Below, piece by piece: positions 1-64,000 of a stretch of DNA of 64,000 bases. The position numbers and the translations under genes are program-made. The DNA is taken from NCBI RefSeq assembly GCF_000189635.1, contig NW_002476431.1:62001-126000 (forward strand), in the 5' to 3' direction. Within the stretch, counting starts at the first letter, position 1, and the number at the start of each line of letters is the position of its first letter. Source of the DNA: Tetrahymena thermophila SB210 (lineage: Eukaryota; Ciliophora; Oligohymenophorea; Hymenostomatida; Tetrahymenidae). Under the pieces are notes generated by a model, which was given only the letters and a program-made list of their open reading frames with translations, was not told the origin of the DNA and ran no database searches.

Positions 1-95
1 TTTCTTTTAAATTTTAATTTAAAAATATAAACTAAATAATTATAGCTTTTATTAAAATATTTTATATGAATTAATTTAATTTCATGTAATATTAC

Positions 96-843
96 CTAAC
101 TTAATTATTTTTGCAGGAACTAAGTGGATTATATTATCACAGTAGAAGAGAATATCTTTAGAAGATTTTTCAATTCTTTTTATTTCTAGTACGTCTTTAA
201 GGTTAGAAATAAGCTCTAAGAAAGATTCTTCTTATTCTTTTTTGATTTAAGCAGCTCTGAAACATAGATATTTCATTTATAACTTATCGTTTGTAGTACG
301 AAAATGAGATCTAGGTACTGTTACTAGGGAATATCCTAAAAGAATCATGATTTAAAAAATACCCCAGCAATTTGCTAAACTTTTAAGGAATGTTATTAAC
401 CCGTATCCATTCATCATATCTGTTGACTCAAGAATTACAACTGAAACAATAGTTAATCCTCCAACTATACCAAAGAATTATGTATTCTTTTTCAAAGTGT
501 ACTACCACTTTCTTTCATGATCTAAGTAGCCACATTCCTAATAATCCTCCATAAGTGGTATAATTATCCAACATAAAAGCATAACTAACCAGAAATATAT
601 TCCGTGTACTAATTTAAGAGTGAAGAATTCTGGAATGTCTTCTTAAGGAATATTATTTTGCTAAGAATATATTTTTAAGTAAACATCAACAGGTAGAAGA
701 AGGATTTAACCAAAACTTAAAAACCAGTCAATGAACACAACCAATTTAACAAATAACGAGACTTCTTTATTACTATGATGCTAAATAAACCATAAGATAA
801 ATATGCACAAGCATCCTAACTCCGCATAAGCAACTATAAACAT
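96..843 (-). CDS. LMBRD2: LMBR1-domain protein, LMBRD2 type (5' part, runs off left edge)
   Basis: Polytopic membrane protein; the first exon encodes 249 residues with TAA/TAG read as Gln. The ATG at 843 opens a short lumenal N-terminus and two hydrophobic segments, then the family hallmark LLLPVDVY. About 90 residues in come further membrane segments and a stretch, WGIFQIMILLGYSL followed by VTVPRSHF, that closely matches the WGLF..LLLGYGLVE.PRS block of LMBRD2. A cytosolic helical region follows. A GT donor sits at 95; the intron (1-95) leaves the window, so the C-terminal half is missing. Human LMBRD2 is linked to receptor signalling at the plasma membrane; the role here is inferred only from family. 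It is divergent from the gene at 1631, with a 787-nt spacer. Confident on family, moderately on LMBRD2 rather than LMBR1. Confidence 0.85.
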
Positions 844-1630
844 GCTTGCTAACCTTAAAACTATGAGATAATTTAAAAATATCTGCTTGCTAACTAAAGC
901 TTATAATTTACTTAATCTACTATAATTCTATTAGCTAACTAACTACTCTTTTGTAATGTAATTAATTAATTAATAATTGAAATATTTGTTTTTAATAAAA
1001 AAAAAGCTATATGTTTTTTAAGAAGTATTAATTAATTATAACATATATTATAAATTTTTATTATCTAATTTTGAAAATTTATTTAAATAATTTATTAGTA
1101 TAGAATATTTAATAAATTTGCATTTAAACTTTTATTCATTTTTCATAAAGACTAATAATATTTTTATTTTACTGCATATTAATTTTAATATTGTTCATCC
1201 ATTATTTGCAATTATCTTAAAAAGATATAAAATATATAAATTCTATTCCATATAATATAAATCAATTTAATTGTCTATTACAAACTATTTCCTATTAAAT
1301 TAAAGTATTTTTATTATTTCAAAAATTTTTCTTTAAGTTAAAAAGTTTTCAATTAAGCGAAACAAACATCTTTTAATTTATTTTTTAATTTTTATATTAC
1401 AAATGATTTGTTGACAATAAATTGCTAAAGCAATAAGATGATAATAATATTACGATTTTTATAGATTACCTGTATATAAGGAGAGGAGGGTATCAAAAAT
1501 TTATAACTAAATATATTTCGTTAAATATGTAGGTAATATTTATAGAAACTTTATTATATATTATTTTATTTGAAAAAATTTAAATATTTAAAAGAGAAAT
1601 TTAGAAAAAAAATAAATTTTTTGTATAAAA
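844..1630. other. divergent intergenic spacer
   Basis: About 790 nt of A+T-rich DNA between two divergent start codons. It has homopolymer runs and short AATT runs but no open frame under the ciliate code. It presumably holds both promoters; no element can be named. Confidence 0.6.
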
Positions 1631-4600
1631 ATGCCAAGAAAGAGAAGATAACAATAAGGCTAGCGAAAATCTAAGAGTTAAGATCCTATTTAAGAACAAT
1701 CTAAGAGTAATTTAAGACATTTTTAAATATCAGTTAATAAAATATTTACATAAATTTAAAAATTAGTTAAACTTCCTGTCTAACAAAAAAGAGTTTCAGG
1801 AATCTAAGATGGAAAAAATAAAATCCTAAGTGGAGATTTGGAAGAAACCATTTTTTATGATGAAACTAGCAGTTAGCAAGTCTTTAATAGAGTATTTTTT
1901 ATAAACTTTTAAATTAAAAAAATATTTTAAGAAATCAGAATAAAAATATTTTTTTTAAATTTATTTTATAAAATAAGGATGACTCGAAATCAGTTAATTA
2001 ACAAAGCTAATCAGCGAGTATGAGTATAAATGCAATGAATAAATCATCAAATATTATAAAGATTTCTACCAATTCAACTTCTAGAAAAACAAGAAACTCT
2101 CTTACTATAACAAAAAAAAATACAGAAAAAGAAAATGAACCTATTATTGATGAAGAAGATATATATAAAGAAAGTTACCAAGAAAGCAATACAGAATCGT
2201 AACTATTGAGAAATTAAGAAAAGCTTAAGAAAATATTCTCTACAGAAAATAATTAAATCTAACTTAAAGAAAATTATGACAGCTAGCTTATAGACCACGA
2301 ACACTTTGAATAATTGAAGAACAAAGGAATTTCTAAATATGGAAATAAGAAAGGAAGAAAAAAAGCCCATGAGAAAGATCACTATCTTCCTCTTGAAGAT
2401 AAGGAATTGATGGATGAACTGCATTAAATTCTATTGGACTATGAATATAACTTTAGAAATAAATCATAAAATAATAGTTTACTTTTTAAGTAAGAAACTA
2501 GTTTTGATAGCTAAAATATTGTGAAAAAGGAGTTAGAACAGTCTGGTTAATTTGATTGTTAAATAGCTGACTAAAGTATGCAGCATTAATAGTTGATTTT
2601 AAGCAATTATTTTAATGATTAATCAAACTAGGAAAACAAAGAAATTAATATAACAAATAACAATAATCTTTTAATTAAATTTGAATCTCAAAGTTGTTCT
2701 GATTTTAAACAACCTATTTATAACTAAAACATAAATTAAATTTAATTGACAGGTAATCAAAATACATAAAATCTTGGGGATTTATCAAATATTCATGATT
2801 TAAATAAATCCAATAATAATTTCCCAAATTTAAGCAAAAACAAGAGTTAATGTTTGCAAGGGAGAGATCTGAATAATTAAAATCCATAGTTATCTAATAA
2901 AATAAAAAAATTTTCAATTGAAAATTAAAATTCTATTTCTGCTGATTCCTAAAATCATGTGCTTATTTTTAATAAATATAAATAAAATGTCTTAGATAAC
3001 ACAAAATAATAATCATAAGAAACCTAAGAGAGCTTTAATCAAAAAACTGAACAATAAAATGTATAAAATAAAACATTTTCTGATTCTTTAAGCTAAGACA
3101 TATCAATATTTCGATAGAAGGTATCTCTTGGTAATAGCTAATTATCTAATTAAGGAATAATTGATGAGTCTGTTCAGAAAAACAGTTCGTAAATGGTAGA
3201 TGAAGATGCAGAAACAATTTCTACACCAACACTTAAGATTCTTTAATAACTAGAATAATAAGTTTAATTATAAAAAATTGCAAAAAATAAAAATAGTAAT
3301 GAAAGTAAGCAGAGCAGAAGCTACAAATTAGCAGAAGATATAAAAATAATTTACGTCATGAGTTAAAAAAAGAATACAATAAATGGCTATTCTTCAAAAT
3401 ATTGGGGTTTAGTAGTGAGATTAAATCTAATTTAGCGCCCTCACGAAAGTTTGAGAGATAGGTATAAAAGATTTATAAAATATTTAAATAGAGATAATAT
3501 AATTGATATTATCAAATGGGTAAGAAAAAATGATAAAATTGAAGGTTATTTAAATTTCATCAAATTTAAAAATAATTTTAAATTGTTCTCTCATGTTTCA
3601 TTTGAAGATCCTTTTGCATCAAAAAAGTAACTTTTCTCTGGCCACAGAGTGTAAGATGCCAGAAAAAACAAAAGTGTTAGCTTAGAAAGCTAAAGTTAAA
3701 ATGATAGTGATGAATATTCATCTGTAAAAAAAGAAGAAAAATAAGAAGGCAAAGCAGAATTAAACTCTGAGCATTAAATTTAACAATAATAAAATACTAG
3801 ATCTGAGTATCAAAGCAACCTTTTTTGCAGTGACTTTAACTTAAATGAAAATTTAAATTATTTTTAGTAAAAATAAAATAAAAATTCATTCCTAAATGTT
3901 AACCGTTAACAGTAATATTCACCAAAAAAAATAAATAATCGCAAGAGAGAAGGCTCTAATAAAAATGATTTGGTAAAAGGCTGCCACTCACCAAGTACAT
4001 AACAAAATTCCTAAATGTCAGTTTATTCACCAGAAACAAATCTAAAAAATGAAACATATTCTTTCTAAAATGTTAATCAATAAGTAGTAAATAACAGTTT
4101 ATCTAACTAAAGTAAAAATAAATATTAAAAAATTAATTTTTTTCAATTATTATTATTATTTAAAATAGAAAAAGAAGAAGGTAATATATTTGAAATTTCT
4201 AATTTCTAATTTAATCAGTCATGCTATATTGATGGAGAAAGTAAACTATACATAATCCTCTCAGAAGCCGACTCTGATGAAGATTTGTATAATGAAGCAT
4301 ATTTAAAAGACACTGATTAAATGTAAATAAAAATATTATCAAAAAACATTTTTAATTTTGAATCTAAAAAAGCTTATTAAAGTAAGACATGAATGATATG
4401 AGCTAATAGTAAAATATAAATGAAAATGAAGTTGTGAATAATCAAAATTAAATTTTACCTCCAAACATTATGGGTGGTAATTCTATGAATTCACTTGAAG
4501 GTGAAATTATCAAAAAAGAAGAAGAATAAAACTGTGAATAAGAAAGCAACTTCGTAAATGACGAAAGATTTATTAATAAATAATCGTTTACTTAAGATTA

Positions 4601-4886
4601 AATATTAGACTAATAATAAGTCTTTTAATAACATTAAAACTACTAAATTTAGCATTCTAATTAAAAAGAATCCCCATATGAAATGAATGAAAGCTTTAAC
4701 TCGAGGTGTCATATTCAAGAAATAGAATAATTAAACAGATGCGACTACTATAATAATGAAAATGATAGTAATTCTTTCTAGCAACTCTATAACAAAATGG
4801 TGAGCTAAAATAATGAATTGAATGTCCAAAGCAAAGATTTTCATTCAATGGATATTGAGCTAGATCAAAGTTAAATCTTGCTATGA
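1631..4886 (+). CDS. large Asn/Gln-rich protein with Myb/SANT-like DNA-binding domain
   Basis: Three exons (1631-1891, 1978-4322, 4373-4886) give about 1,039 residues; introns of 86 and 50 nt keep phase 0 and 2. The N-terminus is strongly basic (MPRKRRQQQGQRK). Most of the chain is Asn/Gln/Ser-rich and probably disordered. Around residues 540-595 a compact segment contains YWGLVVRLNLIQRPHESLRD followed by RYKRFIKYL. The W...L spacing and the basic recognition-helix-like end resemble a Myb/SANT fold, nearest in style to the Rap1 Myb domain, so DNA or chromatin binding is inferred. No BRCT or zinc-finger domain is evident. The stop is TGA at 4884. The next gene (SPFH) converges on it. The Myb call is tentative; the gene itself is well supported by an open frame of over 2.3 kb without TGA. 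Confidence 0.75.
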
Positions 4887-5161
4887 GCTAAAAGTTAATA
4901 AATCTATTTCAAATAAACATTTTTTGGATGATTGATAAAACCTTAAATTATAAACTAAGTTTAACATTTATCTCTAATTATATAGATAATTAATATATAT
5001 TTAACTTAACTTATTTTTATTTTAATGTAGATCAGCTTATATTAATTTAAATTATTTTACTACAAAAAAATTCAAACATTTTACAAAATTTGAACATGAT
5101 TCTTTTATTTAAATGCTAATTTATCTTCAAAAATTCAAAATTTTTTTGTACTTATTTATTA

Positions 5162-6411
5162 TCATTTTTAAACATTTTGATTTTTATCTGGACTATCTAT
5201 AGCTATTGCTAATCCCTTTCCATTGTAGTCTCTTACTACTTTTGACTTTTTAGATTTTATAAAATGCATTACATATTAAAATGAATGCGAATAAATAATT
5301 TACCTTTATGTAATTTAGTAATTAATTATTATTTAGTTTAAGCTACTTTTTTAGTTTTTTATACTATTAAGTATTCACATTTTAAACATTTATCATAGAG
5401 ATTGCTTGTGCTTTACCATTTAACTCAATTGCTTGTGCATCACCTAAAGCATAGTTCTATTAAAAAATTTGTTTATATAAGTTTATTATATCTTTAAATT
5501 AATTACGATTGTAACATTCTTTTAAAAGCTTGCACTCATCTTAAGTGTTTCTAATTCTACTATTGTTCTACTTTTTTCTGCTTGAGCTAACTATATTTAC
5601 TGCTTTTTCACTTCAGAGACTTAAATTGCTTCTTCAAACTAATTAGGTAAATCTACAGATCTTAGTTAAAAAAATTCTATAGAAGAAAAACAATTTTTTT
5701 TAAAAACATCGTTAAGATCTTCTTGCATCTTAACTCCTATCTTTTAAATATCAACAAAGAAATTGTAAGCAGTGTAGTAAGTTGCCTATTAAAGAATTAT
5801 TTTCACCATATATTTTACTTTTTATTGATTAAAAGTCAAAGTAAATTTACTGTTTAGGTCAAGGTATTCACTGCTATTGATGAAAATATTTTAGAATAGT
5901 TATCTTTATATAAATGAAAGAGGTCATAAAGACTTTCATATTCCAATCTATTTAATAAATTAACAAAATCTATCTCTCAAGCTTAAAATGATAAAAATGT
6001 AAATTCAAATAATTTCTTGATTTGATAATATTTAATGATTGTGAAATAATTTAAGTCTACTTGTACTAAAATGATATTTCCAAAATAACTTCTAAACCAT
6101 CAGAAGTACGACTTTTTAGAGGAGGATAATCTGCTCCTTCATGATTACTATAATCTAAATTTAGAACTGTTTTTGGATACTTTATAAAGCTATGTCCAAC
6201 TCCTAAAAAGTGAATTCCACCAGGATATGCTTTCTTGCCAATCTTAATAAATGCGAATTTATTGAAGAAGCAAAAACAAAAACAATAAATTATTTACAGA
6301 TTTTGAGATATAGCTATAATCTAATCCATATTCATTAACTTCAAGAGAGGCAAATGATGAAAATATCATAATAATAAGAGTTACTGTAGATATTATACAG
6401 CATGCTATCAT
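5162..6411 (-). CDS. SPFH/band-7 (prohibitin-like) membrane protein
   Basis: Six exons (6298-6411, 6061-6242, 5851-5947, 5507-5785, 5304-5456, 5162-5245) give 302 residues; introns of 55, 113, 65, 50 and 58 nt all match in phase. The N-terminus is a signal-anchor-like hydrophobic stretch (residues 1-24). The SPFH core follows: GGIHFLGVGHSF near residue 45, then TSDGLEVILEISFQYKL, then LYDLFHLYKDNY and IFSSIAVNTLTQ. The C-terminal half has the charged helical region typical of the family (EVKKQQIQLAQAEKSR) and an alanine/glutamine block (ALGDAQAIELNGKAQA). Family members scaffold membrane microdomains as oligomers; the specific role here is unknown. The start codon is the first ATG before the hydrophobic segment. 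It is divergent from the bZIP gene. Confidence 0.88.
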
Positions 6412-7600
6412 TTTTATTATTTACAAATATAAATAAAATATTTGTATTGATTAAAGGTACTAATTTACCTCCACATATCTTGCTCTGAACATCTAAGTTT
6501 AACATTGCTATTGAATCAAATAAATTAAATTAAAATTTAAATAGATTTCTGATCTTTTTAATATATTCCAAAATATTAATTGAAAAATGCAAGTTTGACC
6601 AAATAATTGTAAATAGATATGCATATATTTGATATAAATAAAACAACAAAATTTAATATTAAGTAGGAATTTAAATCTAGTTAAATAATAACTTTTATTT
6701 TAATTTAGCATTTATCTATCAATCTAGTTTATTTTAAAATAACTTGTCTGGATTAATAAAAAAATTATTTTAAATTTGATAAAAAATAAGAATCTTTTTA
6801 TATAGAATAAACATATTTCAAATATATCAAAAACGTCTTAGTGCAAAAATTATTAAATTCTATGTTATCAATTTTGAAGAATATTTATAAATTTACTCTT
6901 TTTTTGACAATATTTATTATTTAAAATCCAATAAATTTACTAATTTAAAAAAAATATTTTCTATTTTATTTACAAACTATAATATTTATTATCTCACTTT
7001 TATAATAAAAAATTCATATTTGTTTTCAATAAAAATATTTTTAATATTCGAATTAAAAAATACTTGCATTACTTTGAGATTAATTTGTTTAGAGTTAGCT
7101 TTGAATTAATTGAAATATAATTTTCTATTTTGTTGTAAAAGAAAATGTTAATAAGTCAATAAATACTTCATCATTTATTTTTTATATTTTTAATACTTGA
7201 CTATTTAACACTAAAAATCAGTATTATGATAATTAAAATTGCTTCGAATTGTTATAATAAGAGTAAATGATATGAATTAATATAGTAAAATGCTTGAGAA
7301 TAATACTGTGAAAAAATGGGATTTATAATGTTTTAATCTATTATGAGCAAATGAAAAAAATATAATTTTGTAATTATTAAACAATGAAATTATCATTCAT
7401 ATATTTGGGATATATTTTTTTGATTAAAATCCCTTTACTTTAATATGTTAGCAATTCATATATTAGTTGTATTGTATTGCTTGCTTATTTATTATAAGTG
7501 TTAGATTATTGGGGAATTATCAAATTATATAAGAAAAAGAGGGAATAGTTATCAATCAACCAAATAAAGAAATATTAAATATTTTTAATTAAAAAAAAAT
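6412..7600. other. divergent intergenic spacer
   Basis: About 1.2 kb of very A+T-rich DNA between the SPFH gene (minus) and the bZIP gene (plus). I see no open frame with coding character, repeat array or RNA gene in it. Confidence 0.55.
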
Positions 7601-10446
7601 ATGAACTAAAACCCTTTAGGAAGTATGAAAAAAGGATTCGAAGACATTAATATGTATTATAATAACTAGTACTTTGATTTCTAATAAAATCAAATAGGCT
7701 CCATACTAGGCTAGGTATTTATCTAAAATAGTTTTGAATTAATATCATTAAATAACTTTACTTTGATTGTGTATTTAGAGCTAAAATAAATTAAGATTTT
7801 ATATTTTTTAAATTTTAGGAATCAAATCCACTTGATCAAATAAAAGAAAAGGCTGAAGAGTAATCTAATCATGGCCATGGGTATTATATTAACTTTAATT
7901 ATAGGAGAAATAAGAAAAAAAATATACTTTATTCAATTATTTAGAGGATAGCAAATTTCAGAAGGCCAGCCAAAATAAAAACCTACTAATTCTAAAAACA
8001 CATACATCAAAAAGATAAATAATTTAGTAAAAACATCTTATGATAATCTTCAAGCACTAGATAATAAATAAGACTTCAACGCCTCTTAGTATTTAATTTT
8101 AAAATTTTAAGAAAGTGTGAGTAAAGTTAATGCTTTATAAAAAAATTAGATAAGACAACAGTAAGATGTTAAGAAAAACAAAGTCTAGTTATGGATTAGA
8201 TTTACTTAATAATTAACACTAAAGTAATTATTTAAGTTAAAAAAATGAATTTAATTCATAAAATGGTTTAAACCATAATCAAATCTTAGCTTAATAGCAA
8301 TAATAGCAGAGTTAGCAAATGTAAGGATACTCAGATCCTTCAATGATTTAATAGCAATAGCAATCTCTCTAAAACCAAAATGCTAATCCAGCTAAAGAAA
8401 ACTAAAAGCTTGTCAGAAATAGAGAATCTGCCAGAAACTCAAGAAAGAGAAAGAAAATATATTTAGAATTGTTAGAAAACAAGGTAAAATAAATTTATAT
8501 TGGAATTTTTATTTTTGTTTTAAATTGAACTATTTATATTTCTTTAGAACTAAAAAAATAACAAATAAATGAAATAAGTAAATAATATTTTAAGAGAAAA
8601 TATTTGTATTAATAATTCATTAAAAATAAATAACTCTAAATTTCAAAAAGAAATTATTTTTACAGAAATTTATTTCTTAATTTAAATAATGCAAAATAAT
8701 TGAACCAAGAAAAAAATAAATATTTCAAAATTTATAATGATTATAAATAAATAAATATTTATTAACTAAAGTATAGTTTTTTAATCATAATTTTAAAGTA
8801 GTTTTTATGATTTTTAAATTTAAATAGAATTAATTTAATTTAAATATTTATTTGGTGAGAATCAAATTATAAATATAAATTAAATTCATTTATAATAAGT
8901 ATAATTAATTTTAATATTTAAGGTAACCTAATTGAATGATATTTTGTAAGACTCTAAAAGAATATGCTGTGCTAGTGAGTAGTTATTAAATAATTTATAA
9001 ACATAAATTCAATATGTAAATTTTTTTGATCATTTTTGATTATTAATAAACTTTTAAAACAATTTTAATATAGAAAAATGACTAGTAAACAAACAAGACT
9101 ATATTGTTAAATAATTTGCAAAATTCTTTAAACAGTAATGCTAGTGAAAATGATGTTGGAATTATTATAGAAGGTTTAAAGGTAAATAAAAATATTATTT
9201 TATAATTTAAAAATTTCAAAATGTTTATTTTCTTTAAAATTCATATTAGAGAAAGTTTGGTTCCAATAACCCTGAAAGAATGATGGTCCTTGATTATTGC
9301 TTTAAGCAAATAGCTGAATAAATGCTTCCCGTTCATATGAAATATATCCTTTACGTTGCCTCAGAGTCAAAAGATATTTATTCTCCTGATTAGGACAAGG
9401 ATGATGAACTCGAAAACTAAAATAAAACACAAGAGTAAAAAAAATATATCAACTTATTACAATATTTAAAACCTTGTTGATAAAAATATTTTTATGAAAA
9501 ATTTATTAATAGGTTTGAGTTCCCAAAAATTATTCAATCATTAAAGCTCTCAGAATCCTAAAAAAAGAAGGCAATTAAGATGCAAAAAAAACTATCAAAA
9601 GAAAAAGAAAAGCTTGAATAGTAATTATTTGTTTTAATTTTATAAATTTACTAGCTTCTATAATAAATAATAGCTAATTTTTTTGGTAAACTATAGGAAA
9701 ATCATGAAATTTTTTGTTTTTAATTGATGATAAATAATATTTTTATTTTATAATTAAAAGACTTGTTAACAATATGTATGAGACAAAAGAGAAAATGAAG
9801 AAAGAGTTGAACTCCTTAGATGAAACTATGGAAAATCTTATTAAAGATTTCAAGCCTTCTTAAATTTCTAAATTCCTTCTTAGCATTGAAAGAACATAAT
9901 ATAATAACCATATGAAATAAGCCTTCTAAAAATTCTTTGAGGTAGAGTTTTTAAATTTCTCTTCTTAAAAATTAATTTTGAAAAACTAGATTTTTTAATT
10001 TTATTCATATTTTTTGATAAAATATTGGAAAAAAGTTGAAAATTTAAAAATACATTTTTTACTTCAAGAATATCAATCTATCTATCTTACTTTAAAATAT
10101 CATTTCAAAAGTCTAAAAAAAGAATTGTTAGTTTTATAATATATGAAAAGTTAACTATTTTTGTTTATTCTTTGTTCTAGTTGTTAATATAAAGTTAATA
10201 ATTTTTTGAAATTAATATAAAAAGGGTGATAATGATGATAGTGATGATGATAGTGATAATGATTTGTAGTCTTTCATCTAGAACTAGGATAGTTGTAATA
10301 CTCTGATGGTTGATGTAAACGAGGCCTATGATGTTTATACAGATGCATATGAATTCTTACAAAAGAAGAGACATCTATCTACAGATGTTAACTAAACTAA
10401 TTTAAATGCCGCTGCATAAGCTGCATTCTAAAATGATTCTAATTGA
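7601..10446 (+). CDS. bZIP transcription factor
   Basis: Ten exons (7601-7714, 7819-7880, 7945-8116, 8184-8483, 8548-8577, 9074-9181, 9250-9434, 9513-9620, 9761-9941, 10225-10446) give about 493 residues. A polyglutamine stretch precedes a textbook basic region near residues 190-215: NRESARNSRKRKK, matching N-x7-R, with a leucine (LELLENK) at the first zipper position. The zipper beyond exon 4 is weak: the short exon 5 supplies Asn and Met rather than Leu at the following heptads. This could mean a mis-chosen splice site near 8484-9073. Exon 7 encodes a well-ordered segment (NPERMMVLDYCFKQIAEQML); exon 9 is helical and charged; the C-terminus is acidic (DNDDSDDDSDND). The family binds DNA as dimers in the nucleus. 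The 67-nt intron at 8117 (GTGAGT donor) is the least certain join because the skipped frame is also open. Confidence 0.85.
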
Positions 10447-11631
10447 AAAGATTATTATATTTTAAAAATCTAAATAATAATTTCATTGTATGTATGCAAG
10501 CAGAAATTATAAGGGTCTCTTTGTAACCTGATAGGATCTTGGAAATTAATGAAAAAGACAAAGCAATTTATAATAATTGATCTAAAAAATACAAATTATA
10601 AAATTTATATATTTCTAGTACTTTTATAATTCAAATTAATAATAATTTTGTGGTGCAAATGCGTTAAAAATAATATTTCATATGTCAACCATATTATGCT
10701 TTTATGATTTCTAAAAATAGTTGCTCTTATACTTAATCTATATTTGATAAGTGCATTAAATTGCTAAAATTATGTAATATATACAAATAAAATATGCAAT
10801 CATATGCTTATAAGAAGAATAACCACTTATTATGAATATTTGAATTGATTTATATACAACTAATGTGTAATTAATATATGGACAAAAAATACTTGAATGA
10901 GTTTTAATTAATTAACAAAAATAAACTAGTAATTATTTAAAATTTAGGCTGGCTAAAATCCTAAACCATAAAGTATTTACATTTTCATTGGTGCGATTAT
11001 AATCTACAAAATTTCCTTTTTTACCCTAAAATATTTCTATCCCTCTTTTTATGCTTGACATACACTTAAGATCCTACGACCTGCACTAAGTGAATTCAAT
11101 AATTCTTCTCTTATTATCTGTTATTTAATTTAGTTAAGAGTTTTTTAAGCTTTCTTTTAAAGAGCTAAACCAATAATAATAAAAAATAAATATTATAACT
11201 AGGTTTATCTTAATTTAGAAGCGAGATGCATATTTGCGTTAATGATTACTCTATTAAGATTTTAAAAGTTTTATCTTTAACTATTCAAATACAAAATATA
11301 AATATACAAATTTTGATTTTATGATAAAAATTAAATAGATATGTTTTATATATTTATATGTGCATATTAGAATATTTCTACAGCTAAGACTAATATGTAT
11401 TTTTTGTTAATATTTATATATCTTTATTACAGTTTTTTTTTTTTATGACATGCTGCCTTTTATATACTTAAGGAATTTTTATTAATAAATTTTATGGTTA
11501 ATGAGTTATTGAATTTAGAAAATTTTATTTGATTACATAAATTATGCTTAAATTTCTATTCACAAATCAAGTTAAGTAATCTAATTGGTTTAAAAACACT
11601 ATTTACAAATACTATCCACAATAGAAAAAGC
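10447..11631. other. intergenic spacer
   Basis: Mostly A+T-rich spacer after the bZIP stop. It contains one coding-like minus-strand stretch (10945-11180, listed separately) and otherwise nothing I can name. Confidence 0.45.
10945..11180 (-). pseudogene. coding-like orphan stretch, possible decayed exon
   Basis: The minus strand is open under the ciliate code from about 11180 down to a TGA at 10678. The first 75 or so codons look protein-coding: charged and mixed in composition, for example RRIIEFTQC and GKKGNFVDYNRTNENV. The remainder is the hydrophobic F/I/L/Y/N mixture that random A+T-rich DNA gives. No in-frame ATG or convincing splice acceptor was found. It may be a remnant of a lost gene, an exon of an unmodelled gene, or chance. 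I do not recognise the sequence. Confidence 0.25.
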
Positions 11632-11874
11632 TCACGACTCTTCCTAAGGGTAAATGTCATCTGACGTTTAACGGTTTTAAGTATTTTTTTGGAATGCAAA
11701 TATATAATTGTATTCTCTGTTGAGATCTTAATTGTCTTTATCATTTTATACCTCTTTTTGTTGCTTTATATTTTGTATAGCCCTCATAGTGATATCAAAA
11801 TTGCTTTCACGTTTTCTAGTTTAGTGGCTGCTTAGCCCATTTTATTTTGAACTTTTAGCTTAAGTACAACCCAT
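11632..11874 (-). CDS. small protein with dual-acylation (MGC) N-terminus
   Basis: Single-exon ORF of 80 residues ending in TGA. It begins MGCTQAKSS: Gly2 is a candidate N-myristoylation site and Cys3 a candidate palmitoylation site, a pattern typical of small membrane-tethered eukaryotic proteins. The rest is hydrophilic and rich in Gln, Asn, Lys and Asp, with no membrane segment and no recognised domain. Local base composition is less A+T-rich than the surrounding spacer, which supports coding. It sits alone, 1.2 kb from either neighbour. Function unknown; membrane tethering is inferred only from the N-terminus. It could be longer if an upstream exon exists, but the MGC start argues for a true N-terminus. 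Confidence 0.6.
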
Positions 11875-13064
11875 TTCTTAAGTTTTTTTACAATATTTAC
11901 TACGACTAGGATTTGCTATGATTTTTGTAGCAGGTAATGAATATGTATTTAGGTATTAGTACGAAAATTAAATGGTGCGTTGTTTAAAGGTTTTATTTTT
12001 ATTTAAGGTATTTTTAATTTTAATAATGTTTATAGAATTTCCCACTAACTTATTCACTGTTTAATGTTTTGCTTTACAAACAATATTAAAATATGTGTTT
12101 CTAAATTTGATTAGAAATAAATAGAAATATGATTTGGTTTCGGCACTTTCGAGTAATATTTTATCACGAAACAAGCTTGCAATATAAATAAATAAGGAAA
12201 TCTTTTGGTTGCTTTTTCTTTATTAATCTAAATAGAGTTAGAAAAAAATTTAAATTTTAACTAATCAAATAAATAAATATATCTAAATTGTTGTGGCTTT
12301 TAATAATTGTGAGATGTGTAACATCAAATCAATGTCATCTGAAAATTGAAAACTTATTGATACACTGTTTCAGTTGTGGGATTTTATAAAATTTAAATAA
12401 TGTTTTGTCATTTACCATAAATTCCTTACAAAATAAAGTTAATTAATTTATTTATTCTCTGAAATTTAAACTAAAAAAACAATAAAACTATTGAAGTCCT
12501 TTTCTAATTTATAAATAGCTTACTAAAAATAGTTAAGTATATCAAATTTCTTTTATTTTATTTTTAAAATGTTGGCCTGTATTTTTATTTTTATTGAATG
12601 AATTTACAATAAGAAAAAATGGATTGTTTAAAACATTAGAAGTGGTCCATTATAACAGTAGTATATTGCAAAAAAATTATAAATAATTCCAATTATTCAT
12701 GTTCAGCAAGTAAATCAGGGTGTATAATCAATAAAAGTCTAACAAATTTATGCTTAAATGGCTCAAAAATTTATACATTAAAAAATTTATGTTATGTTTA
12801 ATTAAGGAATTATAATCAGATAGATCATTTGTAAGCCTTTTTTTATTTTTCATTCAAGCTAATAAAATTCAAAATTAATAAGTAAGCAGATAACACAAAT
12901 GCTTATTAATTTTTAGTAATGAATTCGTTTAAGCCATTGGCAATTATTAAAAATTAAAACAGGATGTAATAAAAATAAGTAGAAAATCTACAATAGTATG
13001 ATAATAATTTATATTATTTAAGTATAAATAAATGGTTGGTTGATTATTTACAAGAAACTTCAAT
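11875..13064. other. intergenic spacer
   Basis: About 1.2 kb of A+T-rich spacer between two minus-strand genes. A short imperfect inverted repeat around 12135-12172 (GTTTCG facing CGAAAC) is the only structure noticed. No gene seen. Confidence 0.5.
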
Positions 13065-13982
13065 TCAATTTCCATTAATTTCCAAAAGTGCTTCATCTAC
13101 AGTCTTTAAATTTTAGAATGATACTCTATAAACACCTTTAAAATTGTTAAATGGATAGCGAAGTGCTTAAGGAATATATACTTTCTTATTTTTAATAAGT
13201 TATTCACCAGATTTATCATTGAATAGATTTTCGATACTTAATTCTAAAGAAAATTTTGGGAATTGTTTAAATTAAATCTGTTTTTCTAATTGCGCTTACT
13301 CTTTTGCAGATATTTTAGAAATATTTTAACTTTTTTTCGTTTTCGAGTTTTAATTTACAAGATTGCTTTGTTCTTAATTATCCAAATTGAAGGCTTTGCG
13401 ATATATTTTTTCATTCTCTTCATTTAGTATATCTCTATCTTGCAGGTATACTTCTATAGCTTTCAATTTTTTAAAATTAGCCTTGTCTAATGCAGTCTAA
13501 CCATATTAATCTTTAACATTTAAATCACTATAGCAGCTTTCAACTAGGATTTTTATACTTTCAAAATTCCAGTTTTTGACTGCCTACATTAGAGGAGTAT
13601 TTCCTGTCCTATCCAATTTATTCACATCAGCTCCTCTCAAAAATAAATATTATATTATCGCAGTTCTATTTAATATTGCTGCTAACGAAAGAGGTGTAAA
13701 CCCATATTTTAAATCTATTTCGCTATTTATATCTAATCCATGGTCAAGCGCATCCTTAATTATATCAAGGTCGTTTTCTAAAATTCCTCTTTTTAAAATA
13801 TATCTTCTGGTGTGAAAATTAACGCTTCTTGGATTAAGATGCCAAGCAGAATATATTTATGGGCGAAACTAATTCGATAATCCAAGTATGTCTACAGTCC
13901 CTGATTTAGGGAGCATATCATATATTTTCCAAGAAAAGAAATCATTTGCAGATCCATATAACCATTCTTAAAAGAGAGCCAT
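13065..13982 (-). CDS. ankyrin-repeat protein
   Basis: Intronless ORF of 305 residues, ATG at 13982, TGA at 13065. About residues 60-175 form ankyrin repeats: GFTPLSLAAILNRTAIIQYL, then RGADVNKLDRTGNTPLMQAV, then LNVKDQYGQTALDKA, showing the TPLxxA core and the GADVN loop. The N-terminus has several Trp residues (FQEWLYGSAND, SAWHLNPRSVNF). The C-terminal third, after EKIYRKAFN, is polar and lysine-rich. Ankyrin repeats mediate protein-protein contacts; partners are unknown. A short A+T-rich segment ending in a GGGG run lies just upstream of the start. It is divergent from the MBL/CNBD gene 461 nt away. Confidence 0.85.
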
Positions 13983-14443
13983 ATCCCCTTTTTATATAAT
14001 TATTTTATATTTTGTAAAATTTATAGCTTTAAAATGTTTAGATTGTATAATGCTAAGTAAAATATAATTATTATATCTTAATGTATTTAAAAAAGATTTA
14101 AGAATGTTCCTATCAATCAATTGCTGCATGCATACAAGCATATCAATATCAAATAACAATTAAATTTTTAAAGTTTAAGAATAGCAAAAATAATGAATGA
14201 AAAAATGAAAAAAAGTATTAACCATTTTTAAGAAAATAAAATACATTTTATTAAATTGAAATTCTTAATTTAAATATTTTTATTAAATTTAAAATTTATT
14301 TTGATCAATTATTTATTATAAATTATTTTTTATAATTTATCTTATTGAAAATAATTTATATTCATAATCAATTCATTAAGCAAAATATTAAAAACCAGTA
14401 GTAATATACCAAATAGATTTGTAATAAAATATAAGCAAAGTAG
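13983..14443. other. divergent intergenic spacer
   Basis: 461 nt between two divergent start codons, A+T-rich, no open frame. It presumably carries both promoters. Confidence 0.55.
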
Positions 14444-17400
14444 ATGATTTCAGCTAACACTAATGAACGTAGAAAATTTATTATTCAAATTAGCGTATTA
14501 GTAGTTAATTTAATGCATTTATTGATATTAAAAAGATGCCTAACAAGGAGTTTTAATTCATGTTGCTGATACTGCTGTTGGATTAATTTAATATGGTATA
14601 CCTCCTATGACAGTTTCATAAACCCTTAATATTTATAATTAAGTTCCAACCTACTTTATACTACCACAAAAATAGTTTAATAAAGAAAATGGACTTCTTG
14701 TAATTTATGATTTTCCTTTTAACTACTTTAATACTTATTGCTACTAAATCAGTATTCAAACTGATGTATTATTCATAATTTGAAAGATTCAATCATATCA
14801 ATTTTATGATATTCTCAACTCCTTCTAAACAATTAATAGTTAGTAGATTTAGAATAACCAGTTAGATACAATGCCTTAAAATGCCACAAAATCACTACAA
14901 TTATATGTACAGAAGAAGAAGTAGAAGACATCTAATGCTACATATAAGAGAGTTTCTTAGGGCCTTAAAATATTAAAAAAGAAGTAATTTATAAAATAAC
15001 AAACAAAACAAAAGAAATAATTAAATTAATTTTAAATTAATAATATTATTAATCAACAAAAAAAAAGGAACTGAGACATTAATTCCATACTTCATTTGAC
15101 TAAGAAGGAATTCCTTAATTTGAAAAGGAATAGCAATACATATATAAACATATATTAGGAATTAAAGATAATATTGATATCAATTATTTTGTAAGATTTG
15201 CCTTTTATGACAAGGACGGTAATAATATATTTTAAAACTATCAAATAAATAAATACTGAAAGTTTTTCCTTCAAATTTAAAAAAGGATGTGTTTCACTTG
15301 GTAGAGGCGTTGACATTGAAAATAATGGTAAAAGAGTCACAATCACGGAAAATTCAAAAATAAAATAATTAATTGAAATTGAGGAAACTGAAAATTAGAT
15401 ATTTTAATACTTATTAGATATTGAAACACAGCAAGAATTGTAATTCATAAAAAAAATCAAAATAAAATTAATTTTTTTTACAAATCTAAGGTTAATTCAC
15501 CAGAGAATGGTTTAGTAAGTGTAAGTAATTGATGAAAATAGTGAAAGCAAGCTGAATACTGAAAGTGATAAAAACAAGCATGATTTTATACCACCTTTAT
15601 TCAATTATACAGGTTTATCATCTCCTTTTGACTCAAGCAAGCCTGTAAGAAAATTGATATCTTTTTTAATATAGCTTATTTTTTATTAATATTGCTAATG
15701 AATTAAAAAAGAGTGGCTTTATCATTTGGATTAATGGCAGAGCAGGTCTAGTTGATCCACCTATATTTACAACAAATTATCTTTAATCTCACTATATTCC
15801 TACTAATATTATTGATTGGGTTATTTTAACTAATTGTCATAGTGAATGTGATATTGGTGTTCTGCAAAGATTTGTTGAATCTTCAAGAATGGAAGTAATT
15901 AGAATAAAAATAATAATCTCAAAATTTTAAATATTTTTTAAAAAACTAGATTATTTCTACACCAACAATTATTAACTCGTTCATAAATAAATATTCAAGA
16001 ATATGTAAAATTAATAGTGAATTAATGAGAAGATTATTTAAATTTAAGCCAGTTGTTATTGGTGCAGCAATCAACTTAAATGGTTGTGTTATCCGTTTTC
16101 ATTATAATTTTCACGTAATACCAAGCATAGGCTTTGAAATAAATAATTAGAATGCATCAATTTATTATTCTGGCTATAATCTCTATGACCCTAAACTGTA
16201 AGTTAAATTTTCATAAATAGTATATGTCTTACTTCTTAATTTGTACAAAGATTTTCAGCAATCAGTAAAAAATAAGTCATCACAATGAAAAGATTCGAAC
16301 TCCTAGCAAATACTAAATTCATTCATAACAGAATTCTTTTTGATGCTGGAAATCCAATAGCTCATACTTAACTAAGCATTTTATAGTAGCTACCTTAGCA
16401 GACTCACAAAAATATAAGACTCATTTACACAGATGAAGATTGCTTACCTAACGAGTATAAGTAGTCATTTTAAATATCATCAGTAAGTACTTTCATAATT
16501 AAGTTTACTCAAAACAATAAGTCTACTTTATAAATTAGATAGGATTATAATATACTCAAACAGAAGACCCTGATTTAAAAGTAAAAAAACATAAAGCTTT
16601 AGATTATATGATGAAGCTTGAAATATTAGCATAAGTTGATGTATTCGAAGGAATATCTTTAAAAAATTTAAGAGACTTAATTGATATTGCAAACGAAGAA
16701 TTTTTCACAAAAGGATAATACGTAAAGCACTAAAAAAATTATTTTGGTTTTCTATTTTTTTACATACTTTTTCACTTAGGTAATAAAATAAAATACCCTT
16801 GGTAATAAATGGTATATTATTTTGAAAGGATCAGTTAAAGTATTTTCAGAAAAAAAAATATTTGAAGACAGAATATTTTCTGTAGGAGAGTATTTTGGAG
16901 AATCTGCTTTGATTCTTGAGCAACAACAAGGTTAATCATAAAGAAGAATGGCTAGGTAAATTAACTAATATTTTAAATTTGCTAAAACTTTATTTTAACA
17001 TAAAGTGTTTAAGCTCTGAGTGATTTACATGTTCTAACTCTAGAAAAGTAAGATTTTTGGTTTGCTTTTGGATAAGGAAAAGAAAGTAGTGGACTAAAAA
17101 TTCTTCAGAAGTAGCAAAGATTGCTACATTCGCGTATTAATAAATCAATCTAGATTATAGAACAGTAATTAATTAATTTAAATTATTTTACTTTATAATT
17201 TTTATTTATAAATACTTAGTAACTCATTTTTGAAAGATTTGAATGAAACCTAAAAGACTTAGCTTGAAATGATACTTATAAATCAAGACGCTAAAAAAGA
17301 TTAATTTTTATGGAGGGTAGGAGAATAAGCCAAATTTGGAATTATTGTAAAATCAGGATAGTTCAAATTTGTTGACTGTCCTGAAGCTGATATAAATATG

Positions 17401-17589
17401 GATATTAAAAAAGGATTTTTTATTGGGGAAATATCTTCATTAATAAATGAATCTGAAAATACAACATCACTTTAGGCTAATTCTGATGATTGTGCATTCT
17501 TTAAAATAGATAGACATGACTTGATAGGGTTTTTAAGAAGAAATCCAGGTCTTTTTCTTGCTTTTGGTGATTCCAAATATTTTATCTGA
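14444..17589 (+). CDS. metallo-beta-lactamase-fold protein with two cyclic-nucleotide-binding domains
   Basis: Twelve exons: 14444-14468, 14536-14765, 14840-15218, 15286-15439, 15491-15644, 15712-15894 (or from 15675), 15950-16197, 16251-16482, 16539-16721, 16780-16955, 17006-17164, 17220-17589; about 830 residues. It opens with HVADTAVGLIQYGIPP. The MBL fold follows (WINGRAGLVDPP near residue 330, then TNCHSECDIG, IPSIGFEI, YYSGYNLYDP, GNPIAHTQ). The usual HxHxDH metal motif is replaced by CHSECD and the later Asp site reads GYN, so catalysis is probably lost. CNBD1 (about 560-680) keeps FGESALI and RRMASVQA, including the cassette Arg. CNBD2 (about 710-830) has FIGEISSL but no cassette Arg. 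Known relatives pair an MBL domain with cNMP sensing; here a cyclic-nucleotide-regulated scaffold is inferred. The exon 5/6 junction is problematic (see findings). Confidence 0.85.
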
Positions 17590-18170
17590 TTTTTAAAATA
17601 TTAATAAAGTTAATTTATTTCAAGAAATATATAAAGTCTTTGCATTTTTTAAAACTTACTTGTAAGTGGATTATAATTCAATTTATTTTTCTAAAATATT
17701 TTTGAAATTATAAAAATTACATTTTGTGTTAATTCATTTGCATACTTAAAAATGTTAAATAAATTTTGTTTTCAAAAGATTTTTTGTACAAAAATAAACT
17801 AACTAAGCATTTTATAAAAATACAATTCTTTATTTTAATTAATAATATCTTATGATATATTTCTATAAAAATTCTTTTTTAGCATTTTATTATGTAAACA
17901 AAATTTCATATTTATTATCTAAAAAGTATTTTTTATAATTTTATTATAATAAAAGAAAAAGCATGAAAAATATAACTATTTCTAATTTTTTTACAATCAC
18001 TCAAATCTTACCTAAATAAAGTATTTGATATTTTGAATATTTAAATTAACTTTATAATTTAACTTTATTTATATTAGCAGATTCATTTGAATTTTATCAA
18101 AAAATAAAATTTGATTTTTTTCGTATGCATTTAATTAATTCACATACTCTTACTGAATTACATACAAATT
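17590..18170. other. convergent intergenic spacer
   Basis: 581 nt of A+T-rich spacer between two converging genes. It presumably holds both 3' ends; no gene seen. Confidence 0.55.
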
Positions 18171-19928
18171 TCATACTTATGATTTTATATGTTTTCTTTT
18201 CTTTGTATTCAATTATTGTAAATTTTAATTATCATTATTCTCAAAATAAGATGTGTTTTAAAAATTTTTTTGAATTAAAGTTTAGCCAAAACTGTTGTTA
18301 TTATTTTAAATTGTATTTTGTATTTCTGAATATTTATTTCTATTCTAATTATCTATATACCTTATTTGGTTAGCATTGCTGAAAAAATTATCAATCTAAT
18401 TTTTAGGTGTTAATCTTTATTATTCAATTTTGTTTATGAACTAAATTTTTGACTCTTCCTTACTAAAAGGCTATAAATCACCATTTGAAGATACTCCTCT
18501 TTTAGAAAATAGTAATTTCCTTCTTGCTTTTATCCTATCTATTTCGTTTAAACAAACACTGTAATTTTGTTGAAGAGGAATTATATATGTTTATTTTTCG
18601 CCATTAACAGTAGTTTCTTAGAGGTTTTAAAACACAACATTATCTTTATTTAAGTGAGCTTACACAGAAAGAGGAGGTTTTATTACTTTGGAGCTTATTG
18701 GTTGTTAGACATTTATAATTTTATTTGCTCTTTAACATATCGAACTCTTTCCTCTTTTTTAATATTAAAGCAACTCACTTGTTTGATAAATATTTTGGTT
18801 ATTTTAAATTTAATATGAACTTGGGTTTTCATAACACTCTTAAAAATTATTTTGATTTATCAAATTGGTGTTTTGTATAATTTTACTATTAACTATAAAT
18901 TTTTAAGCTACTAATGGATCTTTTTTTTCTCTACTAGAGATTTGTAAGCGGGAGTCAGCATCTAAGCCTTTTAATTCTGAAGGAACATAGCTTCTCATTT
19001 TACCTCCCATTACCTCACCTAGTTTTTATTCTGGACTATTTTCACTAGGAATTTTAATCTTTATTTGATAGTGAGGAAAATATTTATCATAATGACTTTA
19101 CTAACTTTTGCTATATTATTAAAAGTATATATTCATAGGACTATTTTCTCTTTAATTTAAACATTTCCTCTCTAGCTATTTGTATTATTCTATTTCTTTT
19201 TGATACTAAGAATAATCTAGGGATTATCTCCCCATACTGTTATAACTGTTATGTTCTTGGTCTAACTATTTACTTTTTTAGTTTTCAATTTCTTGAATTT
19301 TAACTATTTAAGAAAAATTTTAAGAATTTTATTAGCATTAATTTTATTCTTCATTCTGCTTTGCATAATCTAAAACAACTATAGACTACTGATACATATT
19401 TCTAGAGCTTAAATTTGATTATTTATGGGAATATATCTTATCTTTTTGAATGGATTATTCATGATGTGAGGGAATTTTATTATCGTCCTCTTTGGTATTT
19501 ATTTTTTAAAGAAAACTATTTTGAAATATATTTTACTAAGGATTCTTTTCATTTTATTGATTTTTTTAAAAAAGCATTTTCATATTCATGTATTGTTCGA
19601 AGGGTATATTTTGACTATTCTTAGTTTATGTTTATCTTTCATTATTATCATCCTATTTTATTGGACTTTAATTGAAGCTCTTCGATCTTTTAATATCATC
19701 TTTCTTTTTTTAAAATTAGTTTAGAGAAACATTATAACTTTCCTCAATATCTTTTGAATTATTTTGTAAATGGCTATTATACGATTTCTTTCTATCTTTT
19801 TCCATTTTTAAAAGTTTTAATTTTTGCATATTAGAAGAAAGGTACATTTGAGAAGGTGCTGGAACCTATCTATTATCATTCTTAGCTTTTTTAGGTAAGA
19901 ATGATGTATATAACTCTTATAGTTCCAT
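18171..19928 (-). CDS. unrecognised 585-residue Asn/Gln/Ser-rich protein
   Basis: Single open frame of 586 codons with no TGA, starting at ATG 19928 (MELQELYTSFLPKKAKN) and ending TGA at 18171. The chain is polar and low-complexity, with long Asn/Gln runs and scattered basic clusters (KRGKSSICQRANK, DRIKARRKLLFSKR, KKRKHIKSQV at the C-terminus). One conserved-looking segment, GGKMRSYVPSELKGLDADSR near residue 340, might be a functional motif. No membrane segment, zinc site or known domain is visible. The opposite strand is also largely open but encodes a hydrophobic shadow. The basic C-terminus could serve nuclear targeting; this is speculation. Confidence 0.7.
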
Positions 19929-21017
19929 TCTTTCTTTGAAAATATGTCTTGTTCAAAAAAAAGATAATTTTTATTATTTAAAATTAAAGATTTTTAAGAA
20001 AAGAAAGACAAATTTTCAAAAGAAAATTTAATGGTTGTAAATTAAAAATCAAATTTTATATCTAATATGTATCTAATTATTATTATTATTACTATTTATA
20101 AGCCATTTAGAAGTTAAACAAGTAAAAATGCTAAATTTATTTTTGCTTATTTAAATTTAATAAAATAAAATAATATTTAAAAAAATAAAATTTTATTTCA
20201 AAAGTAGAATTAATTAATTAATTAATTAATTGATTTTATTAAATCTAATAATATAAAAATATAATTTTTTATTTTATTAAGATAAAGTAAGAATGATTTT
20301 AATTTAGGAATTCCAATAATATTAAAAAATGTTGATCAATTATTTTCAGTATTTAGCTTTAAAAAAACTTTCTGTAATTTTAAGAAAAATCAAAAAATTG
20401 ATTTGCTTATTACCAATTTTTCATTCAGCGTATTAAAAAGAGTAATACAATTCCTTGTATCTTATTATTATTGATAAAATTAGATCTTTCAACTCATTAA
20501 CAATCAATGTATTTTTGGGTGTATTTTATAATAAAAACCTAATTTGAAACTTAAAATTTTGTAAAAAATATTTGGAAAAGTGATATTAACTTTGAATAAA
20601 TTCACTAGATTTTTACGATTAATTAATAATTAACCATATTAAGTCGTAAACATTATAGATTTTTATTATCTTCATCATAAAAAATACAATTTACTTTTAA
20701 AAATTTTAAAATAATCTAGATGTATTAATTTTAATCACTAAATAGAAACCTAAAACAGTTTTTAAATTCGTATGAATTTTCACCAATTTGGAGAGAAGAA
20801 ACTTTTGTGGAAAAAAAAAATGTTTATGATTCTTAATTTAGTAATATCATTCATTGATTCATTGATTAATTTCTTTTGTTTTATATTAATATACTAAAAA
20901 AACTAATACAAAATATCATTTTGATTTATTAAGTTAAAAGTAAAGTAAAAATTGGTCACAAACTTAAGAAATAATTACTAAATATAAACAAACAATCATT
21001 TATTACATTTAACAAGA
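19929..21017. other. divergent intergenic spacer
   Basis: About 1.1 kb of A+T-rich DNA between divergent starts, with an AATT microsatellite and homopolymer runs. No open frame with coding character. Confidence 0.55.
20210..20231. repeat. (AATT)n microsatellite
   Basis: About five tandem AATT units within spacer. Confidence 0.8.
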
Positions 21018-22286
21018 ATGAGTAAAGAACTAAAGTAGGAATAAAATTCTATTTATGAAATTACTAAAAAGCTTGAGCAAAACGACATAAAATACTTTTA
21101 GAATCCTGACATATAGCATTTAACATCAAGGAAGTTCTCAGATGTATTTATTTAGCATATTTCTACCAAATTTTTTTGTCTTAAAGCAATGACTTTACAA
21201 ATTATATTTCTCATTTATTTTTTAATAATCAAAAAAGTATCGCTGGACAATTCTTCATTTAGCTGTTTGGCACAATAGATACTAAATTTTAAGTGAACTT
21301 TTGCAAAAACCTGAAGTGCAGTCGCTTGTAAACTGCATAGATTCAGTAATAAATTTAAAATATTTTTACACTATATTTTGATTAAATAAAGTATGCAATT
21401 ATACTAACCAAAATACAACTAACTATAGCTAGACAAGGCACCCAAAACAATCAGAACAAATATAAAACAAAAAAATTTATTGTATTTTTAAAATAAAACT
21501 GTTGAAGCAAAGCCATTAGATCTATATTTTCTACAAAGCACACTACAATTTATATTTTATATATATAATTTAAATATTTTTATCTTAAAATGTTTTCATT
21601 AGATTCAATTATTTTCTTTCTATAAATTAGAATAGTGAAACACCCTTACACTTAGCGTTTTATGATAGAAAACATGAATGTACTCTTCTTTTGTTATAAT
21701 ACGGAGCAAAGTTTGACATGAAAAATTAAGTAAAATATTAATTAGATTTGCAAATAGGTTTAGAAAAAACACAATTAGCAATGATAGAAAATTTTGAGTT
21801 ATTTTAATCAAATCTTTAACATATATTTTAGATAAAATAAAGACCTGTTGATGTGGTTGCAGGAAAGAAAGAAAATTAAATATAATTCCTCTAGTCGTTA
21901 ATGAAATAGAAAGTTTCATCAAGTGAAGATGTAAAATAGATGCTAAGTATGCTGAAAAGAAGAGTAAATAAAATAAAAAGTTTGAATTAAAATGAAGTGG
22001 ATGACTATAACGAGATTCTTCTGACTAAAAGTGACACTATGATTAATTCTAATTAGCTTTTAGTAAATTTTTCATCTTTTTAACAAATTTAGTTACTTAT
22101 TTTTTAACGTAAACGCATAAACATTATTTTTAATTATTATTTAAGTTAAGTCTTAAATACATTTAATAGGAAATGGAAAACTCTTGCATAGATGAAATAC
22201 CGCTCGAAGCTTGTCCAAATCAGATATTAGAATTTAAAACTAAACATTTTATACATTTATTAGATTATTATTCTACAACCAAGTGA
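21018..22286 (+). CDS. ankyrin-repeat protein (intron-split)
   Basis: Five exons (21018-21143, 21238-21345, 21631-21729, 21832-22062, 22170-22286) give 226 residues; all junctions are phase 0. Exon 2 encodes YRWTILHLAVWHNRYQIL followed by SELLQKPEVQSLVNCIDS, and exon 3 NSETPLHLAFYDRKHE followed by CTLLLLQYGAKFD. These join into two clean ankyrin repeats only when the 285-nt intron 21346-21630 is removed, which supports the model. Exon 4 (RPVDVVAGKKEN) is a partial third repeat leading into a helical, charged region; exon 5 ends in a short C-terminal tail (IPLEACPNQILEF). Likely a soluble interaction module. It is unlike the ankyrin gene at 13065 outside the repeats. Partners unknown. Confidence 0.8.
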
Positions 22287-23643
22287 AAAAAAATTCTAAG
22301 AAAAAATGAAAGAAGACTTTATATACAAATAAATATTAATGAAATTATTTTCTAACTACTAAAAATGAAGAAGAAGATGATGCTTATTCAATCTTAAAAA
22401 CTAAACAAATAATTCCTCTCATTTATAAATACATACAACCAACTGACTGACTGACTGACTTAACTAAATAAAGTCATACACTTAATTTACTAATAGTTAT
22501 CTCATACTTACAATATCAAAACTTTATATCTACTTCTCAAAAATAATAATAATAACAATTATTATAATGCTATCTATCTATCAACAAAATGGATACATTT
22601 AGATTTAATAATAACCAAAATAATATAAAATTATAAAAAATTTTATGATCTAAATTTAAAATTAATCCAATTAATCTAATAAATTTTCAATAATATATCT
22701 ATCAATACTTAATATAAATAATCTTTGTTGTTAATATAAACTAATTCTTTAGTTAATTTATATGATATCAAATTTTCTTTTATTATCATACAATGATTAC
22801 TTTTATTTAATTTATTAATCTCACTTTCTTATTTCATATTTTTATCTTTAAAATTTATTTAAGTCATTCTTATCTATTTTAAACGTAAATCTTATCTAGT
22901 TTTAACAAAATACTAATTTCTAAATTAATTTTTATAAAAACAAAAATATTCAAAGAAGTAAATATATATTGTAAGCATTTTTACTTTAAAATAATAAAAC
23001 ACCACTTTTGATCAAATATATCATATGAATCAAAAAGAAATGAAAATTGAAGGAAATATAAAAAGAAGATTTTAATTATATTTTTTAAGATTGCATGAAA
23101 TTTATTTATTAGATAGCAAAAAAAAACAAAGGAAAATTGTTTTAATGAAGAGTTAAGTTAGTAGTTTATGTATTTTAATAAAAATTATTTTAATTAAACC
23201 CAAATATTTAAAGAGTATATTTTATAAGATGAAACAAAATTTAACTGAATTTCTAAATTTCTTAAAAATAAACAAATTATAATAATATTTTTTAATAAGA
23301 TTAAAGGTATTTTTTGGAAAATATTTTTGATATTTTCAAAATTAGTAATAAGCAAATTTAATAAAGTAAAAAATCAAGAGAGATAAGTGTTTATTTTGAG
23401 GCAAATATAAAGAAGTAATATTCACAAAATAAATAAGTTTTTGTTTAAGATTGATTTATTGATTAAATTTAATATTTTTAATATTTTTTGTCTATTTTAT
23501 TTTATATCGTTTGTTTGTTGAAATTGAATAAAATATTTTTAAATTTATTTTATTTATTTATTTATTTACATAGTTTATTTTAGAAGAGTTAAATGAAAGT
23601 TTTGACTTATTGGCTAACTTAAACTAGCAAGCAAAAAATTAAG
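22287..23643. other. convergent intergenic spacer
   Basis: About 1.36 kb between two converging genes: A+T-rich, with a CTGA microsatellite and a TTTA run near 23550-23575. No gene seen. Confidence 0.55.
22442..22460. repeat. (CTGA)n microsatellite
   Basis: Almost five perfect tandem CTGA units in spacer. Confidence 0.85.
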
Positions 23644-26600
23644 TCAATTTTACATTTTCAAAAGAGAATCAGATTTTTATAGGATTAAGTTAGAGTTTTA
23701 TTTGGAAGAAAGACTGTTATTTGAGCATGACTCTTTCATAGATTGAATAGACTCCACAGAATTTCTTTTATACAACTATTTAACTTTTTCATATGGCATT
23801 TTTTCTTCTGCTGATAATTCAATTCCTAATTTTTCACAAATCCATGCAAACACTCTTTAAGACTCAGAATATCTTAGCTCTAATGAATCACATTTCAAAA
23901 TGGTAATTATAAAGTGTCTGTCTTTAACCCTCCAGGATGTTGTCAAGCATGGACCTGCAGTACATGTTACTCCTGTTTTAACACCATCACATATTGTATT
24001 ATATCTCAATAAACACTTGTTTGTATTTTCCCAACTAGCTATTCTTATACTACCTTGCTTGTTCCTTACTTAACACGTATACTGTTTTGTCTTTACAATT
24101 TATCTAAATAGTTATGACTTAGTCAAGCAATGAGCAGATAATTTACAAATATCTAAAGCACTTGACCTATTACTTTTATTTACTAATCCATGAGGATTTG
24201 AATATTTTGTATTTGCTAGTTTTAAATCCTTCGCAACCCTATTCATCTCTTTAAGAAAACACTTAATTGCATCTTTAGCTTTACAATTTTCAAAACTATT
24301 AGGATTCTATTAAAGTTATTCTTTATAGTCATTGTCTTCAAAGAATAAAATTCTTCCCATATATTCCTTTTTAAAAAGAAATTTTAGTAAAAGTATGTTT
24401 TTTACACAATTAATTTTACAGCTAATGCAAAAGCTGCATCGTTTCCTGATGGGAGCATTAAACCATGTAATAAATCCCAAACAGAAAGCTGATCTCCAGA
24501 CCTCAAATAAGCGCTTGTCCCTAAAATACATTTATTTAAATAATTTATAATGTATATTGTTATTTTCACTTTAAAATAATTTACCTATCATAGATGCTGC
24601 TGCTCTTGAGACTTTTATCTATTCAGTTTGTTTAATTTTTTTCTTTTATATTGCTTAACAAATAATATAACAAGTCATTATTTTTGTTAAAGAAGCAACT
24701 TCTCTAGGCTTTTTACCTTTTAAACAAAGTATTGGTTTATTTTTTTCCACATCAAATATACAAACGCTTTTAGCAGTGAGATTTAGCGAACTAAGCTCTT
24801 TTGATTTGAATTTTTATTCTAATTGATCATCTACAATATTATTAGAGCTAATTTAAACTTAAAATAAAAAACAATTATTTATAAACATCAAAATTTTGAA
24901 AAATAGTTCAATATTTCAAGATTAATAAAATGTTTTTTTGGCTTTAACTTTTATTTGAAATATTTAATTAAAAAATAGAAATACCTAAAGAAGGAAGAAT
25001 AACTGAATTATTTATTTTAACTTTTTTATTATCTTTCATTTATTACTATATAAATTCTTTATTTATTTCTTCATCTTCATCCAAGTACTCTTCTGAATAG
25101 GCATTATCATCATCAAGTAAATATTCATTACCAACTATTTTCATATGCAACTACTGATTTTCAAGCTAGTCTGCTAAAGTTTAAAAATCTTAATCATATT
25201 ATTCAAATTTTTCTTCTTAATTTGAAAGTATTTGTGTGTTTTATGAAGTTTTAGCTTATAGAGGAATTTCTTAAAGATTAATATGATTTTTACTAAATTA
25301 TTATAAAAAAAATTTAATTTAATTCTATAAAATGAAATTTTTATACCCATAAGTAAACATAAGTTTAATAAAATTATAATTAAAGTTGTTAAATTTTTAA
25401 AAATAGTTTTAAATTAATACTTTCTTTATATTTAAATAAATAAAATTATATCAACCAAAATACTTTTGGGGTTAATTCAGTTCTGAAAAATTATTTTACA
25501 AAAAAATTTGAGTAATAATTTGAGGTTTATATAGAAAAAAAAAAAATTTATTGAAGTTTTATTTTGAGGTTTATTGGTAAATTTTTTTTAATTTAATAAA
25601 ATTAGAATTATAATTTGTAGTATTATTTTTATAAATAAAATTACCTTTTTTTAAACTTCTTTCTTTTCGAGCATAAAAATGAAGAATTTTTTTTAGTCTA
25701 TTTTTAGGTGATTTATTTTTTGATATTATCATTAAATTAAATTTAGCTAAAAGTTGTTGATAATAAATATCTATCTGATTACTATTGTGATTGTTTTTAT
25801 TGTAGATCTTATTCATTTTTTGAATTTTTTTTCCCTAAGTTTAAATCATTATATAAGGTATTAACTATAGATTAAGGATCACTAAGCCTTAAGATTGAAT
25901 GGCGTTTTTACATTGGTTATTAAGTTTGGCTTAATGTATCTTTAGTATTTTTTTTATCACTTTCTAGTGCTTTACTGTTTTATGAGATTGCATTTAGAGG
26001 TGGAGCACTGCCATCTCTATTACGAGTAGTTATAGGAAGGATTTATTAATTAATTTCAGACGAATTATCTAAAATTTTTTAATAATCAACTATATTAACT
26101 GCCTTTGAATCGTAATTTTAGTTACTTGGTTTGATTAAAAATGTATTAGAATCTCTCATAACATTTCTTTATTTTGATTTATCTTAGTCAACTGCTTCTT
26201 GTAATGCTTAATTTGAATTATCTTAAAAAAATTACATATTTTTGCTTTCATTGCTTTTAGATCTATTTGGAGATTGTGAGTCATTTTATTATTTATTTTA
26301 TATTTTTGAAGAAATTCTTGAATCATTTTTAGGATAGTTGCTAATAGCTTTTTAAGAAGCCTTCTACCCAACTGAATCATTTTAAAATTGTATAATTTTT
26401 TTAATTTAATCTTAATTGTTAAGTCTCATTGGAGAATCATCATCTTTATCAGTAGCTGGTAAATCGTTCTTGTTGCTTGATTAGGTAGATACTGAAGAAG
26501 ATGGAGATACTACTTTTGTTACTATCTTTTGAGCTTTAATTGATATTTCAGTTAAATTTTTGTTTTCCTTTTAGTATGGATTGCTTAAATGATTATTTAG

Positions 26601-26873
26601 TTCTTACTTAAGCTGATTTTTATTTCTCTTTTATGGACTTTAGCTAGTAGAGATTGCTGAAGCATTGGAGTTTCTAAACTTTATTATATACTATCTACTT
26701 CCACGCTAAAATTTTTAACTAGTTGAGTTCTTAATAGTGTTTAAAGCAGTTGCTGTGACATTCATATTTGATTGATCTACACAAACTAATTAAGGCTAAA
26801 CAAATTTGTTAATATTACTCCTTTGCATCAAGGGATAGAAGTTATTTATGCTGCTATTTTGAAAGTAGTTCAT
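23644..26873 (-). CDS. D-Ala-D-Ala carboxypeptidase-type (peptidase S11) protein with long Asn/Gln-rich N-terminus
   Basis: Five exons (25645-26873, 24985-25292, 24585-24857, 24420-24520, 23644-24366) give about 877 residues, all phases matching. Residues 1-410 are Asn/Gln/Ser-rich and lack a domain; an acidic linker follows. From about 530 the chain is a bacterial-style penicillin-binding fold with all three active-site motifs: SLTK (about 570), SGN in [11 protein letters not shown] (about 627), and KTG in DGVKTGVT (about 767), plus NPHGL. In bacteria this family trims peptidoglycan; ciliates make none, so the substrate is unknown. No signal peptide is seen. The 352-nt intron 25293-25644 joins the low-complexity part to the enzyme. 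Alternatively the enzyme starts at its own ATG (25360), but then the upstream frame has no stop of its own. Family call is firm; the fusion is likely. Confidence 0.8.
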
Positions 26874-27929
26874 CTTAATATTAAAATTTTAAGTGAAGCT
26901 TTTCGCAATCGATTAATATATTAATGTCTCTCTCTACCTTTATATCTCCAAAGTTTATTTTTTTAATAGAAATTAAAGAATTAAAACAATTAATTAAAAT
27001 TTCTATTAATTTCTTGCAAAGTTTGTTTTATTTCTTTATAAATTAAGGGAGATTAAGGAAAGCCAAAGTACAAACTACTGAACAGGTAAATGAATAAATG
27101 TAATTTAAAAGTTAATGACCAATAGAAATTTAGCATATTTAATTGGTATTTAGCACTCTTTTATTAATAAAAAAGATTATCATTTGAATTTGTTACAATA
27201 TTAAATTCCTCTTTATTGATTTTTTGCCATATTTTCAATAATTTTGATAATTAATATTTGATAATTTTATTTTTCAGCCATCAATAAATACTTCTTAAAA
27301 ATACATAAAATCAAATCTTTTTTCTAATCCACATTTAATTCATCTTCACATTCTTCAATTTTATTATAAAAAAGATTTATTTATTTATTAATTGTTTTTA
27401 AAATTTTTAGAAAATTTACTTAAAATATATTCTTAATTTATCTTTAAATAATAGATATTACTAAATCAAAAAGTATTAATAGAAAAGATAGATTCAAATG
27501 AAAAGTCTCCAAAATATAAATAACAAATATTAGAATAACAATTAATTTTTAAAAATTTTCCAATCTATTTTTAAATTTAACAATTCATTCTACTAATTTT
27601 AGTAAATAATTCATTTCGAATAATATAATTTTTATTTATTTTTTTCAAAACTAAATTTCTCTCTGTTGATTAAAAAATATTTATTTTATAATGCTAGAAT
27701 TTATTTTATTATAAAGGAACTAAAAAAATATCATTAACTTATATTCTAATGATATTTTATAAATAATACAAATATTAATTTATTAAGTAATACTGAAAAA
27801 TTGTATAAATAGCTATTATTATTTTAAGCAATTCTTATTGAAAGTCTTCACTAAGAGTTATCTATTAAATGAATTATTCTTATTTTCTGTGAAAACTTTT
27901 TGAAATCACCAAGAAATTACATTTTATTT
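26874..27929. other. intergenic spacer
   Basis: About 1.05 kb of A+T-rich spacer between two minus-strand genes; I see nothing in it. Confidence 0.55.
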
Positions 27930-28464
27930 TCATTCTTGAAACTCGCTTTGTGCGTTTAGATTCAAAAAATCATTAAATGAAGCTAATTCAGAAAATTTAA
28001 ATATTTTTAGATATTTTCTTTAATTTGCCTCAATTGTAAAAAGTGTATTTCCTGATGAAATCATATGCGGCTCAACCTCATGTGCCACTTGCACAACCTT
28101 ATACGGTACCATAATCTGATAAGTTGCCAAATTTCTATTTTCTTGGATTGTAACTTGGCTTGTCATCATCACTATCATCCGAATTATTACTATTATTTTT
28201 AAATTATGTGTCACCTAGATTATTATTATTTGGGTTATTTTAATTTTCCCTCACACTTTTGGGTTTTTGCTTCTTTTTAGGACATAATAAATCTCTAACT
28301 ATCCTCCTATTTTCTTTTTTAATATAATAAATATCCTATTCTGAATATTTTACTCCTTTGTTTATTGAAAAAAGGGAGTCAATCAAGAGCATGATATTAT
28401 CAAAAATACTCAGAAATATAGATAATAGGGTCTCATTTATTTTTCTGATAAATGAGATAACCAT
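27930..28464 (-). CDS. unrecognised short protein, probably two exons
   Basis: The first exon (28464 to about 28215) begins MVISFIRKINETLLSIF, a hydrophobic N-terminal helix. It continues through a basic stretch (KKENRRIVRDLLCPKKKQK) into an Asn/Asp-rich region. A second frame (28171-27930) reads QVTIQENRNLATYQIMV and later VVQVAHEVEPHMISSG, ending in TGA at 27930. Both look coding. A 43-nt GT...AG intron at 28172-28214 would join them in phase to give about 163 residues; other joins are possible. If unspliced, the first frame stops at 28078 (128 residues). No known domain. Gene reality is likely, structure uncertain. Confidence 0.45.
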
Positions 28465-29452
28465 CTCTTTGTATTAGCTTTTTTTAAGTTATTTACTCTT
28501 TGCTGTTAATTTTTTTAAATAATATTTTTAAAAATTAATTTTGCAAACAAAAACAAATCTAACTTAAAATGACAAAAATCAACTAAAGAATTACAAGTGT
28601 TTATTAGTAAAAGAATTTAAGATTATCTAAACTGTATTGATTTATTTTATCTTCAATAGAATCCATAAAAATTTCTGTTTATTAAAATAAATATTTTAAA
28701 TTATAATTTGAAAGGTTTTAAAAGAAAGAAATGAATTTAAGATTCCTAAGAGTATACTAATTTGTAATTTTATTAAGCTTTAATAATCATCAATATTTTA
28801 GTTAATTATGAATAGAATTTATTAAAAAAAAATAAATTATTTTATATGAAAGATTGAAAGAAAATTAATAATATAAGTTATGTTATTTAATTAACTCCTA
28901 TATGTATACATATATATTTGTTTTCATCGATTATACAAATTATTTCAAAAAAACTAAAAAAATATTTTTCACATAAACTATTTTCTTTTTGAATATAAAA
29001 TTGATTAGAGTGCACTGTTAAATTCTTATGATAATTACTTTAAAAATGTTATTCTCAACAAGAAAAAAGTTTAAATTTATCAGATATTTATTATTATATC
29101 AAGGTTTTCTTAATATCAAGCTAACTAATGTTTTTTGATATAGATATAAATCAAAAATGAAATAAGCAATGAATGAATGAATATTAATGATCACCTTTAA
29201 AGTAATATAAAAGAAATTTAAATATAAAACAAAAATTAAATATTGGCATAGAAGATTATTAGAAAAAATTATTAAATTTTAATTCATAAAGTAATAAATT
29301 TATAGATCTTAAAGCAAATAAGCAAAGCACCTTTATATATTTTAGTTCTTTAAGGCAATCAAATCTATTAATATTTTCAAGCAAGCTACAGCACTCAATA
29401 GTTTTTAAAATAGAGTATTAATTATATCAAGCAATTTACATACATCATTAAA
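28465..29452. other. divergent intergenic spacer
   Basis: About 990 nt of A+T-rich spacer between divergent genes; no gene or notable repeat seen. Confidence 0.55.
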
Positions 29453-31207
29453 ATGGGAAACTAAAATAGTGGAAGCAACAGCACTATATCTTTCTCTGGT
29501 AGTTTAAGAAGTGGAGATTAATTAGAGAGCTAAACAAATTATATTCAAATGGAAGATCACACTACTGGCTAGTTAATGAACCAATAACCAGCTTAAAGAT
29601 AGAGTCATTTAAAATTTTTATCATGCATATAGAAACTGAATTGTATATCCAATATTAGAAATAAAAGATTACCTGATTGGTATAACCATTTAAAACACTA
29701 ACTTACTCAAAATAAAAAATATTCTTAACACAAATGGGCTATGGAATTGATAAAAGATGTCTATTCATTTGAATAATATAAAGAGGTGCAAGAACAATCT
29801 ATTTTTGAAGTAACAAAAGCCTCAGAATAATCTTACTTTGACTCTAGTGAATATTTAGCAAGAAGAAAAGATAGCTGGAGAGTAAATAGGGCTTCTTCAT
29901 ATTCAAATAGACAAGAAACTAATAGAGATAGTAATGTTACATCTTAAATGAATCCTCAAGAGCCAATTAATAGCAACGAACTCTTACAATTTTAATAGCA
30001 ATTCACTATAGAAAGAGAGAAAAAATTAGAAAGTATTATAGAGAATACAGAACTTCTTTAGGAATCTCTACAAGAGCACCGTAACTCAATCTATCAAATT
30101 AAAAGTTAAAGTATAAAGAGCCGTAGTGGCTCTATAAACTCAGAATATTCCAATAATGAAGAGTAATAGTATGTACAAGATGATATAAAGCAAATGAGTG
30201 CATTACTAACTGGAATGTCTGCAGCGATGGATGATTTTTAAAAGCAAATAATTATGGAGGAAGAAGAATATGATAAGATGTTTAAAAGTTTAAATCGCTA
30301 TAAAGAAATTACTCGAGTTTTACAACGTCATATGTAAAATACGTAAAAAAACCCTATCGCATATTTGCTTTCTAAGTACGTAGAACTTTTTGGGTTTACC
30401 TATGATTCTTTAAAGCTTAGCTAGCCATCAATGTACTTAAAAATAATTACTGAAGAAGTTGGTGATTTCATTTCATTCATAGTAGATCTATTAAGGGTAT
30501 ATTATAGACTAGATTATCTGTTAATGAGCTAATCTTTATCAGCAACAAATAATAATCTTAACAAACAAAATAAAGGATCACACTATGATGAAAATACATA
30601 TATGTTTTTTAGCATAGACAACCTTTAAAATTTCATTTGCAGTATTTTATTTTCATTTGACAATTTTTACAGAAAAATGAACAAACTCTTTTCAGAAGTT
30701 GATGATGAATTTTAGCAAAAGCTCAAAGAACAAATTGATAAGAAGTAAGGTATTTCATTATAAGAACTAGGAATAAAAAAGGAATTTTAACTCAGTGAAT
30801 TGACTCTAGCTTAGTTTTAAAAATCAAGAGAAGGCAACATTATTAATAATAGCAATAAGTATATAGATTAACCATTTTTTAAAGCAATTGAACACATAAA
30901 AAAGACTTAAATAACAAAATCTCCACTTTAGAAATTAAAAATTCTATTAAAAATATATGAAATTATTGAGTAAGACATCAAAGAGTTTTATGAAATTAAT
31001 GGAATAAAGTAAGCTTCGTCTTGCGATGCAGATAACTTTTTAGGAATAATTTAATATATTATTATCAAAGCAAAAGCATATAATATTTATAGTGATATAA
31101 AAATGATAGAACATTTTGTTAAAAACAGCTCTTCAAAGTCTGCATCTAGCTACAAATTAATTACATTACAAGCTTGCGTTTATCACATATAGCAATCTTA
31201 AATGTGA
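29453..31207 (+). CDS. VPS9-domain protein (Rab5-family GEF-like)
   Basis: Intronless ORF of 584 residues. It starts MGNQNSGS, a good N-myristoylation signal (Gly2, Ser6), and residues 1-250 are polar with coiled-coil-like stretches. From about residue 295 a helical region leads into a VPS9 fold: NPIAYLLSKYVELFG, then YLKIITEEVGDFISFIVDLL, then SCDADNFLGIIQYIIIKA near residue 525, YNIYSDIKMIEHF, and YKLITLQACVYHI at the C-terminus. The Asp of DADNFL and the late Tyr correspond to the catalytic pair of Rabex-5 type VPS9 domains, which load GTP on endosomal Rab5-class GTPases. Membrane tethering by myristoylation would fit a role in endocytic or phagosomal traffic. No FYVE, RIN or ubiquitin-binding module is visible. 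A CAAA microsatellite follows the stop. Confidence 0.88.
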
Positions 31208-31230
31208 TCAAAATAATTTTAGATTATGCT

Positions 31231-31254
31231 AAACAAACAAACAAACAAACAAAA
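31231..31254. repeat. (AAAC)n microsatellite
   Basis: Five to six tandem AAAC units, 24 nt past the VPS9 gene stop codon. Confidence 0.85.
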
Positions 31255-32803
31255 ATAATTAACAAACTAAATTTAACTCAAATAGGTTATATAATAATAT
31301 ATAAACAACAATTGACTAATTATATTAAATACCATTTAATAGAATTTCTATACATATATTGATATATTTAGTTTATAGTCCTAAGTACCAAACTCAAATT
31401 ATAATTCAATAAAATATCTTCATTAATTCCTTTTATTTTATTAATTAAATGCTTTTTTTATCAATTTTTATTTTTTAGAATACTTTCAACCCGAAAAGTT
31501 ATTAATTCAGTTGGAGTAAAATTTTCAATCAGTCTTCTTCTTTTTGCAAGATTTATTTTTTATTTGTTAAATTATTATCAATATTTGTTTGTAAGCTTTA
31601 TGTATTTATTGTTGAGATAAAATCTATTTTTTGTTTGTTTTGCTTGTTTGTTTGATACCATAAAGCTAGCTTTGTACACTTGTAAGTGGAAATTGATTGA
31701 ACTATTCAACTACAAATAAATATATAAATATAATTTTAAAAATTTAATTTTTACTTAGCAATGGTCGGTCACATCACGAATTAACATTTAAAAATTTAAT
31801 GTATCTTTTTATTTACTTTCTTGAAAGTAAAATATCTGGAAATTTATTTTTTTAACTATAATTCATTTTATTTTTAAATTATTTTAGAAATTTAAATACA
31901 AAGATATAATAAAATCACAATTGATTTTAAGTATTTAAAGCTTATATTAAATATATTGATAGAATATTATGTATAAATATTATTCATTTAAGCCTTAAAT
32001 TTTTAAAAATACTCACAACTTTAATTAATTTTAAAAAATTTATCAAAACTAAGAATAAGATTAATGTAAAGATTAAGCTTATTAACATTTTTTGTTTAAG
32101 ATGTTATTTACTAACTTAAAATTCATGTTTATAAAAATTTTGTTGAGTAAAAAATAAAGTATAGCTTTGGAGAATGAATAAACATATTTTTAAAAAATAT
32201 TAATTTTTTCTCAAATTCACATAACAAAAAAGAAAAATTAGTTAGATTATAATTAAATATAACCCTAAGTTTTTAAGTTATTTTCATAATAGAGAAAACA
32301 ATACAAAAATAATTGCCATATTACCTTTTAACTTGGAACGTTTTATTAGTTAATATTACCAAGTTTTTGATATTTTTAAAAATATTCCATTTTTAGTAAT
32401 ACCTCTGTTTTCGTTCAGTGAATTTTATAATTTATTATGGTAAATTATAAGTAATATTCATTAATGATTAAATACAAAAAATAAGTTCTATTCTCTTAAA
32501 AGCGAAAAAAAAACAATAAAAAATACCTAAAATATTATTTTAACAAGCTTAGAAAGAACTCTTAAAACACACTTCTTTACTTTGAATTCTAAACTCTAGA
32601 TGATAATTTATTATTATTTTGTTTTAATTTACTTTAATATTTCATTACTAATCAATATGTATTTATTTATGACTTCTATCATTTTTTGATTGTGGAATTT
32701 ATTATCTAATCATTTATTTTTAAGACTCTATCATCATTTTGAAGAATTTCTAATCAAATCTATAAAGAACATTTTATTTGAATGATTTTACTTTGTTTTA
32801 AAA

Positions 32804-33071
32804 GGAAATATGAATATAACTTTTTATGTAAAATTTATAACACAAAGTTATTTATTTATTAACTTAATTTTTATTAATGTTTATTAGCTTTTGATTAGAT
32901 TTAGAAGCATAATTAATATACAATATTTTTAATAGGAAATATGAATATAACTTTTTAATGAAAAAGTTAAAACACAAAGGTATTTATTTATTAACTTAAT
33001 ATTTATTAATGTATGTTTGAGTTTTTGATTAGATTTTTTGAAGCATTTATTAATTTACAATATTTTTAAAA
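32804..33071. repeat. 131-bp tandem direct duplication
   Basis: Two adjacent copies (32804-32934 and 32935-33071) share GGAAATATGAATATAACTTT at the start, TATTTATTTATTAACTTAAT in the middle and CAATATTTTTAA at the end, with small indels and substitutions. A GGAAAATTAA after copy 2 begins a truncated third copy. Noncoding. Confidence 0.85.
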
Positions 33072-33786
33072 GGAAAATTAAAGTTTACACTGATATTTTT
33101 TTAATCAAAATTAAGAAAATGTAATAAAGTAAAGTCAACCAGCAGTTGTTGATTTTGAACAATAATATTAATCCCTACTCAAAAACTAAAAAATTTTTAA
33201 ATATTAAGGACTTATCTTAAGACTTTATTTATCTTTATATTTTAAGTTTCCCACTTATTTTAGAAAGAATTTAGTATTAATATCTTCATAAAAGAATTGT
33301 AATTAATCAATTTAAATAATTGAAATAGTGATTGCTTTACATCTGCTTGTATATTTTGTAAAAACAAAATGATTAAGAGTAAAAAGAATTAATAAACAAA
33401 ACATAAACATCTTTTTTTGATTAGATTTAATTTTTTTTTTCAAGAAAAGGAATTTTGCTTTTTTTAAAAAAATCAAATAGAATTGAAATGCACTATTTTT
33501 TCCTTTTCAATTGAATCTATATAAAACAAAATAGGTAAAAGCTGAATAAATATTTATTAATAATTTGAAGAGTAATTTTTGTTAAAATAGAATTTATCGC
33601 TACATTTTGAGTATAGGTTTTTTAACTATATTTAATTGATTATAATAAAGGGTTTGTATAATATTTTATATATAATTGTTAGTAGTTATCTTTGTTTTTT
33701 AAATAGGTTGTTTATAATTTTAGAGTGCTTAAAAATGTTTTATGCTATGATGAAAAGCTTTTAAAGCTGGACTTGGCTCAAATTAT

Positions 33787-35241
33787 TCAAAAGCGATTAA
33801 TAGTTTTACCCAAGTTCAAATCAATTATGCCTTATTCAACACGGTAGAGGTAGTCTATTTTAGAATTTAAATCCTCTAAAACAGACTTTGATAAATTCGA
33901 AGTTTAAGTTGATAGGAATATTTTTCCTTTTAATATGGATAATTATGAGAGTACAATTTATGATATGTACTATTTAATTATATTAATGCGCTAAAGACTT
34001 AAGAAATTATCAAGGTTTTGAATGTGAAAAACTTTTAAATGCATGTCTAGGAGCTTTTAATTTTTTAGTACTGTATTTTTTGTTTGTTCATTGATTTGTA
34101 AGAATAAGACATCATAATGATAATGATTATAGTAATTTGTTTTACTTGAATTATTTTTTTTACTAATTTGTTTTATTTCAGAGATAATAGCACTTATTTC
34201 AGTTATGATTGCTTCTGGCAATTCACTCAATGTCATAATATGATAGTCGCTTAATAGCTCTAAAAGAAAAAGCATAAAATACTTTGACATATTGAAATGA
34301 TACTTTTTTTATTATTTTAACAATTCGCTGGAGTCTTCCTAAGATTGTTTTTTACTAAATATGTTGAATTCGTGGTGGTTAGAATTAAGATATCCAGATT
34401 AAGAAATTTCATTATTGACTGGAGCTATGGAATCATTGTTAATTTGGTTGTTAAAAATAAATTAATAGATTTGTGGGTCGATGGACGAAATTTATTTTTC
34501 TCTATTGTTTCCTTTAAGAATTTTATATAAGCTCTAAACGTAAAGGCAAAATTTACATAAAATTAACTCTTAAATATCTTAAGGAATAGAGAATTGTGAA
34601 ATTAAATCGCGAATGTTAATTTAATGATTGGCTTTTCGAGCTAGCTTTATTTTTTTTTTAGATTTATTGATTACATTATTTAAATTACTTTAAAAGGTAA
34701 AATTGGCATTTTTATTAAATATATTATTGCTTATATTTGATTACGGTTGATTCGTTATATTTAATCCTATTTTTTCGCAATCGTAGTCTTCCATGAAGCG
34801 AATCCACTCAAAAATAAAATTGTCATTTATTTTCTCAATATTTGCTTTGTTGACAGAAAAAACAAGATTTTAATAAGGCAAATAAGTTAACTTTTAATGT
34901 TTTCTATTATTGATATAAGAAATTTTAGCTTCTTATTCTTATAGAAGAGCTGTTCTATATTTAAAAGTGTTTATATAATGAGAATAATGATAAAGAGCAT
35001 CCTCATTTCTGCATTAATCAGAATTTGTCGCAGATGTACTACGATTTAGCAAAACTACTTTTGCGGTTATGCTTTGTAGGCTCGTAGTGCTTTGTGAGTC
35101 CTTATAAGAAAAAGTATGCTTTTCAGCTTACTTTGGTAGTTAGTGAGAGCCTTAGTTCATCCAACATTAAGATTATGACTAATCTTACTGTTCTTCTTGT
35201 TTAATTTAAGCAAAAAAAGTAGTCTAATTCGAAATTTTCAT
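33787..35241 (-). CDS. unrecognised 484-residue protein
   Basis: Continuous frame of 485 codons without TGA. The start ATG at 35241 (MKISNQTTFFAQ) is the first after an in-frame TGA upstream, and the stop is TGA at 33787. Composition is mixed and more ordered than its neighbours: ENDNFIFEWIRF-type aromatic/acidic stretches (NDNFIFEWIRFMEDYDCEKI near residue 155), a basic run (KSKKKIKLARKANHQ), LPEAIITEISAIISEI, and a C-terminal helical region. No signal peptide, long membrane helix or known domain is visible. The complementary strand shows a shorter coding-like frame (33721-34021) that I treat as a shadow. Function unknown. Confidence 0.7.
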
Positions 35242-36578
35242 TTTTATCTATCAGTACTGGAAGCGTATGAAAATAGCTGATTGGAAGTAAGTTAAAGCGG
35301 AAAGGTCAGCTTAAAAGAATAGTTAGTAATTTTAATGTTATATATTGCTCAATATTGTTTTTTTTATTGCTTTATATAACAAAACTAAGTTTTATAACAA
35401 AGACTTAATTTTTTATTTTATAAAGTTTTTGATTTTTCTTTTTAATAAATTAATAATTACAAAAACTCATATTGAAATTTTGTTTAAATCAAAAAAATTT
35501 ATTTATTTATTTATTGAGGTGCAAAGCAAATTTTAACTTTTAGGCATTATCAATCACTTCCGTTCAAAATGAAAATTTTAAACAGATAACTATTTTAAAT
35601 TTAATATAATGTAATAAATAAAAATTTAATTTTTCTACTTTAAATTTGCATTCACCAGGCATACTTGATACTGTTGATGAAGTAAGCTTTTAATCATAGC
35701 CGAAATTTTCATCTAATATTTATTACTTAGAAAGTAAAATATTGATTTAATTCAATTTTATTTTACTTGCAAAGATAAATGCGCATTACTTCCTTTCTAA
35801 ATTTTAATCTGATTCGAAAATTAGATCAAAAGCTAGGTGCTTGCTTTAATGAAATAGTTAGTTAGTGATAGAAAGTATTAAGAGGTAAAAAGCAAACAGC
35901 AATCAATATATTTAAAGCAATCCTTGGGTAATTAATTATGAAGGTGTAATTTTTTATTTTAATTTAATTTATGATGTTTGAGTAAAGTAAAAGTGAAAAA
36001 AAAATTTTTTTACACATTAATAAATGTAAAAAAACCACTAAAAATATGTCTATAAATACTCCGAATAGCGAAAATGTTATTAATTAAAATATTTATCTTG
36101 AAAATAAAAATCATATTCTCATAATACCTGTTAGTCTGTGTTTTAAATACTTATCTTTTGAGCAAAAAAAACTTAGTTTTTCTATCTTAAAATAATGAAT
36201 AATTCGAACTAAAAAAAATTAATGGGTCAAACAAAAAAACAAACAAACATTCACTTTTAAATGTATATTTAAGGGGTAGGTTTTTAGTCTAAATTAATTA
36301 TTTATTACCTTTAATTAAAACAAAGTGATTTTTTTCTTCGATTTCTAAAATTAATGGGAAAAATAAGGAAATCAAAGAGTATATGAAAACAAGTTTAACA
36401 TATAAGTATTTATTATTAAACCGAAATGAAATTTGTCAGCAAAAAACCAAAATTTCATATTTTTAAATAATTTTATACCCACTCTTATCAATACGATTCA
36501 TTTTCAAAAATAGTTGCAACCATTACAGAAATTATTTTAATTTGTGTGAGAATTTTAATTTTATGGCTTATATTGAAA
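35242..36578. other. intergenic spacer
   Basis: About 1.3 kb between two minus-strand genes. Two weak coding hints were seen: a plus-strand 50-codon frame at 36046-36198 and a minus-strand stretch around 35640-35715 reading SSTVSSMPGECKFK. Neither is strong enough to annotate. Confidence 0.4.
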
Positions 36579-37718
36579 TCACTATGGTTGTTATAACTAT
36601 TATTATATTTATAATTATGAAATAGTGTTAACTATCTCGCCTTTCTCATATATTGCTTGAATAACTAAACCTAATTTTTTATTTGTTTCTTAACCTGGCC
36701 CATTTCTTTAATTATTTTCAAAGAACCCTTCAAAAACCCAGTCATCGTTAAATTTTTCTTCTCCTACCCCATTCTTTTAATCTTCCTTCCATTCTCCGCT
36801 ATAAATGTAGCCATCTCGATTTATTAACTTACCACTACCATCTTTTTAATTATTTTTAAAAATCCCTAAATATACTGTACCATCCTAATAAATATAGAGC
36901 CCTTTTCCGTTTCTTAAACCATTGCTTAAATAACCTTTAAAATAATGGCCTTAAGAAGGAATTTCAATTGTTCTACCATGCCTTTATCCTTCTATGTTAA
37001 ATTAAGATACAGTATAAAAGTCTCTATCGTTTACCAAATAAAGCCTTGAGTCATTATTATTTTCTTTATTTAGATCATCAAAAATATTTTCATTTTTGTA
37101 TTTCTAATAAGCTTCTAATGCTTCTTTAGTAAGATTATGAATTACCTAGTTTTCTATTTCAAATCTTTAAAGTTCTTTATCAAATTCATAATCATTTATT
37201 TTTTTCATTATTGTTTCAAGTTATTTTTATATAGAGGAATATAGAGTTTAACCCATGCTTTAGCAAATATCTAATAAATAATTCCCATTTTACTTGTATA
37301 TTAATTTGTATAACTCAAGCAATTATTCAGAGAGTTTCTAATCTCTTTCAGAAATATTTAATGAGAAGCAACGCTCAAAACGCTATGCAAATGTATCTGC
37401 TTTTTAATTAATAAAATTCTTTACTTTGTTTTAAAACAAAGATACAATGCTCTTGCTGAGTTGTTCAAAGTTTTATATAATTTAATTTTTAAAACTTGGG
37501 AGACCTTGCTTCAAAATAGAAACGACATCTTCAGAGTCAATGAACTAATGATTAGAATGCTCCCTGCTAGATAAGCATTAAAAACATGCAAATCTATCAT
37601 TTTAATGGCAATCTTGTTGGATACAAAATGCGGTAACCTTTCTTTTATGATACTAACAAATTAAGTTGCTTAATTTCTAATCCTCAAAATCAACTTAGCT
37701 TAAACTTAAATCTATCAT
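36579..37718 (-). CDS. MORN-repeat protein with N-terminal B-box-like zinc motif
   Basis: Intronless ORF of 379 residues, ATG 37718, TGA 36579. Residues 20-62 carry a Cys/His series in B-box order: CQYHKRKVTAFC, then DCHQNDRFACFQC, then REHSNH, suggesting a zinc-binding module as in TRIM-type proteins. Residues 75-240 are helical and probably coiled-coil. From about 255 there are four MORN repeats (YFKGYLSNGLRNGKG, YLGIFKNNQKDGSG, YSGEWKEDQKNGVG, FEGFFENNQRNGPG), each with the G-x-x-x-NGxG pattern. MORN repeats commonly contact membranes or form scaffolds in protist cortex and basal bodies. The tail is Gln-rich. B-box followed by coiled coil and MORN is a recurrent ciliate architecture; the specific role is unknown. 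Confidence 0.88.
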
Positions 37719-38217
37719 TTTACTAACTTAAATATTAAATATATATTTGAATCTAAACAGAATAATTGAAGCAATTTATTAATTTTTTAATAAGAAAGAG
37801 AAGTATTTAAATCAAAGATTTTTATTGAAAATTTGTTCATCTTTATTTAATATTCCAAAAAATTGAATATATATTATATATTGTATTAAAAAAATATCAA
37901 TATTTTAAATAATTTGTCTGCCACAATTATTCCTTTGAAATTGTGTACATATTGCTTAATAATTATTTAACAAAGAAATCAAATACACAAATTTTTAATT
38001 ACATTATTTATATTCAGTTTTTAGATTAATTTAATTAATCTTTTAATATCTTAGATTTATGATTCAGATTCGAATATCTTTAAAAGGAAAAACAAAAAAA
38101 GTAAAAAGAGGAAAAAGTTAACAAACAAACAATTAATTAATTAATTATTTTTCATACAAATAATTAAGAAGCGGATGATGTTATAAATCTTTGGAAAGTA
38201 AACACTCTCAAAAACAA
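37719..38217. other. intergenic spacer
   Basis: About 500 nt of A+T-rich spacer with AATT-type runs upstream of the MORN gene; nothing recognised. Confidence 0.5.
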
Positions 38218-38469
38218 ATGGCTTCCTAATTTAGGTTTCAAAGGAACGTGACATCTACAAATAAAAGAGGCGCAAAAGAATAACATGAATAATTTAAAAT
38301 ATTTTAACATCCAAAAACCAAAGGATCGTAATTAACAGTATATCCCCTTAAGTTTTTAAAGCAATCTATTTCATGCTATTTAAATACTCATAATTTGTGG
38401 AGAGACTTCCAAGCCAAATAAAGAGAAAATACATTACTAATCCATGAAAGATCTATAACCTCTCTCTGA
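38218..38469 (+). CDS. doubtful small ORF (83 residues)
   Basis: An open frame under the ciliate code from ATG 38218 to TGA 38467. It is basic and polar (MASQFRFQRNVTSTNKRG at the start, NLWRDFQAKQRENTLL near the end) and its base composition is less extreme than the flanks. Only one internal GT...AG pair offers an intron, and no downstream exon was found. No domain is recognised. It could be a real small protein, an exon of an unmodelled gene or a chance frame. Confidence 0.35.
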
Positions 38470-39513
38470 CTTCAGTACATGCCAAAATGAAAATCAATAA
38501 AGATATGGCATATTACGAGATTGCTATCTATAAGCCTGCATTGTAGCACAATCTTTGAATTATTTTTAAGTATAATATGATAAATTTTAATATTTGTAGG
38601 TACTGCAAATATAATCAATCCCATTAAGTTTTTAATATAAAATATGATATTAGATTGAATTTGTTGTTGTTGTTGTTATTCATATAAATCAATCTAATAC
38701 ATAAAATATCGAATACCGCCATATCATATTATACAGTAATTCTTAAAGTGCTTTCTTGCAAAAGTAGTAGCGATTCTTGAGTCTTTCACTATCTATAAAA
38801 AATTATAGTTTTATTCCACTAGGTAGTTAGAACAAGAGAAGAAGAACAAAGATTTTTTTAATTAAAAAGATATTTAGAAAAGAAAAAAATACAAATTTAA
38901 AAATTAAAAATTAAAAACAATGAAATAAAAATATAAAAGAAATTAATTAATAAATAAATAAAAGAAACAACTAAACAAATATTGAACAAAAAATATTAAA
39001 AAATTAATAAAATAAAAAGAAAATAAAATAAATATAAAAAACAAATAAGAAATCATAAAATTATATTATAAACTATGTATGTTTAGCAAGCTACATTAAT
39101 TTTATTTTTAGAAAAAAACATACACACAAGTGTGAATACAAATTTGAAAAAAATCAATAAAGTTTAATTTAGAATTCATGAATTATTTGTTTGTTCGTTT
39201 GTAAAAAATTATATTTATTAATTTATAAATTGTTCCCCACCTTAATAAATTTAATAATCTAACTTCATATTAAATTTAAAATTAAATTTTATTAATTGAG
39301 TGAAATAGTATATGAAAGAAAAGAAAATAATTTATTATTGCAATATTTATTTCAAAGATATTTAGATAAATAGAATTTAATTGACTAAATTTATAAGTTT
39401 CTAGGTTTAATTATCAGTTTGTTGTTAAATAATTAATGAATATGAATGTTAAATATAAAATATAAACACTTATTTAATTATGTAAGTGAATTAAAACAAA
39501 TAATTAATTTTAT
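38470..39513. other. intergenic spacer
   Basis: About 1 kb of A+T-rich spacer with a TTG microsatellite and long A-rich tracts around 38860-39060; no gene seen. Confidence 0.5.
38661..38677. repeat. (TTG)n microsatellite
   Basis: Five to six tandem TTG units in spacer. Confidence 0.8.
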
Positions 39514-42500
39514 TCAATAATCAATTAGTTCCGGGTAGGATTTAATCATTAGGCGATTTTTAAAAGAGAGGAAAATTCTTTTCCCTATTTCTTAATATAA
39601 TTCAAGTTTTAGCATATGCTATAAGTAGGGGATTTAGTGCTCAACTGTTGAAAAAGTCAGATCAGTTATTAGATTTTTTCCATTTATCGTATTGTATATT
39701 TACACATAAAATTTTTTATAGAAAAATATTGCTATAATTTACAAAGGTCTAACAGTGAATACGCCTCTATATAAAGTTTTCATGTAAAATTGCTTGTTTT
39801 CGCTATCCAAGAGCTCATTTATATTCATGTTATTATTCATTTTGATTTTCTTGCGAATTTTTTTATCAACTGCGAATTAAGCATTAGTTTTAACTACTTT
39901 ATCTATTTCTGTTTTACTATTAATGGCCAGCTATTTGAATAATTCTGCATTTTATATGCTATTATTAAAATTATCTAGGTTTTAATTGCTAAAGTTATTT
40001 ACTATTTATTACTTTTACACCAAATCTATTCTGCTTTCATTTAAGTTTTGTTAATAAGCAATTATTTGTTGTTCCTTGATGACCTTTGACTAGCCTGAAG
40101 AAAATTGGTTTAATTTTAAATATGCGTTCGTTATATTTTAAGCCAATTGATGTTATACCGGTGGTAACGCAATAGGTTCATTTACTTCATAGTTATCCTC
40201 AACAAGACCTGTCTCAAATATCTCATTTTAGTGCTAATAGAATTTCATTACATGCATCTGCTTCTCTTAAATACTTGTCCTTATACGATCAAGTAGTAAA
40301 TAAGAAACTTAGATTAAATCAGAGTGATTGAAACTACGCTCAGAAAAATTTTAGAAGGCCTCTTCTTCGCTTTATGTATTCATATTGTTGGGTGATGAAA
40401 AACTACTATCAAATTAGTTCTAAATACTTTAATTGTTATATGTTTATGCAAATTCCCCTCTGAATGCTTAGTTTTTGTTTTCTTGCTAGTTGAGTCCTAC
40501 GAGATTTAATAAGTTATTATGGTGCTACAATTTTGGGGTATTTTAGAATTTTGAAGTATTCTCTTTATAATAAGAATATAAAATTTATTTCAACAGAATC
40601 TTTTCATTAATAGAGTTTATTTTTTAGAAAAAATTAATACGGACATACATATCCAATTTTTCCTCCTCATTCTCATACACTTATATTTATGGCGAGCTAA
40701 ATATGTCTGACTTTAGTTTTTAATCTTTAAAGCGAATTAAAACTTCAAATAACCCACTCTTATTTCCAGAAAAATTTAAAACACTTTTTATCAAGTATTC
40801 ACGCATAACTCCAGAATAGTTGTCCATAGTGAGAAGCATTTCTCCATTATTATCGATGGAAATGTCGACACTTTTAACAATCTCCTCCCAAATCTATTTA
40901 TATAAATGTAGTTTTGATAGTTTTTATCATAGTAATATTAAAATATTTTATTTGTTTGTTATTTCATTCAAAATAGTTGAAGTAAAGTAAATATTTTATC
41001 TTTTATAAGAAGTAAATTGGAGTAAAAAAGAAAAAAATAGTATATTTTACATTCAATTCTATAAAATTATGCCCTGTGATAATATTTTTTTGATTAGATT
41101 GTATCAACTAAAGGAATACACTAGGGTCAACATAAAATGACAAGGCATTCTATTTTTATTCTACAGACGACTCCAATTATTCTTCTATAGGAATTTATGG
41201 ACTTTAAATTTTAATTGGATTTAGAAAATTCTATGAACCTATATGCTTATTAGATGGCAAAAGTTAAGAATTCACTGTATTCTATTTAATCTATTTGTTT
41301 TAATTTAAATTTTGATTCTATTTGCTAGGGTCGAGTTTTATTAATTTTTTATTAAATGAAAAATAGTCCTTCGATTTATTTAGATCTTAGACGTTACTTT
41401 TAGCTATTTTTTCTTTGAAAATATGATTCATATATTCGCCTGACAAGTTAGCTAAGTTAGAAGAATAAAACGTGTTTGTAAATCTCCTGCAATTAAAGGG
41501 GAAATATATTTGCAAATAATAGTAATCGAGCTAGCTATAATATCCTATTGTTATTATTGCATATGTATTTAGTATTCTTTTAACTCCTTAAAATAAAACT
41601 CTTTCCCCTTATTAAATAATATCAAGGAAGGATTTTTTAGTGATTTCTTTAGGGATTAGGTGGTAAGATGGCTAATAAATAATTAAAAATAAAATTTTAA
41701 GTTTTCAAGTTTAAAAATAATTAGATCAAAATTTAAAAAATAATAATAGAAAGCAATACCTTTATTTGGAGTCTGTTGATCAAACAAAATTGATGTCTAT
41801 CGACTTGTTAGGGATTTATTTTAGTAAGGGGTAGTGAAAAATTTTTGTAGATTTGAGATTTTGAATAAACAAGGCATTTTGAAATTTTTTAAATAATTTT
41901 GAATAGAATGAGCTCATCAAAACTGTTTTCGAAAGAAAATGAGCGTTCAAACAAATTTAAAATATCAGAGAGCTCAAAAATCAACTTGAATTATTTATTT
42001 CTTTAACCAATAAGAGGAGATATATCAATTCTCAAATAAACTAATTTTTCAAGGTTAAGATGGATCTTTGTACGAAACACAGTTAAAATCATAAAAACTT
42101 TATATTTACTCTATCTTGAGTTAATGTTTATACATGCAAAATCCTTTATTGTTTTCTTTTCAAAATATTTTTGAATAATATCATTTTGCTAAAATTGCCA
42201 TTCATCATTTATATCATAACATAGTATTGCATATTTTATTTAATAGATGAAGTTTCTTTCTTAAGCAATTTTTTCATTAATCATTTGCTATTCATTATCA
42301 TTTTATCTTTTTTGTACACTCATGTCATCTCTATCCTTCTTCTTAATGTTTTCAAGTAGTAGCATGCTAATATTTTGTAGCTTTTGGTTGTTTCTTACAA
42401 AAACTTTATGCCTTATCCTTTGATTCTATTTAGTTTTTAATCGATCATTATTGAAAAAAATTTTAAAGACATAAAAATTGAAACATGAAACTGCTAAATG

Positions 42501-45500
42501 TACAGCTATAAACAGTGAATTTATGTAAAGAAACAAGTCCTTAAAAGTATTTTATAAATAAATAAACTGAACAAAAAGTAGTCAAATATTTTTGCATTGA
42601 AATAACTGGTTTTAATCTTTTATTCGTTTTCTATTAATAGATTAAAAACAAAAAGTAATAATTTTGATTTAAAATAAAAGTGTGCTAAATTATTCTTTTT
42701 GCAAAATTTTTAATTTTCTATTTTGTTTTGTTAAATAGAACAATTTAAGAAAATTTATTAAATTGAAAATTAAAAATAAATAAATAGATAAATAAAGGAA
42801 AATAACTAACAAACTAACTAGCTTATTTTTTGAATACAGTAAACAATAAAAATTATAATTACCTCAACTGAAAAGACTGGAAGTAAATTTGTTTTTTAGC
42901 CATTCATCTGAGTTCTTTTTTAAAGAATATAATTAAATATTATTTTCTTAAGGTTTTCAATAGATGTCAATCCTTAGCTTATATGAGGTTATACTAATTT
43001 TCTTTTTATTTAGACATCTTACTTTTTAAGCAGAGTTATTGTTTATGCGTCAAGCCACTTTAAATTTAACATCCTCTCTAATATGTTTAGGTCAGTAATT
43101 TCTAAAGAGCTAAGAGGATTCCTACTCAATGGTTTGTAGATTAAGAGTTTATGATAACTTTTTGTTTCAGTTTCCTCATATTTTAGAAGGACTGAAAGCT
43201 CATTTTTGTTTAACAAGCTGAATGTTTTGTAATAATCTTCTTCTCTTGCTGGAGTTTCATAATTGTTTAATTTCACTAACCCTTATTGTGATAACAATTT
43301 GATGTCTAAATTACTTTTAAATTCAGTTACTACTGTATCGTTTGCCAAAGTGGGAAGTTTATAATTGAATTATTGTGATTGTTTCTCAATATTTCCTGAA
43401 ATTGATTAGTAAGCTGTAGTAGTTTATTTTTCTGATTAAATTGTATTAACGCCTAATAAACCCAATTCTAGTGCACTAAGGTTTTTATTTTTCAATTTAT
43501 AATCATATTTAGTTCCATCAATAATTTAATTTAGTTCTTGTTAAGACTAATTTTATAAAATCAATTGCTGTTAGTAATAACTGATCACTTTTTCTTGTTC
43601 ATTTTAGTAATCTTGCTAAACTTCATCAGAAAATTAAAGTTTCTTTTTCTTATTTTGAATGCCTTATTCTTAAGAGCTTTTTTAGGTACCAACATTATTT
43701 TAAACATTCTATTCTATTTAAAGTTGAATAGGATTATTTTAATTTGAGTTATCTTATTGATAATCGTTATCTTTATTTTTATTAATGATAATGCTATCAT
43801 TGTTCTTATCTTCATCATTAATATCATTAGTTAGTTATTCATCCTCATTTAGAGGTTTATTTTATATCTAACTATCATTTATATTATGCTTTGTTTATAT
43901 TTTTTCTGTTGAATACTCCCAATTTATAATAAATTAGCAGTCTTTTACTTATAAATATTTCTCAAGACCTTTCTTTATAGAGTCTTTCTGTTTAGCTGTA
44001 AATCCTTTAGCATAGAGAAACTTAAAAAAGCTAAAACTAGTATAAGGCAGTATTAATTTTTCAATTACTTATTCAAAAGTTAGGATGATTTCGCTATCCC
44101 AACCATTTTTGTAGATCATCTTGTTGTTGTTTTTAAGATAAATAATTAGCATTAAATTAAATAATAAAATAAAAAGAAAAAAAATATAAAAATGTAAATT
44201 ATTTACGGAATCTACTTTCAGTATGAAATATGAATGAGCTAAAGCTTGTTAGTAATAAATATACTGCTCCAACTATGGCTCAAACGTGTAAAAAAGCTGT
44301 ACGAAGAAAAATAATTTATCTCTTTTAATCACTGTTTTTAGAAGAAGATCATTATTTATAAATGGATTCAAAGTAAATGTGGTATATTAGTAAGTATCTG
44401 GAAGACCTACGAATGGGTCTCCACATATAGCATTGTTTATTATTTTATTTTAAATAAATTCTTCATTTTCTTCGGTTTTTTAGATAATTTCCTCAGATTT
44501 ATCTTCAGCAACATCTTTATTTGTTTATTTTTAAGAGAATAAAAGATTTAAAAATGGGTGATAATAATAACAACAACAAAAAATAGATATCAAAAACCAA
44601 GATGAAATATATTTTTATTATAATAGCAAAGAAATTTATACTAAACAAAGTATGATTTTCAAAGATGTTGGCTAAAATAATTTTTGGTATTTAAAAATAC
44701 AATAAAAGGTCATATTAATATAAAAATTAATTGTTTAAGCTAAACAGCTAAAAGCTAACTAAATAAGTATATTTAAATATTGGAAATAATGTTTTTTTCA
44801 AGTACTTATTTACGAAAAGTAGTTTGATTGTTTTTAGTTTGAATTTTATTTAATTTCTTAAAAAATAATTAAGGAAAAGATAATTACCATATTCTTTCAC
44901 AATTATTTCTGGTTTTTCTTATTTTTAATTTATGATAGGTTAGTCATTAAACACAAACTTATAGGACGACACCTAAACTGCCTCTTCATTATTATTAGTA
45001 GGGAAATATTCAACACTTTCACTAATATTTTGGATAATAAGTAATTATTACATGTTAAAGATTTAATCTTTAAGATTAAATAATATAAATTAAAAAAAAA
45101 AATTTTGAATTATGAAATCATCAATTTAAACATTTTTTAATTCAAAGGGATTAAATAATATTAAACAAAATTATTTTAATTTGATAAAAATCCAAGTTTT
45201 GTAAATTAACTTTAAATATTAACAAATATTTTTGGCCTAAAGCATTTAAAAATTTTTTTATTTTTAAATATGAAATTCTTAAAATTGAAAAGAAATCAAC
45301 ATAAGTTATTCGACTTTAGTAGCTGGCTAATCTGGGGATGAGTACTTATTTTTCAATATAAAAGCAATTTTTAATTTTAAAAAATTTGATTGATGGTTTT
45401 TAGTTATTTTTTGTTTTTTACTATAAAATTGTAAGCAAATAAAAATTAATTAAATTTTTAAATAATTCACCTTTATTGTTAACTCATTATGGGTGTCTTT

Positions 45501-48500
45501 TAAGAATCATCATCTATAATATCGAATTTCATATTTTGTTTGGCAAACTAGCTACTTTTCTTGTTTTAGGGAATCAAAGCTTAAGATGGGCTTTGAATAG
45601 AGTCATTTAATTCTTCATTATTTACTGGAGCATATCGACTAAATTTACTTTTAGAACTCTTATTAGATAGCATAGATGGCATTCTTTAAAGGGTATTTTG
45701 ACCTACTAAGTTAGTTGGGCTGGTTGCAGATGAATTATAGCTACTGTTTGCAAATGAATTATTTTAAGAACTATTTCCTATGAATGACCTAGGGGATTCA
45801 GAATATGATTAAGAATTATCGTTTAAATTTGATGAATTCTATTACTAAGATTATAAACTATCCCTAATTTGTCTTTTTAAATGCTCTATTCTCAAATTAT
45901 TCTACTTATTAAATGAATTTTGATGAATCATAAGTGAATGAATATTGACTGCTTGTGGAGTATTATTGTTAGTATTAGGAACTGATTAAGTCGTTATTTC
46001 GTATTTTTTTTTATATTCTTCTGCTTATAATTAAGCATCTTTCTATAATAACAAATTTTGCTCTTCATTTGAAATATCTTTGCTTTATTTGGGGCTTACA
46101 CCAGCACCTTAGTCTTCAACAACACTACTAAATCCTTACATTAATATATTAGGAATGATTATCTTTGAATTTTTTTGATTTTATCTTGGGGAAGAGTATT
46201 CAGTTTCAAATTTCCCATTTTGCACGATCTGATTTTAATTGTTGTTTTAAATTAAGCTTTCTTAAGTTCCCTCTCCATCTGGTATATTACCAGATAGAGA
46301 ATTTACTGGTAGTGTTGGACTTAGTTGATTCTAATTTTTACCTAAATCAAAGTTTACTTAAGTTTCAAGAGGTATGCTTGTTTCTGATTCCTTTTATACC
46401 TAATAAACTCTTTCCTTCATTTTGTATTTAAGATATTAGTATTTTTGGAATCTAGCTGAACTTTGAGAAGTATTTACCTATATCTTCCCTGATCCTTATG
46501 ATTAAATACTATGAATTGAGGGATTAATGATATTAAGTTTTTTTTAAGAAAACCTCCCACTGAATGCAGGAGTATTTATGCTAGGTTATGATTATTAAAG
46601 TTAAAGCTAAAAAGGTTATTATGGGCCATAAAATGGTATTTTGCTCTAATTTTGTGAATTACTATTTGATGAATTTGTTGGATTTTATTGATATGAGTTC
46701 ATATTATTTAAAGATAGACGCTTTTGTAATTAAAAATCACTCAGTTCATTTGTATCTGTGTTTTTTTAAAAGATTGGACTTTCATTTGATCCTTCTCTAT
46801 TTAATGGAATGCGCTAATAGCCATTCTATTGATAATCAATTTCAATTTATAAATCTACATTAGAGTTCTATTTTTTAACATTATGCTCATTAAAGGTATG
46901 CCCTTTTTCTCTAGTTACTCCATCTTATTTTTAATTAATAGAATCTGAAATCTATAAGTTAACTTTTTTCTTTTTATAAGTTTGAAGCTATTAGATTTAT
47001 CCTACTATATACTAATCAATATTGTAGTATGAAATGTAATTCTTAAGCTCTCTTCTTTTATTCTATTTTTAATATTAAATATTTTATTGAAGTTTTAAAA
47101 TAAAAATATATTAGATAGAGATTAAAAGGTTTTTGAATTAACTAAAATAAAAAGTTTTATTAATTATTTTATTAAAATTAAAATAATTTAAAAAGTAAAA
47201 TAATTATGATTCATATTAAAAATTATAAACTTATTCCAATTTATTGTAATATTTTAAATTTTATGGTGATTTTCTTTTTTTGAATTTAGTTAGAACTAAT
47301 AAAATCATTTAAAACAGTCAATAAATATCTTTAAAATCTATTTAAAATATTACTTAGATTAATTTTTTTTTTTTAATATTACTTTAATTTTTTTAAATTG
47401 GTGTTAAATGTTGGCTTAAAAAAAATACATTTTTTTCGATTAAATATAAGATAGAATTTTGATAAATTTTATTAAAATATACCTAATGACTCCTAAGACT
47501 TTTAAGGTTATTTTGTCTAATATTTAGCTGTGGGTTAATGATATCATTCAAATCTGTTGGCAATTTAAGAACATCTCCGTGGACCTTTTTCATAACTTAT
47601 GCAATTTTGTTTATAATAAAGTTCAATTTTAAACCAAAAACTCTGATTTAATCAAAATTTTAATCATTTTATATAGTCTCTGATTGTGATTACTCTTTTT
47701 GAATAAGATTTTAAAAATCTAAAAATGAATTTCCTCCTCTGAGCACAAACTGCACTTAAATATTTTACATAGACAGACCAATATTGTAAAATTCTTCCAC
47801 TGCATCTAAATCCCTTTCACGAATCCACCTATCAAGTAAGAGTATAGCTAGCTCGTATTTCGTTTCTATTTTACTTTTGTCATTTGGCCATAAGTGATCA
47901 ATAAAATTTAAAGGTTAGTTTTTTAAGTAGAAGATTAAAGGATTGCTAATAATATGCTAATCGGTTATGATGCATTCTAAGAATATACACAACTTGATAT
48001 CATATCTTATTTTGTCACTTGTAAATGGCAGACCTCCTTAATTTTATTTGTAATCTTTAGAATTACCCTTCAATACTTATTCGATATCTTCTGCATCTTC
48101 TTAAGCAGTTACATTTTCAAGCTCAATAGTAATATTTGTTACATTCCACTAGCAAAGAGAGTATTAATTGTAGGATTTATAAAAATATAAAGGAGCAAAT
48201 AATAACTCCTATATTCTATTTTGTACAAATAAATATTTAGATTATTTTATTGAAGGAAAGTAAATAGTTTTAACTGGAAACTAATCTCTATTTTAAATAC
48301 CAATTTATTATTTCAAATTTTATGAAACATTCATTCCTTTTGTATTTCCAATAAGTGCATTTGCAATATTTTAGCTATTATTTATCATTGTAGATTTATC
48401 TTGTGCTCCATAATTTGACTAAATATTATTTTGAATTTGTTGGTTGAATGATTATTATAGTGATGATATGCCCTGGTCAGTTACATGCAAATGTTGACCA

Positions 48501-51500
48501 TAGCTTTTGTTAACATCAAGCTAACCTTATTAGCTACTAAGTAAACGAGAAATATCAGGAGATTACTGATTTAATTTCCCTAAAGTACCACCAACAATTG
48601 ATACTTTTAAATTCATGCTATTGCCTAGCCTTTTATCTGATTTTTTTAGATCATCTCCATTAAAGTTTTCATCACCACCTTTAAGCTCATCAATCTAATT
48701 ATTCTATAAATCATCTAGCATTTGATTAGGAACATTTCTTTATTAATCATCTGAGTCTTCTAATTTTGAATCTTCATCTTCATCTTCCTAGGAGCTCTAA
48801 GTTTCATTTATTTTGTTTTAGTCCTTATTTATTCTATCCTATAGTGAATGAAGTTAAAATTAATAAATACTCTTCATTAAATAATTTAAATTTTACATTA
48901 TTCATGTTCTCAAATTAATCAAATTTCTATTTAAGAAAAGGAGTTGTAAATTGGCTGTTAAAACGTTTCTCTTCTTCATTATTTTGTTGATTTGTTTAAA
49001 TATCAATTTGTATTTATTCGTAGTTTGCTGTTGACTGTCTCTTAAACACACTTTCATTAATATTTGTGCTTAGCTATTTTAAATTTTAGAGTTAATTTAA
49101 AAATATAATTTAAAACTACTTTAATAATTTTTAAATTTATTTTAAAGATGGAAATTTATTTACTCTTCTGATTGTTGCTGGCTTTGTGATTTATTTATCT
49201 TCTATTTTTGAATTATTTACAAATCCTGATTTATTGGCTAATATCTAATCTCCTTGCTTACTTTATTTAAGTAACCTAGAGTTTTCCTAATTAGAAATCT
49301 AGTTCTATTAAATAAAGAGAGGCTGAGCTGAAATCTAAGAAGCATCATGAAATATTTCTGTATTTTTTCTTTTGAGAATAATTGTGTTATTTATATTGGT
49401 AATATTTCTGTTTGTCTCCATTTAAATTTCTAATTTATATTTTTAAAGTTAATTAAAATAATTTTAGATTATTCAATCTTTGTTTTTACCCTTATCCTTA
49501 GCTTTAGGAGAGCCACCCTAAGGAATTTTTACTTATTAACTGCTATGAGCGATATATTGATTTACATTTACGGAATTGTATGATGGATTGTTGTTGTTAG
49601 ATTAATTTTAATTAATCTAAATAAATGCACTACTTCCTACTTGCTATTACAATTACTAATTTGGCTATTAAGAATACAATTAAGACACGTCTTTAATTCT
49701 GCTATTTTATTTTTCAATTGTATTTAATCTTTTTTAACTTCCTTCATTTTTTCTATCCTACTATAATTTTTATTAAAAAAATATTTATTTAATTAAAAAA
49801 AAACATTCAAATATTTACTTATAGTTGTCTAACAGATTATACTTTTTTATTGTTATCATCAAATTGTGTTAAGCTCTTGTATTATTATTGACTAGCTTAC
49901 ATTTGTTATGGAGCTTTTATTGAATTTCTGTAAGATTATTTTCCTCCAGATTAGCCATTTTTTGTTTACAGTTGATTATTTGAGTTATTGTAGTACTCCT
50001 CTTCTGCTATTTAACTTGGTTGATTGTTCTTCTGTATGTTATATTGTTGCGCTTATATTTACTATTGAGATGACATTTTTCTAGATGAGTTAATTTGTTT
50101 TTTAGTGTTTACTTGGCCTTGGTCAGTTTTTAAGCTAGGCCTGTTACATATAATATTCATAAATTGTTAATCTTGATCTTTCGTGAGCTTAAGAGTGATT
50201 TTTTATGAATTTGTGGAAGGTTTATTAGAAAGTGTCTTTAATTGATTAGATGTATCAAATAAATTGTTCAACTAAACTCTTAAATTACCCATAGTGTCAA
50301 TTATTTTTTCAACATTTTTAGCATTTTTTGTTGGTCTTTGGTTAATTATTAAAAATTTGTTACCTTCTAATGGTTTTTTAATTTACTCAACTGCCTTTTA
50401 AAGATTTTACTAATCCTGAGAGGATTATTCTAAAAATTGTAACTATTACTTTTCTTCATTTGTTACTTATTTCGAAATATCTTAAATTTCGTTTCCTTCA
50501 TAAATTACACCTTATTAATAGACCTATTATTAAGGTAGTTAATACTACTAATGCACTGATTAACTAGGATTATTATTATTAAATAGTCTATTTGTTGAAA
50601 AATAGATAATTGAAGATGAGGGTCTTGATGAACTAAAAGCTTTTCTATGAGAGGTAGAGATAGTTGTTGATTTATTTGAATGTGCAAAACTATTTTTATT
50701 ATTATTACCTTCATTTATCTAATCAACAAAATTCATAATACTCTCTAAAATATCATTTTGTGAATTAATTCTTGTCATAGGTTTTCTTATAGTCTTTGCA
50801 TTTTCTAATTTGCTTCTCGATGTATTAGATGGATCAATTAAGTTGTTTTGAAATGGGGGTTGTTAAATTGCAGTTTAATTGTATGCTTCTATTGATTGAA
50901 TTTATTTATTTTAAATATTAGTGTTTTGAGTAAGATTTTTAGCACTTGCTATTCTTTTTCCTGAGTATATTCCTTAATGCTAAGGATATTAGTGAAGTGA
51001 TAGCTTTTTAGAATTTGAAACTGGCATAAATTATTGTGATTAGTTATTTTTTTCATCTTTTGTTTATGATCCTACTCCTCCTCCTAACTATTTTTAATAC
51101 TCTAAACTAGATTAATATGTATTTTCTTCTTCATTTTTCTTGTAATAGTTATTGCCTTTTGATGATAGACTTTTTTGTTAATAAGAAAATACGGAGTGAG
51201 GAACTTGAGACTGTGTTTCCTCTTAATTAAATTTAAAATCTCCTTAAGAATTCTTTTTAGAAGCAACAGTAGTGTATGAAAGAAAATTCTTTTAAAGTTA
51301 ATCAGGATTGTTATTTTTTTAATAAATATCATCATTATTGTTATTGGAATAAAGATTTTTAGTGCTTTAAGAACTAATTTTAGTTAAAGTATTTGCAAAA
51401 GAAGGAGCTTTTCTATGAAATTTATTAGCGGTAGGTTACATATATTCTTAATTACTTAAATTTGTATTACTAAAGTAATTCTATTCATTTGCTAGCTATG

Positions 51501-54063
51501 AATTATTATCATAATTTTTTGCCCTAGAGCTGCTTGAGCCTCTCGCCTTTGCACTTTAAGGATGTTATCTGATTTTTTTTGTAGGTACTAAAAAAGGAAT
51601 ACTTTTTTCTTCAGGTGATAACTCAATTTATTTTCCTGCCACTGACTTTGGTAATTTAAAATATTCATCTGCATGGCTTTGTTAATTGGCATTAAAAGGT
51701 TGCTAATTCATTAAACTCGTAGAATTAGATCCAAGAATTTAGCTTTTATAGTTTTCAAGTTGTAGCTAAAGGTTTTTTTTGAATTTAAATTATCTACCTT
51801 CTTACTGTTAACCTTATTAATTAGAATTAGGTTATTTTTAAATTTAACTGTTTGATTGCTGAGCATAGTCAGTCAGAGAAGATCCAAAAGGGTGTGAAAT
51901 AGGAATTTTTTTCAAATACCTATTTTTGTTTAAGGATTTCACTGTGTGGTGATTTTATAGTTAGTTTAGGTATTCAGGATCTATATAGAATTATACTGAA
52001 GGACTCTAAATATCTGACATAGGAATACCTTTTTTAGACGCTAAATAATTCTTTTTGGCTGCTTTCATTTATTTTTTGTGATTTTCATTGTTAGCATATT
52101 CTTATTAAAACTAGCTGAATTCAATAATTTCTGCTTCATCAATCTTTTCAAATTCTAATTTACCAATTAATTTATCATATTTTCTCTTGAACTTATATTA
52201 TAACATCATCCTGTCTTATCCTTCTTTAAAAAAATTTACAAGCTTTTCATATGCATTTTTGTAACATTATTTCGCCTTTTCTATTTCCTATGTTTTTAGT
52301 CTATATTTACCCAGTTTAGTCCATGTGTAAGAGAGAATAATAGCCAAATATACTTAATCTTCTTGAGATTCAGGTGAATCATTTGCTTTAAGAGGTAAAA
52401 GTATAGACTCTAGTCTTGCAATTACAAAATGTGCACATTCTAATAACTCTTAAGACATTTCTTTTATCTCTTACTCCTCATATTAGTCTTCCCCATGTTT
52501 CAATAACTCAGCTAATACCTCAACTTTTTTTGCATAAAATTTGCATAGAGTTCCTTTAAGATCCTACTTTGATTATTCAATATACTCATCAGTAAGTTTG
52601 GATTCTATATCATTCAAAATCTACATTGCATTTTCCAGTTTGTTTTCATTTATCTTTTCTTCTTCATCCTTTTCTTCTTCTTCATCCATTTCCTTTTGCT
52701 TTTACCGTAAAAGTAATTATTGATAGCTTTCCTTATTTTAATCAATATCTTATTTTTAAATATCATCGTCTTTGATATTTTTTAAAGAAGTTTATCCAAC
52801 ATTTCTTGAGAGGGCAACTGTAGATTAAATAGGAGAAGGAGCGAAAAATACTTATTTTTCTTTATTTGGTGACGCATTAGCTGATGATTAAATTGGAGGA
52901 GAAGCATTTAGTTTATCAAATTTTTCATGTTCCAGTTCTAATTCGTGCTCCTCCTTAATCTCTTTCATACCAGCAATTTCATTTCCAGCAAAATCATATT
53001 TCTTATTGCCACTATCAAAGGCCTAACTGCTAGATTGAATTGACTTCTTTTTCTATTAATTTTTTTTCTTTTTTTTAATAATTTTCATTTATTGTTTGTA
53101 AACATCACACAAATTCAAAGCTATTTCTATTCTAATATCATGATATCTTAAGTCTTATTCAAATATAGTATCAAAATCATCTTATTCATTATTATCATCT
53201 TCTTCATCATAAGAGCTTTATTACTAAATTTAACTGTTTTCACTTTCATTATTTTTTTTTTCCTCAGTATTATTTTAATTGTGTTCCTCATCCATCAATT
53301 ATTTCCTTAATTTCCTCTAGTTTTTTTTTCTTAAATGCTTTTCGTTAGGTTCGGTTAAATATTTGGCTCTTAGTAAGTACTTTTCTGCTAAATAATATCT
53401 TTTTTCTTTAATTAGACTTATTGAAGCATCTAAAAGTATTCCGCACATAATCATTACACATTTGTATGCCTCAAAATTAAAAATTTAGTTATTTTAGTGA
53501 AGAATCTCCAAACAACATTTTTCTTAATAAAAGAAGTTCTTATTTTACTGATAGTTTAATGTATTTCTTATACCGTTTAAAGAATGCTTATCAGCCTACA
53601 ATAAATATTCAGTTACTTTTTCGTATTTATCTAAATATTATTCTGTTTAGTTGATCTTAGCTAAACTGAAATTTAAAATGTTTTCATAATCTTAATTTTT
53701 ATCACCTTAATCGTAATATATCATTCCATTTTAATATTAATTTAGCTATCCATCTTACTCATCTAACATGCCTGGCTGATAGTCCATTAAATGCTAATTT
53801 ATATATTATTAATTCGCATCCAAATTTTGAATCTCTTAAGAATCTGCTTCCTGGTTAAAATCATTTTGATTTGGTTGACTGTTATCTTCATTATATCCAC
53901 TATTTTAATTTAATTCATTATTATGAAAATTATATGTATCATCAATATTTTAGTTATTATTATTTGGCGTAAATAGAAAATTATCTCCATTGTTATTTTA
54001 GTTTATATTTTAAGACTCCTTTTTGAAAGGGTTTTAAATTTTGAGCTAATTATCCAAATTCAT
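39514..54063 (-). CDS. giant low-complexity protein, paralogue 1 of a tandem pair
   Basis: Fourteen exons: 49819-54063, 49490-49760, 49164-49429, 48897-49073, 47483-48838, 45471-47062, 45301-45344, 44888-45067, 44207-44514, 42863-44119, 41760-42425, 41585-41646, 41051-41486, 39514-40893; about 4,080 residues, every junction in phase. Exon 1 alone is 4,245 nt. Residues 110-230 and 600-700 look like helical TPR-type repeats (CCLEILHQNNQIFNFEAYK, YTWTKLGKYRLKTQEIEKAK). Long Asn/Gln/Ser tracts separate ordered blocks, including LLDRWIRERDLDAVEEFY, CGDPFVGLPDTY, REEDYYKTFSLL, VYLRIDISPLIG, WEEIVKSVDISI, and the C-terminal YRGVFTV...RIFLSFKN. I do not recognise the family. The least certain joins are 49430-49489 (otherwise a TGA splits the gene), 47063-47482 and 42426-42862. 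The downstream neighbour is a paralogue. Confidence 0.7.
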
Positions 54064-54750
54064 TTTGAATATATCCTGTAAGGCTTTTATATCAATATGG
54101 TTTTTAATGAATCCTATTATTTTTGATCTAATAATAAACAAAAGGAGTAATTGAAAAAAAACTTTAATCAATCAATATTAAAATTTAAGACTCTATTTTA
54201 AATTTATAATTATTTTGAAACATATAAATCTTTGTATACTAAGTTATAGAAAAAAAATATTATTTTAGATTTATAAAAATAATATTTTTACAATTAACTT
54301 TTTTAGAATCATTTTATATTAAGGTAAAATTAAAAATACCCTACAATATCAAAACTAAATCTATTTTAACTTAAAATTATTTTCTAACTATGGGGTTCTA
54401 ACAAAAATAAATATTGATTTTATAAATTTTTAGTTTGATCGAATCATATGAATAATTGTGGTATTGCATTTTAATTATATTTTAAAATCATAAAAATACT
54501 AAAATTAGTTTAACGATATTATTCAAATAACTTAATTAATTAATTTTAATAATATTGAAGCAAATATAAATATTTTTAGAATACAAACATTTTGTGTTAT
54601 ATTGAAACAAAAAATTAAAAAATAAAATTCGTAATTATTATATATACAAATTTATTGAAGTTGAGTGAATTATTTACAAATAGGATAAAGTTTGCAAAGT
54701 AGAATTAAACAAATAAATTATTTTTTCTATTAAATATTTATTTTTAGATA
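54064..54750. other. intergenic spacer between the tandem paralogues
   Basis: 687 nt of A+T-rich DNA between the stop of paralogue 2 and the start of paralogue 1, both minus strand. No gene seen. Confidence 0.55.
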
Positions 54751-57700
54751 TCAATCTAAATCTATCTTTAAATGATTATAAGTTTGTAGTAATAGTTAGT
54801 TCTTAAAGCATAAGAAAATTCTATCTCCTAAATCTTTGTATAGTTTAGATTTTAAAAAATAGGTACAATGAGGAATATATTTCTCAACTTCCTTTAATTT
54901 CTTTTTAAGAATAATGTCTTTTGAGTTGATATTATTCCAGCAATAAATGTAAAATGTTTCTTTATTTGGTTTATAGAAAATTGTCACCATCTATCTTGGA
55001 GAAACTGTTAGAATTCTTCTATAAATGATAAAATATTTTATTTACTAAGGATCTATTTCTTTACTTCTTTTAAAGTTATTGTTTGCTTTCAAAATAGCCT
55101 TGCAATAGACATCTTTTTCTAATGACTTGCTCTTGTAAAGTGATAAATAATCTTAAATTTTTCCTTTAAGTTATTTTTTTTCTCTTTCTTTAACAAATTT
55201 ATTATAATTTGCTTTTATTTTGTTTGCATAAAAGATTGCCATATCTTACATATTGTTGAGCTTAAAGCTGTAAAGAAATGGATTATCTTCTGCAGCAATC
55301 TATTCTTATTTCATTTTTTGAATAGCTGCAAAAGAAGTTCTTTTTTTTTCAAAGTTTTTCTTTTAGCTGTTTAGCATAATTTATACTGATCCCCCTTTTT
55401 TATCTAAGATACTAGTTCTTTATTTTAATGTTTACTTTGAGGTTTGTTATTAATTATTGGAAATTTTAGATAAGCTAGGTATTTTTGGATTACTATCTCC
55501 ACTACCTATTTGAGTTTGACTTAAATTAATTTTTTATTAACTTTAATTATTAAGTTATTCTCTATTGATATTTGTATTTTTCAATTTGCTTCTTGACTAT
55601 TTATGGAAACTATAAAGCATATGTCTACCACAAACTTTTTAATTATGGACTATGTCTTACCCAAAAAAGTGAAGTCTAATATACAGGTTTTGAGTAAATG
55701 AGTCATTGAGCATAAGAGGTGTAGATTTCGAAAAAATGCTATTCAAAGTTTTCCTTTTGCTTTATTTATTTTAAAAATAATAATTTTTACATCTAAAAAA
55801 GAAAATTTAAAAATAGAAATACTATTCCTCGATGTAGAATTCATAAAGAATATTGTCTCTTTCGTTCATATTTATGACAATACTGCTTAGAGTTTCTCTT
55901 AAAATTCCGTTAAAAGTGTTAATCTTTAAAACAAGTTTATGCTATTGATTTTCTTCAATTACAATTGCAGAAATCAAATGTTCCCATACTTTTTTTTCTA
56001 AATATGATGTCTATTCAGTTAGATTCTTTTAGAAATACTTGACAAAATTAATTTTTTAAGTAGAATATTTGCTGACATGTGCTTAATTCATATAAAATCT
56101 GAGTTGTGAGGAGTTGATTGATTATTCATTTAAATCTTTAATAGACTCTATTGATTACAAGCTTTAATTTGTAATATTCTTGTCATAGATATGAAAATCT
56201 GTCCTACTGATTTAAAACTAGCTCAATTTATTTTTAGAATGAAGATGACTTTATGACTTTATAACTTGAGAAGAGTTTTTGAACCAATTCTCTGATTTGT
56301 AGGTTATTTTTTTATCGTTTTTTCTTGTATTTTCATTCATTTCTTGAATTAATAGCTTTTTATGCATTTAATCAAAGGCTTTGCAGAATTAAAAGTAGTT
56401 CTAAATTGTTTTTAAAATGGTAAATTAATAAAATTTATTAGAAGTAAGTAAAAGAATTTATCAATGAAGTATGAGCATTTATTTATTTACCTTATATTAT
56501 TTTAGTTCATTTATGTTGTTCTCAAATTTAACAATAACTAAAGGTATAACTGATTCCATGAAATCTGAATCAAACTTTAGCATGTCCTATTCCATTAAAA
56601 AGCAGATAAATCTTCTGCATGTCTTAGGGATGTATATGATTAGCTAAAACCAATCTATGTTTAAGTATATATAACGTTTCACTGTTATAACTAAAAACTC
56701 TCCTTTAATTTTCTTTATTCCTTAGTAAATAATTTTGTGAGTTCTCAAAACAGGTGTCAACATAGATTTTTTACTCAAAAAGCTAATCTCTTACTTTGTA
56801 TTCATAGAGTTGAAATCAAATTGGTTCACTAGATCATAATCACTAGATTCAGACTTTATTTTAAAAAGATTTTATCAAAATTAAAAAAAATACTTTAATA
56901 AAACTTACTATCTAATTAAATTATTTCCAAAATGGTATTTTCAAAGCATTATAATTTTAAGTATGAGAGTAATTGACTTTTGTAGCAAACTCCATAATCA
57001 TTTTAGTGATTGATTCTGGGTCAAGACAATTTTTTTGGTTGTATTTGGTCTTTGAGAAAATAGTAATGATATCATTATAATCAAGGATCATTTTAATCAA
57101 CTTAGTACGCTTAGCAGCAGGTGCAATATCAATTCTAATGAAAATATAATTATCTGATGTGTAGAGCAATTTACTCTAGTAGACAGTAGTTTATATTAGA
57201 GCTCGACCAAGATTTGTGATGTTTTAAAACTGCTGGACACGTGTACTGTAAAAGTATGTATTAAAAAAGTAATTTTATTCAGCTGTTTCTGCATTTTAAT
57301 CGTTAGAAATCAACGCTAATTTAACTTTGTAAAGAAAATTAGTGAATTATTCTTTATTTTCATCTAAATAATTTCTAGTTGTCATTAATTTATAAAGGGC
57401 CTCGTCGTTTGGATTCATTTTCCTATTTAGCTTATAATTAAAAAATTCTTCATTTGTTTCAATAAAACTCCTGAACTCTAATTTTCTTCCAATAATTTTT
57501 TTATTCCATTTTAAATTCATTTTTATGAGAATTTCTCTCAGTCTTTAGTTTCTTAGAAGGTAGTTATCTACTTAAAGCAAGTTTTGAAGCTTCTCTAAAT
57601 TTTTCTTTTCCTTAACTCTAACTGTTTCTACTCGATAGCTGATGAAATAAAAAATATTTTTAGCTAAGGATATATAAATTATAAAAATCAAATTACGAAA

Positions 57701-60700
57701 GAGGGTCATAAAAGCTTATGTTTGCAATAAGATCACCTTGTATGTCAAGTAAATAATCCACCTTAATTTTCTTTCTGAACCCATCTTTATTTGAAAAGTA
57801 AATATCTATGATTCTAAAGTCTTCTTCTCTTCTAAATGATTCTCGTTGCTCAGAACTATTTCTTTCTTCATAATGTTTTTTCTAAGTTTAATTTTAACTA
57901 TAATTATTCTTATCTTTATTGACTATTCGCAGAATAGAATTATAGTAAGTCATAGCGTAAGGATGATTGATTCTCCCATCTTTGTAATTTCTTTCTCTTT
58001 CTTCATTATAAATTTCGAATACTTTATTCCTTGGATCACCTCTAATCTATTTCTTAAATTAGTAGGCTACTTTTTATGTACTGATACTGGGTTTTCTACT
58101 CTTTTTACTCTATAATCCTACTTCTTACGAAACACTTGAAGTTAGTTTATTTACCGGACTTTTCATATTTTATGATTTTTCTAAAAGGCTTTCTCTTCTA
58201 AAATTTGTATCAAAACTAGATATTCTAATTTAACTTCTGGAATTGTCATAATTTTCTTAATCTTATTATTACTATTATTGTAAAGCCTACTAATTTTGTT
58301 ATTACTATAATTAAATCTATTATTATTAAATTAAAAGCTGCTGTTTCTCCTCAAATTACTATTTTGTCAATACTTGTTAATACTAAAAAAAGCAAATAAA
58401 TTAAATTTTTTTAAATAAAAATTTTAGAATTTACTTCAAGTTACACTGGATGTTCTCTGGAAAGGATTTAGAATAAATGAAAAATCTTTTCGGATAATAT
58501 GATGTCTTAAATTATCTCAATAAAATACTAGTTCCTCTTTTACAGCTCATTTTCATCAAAGTCTATGGAATTGTTTGGAGATAGTTTTGCATTTGAAATT
58601 TGAGCTTTTAATTCATTTACTTCATTGTTTTTCTTTTTCTCTTATTCGTTTACTTCGTTTTGTTTTTCTTAATTTTCATCTTAATTTTGTTCTTCATTTT
58701 CATTTTTGGTAATTTTTTTTTTCAATTATGTTTGGTAAAATGTCAATTTGGTGTTAAATTGTTAAATAGATGAAATATTTATATTAGTGGGAGAATTTAG
58801 AGTAAGCTTTTTAAACTAAGCAGCTACTTGCTGTTAAAATAAAATTTTTTATTCTAGCTCTTTTTAAACTAAAAGCTAATAGCTTTATTCATCTACAAAA
58901 TACAACTTCTCATTTAAAATTCTATATTTTTTTATTTTTCTTGGAATCAATTTTAGTTATTTTTCTACAGTTATCATTTAGCTATTTAAGCGCTCTAATA
59001 AAATCTTTTTTTACAATTTATTAAAGCCAATGTTATAAATAAATTTATTTAGCTTAAATAAATGTTTGCACACTGCTTTTTAAAACTTTATATTAAAATC
59101 TGTATATGGATTTAATCCTTCATATTGTAAAGTCTCCATATTTAATCCATAGTTTTCTTCATTCAAGATACTATCCTCTTAAAATTAATTTTAATTTTCA
59201 TTATTTGAACTGAAATCGTCATTTTTATCTTAAGATATATTTTTAAGTAGTCTTTAAATGGTATCATAGTACTCTTAAATTTGAAGGTCGTTGTCTTCTG
59301 CAAAAAGTGTTTCTATGAATTCATAAAAGGAAAATTAGGAAGAATATCTCTAGGTTGGATGATAAGCAAAATTAGTTTGAATTTAAACTGCTTCTACATG
59401 AATTTAAACATCATTCTTTAATTTTTCTACATCCCACTCATCTTTTGCATTAACAGTATAACTAATCTAAATTGTTACAAAAAAGTTATCTTTTTCACTT
59501 TGATCTTAAATAATTTTAGTATTTTAGTTTTGGAATTTGTTAAAATTAAAAGAATTTTCTTCATTGTCTTCAATATGTTGAATTAATTTTTAAGTGCTTA
59601 TCTAACCATTTTCAACTATCCCTTCTTTCCTACGATTGTACTCTTCCATACTCATGCTATTTAATCTCATGATACCACATAAAAGAACATCCCTATATTT
59701 ATTTAAAAAGTTAAATAGAAAAAATAATTTTTGGGTTATTGCTTAATTAATTTAATTAAATTATTACTTTTGTCTAAAAGCATTTATAAAAATATTAGGA
59801 ATAGCAATTTAGGCAATATTTTTATTTTCTTCAAAATACTCAATATATTTTTGAGGGTTACAAAATCTAATTTTGAGTTATCTCTACAATATGTTCCTAA
59901 ATTAGTCTACTTTTTATTTAATTAATTCCTCAATTCCATTTGTTTATTGAGAAATGGGAATCTTTGTAGCTACTTAAGATTATACTTATTCGTTCTATGT
60001 TGAATTTGTATTTTCACTTGTCTAAATTAAAAATTAAAAAAATTGAAATTTTTAAATAATCAATTAACTAATCTAAATAAAAGAAAAATTTACATGTTAT
60101 AAATTTTTTGAGTCTTCTCTTATTCTAGAAGCCTACTCGCCTTAGAAAGGTAAAATATAACCATCCTGTGAGAAATTTTTCAGGTCATCTTCCTCCAATT
60201 CTTTTTAATCATCTGATCTGTTTTTTGACATATCTTTTTGGGCTCTTTCTAAAGAAGTTTCTTAATTTTATTATTATTATTATTACAGTTATTGAATCTA
60301 AGCCATCATTTTACTTTAATTTATTTCCGCCGTACCAGCCTCTTCTGGATAAATACTACAAAAATAATAGTTAATATTTTATTTTTATAGCAAAAGCTAA
60401 ATTAATTTCTTTACTCAGATTAAATCATTTTTTCATAGTCATTTAGATTTTATTTAGAAAACAATCTTTGATCTATACTACCTTAATTTTTTTAGTCTAA
60501 ACCTGCCATTTAATTTGTATACATAATAGTAAGAGACTAAGTTAAATCTTAAGAATTCTTAGAATTCAAATTTCTTCTTCTTGTAACTTTTTATTTAATC
60601 ATAGGAATACTACTTAACTCTTCTTAGTCATTAAACTATTTTTCTTCATCTAGAGAATCAACTATACTACTTTTTGAACTAATACTTAAGTTCATATCTT

Positions 60701-63700
60701 ACTTAAAGAGCTCAATAATATCAGACTTTTTAACAAAATTATTTTTGTTTATATTAAATAAAAAGTTAATCAATCTTACAGGTTTTGTATGAGTTAGCCT
60801 TCTATATTTATCTTCAAAACTTGTTATTTCTTAGCTGGATGATAGCTTATCTATATATTCGCTGTCTTTATTGTAATTTGAAGCAAATTCATTGAGTTGA
60901 GATTTTTATCTACCTGAAGGTGTATCATCATTCTCTTTATAATTATTTATCTATAAACTGACATTTCTTTATAGCTCTACACTATCATCAAGAATTTCTT
61001 CCTGTGGTTTTGCTTCACTTTAACTTTTATTATCTGAGACATCTTTATCATTTTACTCATTTCTTTTTATCATTGAAAAAGTAGATTTTTTATTAAGATT
61101 TCTTTGGAAAAATCTCTCAATTGTAGGATTTTATGCCTAATTCATTTATAACATTTAATTTGTTTATTAATCTTCTTCCTGTGATGACTTATATTCAATT
61201 CTACTGTTTTCTTTCTCTGCTTTCTTAAATGATTCTTATCTACTCATATTTTATCTTTCATGAGAGTTAGAATTACTTCCTGAAGGAGGAGCTTAAATGT
61301 TTCTAATAATACTATTTAAAATTCTCAATTTAGAATTATAATGATGATTATTAAGATTTTACCTTTATTATGAATCTATAGAAATATTTAAATTATCAGA
61401 TGGTGAATGTATATCTTCTTGGTATTCTAATTCTCCAGAGTATTTTGCAGGATATATTCTTTTGATTATAAATTTTAATAACTTTATAAAATATTTTTTA
61501 ATTAATAAAATTTGATAATAATTACTCAGGTAATTGAGCAATAGAATTATTTCTTGATTGTTAATACCTTTACACTTTTTCAATAGAATTATTTGAATGT
61601 GGGGATTATTATTGTTATGACGATAATCTTTGAGCGTTTATATGAGGATTTAGACTAAGAACCATATTATAACTATTAAGCATGGTATTAAAGTTAGTAT
61701 TTGAAGGTTAAAATCCAAGCTGGCCTCTAGTGGATTGCTAAGGCTTTAGGGCATTTAAATTTGGGATACTACTTTTTTATCTACTTCTCTACTAACTAAA
61801 CATTTCGAGCTGTTTCTGCATATGAGATGTCTACAGTTGCAATCCTTTATTTACTATATCTTCATTCATAAATAAATTCCTTTCAAAAACAGCTAAATTA
61901 TCGCTCAAATATTTTTTGTACTCCTCAACATAATCATACATTCTTTAGTATTGCAACATTTTTGAGTATTCTTATAGATCTATAAGCTAATCAGCTGAAT
62001 TATTTGGTGAAGGTTTAGGTGAAAAATTTTATTTTATTTTTTTTTAGACTCCGAATCTTATAAATATTTAAGGAGACAGCGTTTCTAAATTGATTATTGT
62101 TTTCCTAACAATTTGTCTTCTTATTTTTAAAAACTCTTTCAGATAATAATAATTTTTTTAATAATCATTATTTTCCTCTTGATTTAACTCATTTTGCTAA
62201 TGTAAGTGGGTTTATTCTATTTAGGGAATGTAATTCAAAGTATTTCTAGATGACGAATTTTCTTATTGTGAAATAAACCTTAATTTATTACCTGTAGGAG
62301 TTTTTATTAATAAAAGAGACTAACTTATTAAAAAAGATAGTTTGAGCCCAATATTTATTAATTCACTATTTTCCTTTATAAAGTATAAAATTGAATTTCT
62401 ATTTTTTCATAATAAATTTTACTTGTTGCTAAAATTCACCTTAATATCTTCCAATTGTGTTGTCAAAGCTAATTATGATTTACTAATATCCTTCATCTAA
62501 GCTCTGATAGAATTATTTCCAATTTTTTTACAAATTGCTATTTTTAGGTAAGTTAAAGTAGTAATTCAATATAAAATCTGCTATTCCCCATCTCGTAACA
62601 ATATTTGTCTCAAATAAAAAGTTTTCTAAAAATTCAATTTCGTTGTTCTAAATGGTAAAAACAAGCTTTCCTGTATAATACATGCTCTCAATATCCATAG
62701 TTAAGGTAAGTTTGTATAATGATTCATTATTTTTTAAACTAAAATTTTACTAACTTGTAAATCCATTTTTATTGGATTCTATAACTTTAAATTTTATTTT
62801 GAATTTTTCTAACTTCCAAATACAAACCTCAGAGTTATTAAACCTTGAGTAAAATGCTAAATATCTATCTTTGCACTGTTTTACTTTTTGGAATAACGAA
62901 TTGATTTCTTAAATCCTTTTAGTTTCCCTGAATTTGAATTGCTTAAATAAAACTTAATAAAAAAAATTAATATTTTATAAGTAAATTATTTAATTAATTT
63001 CTCTTTTATTAAAAACATGGATGTAAATAAAAGATATTACAAAGTTCTTCCTTCTCTCTTGTTAGCTTTTCTTACTCATTGAGAGCTTTTTCATTTTATG
63101 GATCCAGTAGCAAGTTGTTATTTTGATTATCTTTGTTATTATTATTTTAATTTTCTTACTGTTATTTATCTTCCTATATCCCACCTTCACGATCACCTTC
63201 ATCGCTAAACAAATCATCATCATTCTCTATTTTTATTTTAAAATATTAATAAAATGATTTAAATAGTTAAGTTAATACATAAAGAAGGTTAATTTTAAGT
63301 CATATTCTTATTATCAGGTCCTACAAATTCTAATTTTTATAAAGAATTTTCTTTATCTTTTTGATTCCTCTCAGCTTCTTCAGCCATTAATCTCTCAAAT
63401 TTTTAGGAGATAACCTTCTCAAAATCAAAACCCTAAATGAAATTGTAAGTTCCATCATCATCGAAAATTTCAAATGAATTTTTGTGTTTTAAAGGAGGGC
63501 TCTACTACTTTTATTGATCTTCTGTATATTTTTATTCATTACTTGACGTTACTTGCTACTATTACTACTATTTAGAAAATTGTATTTAAATAGAAGGCTT
63601 TTTTTATCCCGTTAATGTATCAGGAGAATAGATAATTTATGAACTGGAAATTTATTCTGAAGTATTTTTTTAGTTGCTTCTGCTTTAAACTTATTGTAAT

Positions 63701-64000
63701 TTTGTTAAAGATGTCTAAGGGCGTTATCTTTATATTTAATTTTAAGGTATTATTTTTATTTGTGGGTTTTAAACATGTAAACTATTAACACGTATTTGTG
63801 GATGCTTTAAGGGATGCTTATTTGCTAATTTCTAGTTTTCATCTCCCTATTCATCAATAGTATAATAACTATTATTTGTATTAATTTAATCATTATTTGT
63901 ATTTATTTTTATTTAATATTATGATTTTTTTATTTAAAATCCTTTCTTTTATGTGCTCGAGTTCTGCTTACTTTCTTATGGTCTTACTAATAATTCATAT
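54751..64000 (-). CDS. giant low-complexity protein, paralogue 2 (5' end beyond window)
   Basis: Thirteen exons seen: 63279->64000, 63041-63226, 62423-62952, 61568-62373, 61363-61458, 60415-61311, 60094-60355, 58435-60021, 57697-58382, 56909-57638, 56491-56853, 55823-56400, 54751-55792; at least 2,800 residues, phases consistent. Ordered blocks in order include EIFDDDGTYNFIQGFDFEKV, VIVGLL-free helical segments around 62.6 kb (SMYYTGKLVFTIQNNEIEF), LLCGIMRLNSMSMEEYN, REEDFRIIDIYFSNKDGF, FIRIDIAPAAK, VWEHLISAIVIEE, FNGILRETL, and YRRILTV...RIFLCFKN at the C-terminus. Between them are Gln/Asn-rich linkers. The intron at 55793-55822 is only 30 nt. The blocks match paralogue 1 in sequence and order, so this is a gene duplication. 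Function unknown; no enzyme motif or membrane helix is convincing. Confidence 0.7.

Follow-up and report, generated by a model that had tools for sequence, protein, structure and literature searches.

Genes A and B, two adjacent giant genes on the minus strand of the analysed DNA, are members of a paralogous family in the Tetrahymena thermophila genome that comprises at least 14 loci; the number is a minimum, since the genome search scores the best candidates only. As judged from searches of Pfam, the PDB, the genome itself and the literature, the family is an unrecognised one. The first-pass annotation had described A and B as an unrecognised tandem pair of giant paralogues, which is supported within the Pfam, PDB and literature searches, except that "pair" proved too narrow. 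The family is a sizeable, unexplained protein investment for a model ciliate: eight of its 14 loci were modelled, and no domain name could be found for its conserved folded modules.

Gene models and segments of A and B

The window, that is, the whole stretch of 64,000 nucleotides analysed, covers positions 62001-126000 of contig C117 in a 101 Mb genome of 445 contigs, and was read with genetic code 6. A RIB43A fragment encoded by this genome was identical at 72 of 72 positions to PDB chain 6u0u_A, a T. thermophila chain, as expected for that species or a very close one. Genes were modelled using a home-made splice-aware dynamic-programming gene finder trained on the long open frames of the region; the models of A and B are predictions rather than transcripts, and some introns may be wrong. 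Gene B occupied 54063-39514 on the minus strand (4,149 aa, nine predicted introns). Gene A, whose whole model ran from 66633 to 54751 on the same strand in coordinates continued beyond the window (3,713 aa, nine predicted introns), was cut by the window end; its splice-aware model covered 54751..64000 within the window, and its first 2.6 kb lay beyond, in L002 (to 66633). Two minus-strand giant genes using code 6, the end of gene B at 39514 and products of more than 2,800 residues had all been proposed from the sequence and were borne out by these models. The proposed spacing of 687 nt was likewise confirmed, because gene B starts at 54063 and gene A ends at 54751. Overlooked at that stage were the truncation of gene A and a long N-terminal region preceding the blocks in each gene.

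Six segments, designated Ma, Mb, M5, M6, M7 and M8, were placed on both genes, all on the minus strand. In gene B, the C-terminal domain M8 (39517..39786) was predicted to consist of four strands and helices. M7 (40549..41080), which holds YSGVMREYL, spans a predicted intron at 41050-40894, and M6 (41342..41641; RVLFQGVKRI..IYFPFNCRRF) was well conserved among the members. M5 (41865..42149; VYLRIDISPLIG) was placed by BLASTP and hand-chosen anchors. Mb (43952..44371) and Ma (47783..48007) were weakly conserved; a hydrophobic stretch within Mb may, by eye, be a missed intron. The N-terminal region (52084..53616) appeared helical by eye. The corresponding segments of gene A were M8 (54754..55035), M7 with FNGILRETL (55603..56019), M6 (56374..56775; KIIYQGIKKI..IYIPKTCRRF), M5 with FIRIDIAPAAK (56969..57241), Mb with LLCGIM (59245..59718) and Ma (62510..62722).

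Homology of A and B and extent of the family

When the C-terminal block of gene B was used as the query, four loci were found, namely A, B and two on contig C392 that form another tandem pair on one strand and were modelled as gene C (155285-141248) and, 232 bases away, gene D (141015-128816). Comparison of the sequences flanking the A/B and C/D pairs gave a single match (E 8e-4). M6 of gene C added four giant loci, E (C157:648k), F (C22), G (C158) and I (C441), and M6 of F and M7 of E added six more, J (C122), K (C126), L (C157:577k), M (C278) and N and O (C279, at 202k and 211k). N and O lie on the same strand and are therefore a probable third tandem pair. Genome queries with O and K gave no further locus. 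C441:14529, which was first found at E 0.0057, was retained because its gene has the segments and scored E 1.6e-11 in a later search. C112:200478 (E 0.0016) and C40:645876 (E 0.0096) were rejected, the surrounding translation being without any family segment by eye, and weak matches at C327:408775 (E 0.055) and C122:946359 (E 1.1) stand outside the count.

The eight modelled members (A to G and I) were 3,472 to 4,491 aa long, and their genes about 11 to 15 kb; manual trimming was applied to four models (E, F, G and I) in which the gene finder had extended into neighbouring genes. Using hand-chosen anchors, we observed Ma, Mb, M5, M6, M7 and M8 in this order in all eight, Ma and Mb being weak segments, and the M6-M7-M8 order was thus present in every modelled member. 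The segments were separated by long, poorly conserved linkers, and glutamine plus asparagine made up 21-24% of the whole proteins as against 12-18% of the segments. For J to O, 3-4 kb of each was read, and membership is judged on that part. Here M6 was detected in six of six (partial in two), M7 in six of six and M8 in five (partial in one), with none detected in O. M6 followed a pattern like ..RVIxQGVKKI..EYxIITV..IQIYIPKTxR.., and the majority pattern of M7 in the ten members E to O resembled NLREILNLFIAEGYYKxQTNYxxSKLxYSDL. M8 sits at the C-terminus; in G, the open frame runs on beyond it. Identity between members was low (14-32% in a 448-column alignment). A tree built from M6, M7b and M8 (274 columns; A-D without an M7b row, L and O partial) separated E to O from A-D with a support of 98, and grouped E, F, G, I, J, L and M (99) and K, N and O (78); several finer branches were poorly supported.

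We weighed whether the likeness of A and B could reflect merely the composition of AT-rich, Q/N-rich coding sequence, the genes being unrelated. Genes A to D were compared by BLASTP of open segments with a low-complexity filter, which gave 33 between-gene rows; five were dropped as an artefact of an overlap of about 200 bases between the C and D stretches. Between A and B, four of the rows were collinear (E 1.4e-4, 3.2e-7, 6.5e-11 and 3.9e-13), in agreement with the collinearity named earlier as the check on the pair, and a fifth row (E 0.004) joined non-matching parts. The best row between B and C reached E 4e-21. Reversed sequences gave seven rows at E ≤0.01, six of them within single genes. 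The linkers are of low complexity, and the best of these within-gene rows reached 2.7e-6 (in D), both points in favour of composition bias; against it, the only reversed row between genes (D and B) had E 0.010, far from the filtered values for A/B and B/C, and F and G matched at E 6e-22 in the genome searches. Predicted intron positions also argue against bias. One phase-0 intron, that at 41050-40894 in gene B, fell at an alignment column common to B, C and D, and a second at a column where B and D agree; in the part of the alignment examined, no exact coincidence was seen for the remaining predicted introns.

Five block pairs had been proposed between A and B, two of which were out of register in two MAFFT alignments, a point in favour of composition bias. 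RIFLSFKN/RIFLCFKN and YSGVMREYL/FNGILRETL occupied identical columns in both alignments, and VYLRIDIS/FIRIDIAP was offset by 0 and 4 columns, so that three pairs held. REEDYYKTF/REEDFRIID, which the two alignments place 37 and 54 columns apart in a stretch that aligns poorly, is undecided; by eye, each motif is followed by a similar "..PLS", whose S lies 41 and 45 residues on from REED. CGDPF/LLCGIM, 588 and 940 columns apart, is not homologous. On this evidence we regard unrelatedness of A and B as hardly credible.

Homology was also detected in the N-terminal regions, between A and C (E 5.4e-7) and weakly between B and C (E 0.007 over 42 columns). A profile of the A and C regions gave no useful score against the other six models (best E 0.067, in B; reversed F scored 0.055). 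Among 15 pairs in a profile comparison of the segments, Mb and M6 aligned over 79 columns (P 0.005) and M6 and M8 over 63 columns (P 0.03), which are weak hints of internal repetition.

Predicted structure and possible function

A Pfam scan of 30 open frames and exon pieces gave no match at or above a curated family cut-off, and the family sequences had no credible sequence match in the PDB. The titles and abstract openings of the literature searched described no such family, which could still be published. The N-terminal exons of D and C resembled tetratricopeptide repeat proteins in sub-threshold matches (TPR_2 at best, 17.8 bits against a Pfam cut-off of 27, in D; TPR_12, 11.5 bits against 30.1, in C), but no match in the family reached the cut-off, and the N-terminal pieces of A and B gave no Pfam TPR match at E ≤1. 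By eye, the modelled proteins lacked a signal peptide and had no shared membrane-like segment; such stretches occurred in four of the eight models (A, B, D and G) at places that did not match.

The AlphaFold2 input was the C-terminus of member E together with 13 further rows, 14 in all, drawn from eight members. M8 of E was predicted as four strands followed by three helices with a pLDDT of 94-97, and M7 of E had a pLDDT of about 43-70; for M8 of gene B itself, the pLDDT was 54-67. Family members are predicted to end in a compact domain of four strands and helices, and this conserved domain offers a compact handle on the family. Fold comparison of the predicted models gave weak leads only.

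We tentatively consider the family to consist of giant, non-enzymatic, probably cytoplasmic, multi-module scaffolds (probability roughly 0.45), a function suggested by the architecture and the absence of known domains. This reading is based on ordered modules on tethers, the lack of any enzyme domain found or shared membrane segment, and the multi-copy, strongly divergent nature of the family. In such proteins, partners would attach to the N-terminal region and to each of the folded modules, and the linkers would play the part of long tethers; different paralogues would belong to different structures or stages of life. For a ciliate, the site might be guessed to be cytoskeletal, cortical or ciliary; if localisation fits, the family could account for part of the ciliate cytoskeleton.

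Alternatively, M7, and perhaps other modules, could be a head of the XRCC4 superfamily with the SAS-6/CCDC61 fold, which would make the proteins oligomerising components of basal bodies or fibres. In that superfamily, a strand-rich head is followed by a coiled coil, and SAS-6 is not known to have the giant size, linkers and further modules of the Tetrahymena family. No sequence relation to this superfamily was found, and the 14 genome matches to SAS-6_N (PF16531) at E ≤10 included none within a family locus; we consider this reading unlikely. Less likely again is an extended form, in which a ciliate-lineage family would carry repeated strand-and-helix modules of the XRCC4/SAS-6-head type on disordered tethers, polymerising or bridging into cortical or basal-body fibres. 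M8 might instead be a PUR/Whirly-like nucleic-acid-binding module, in which case the family would regulate RNA or DNA during a life cycle with two nuclei. PUR domains have four strands followed by a helix, and PUR repeats form an intertwined pair. M8 is likewise predicted to have four strands and then a helix, and PUR/Whirly was the top Foldseek row, but the score was not significant and the predicted M8 has three helices after its strands; we rate this reading as quite improbable, slightly below the fibre-forming one.

Other genes in the window and genome

Ten of the 14 SAS-6_N matches, at several loci (L038-L041; C184 and C138 of G000), exceeded the cut-off of that family; accordingly, T. 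thermophila seems to carry more than one gene of the SAS-6 type. Upstream of gene A (L002:6048-9358, minus strand), an open frame with a SAM domain was followed by one with a protein kinase domain, and the two are probably one signalling kinase gene. Within the window, open frames with ankyrin repeats and MORN repeats were observed at 13068-14372 and 36582-37811, respectively, both on the minus strand, and an open frame at 29177-31204 on the plus strand had a VPS9 domain at its end (E 7.7e-19). Furthermore, 23647-24915 on the minus strand matched Peptidase_S11 (D-alanyl-D-alanine carboxypeptidase; E 3.2e-34). Such an enzyme is of bacterial type, and its presence in a ciliate may possibly stem from horizontal transfer.
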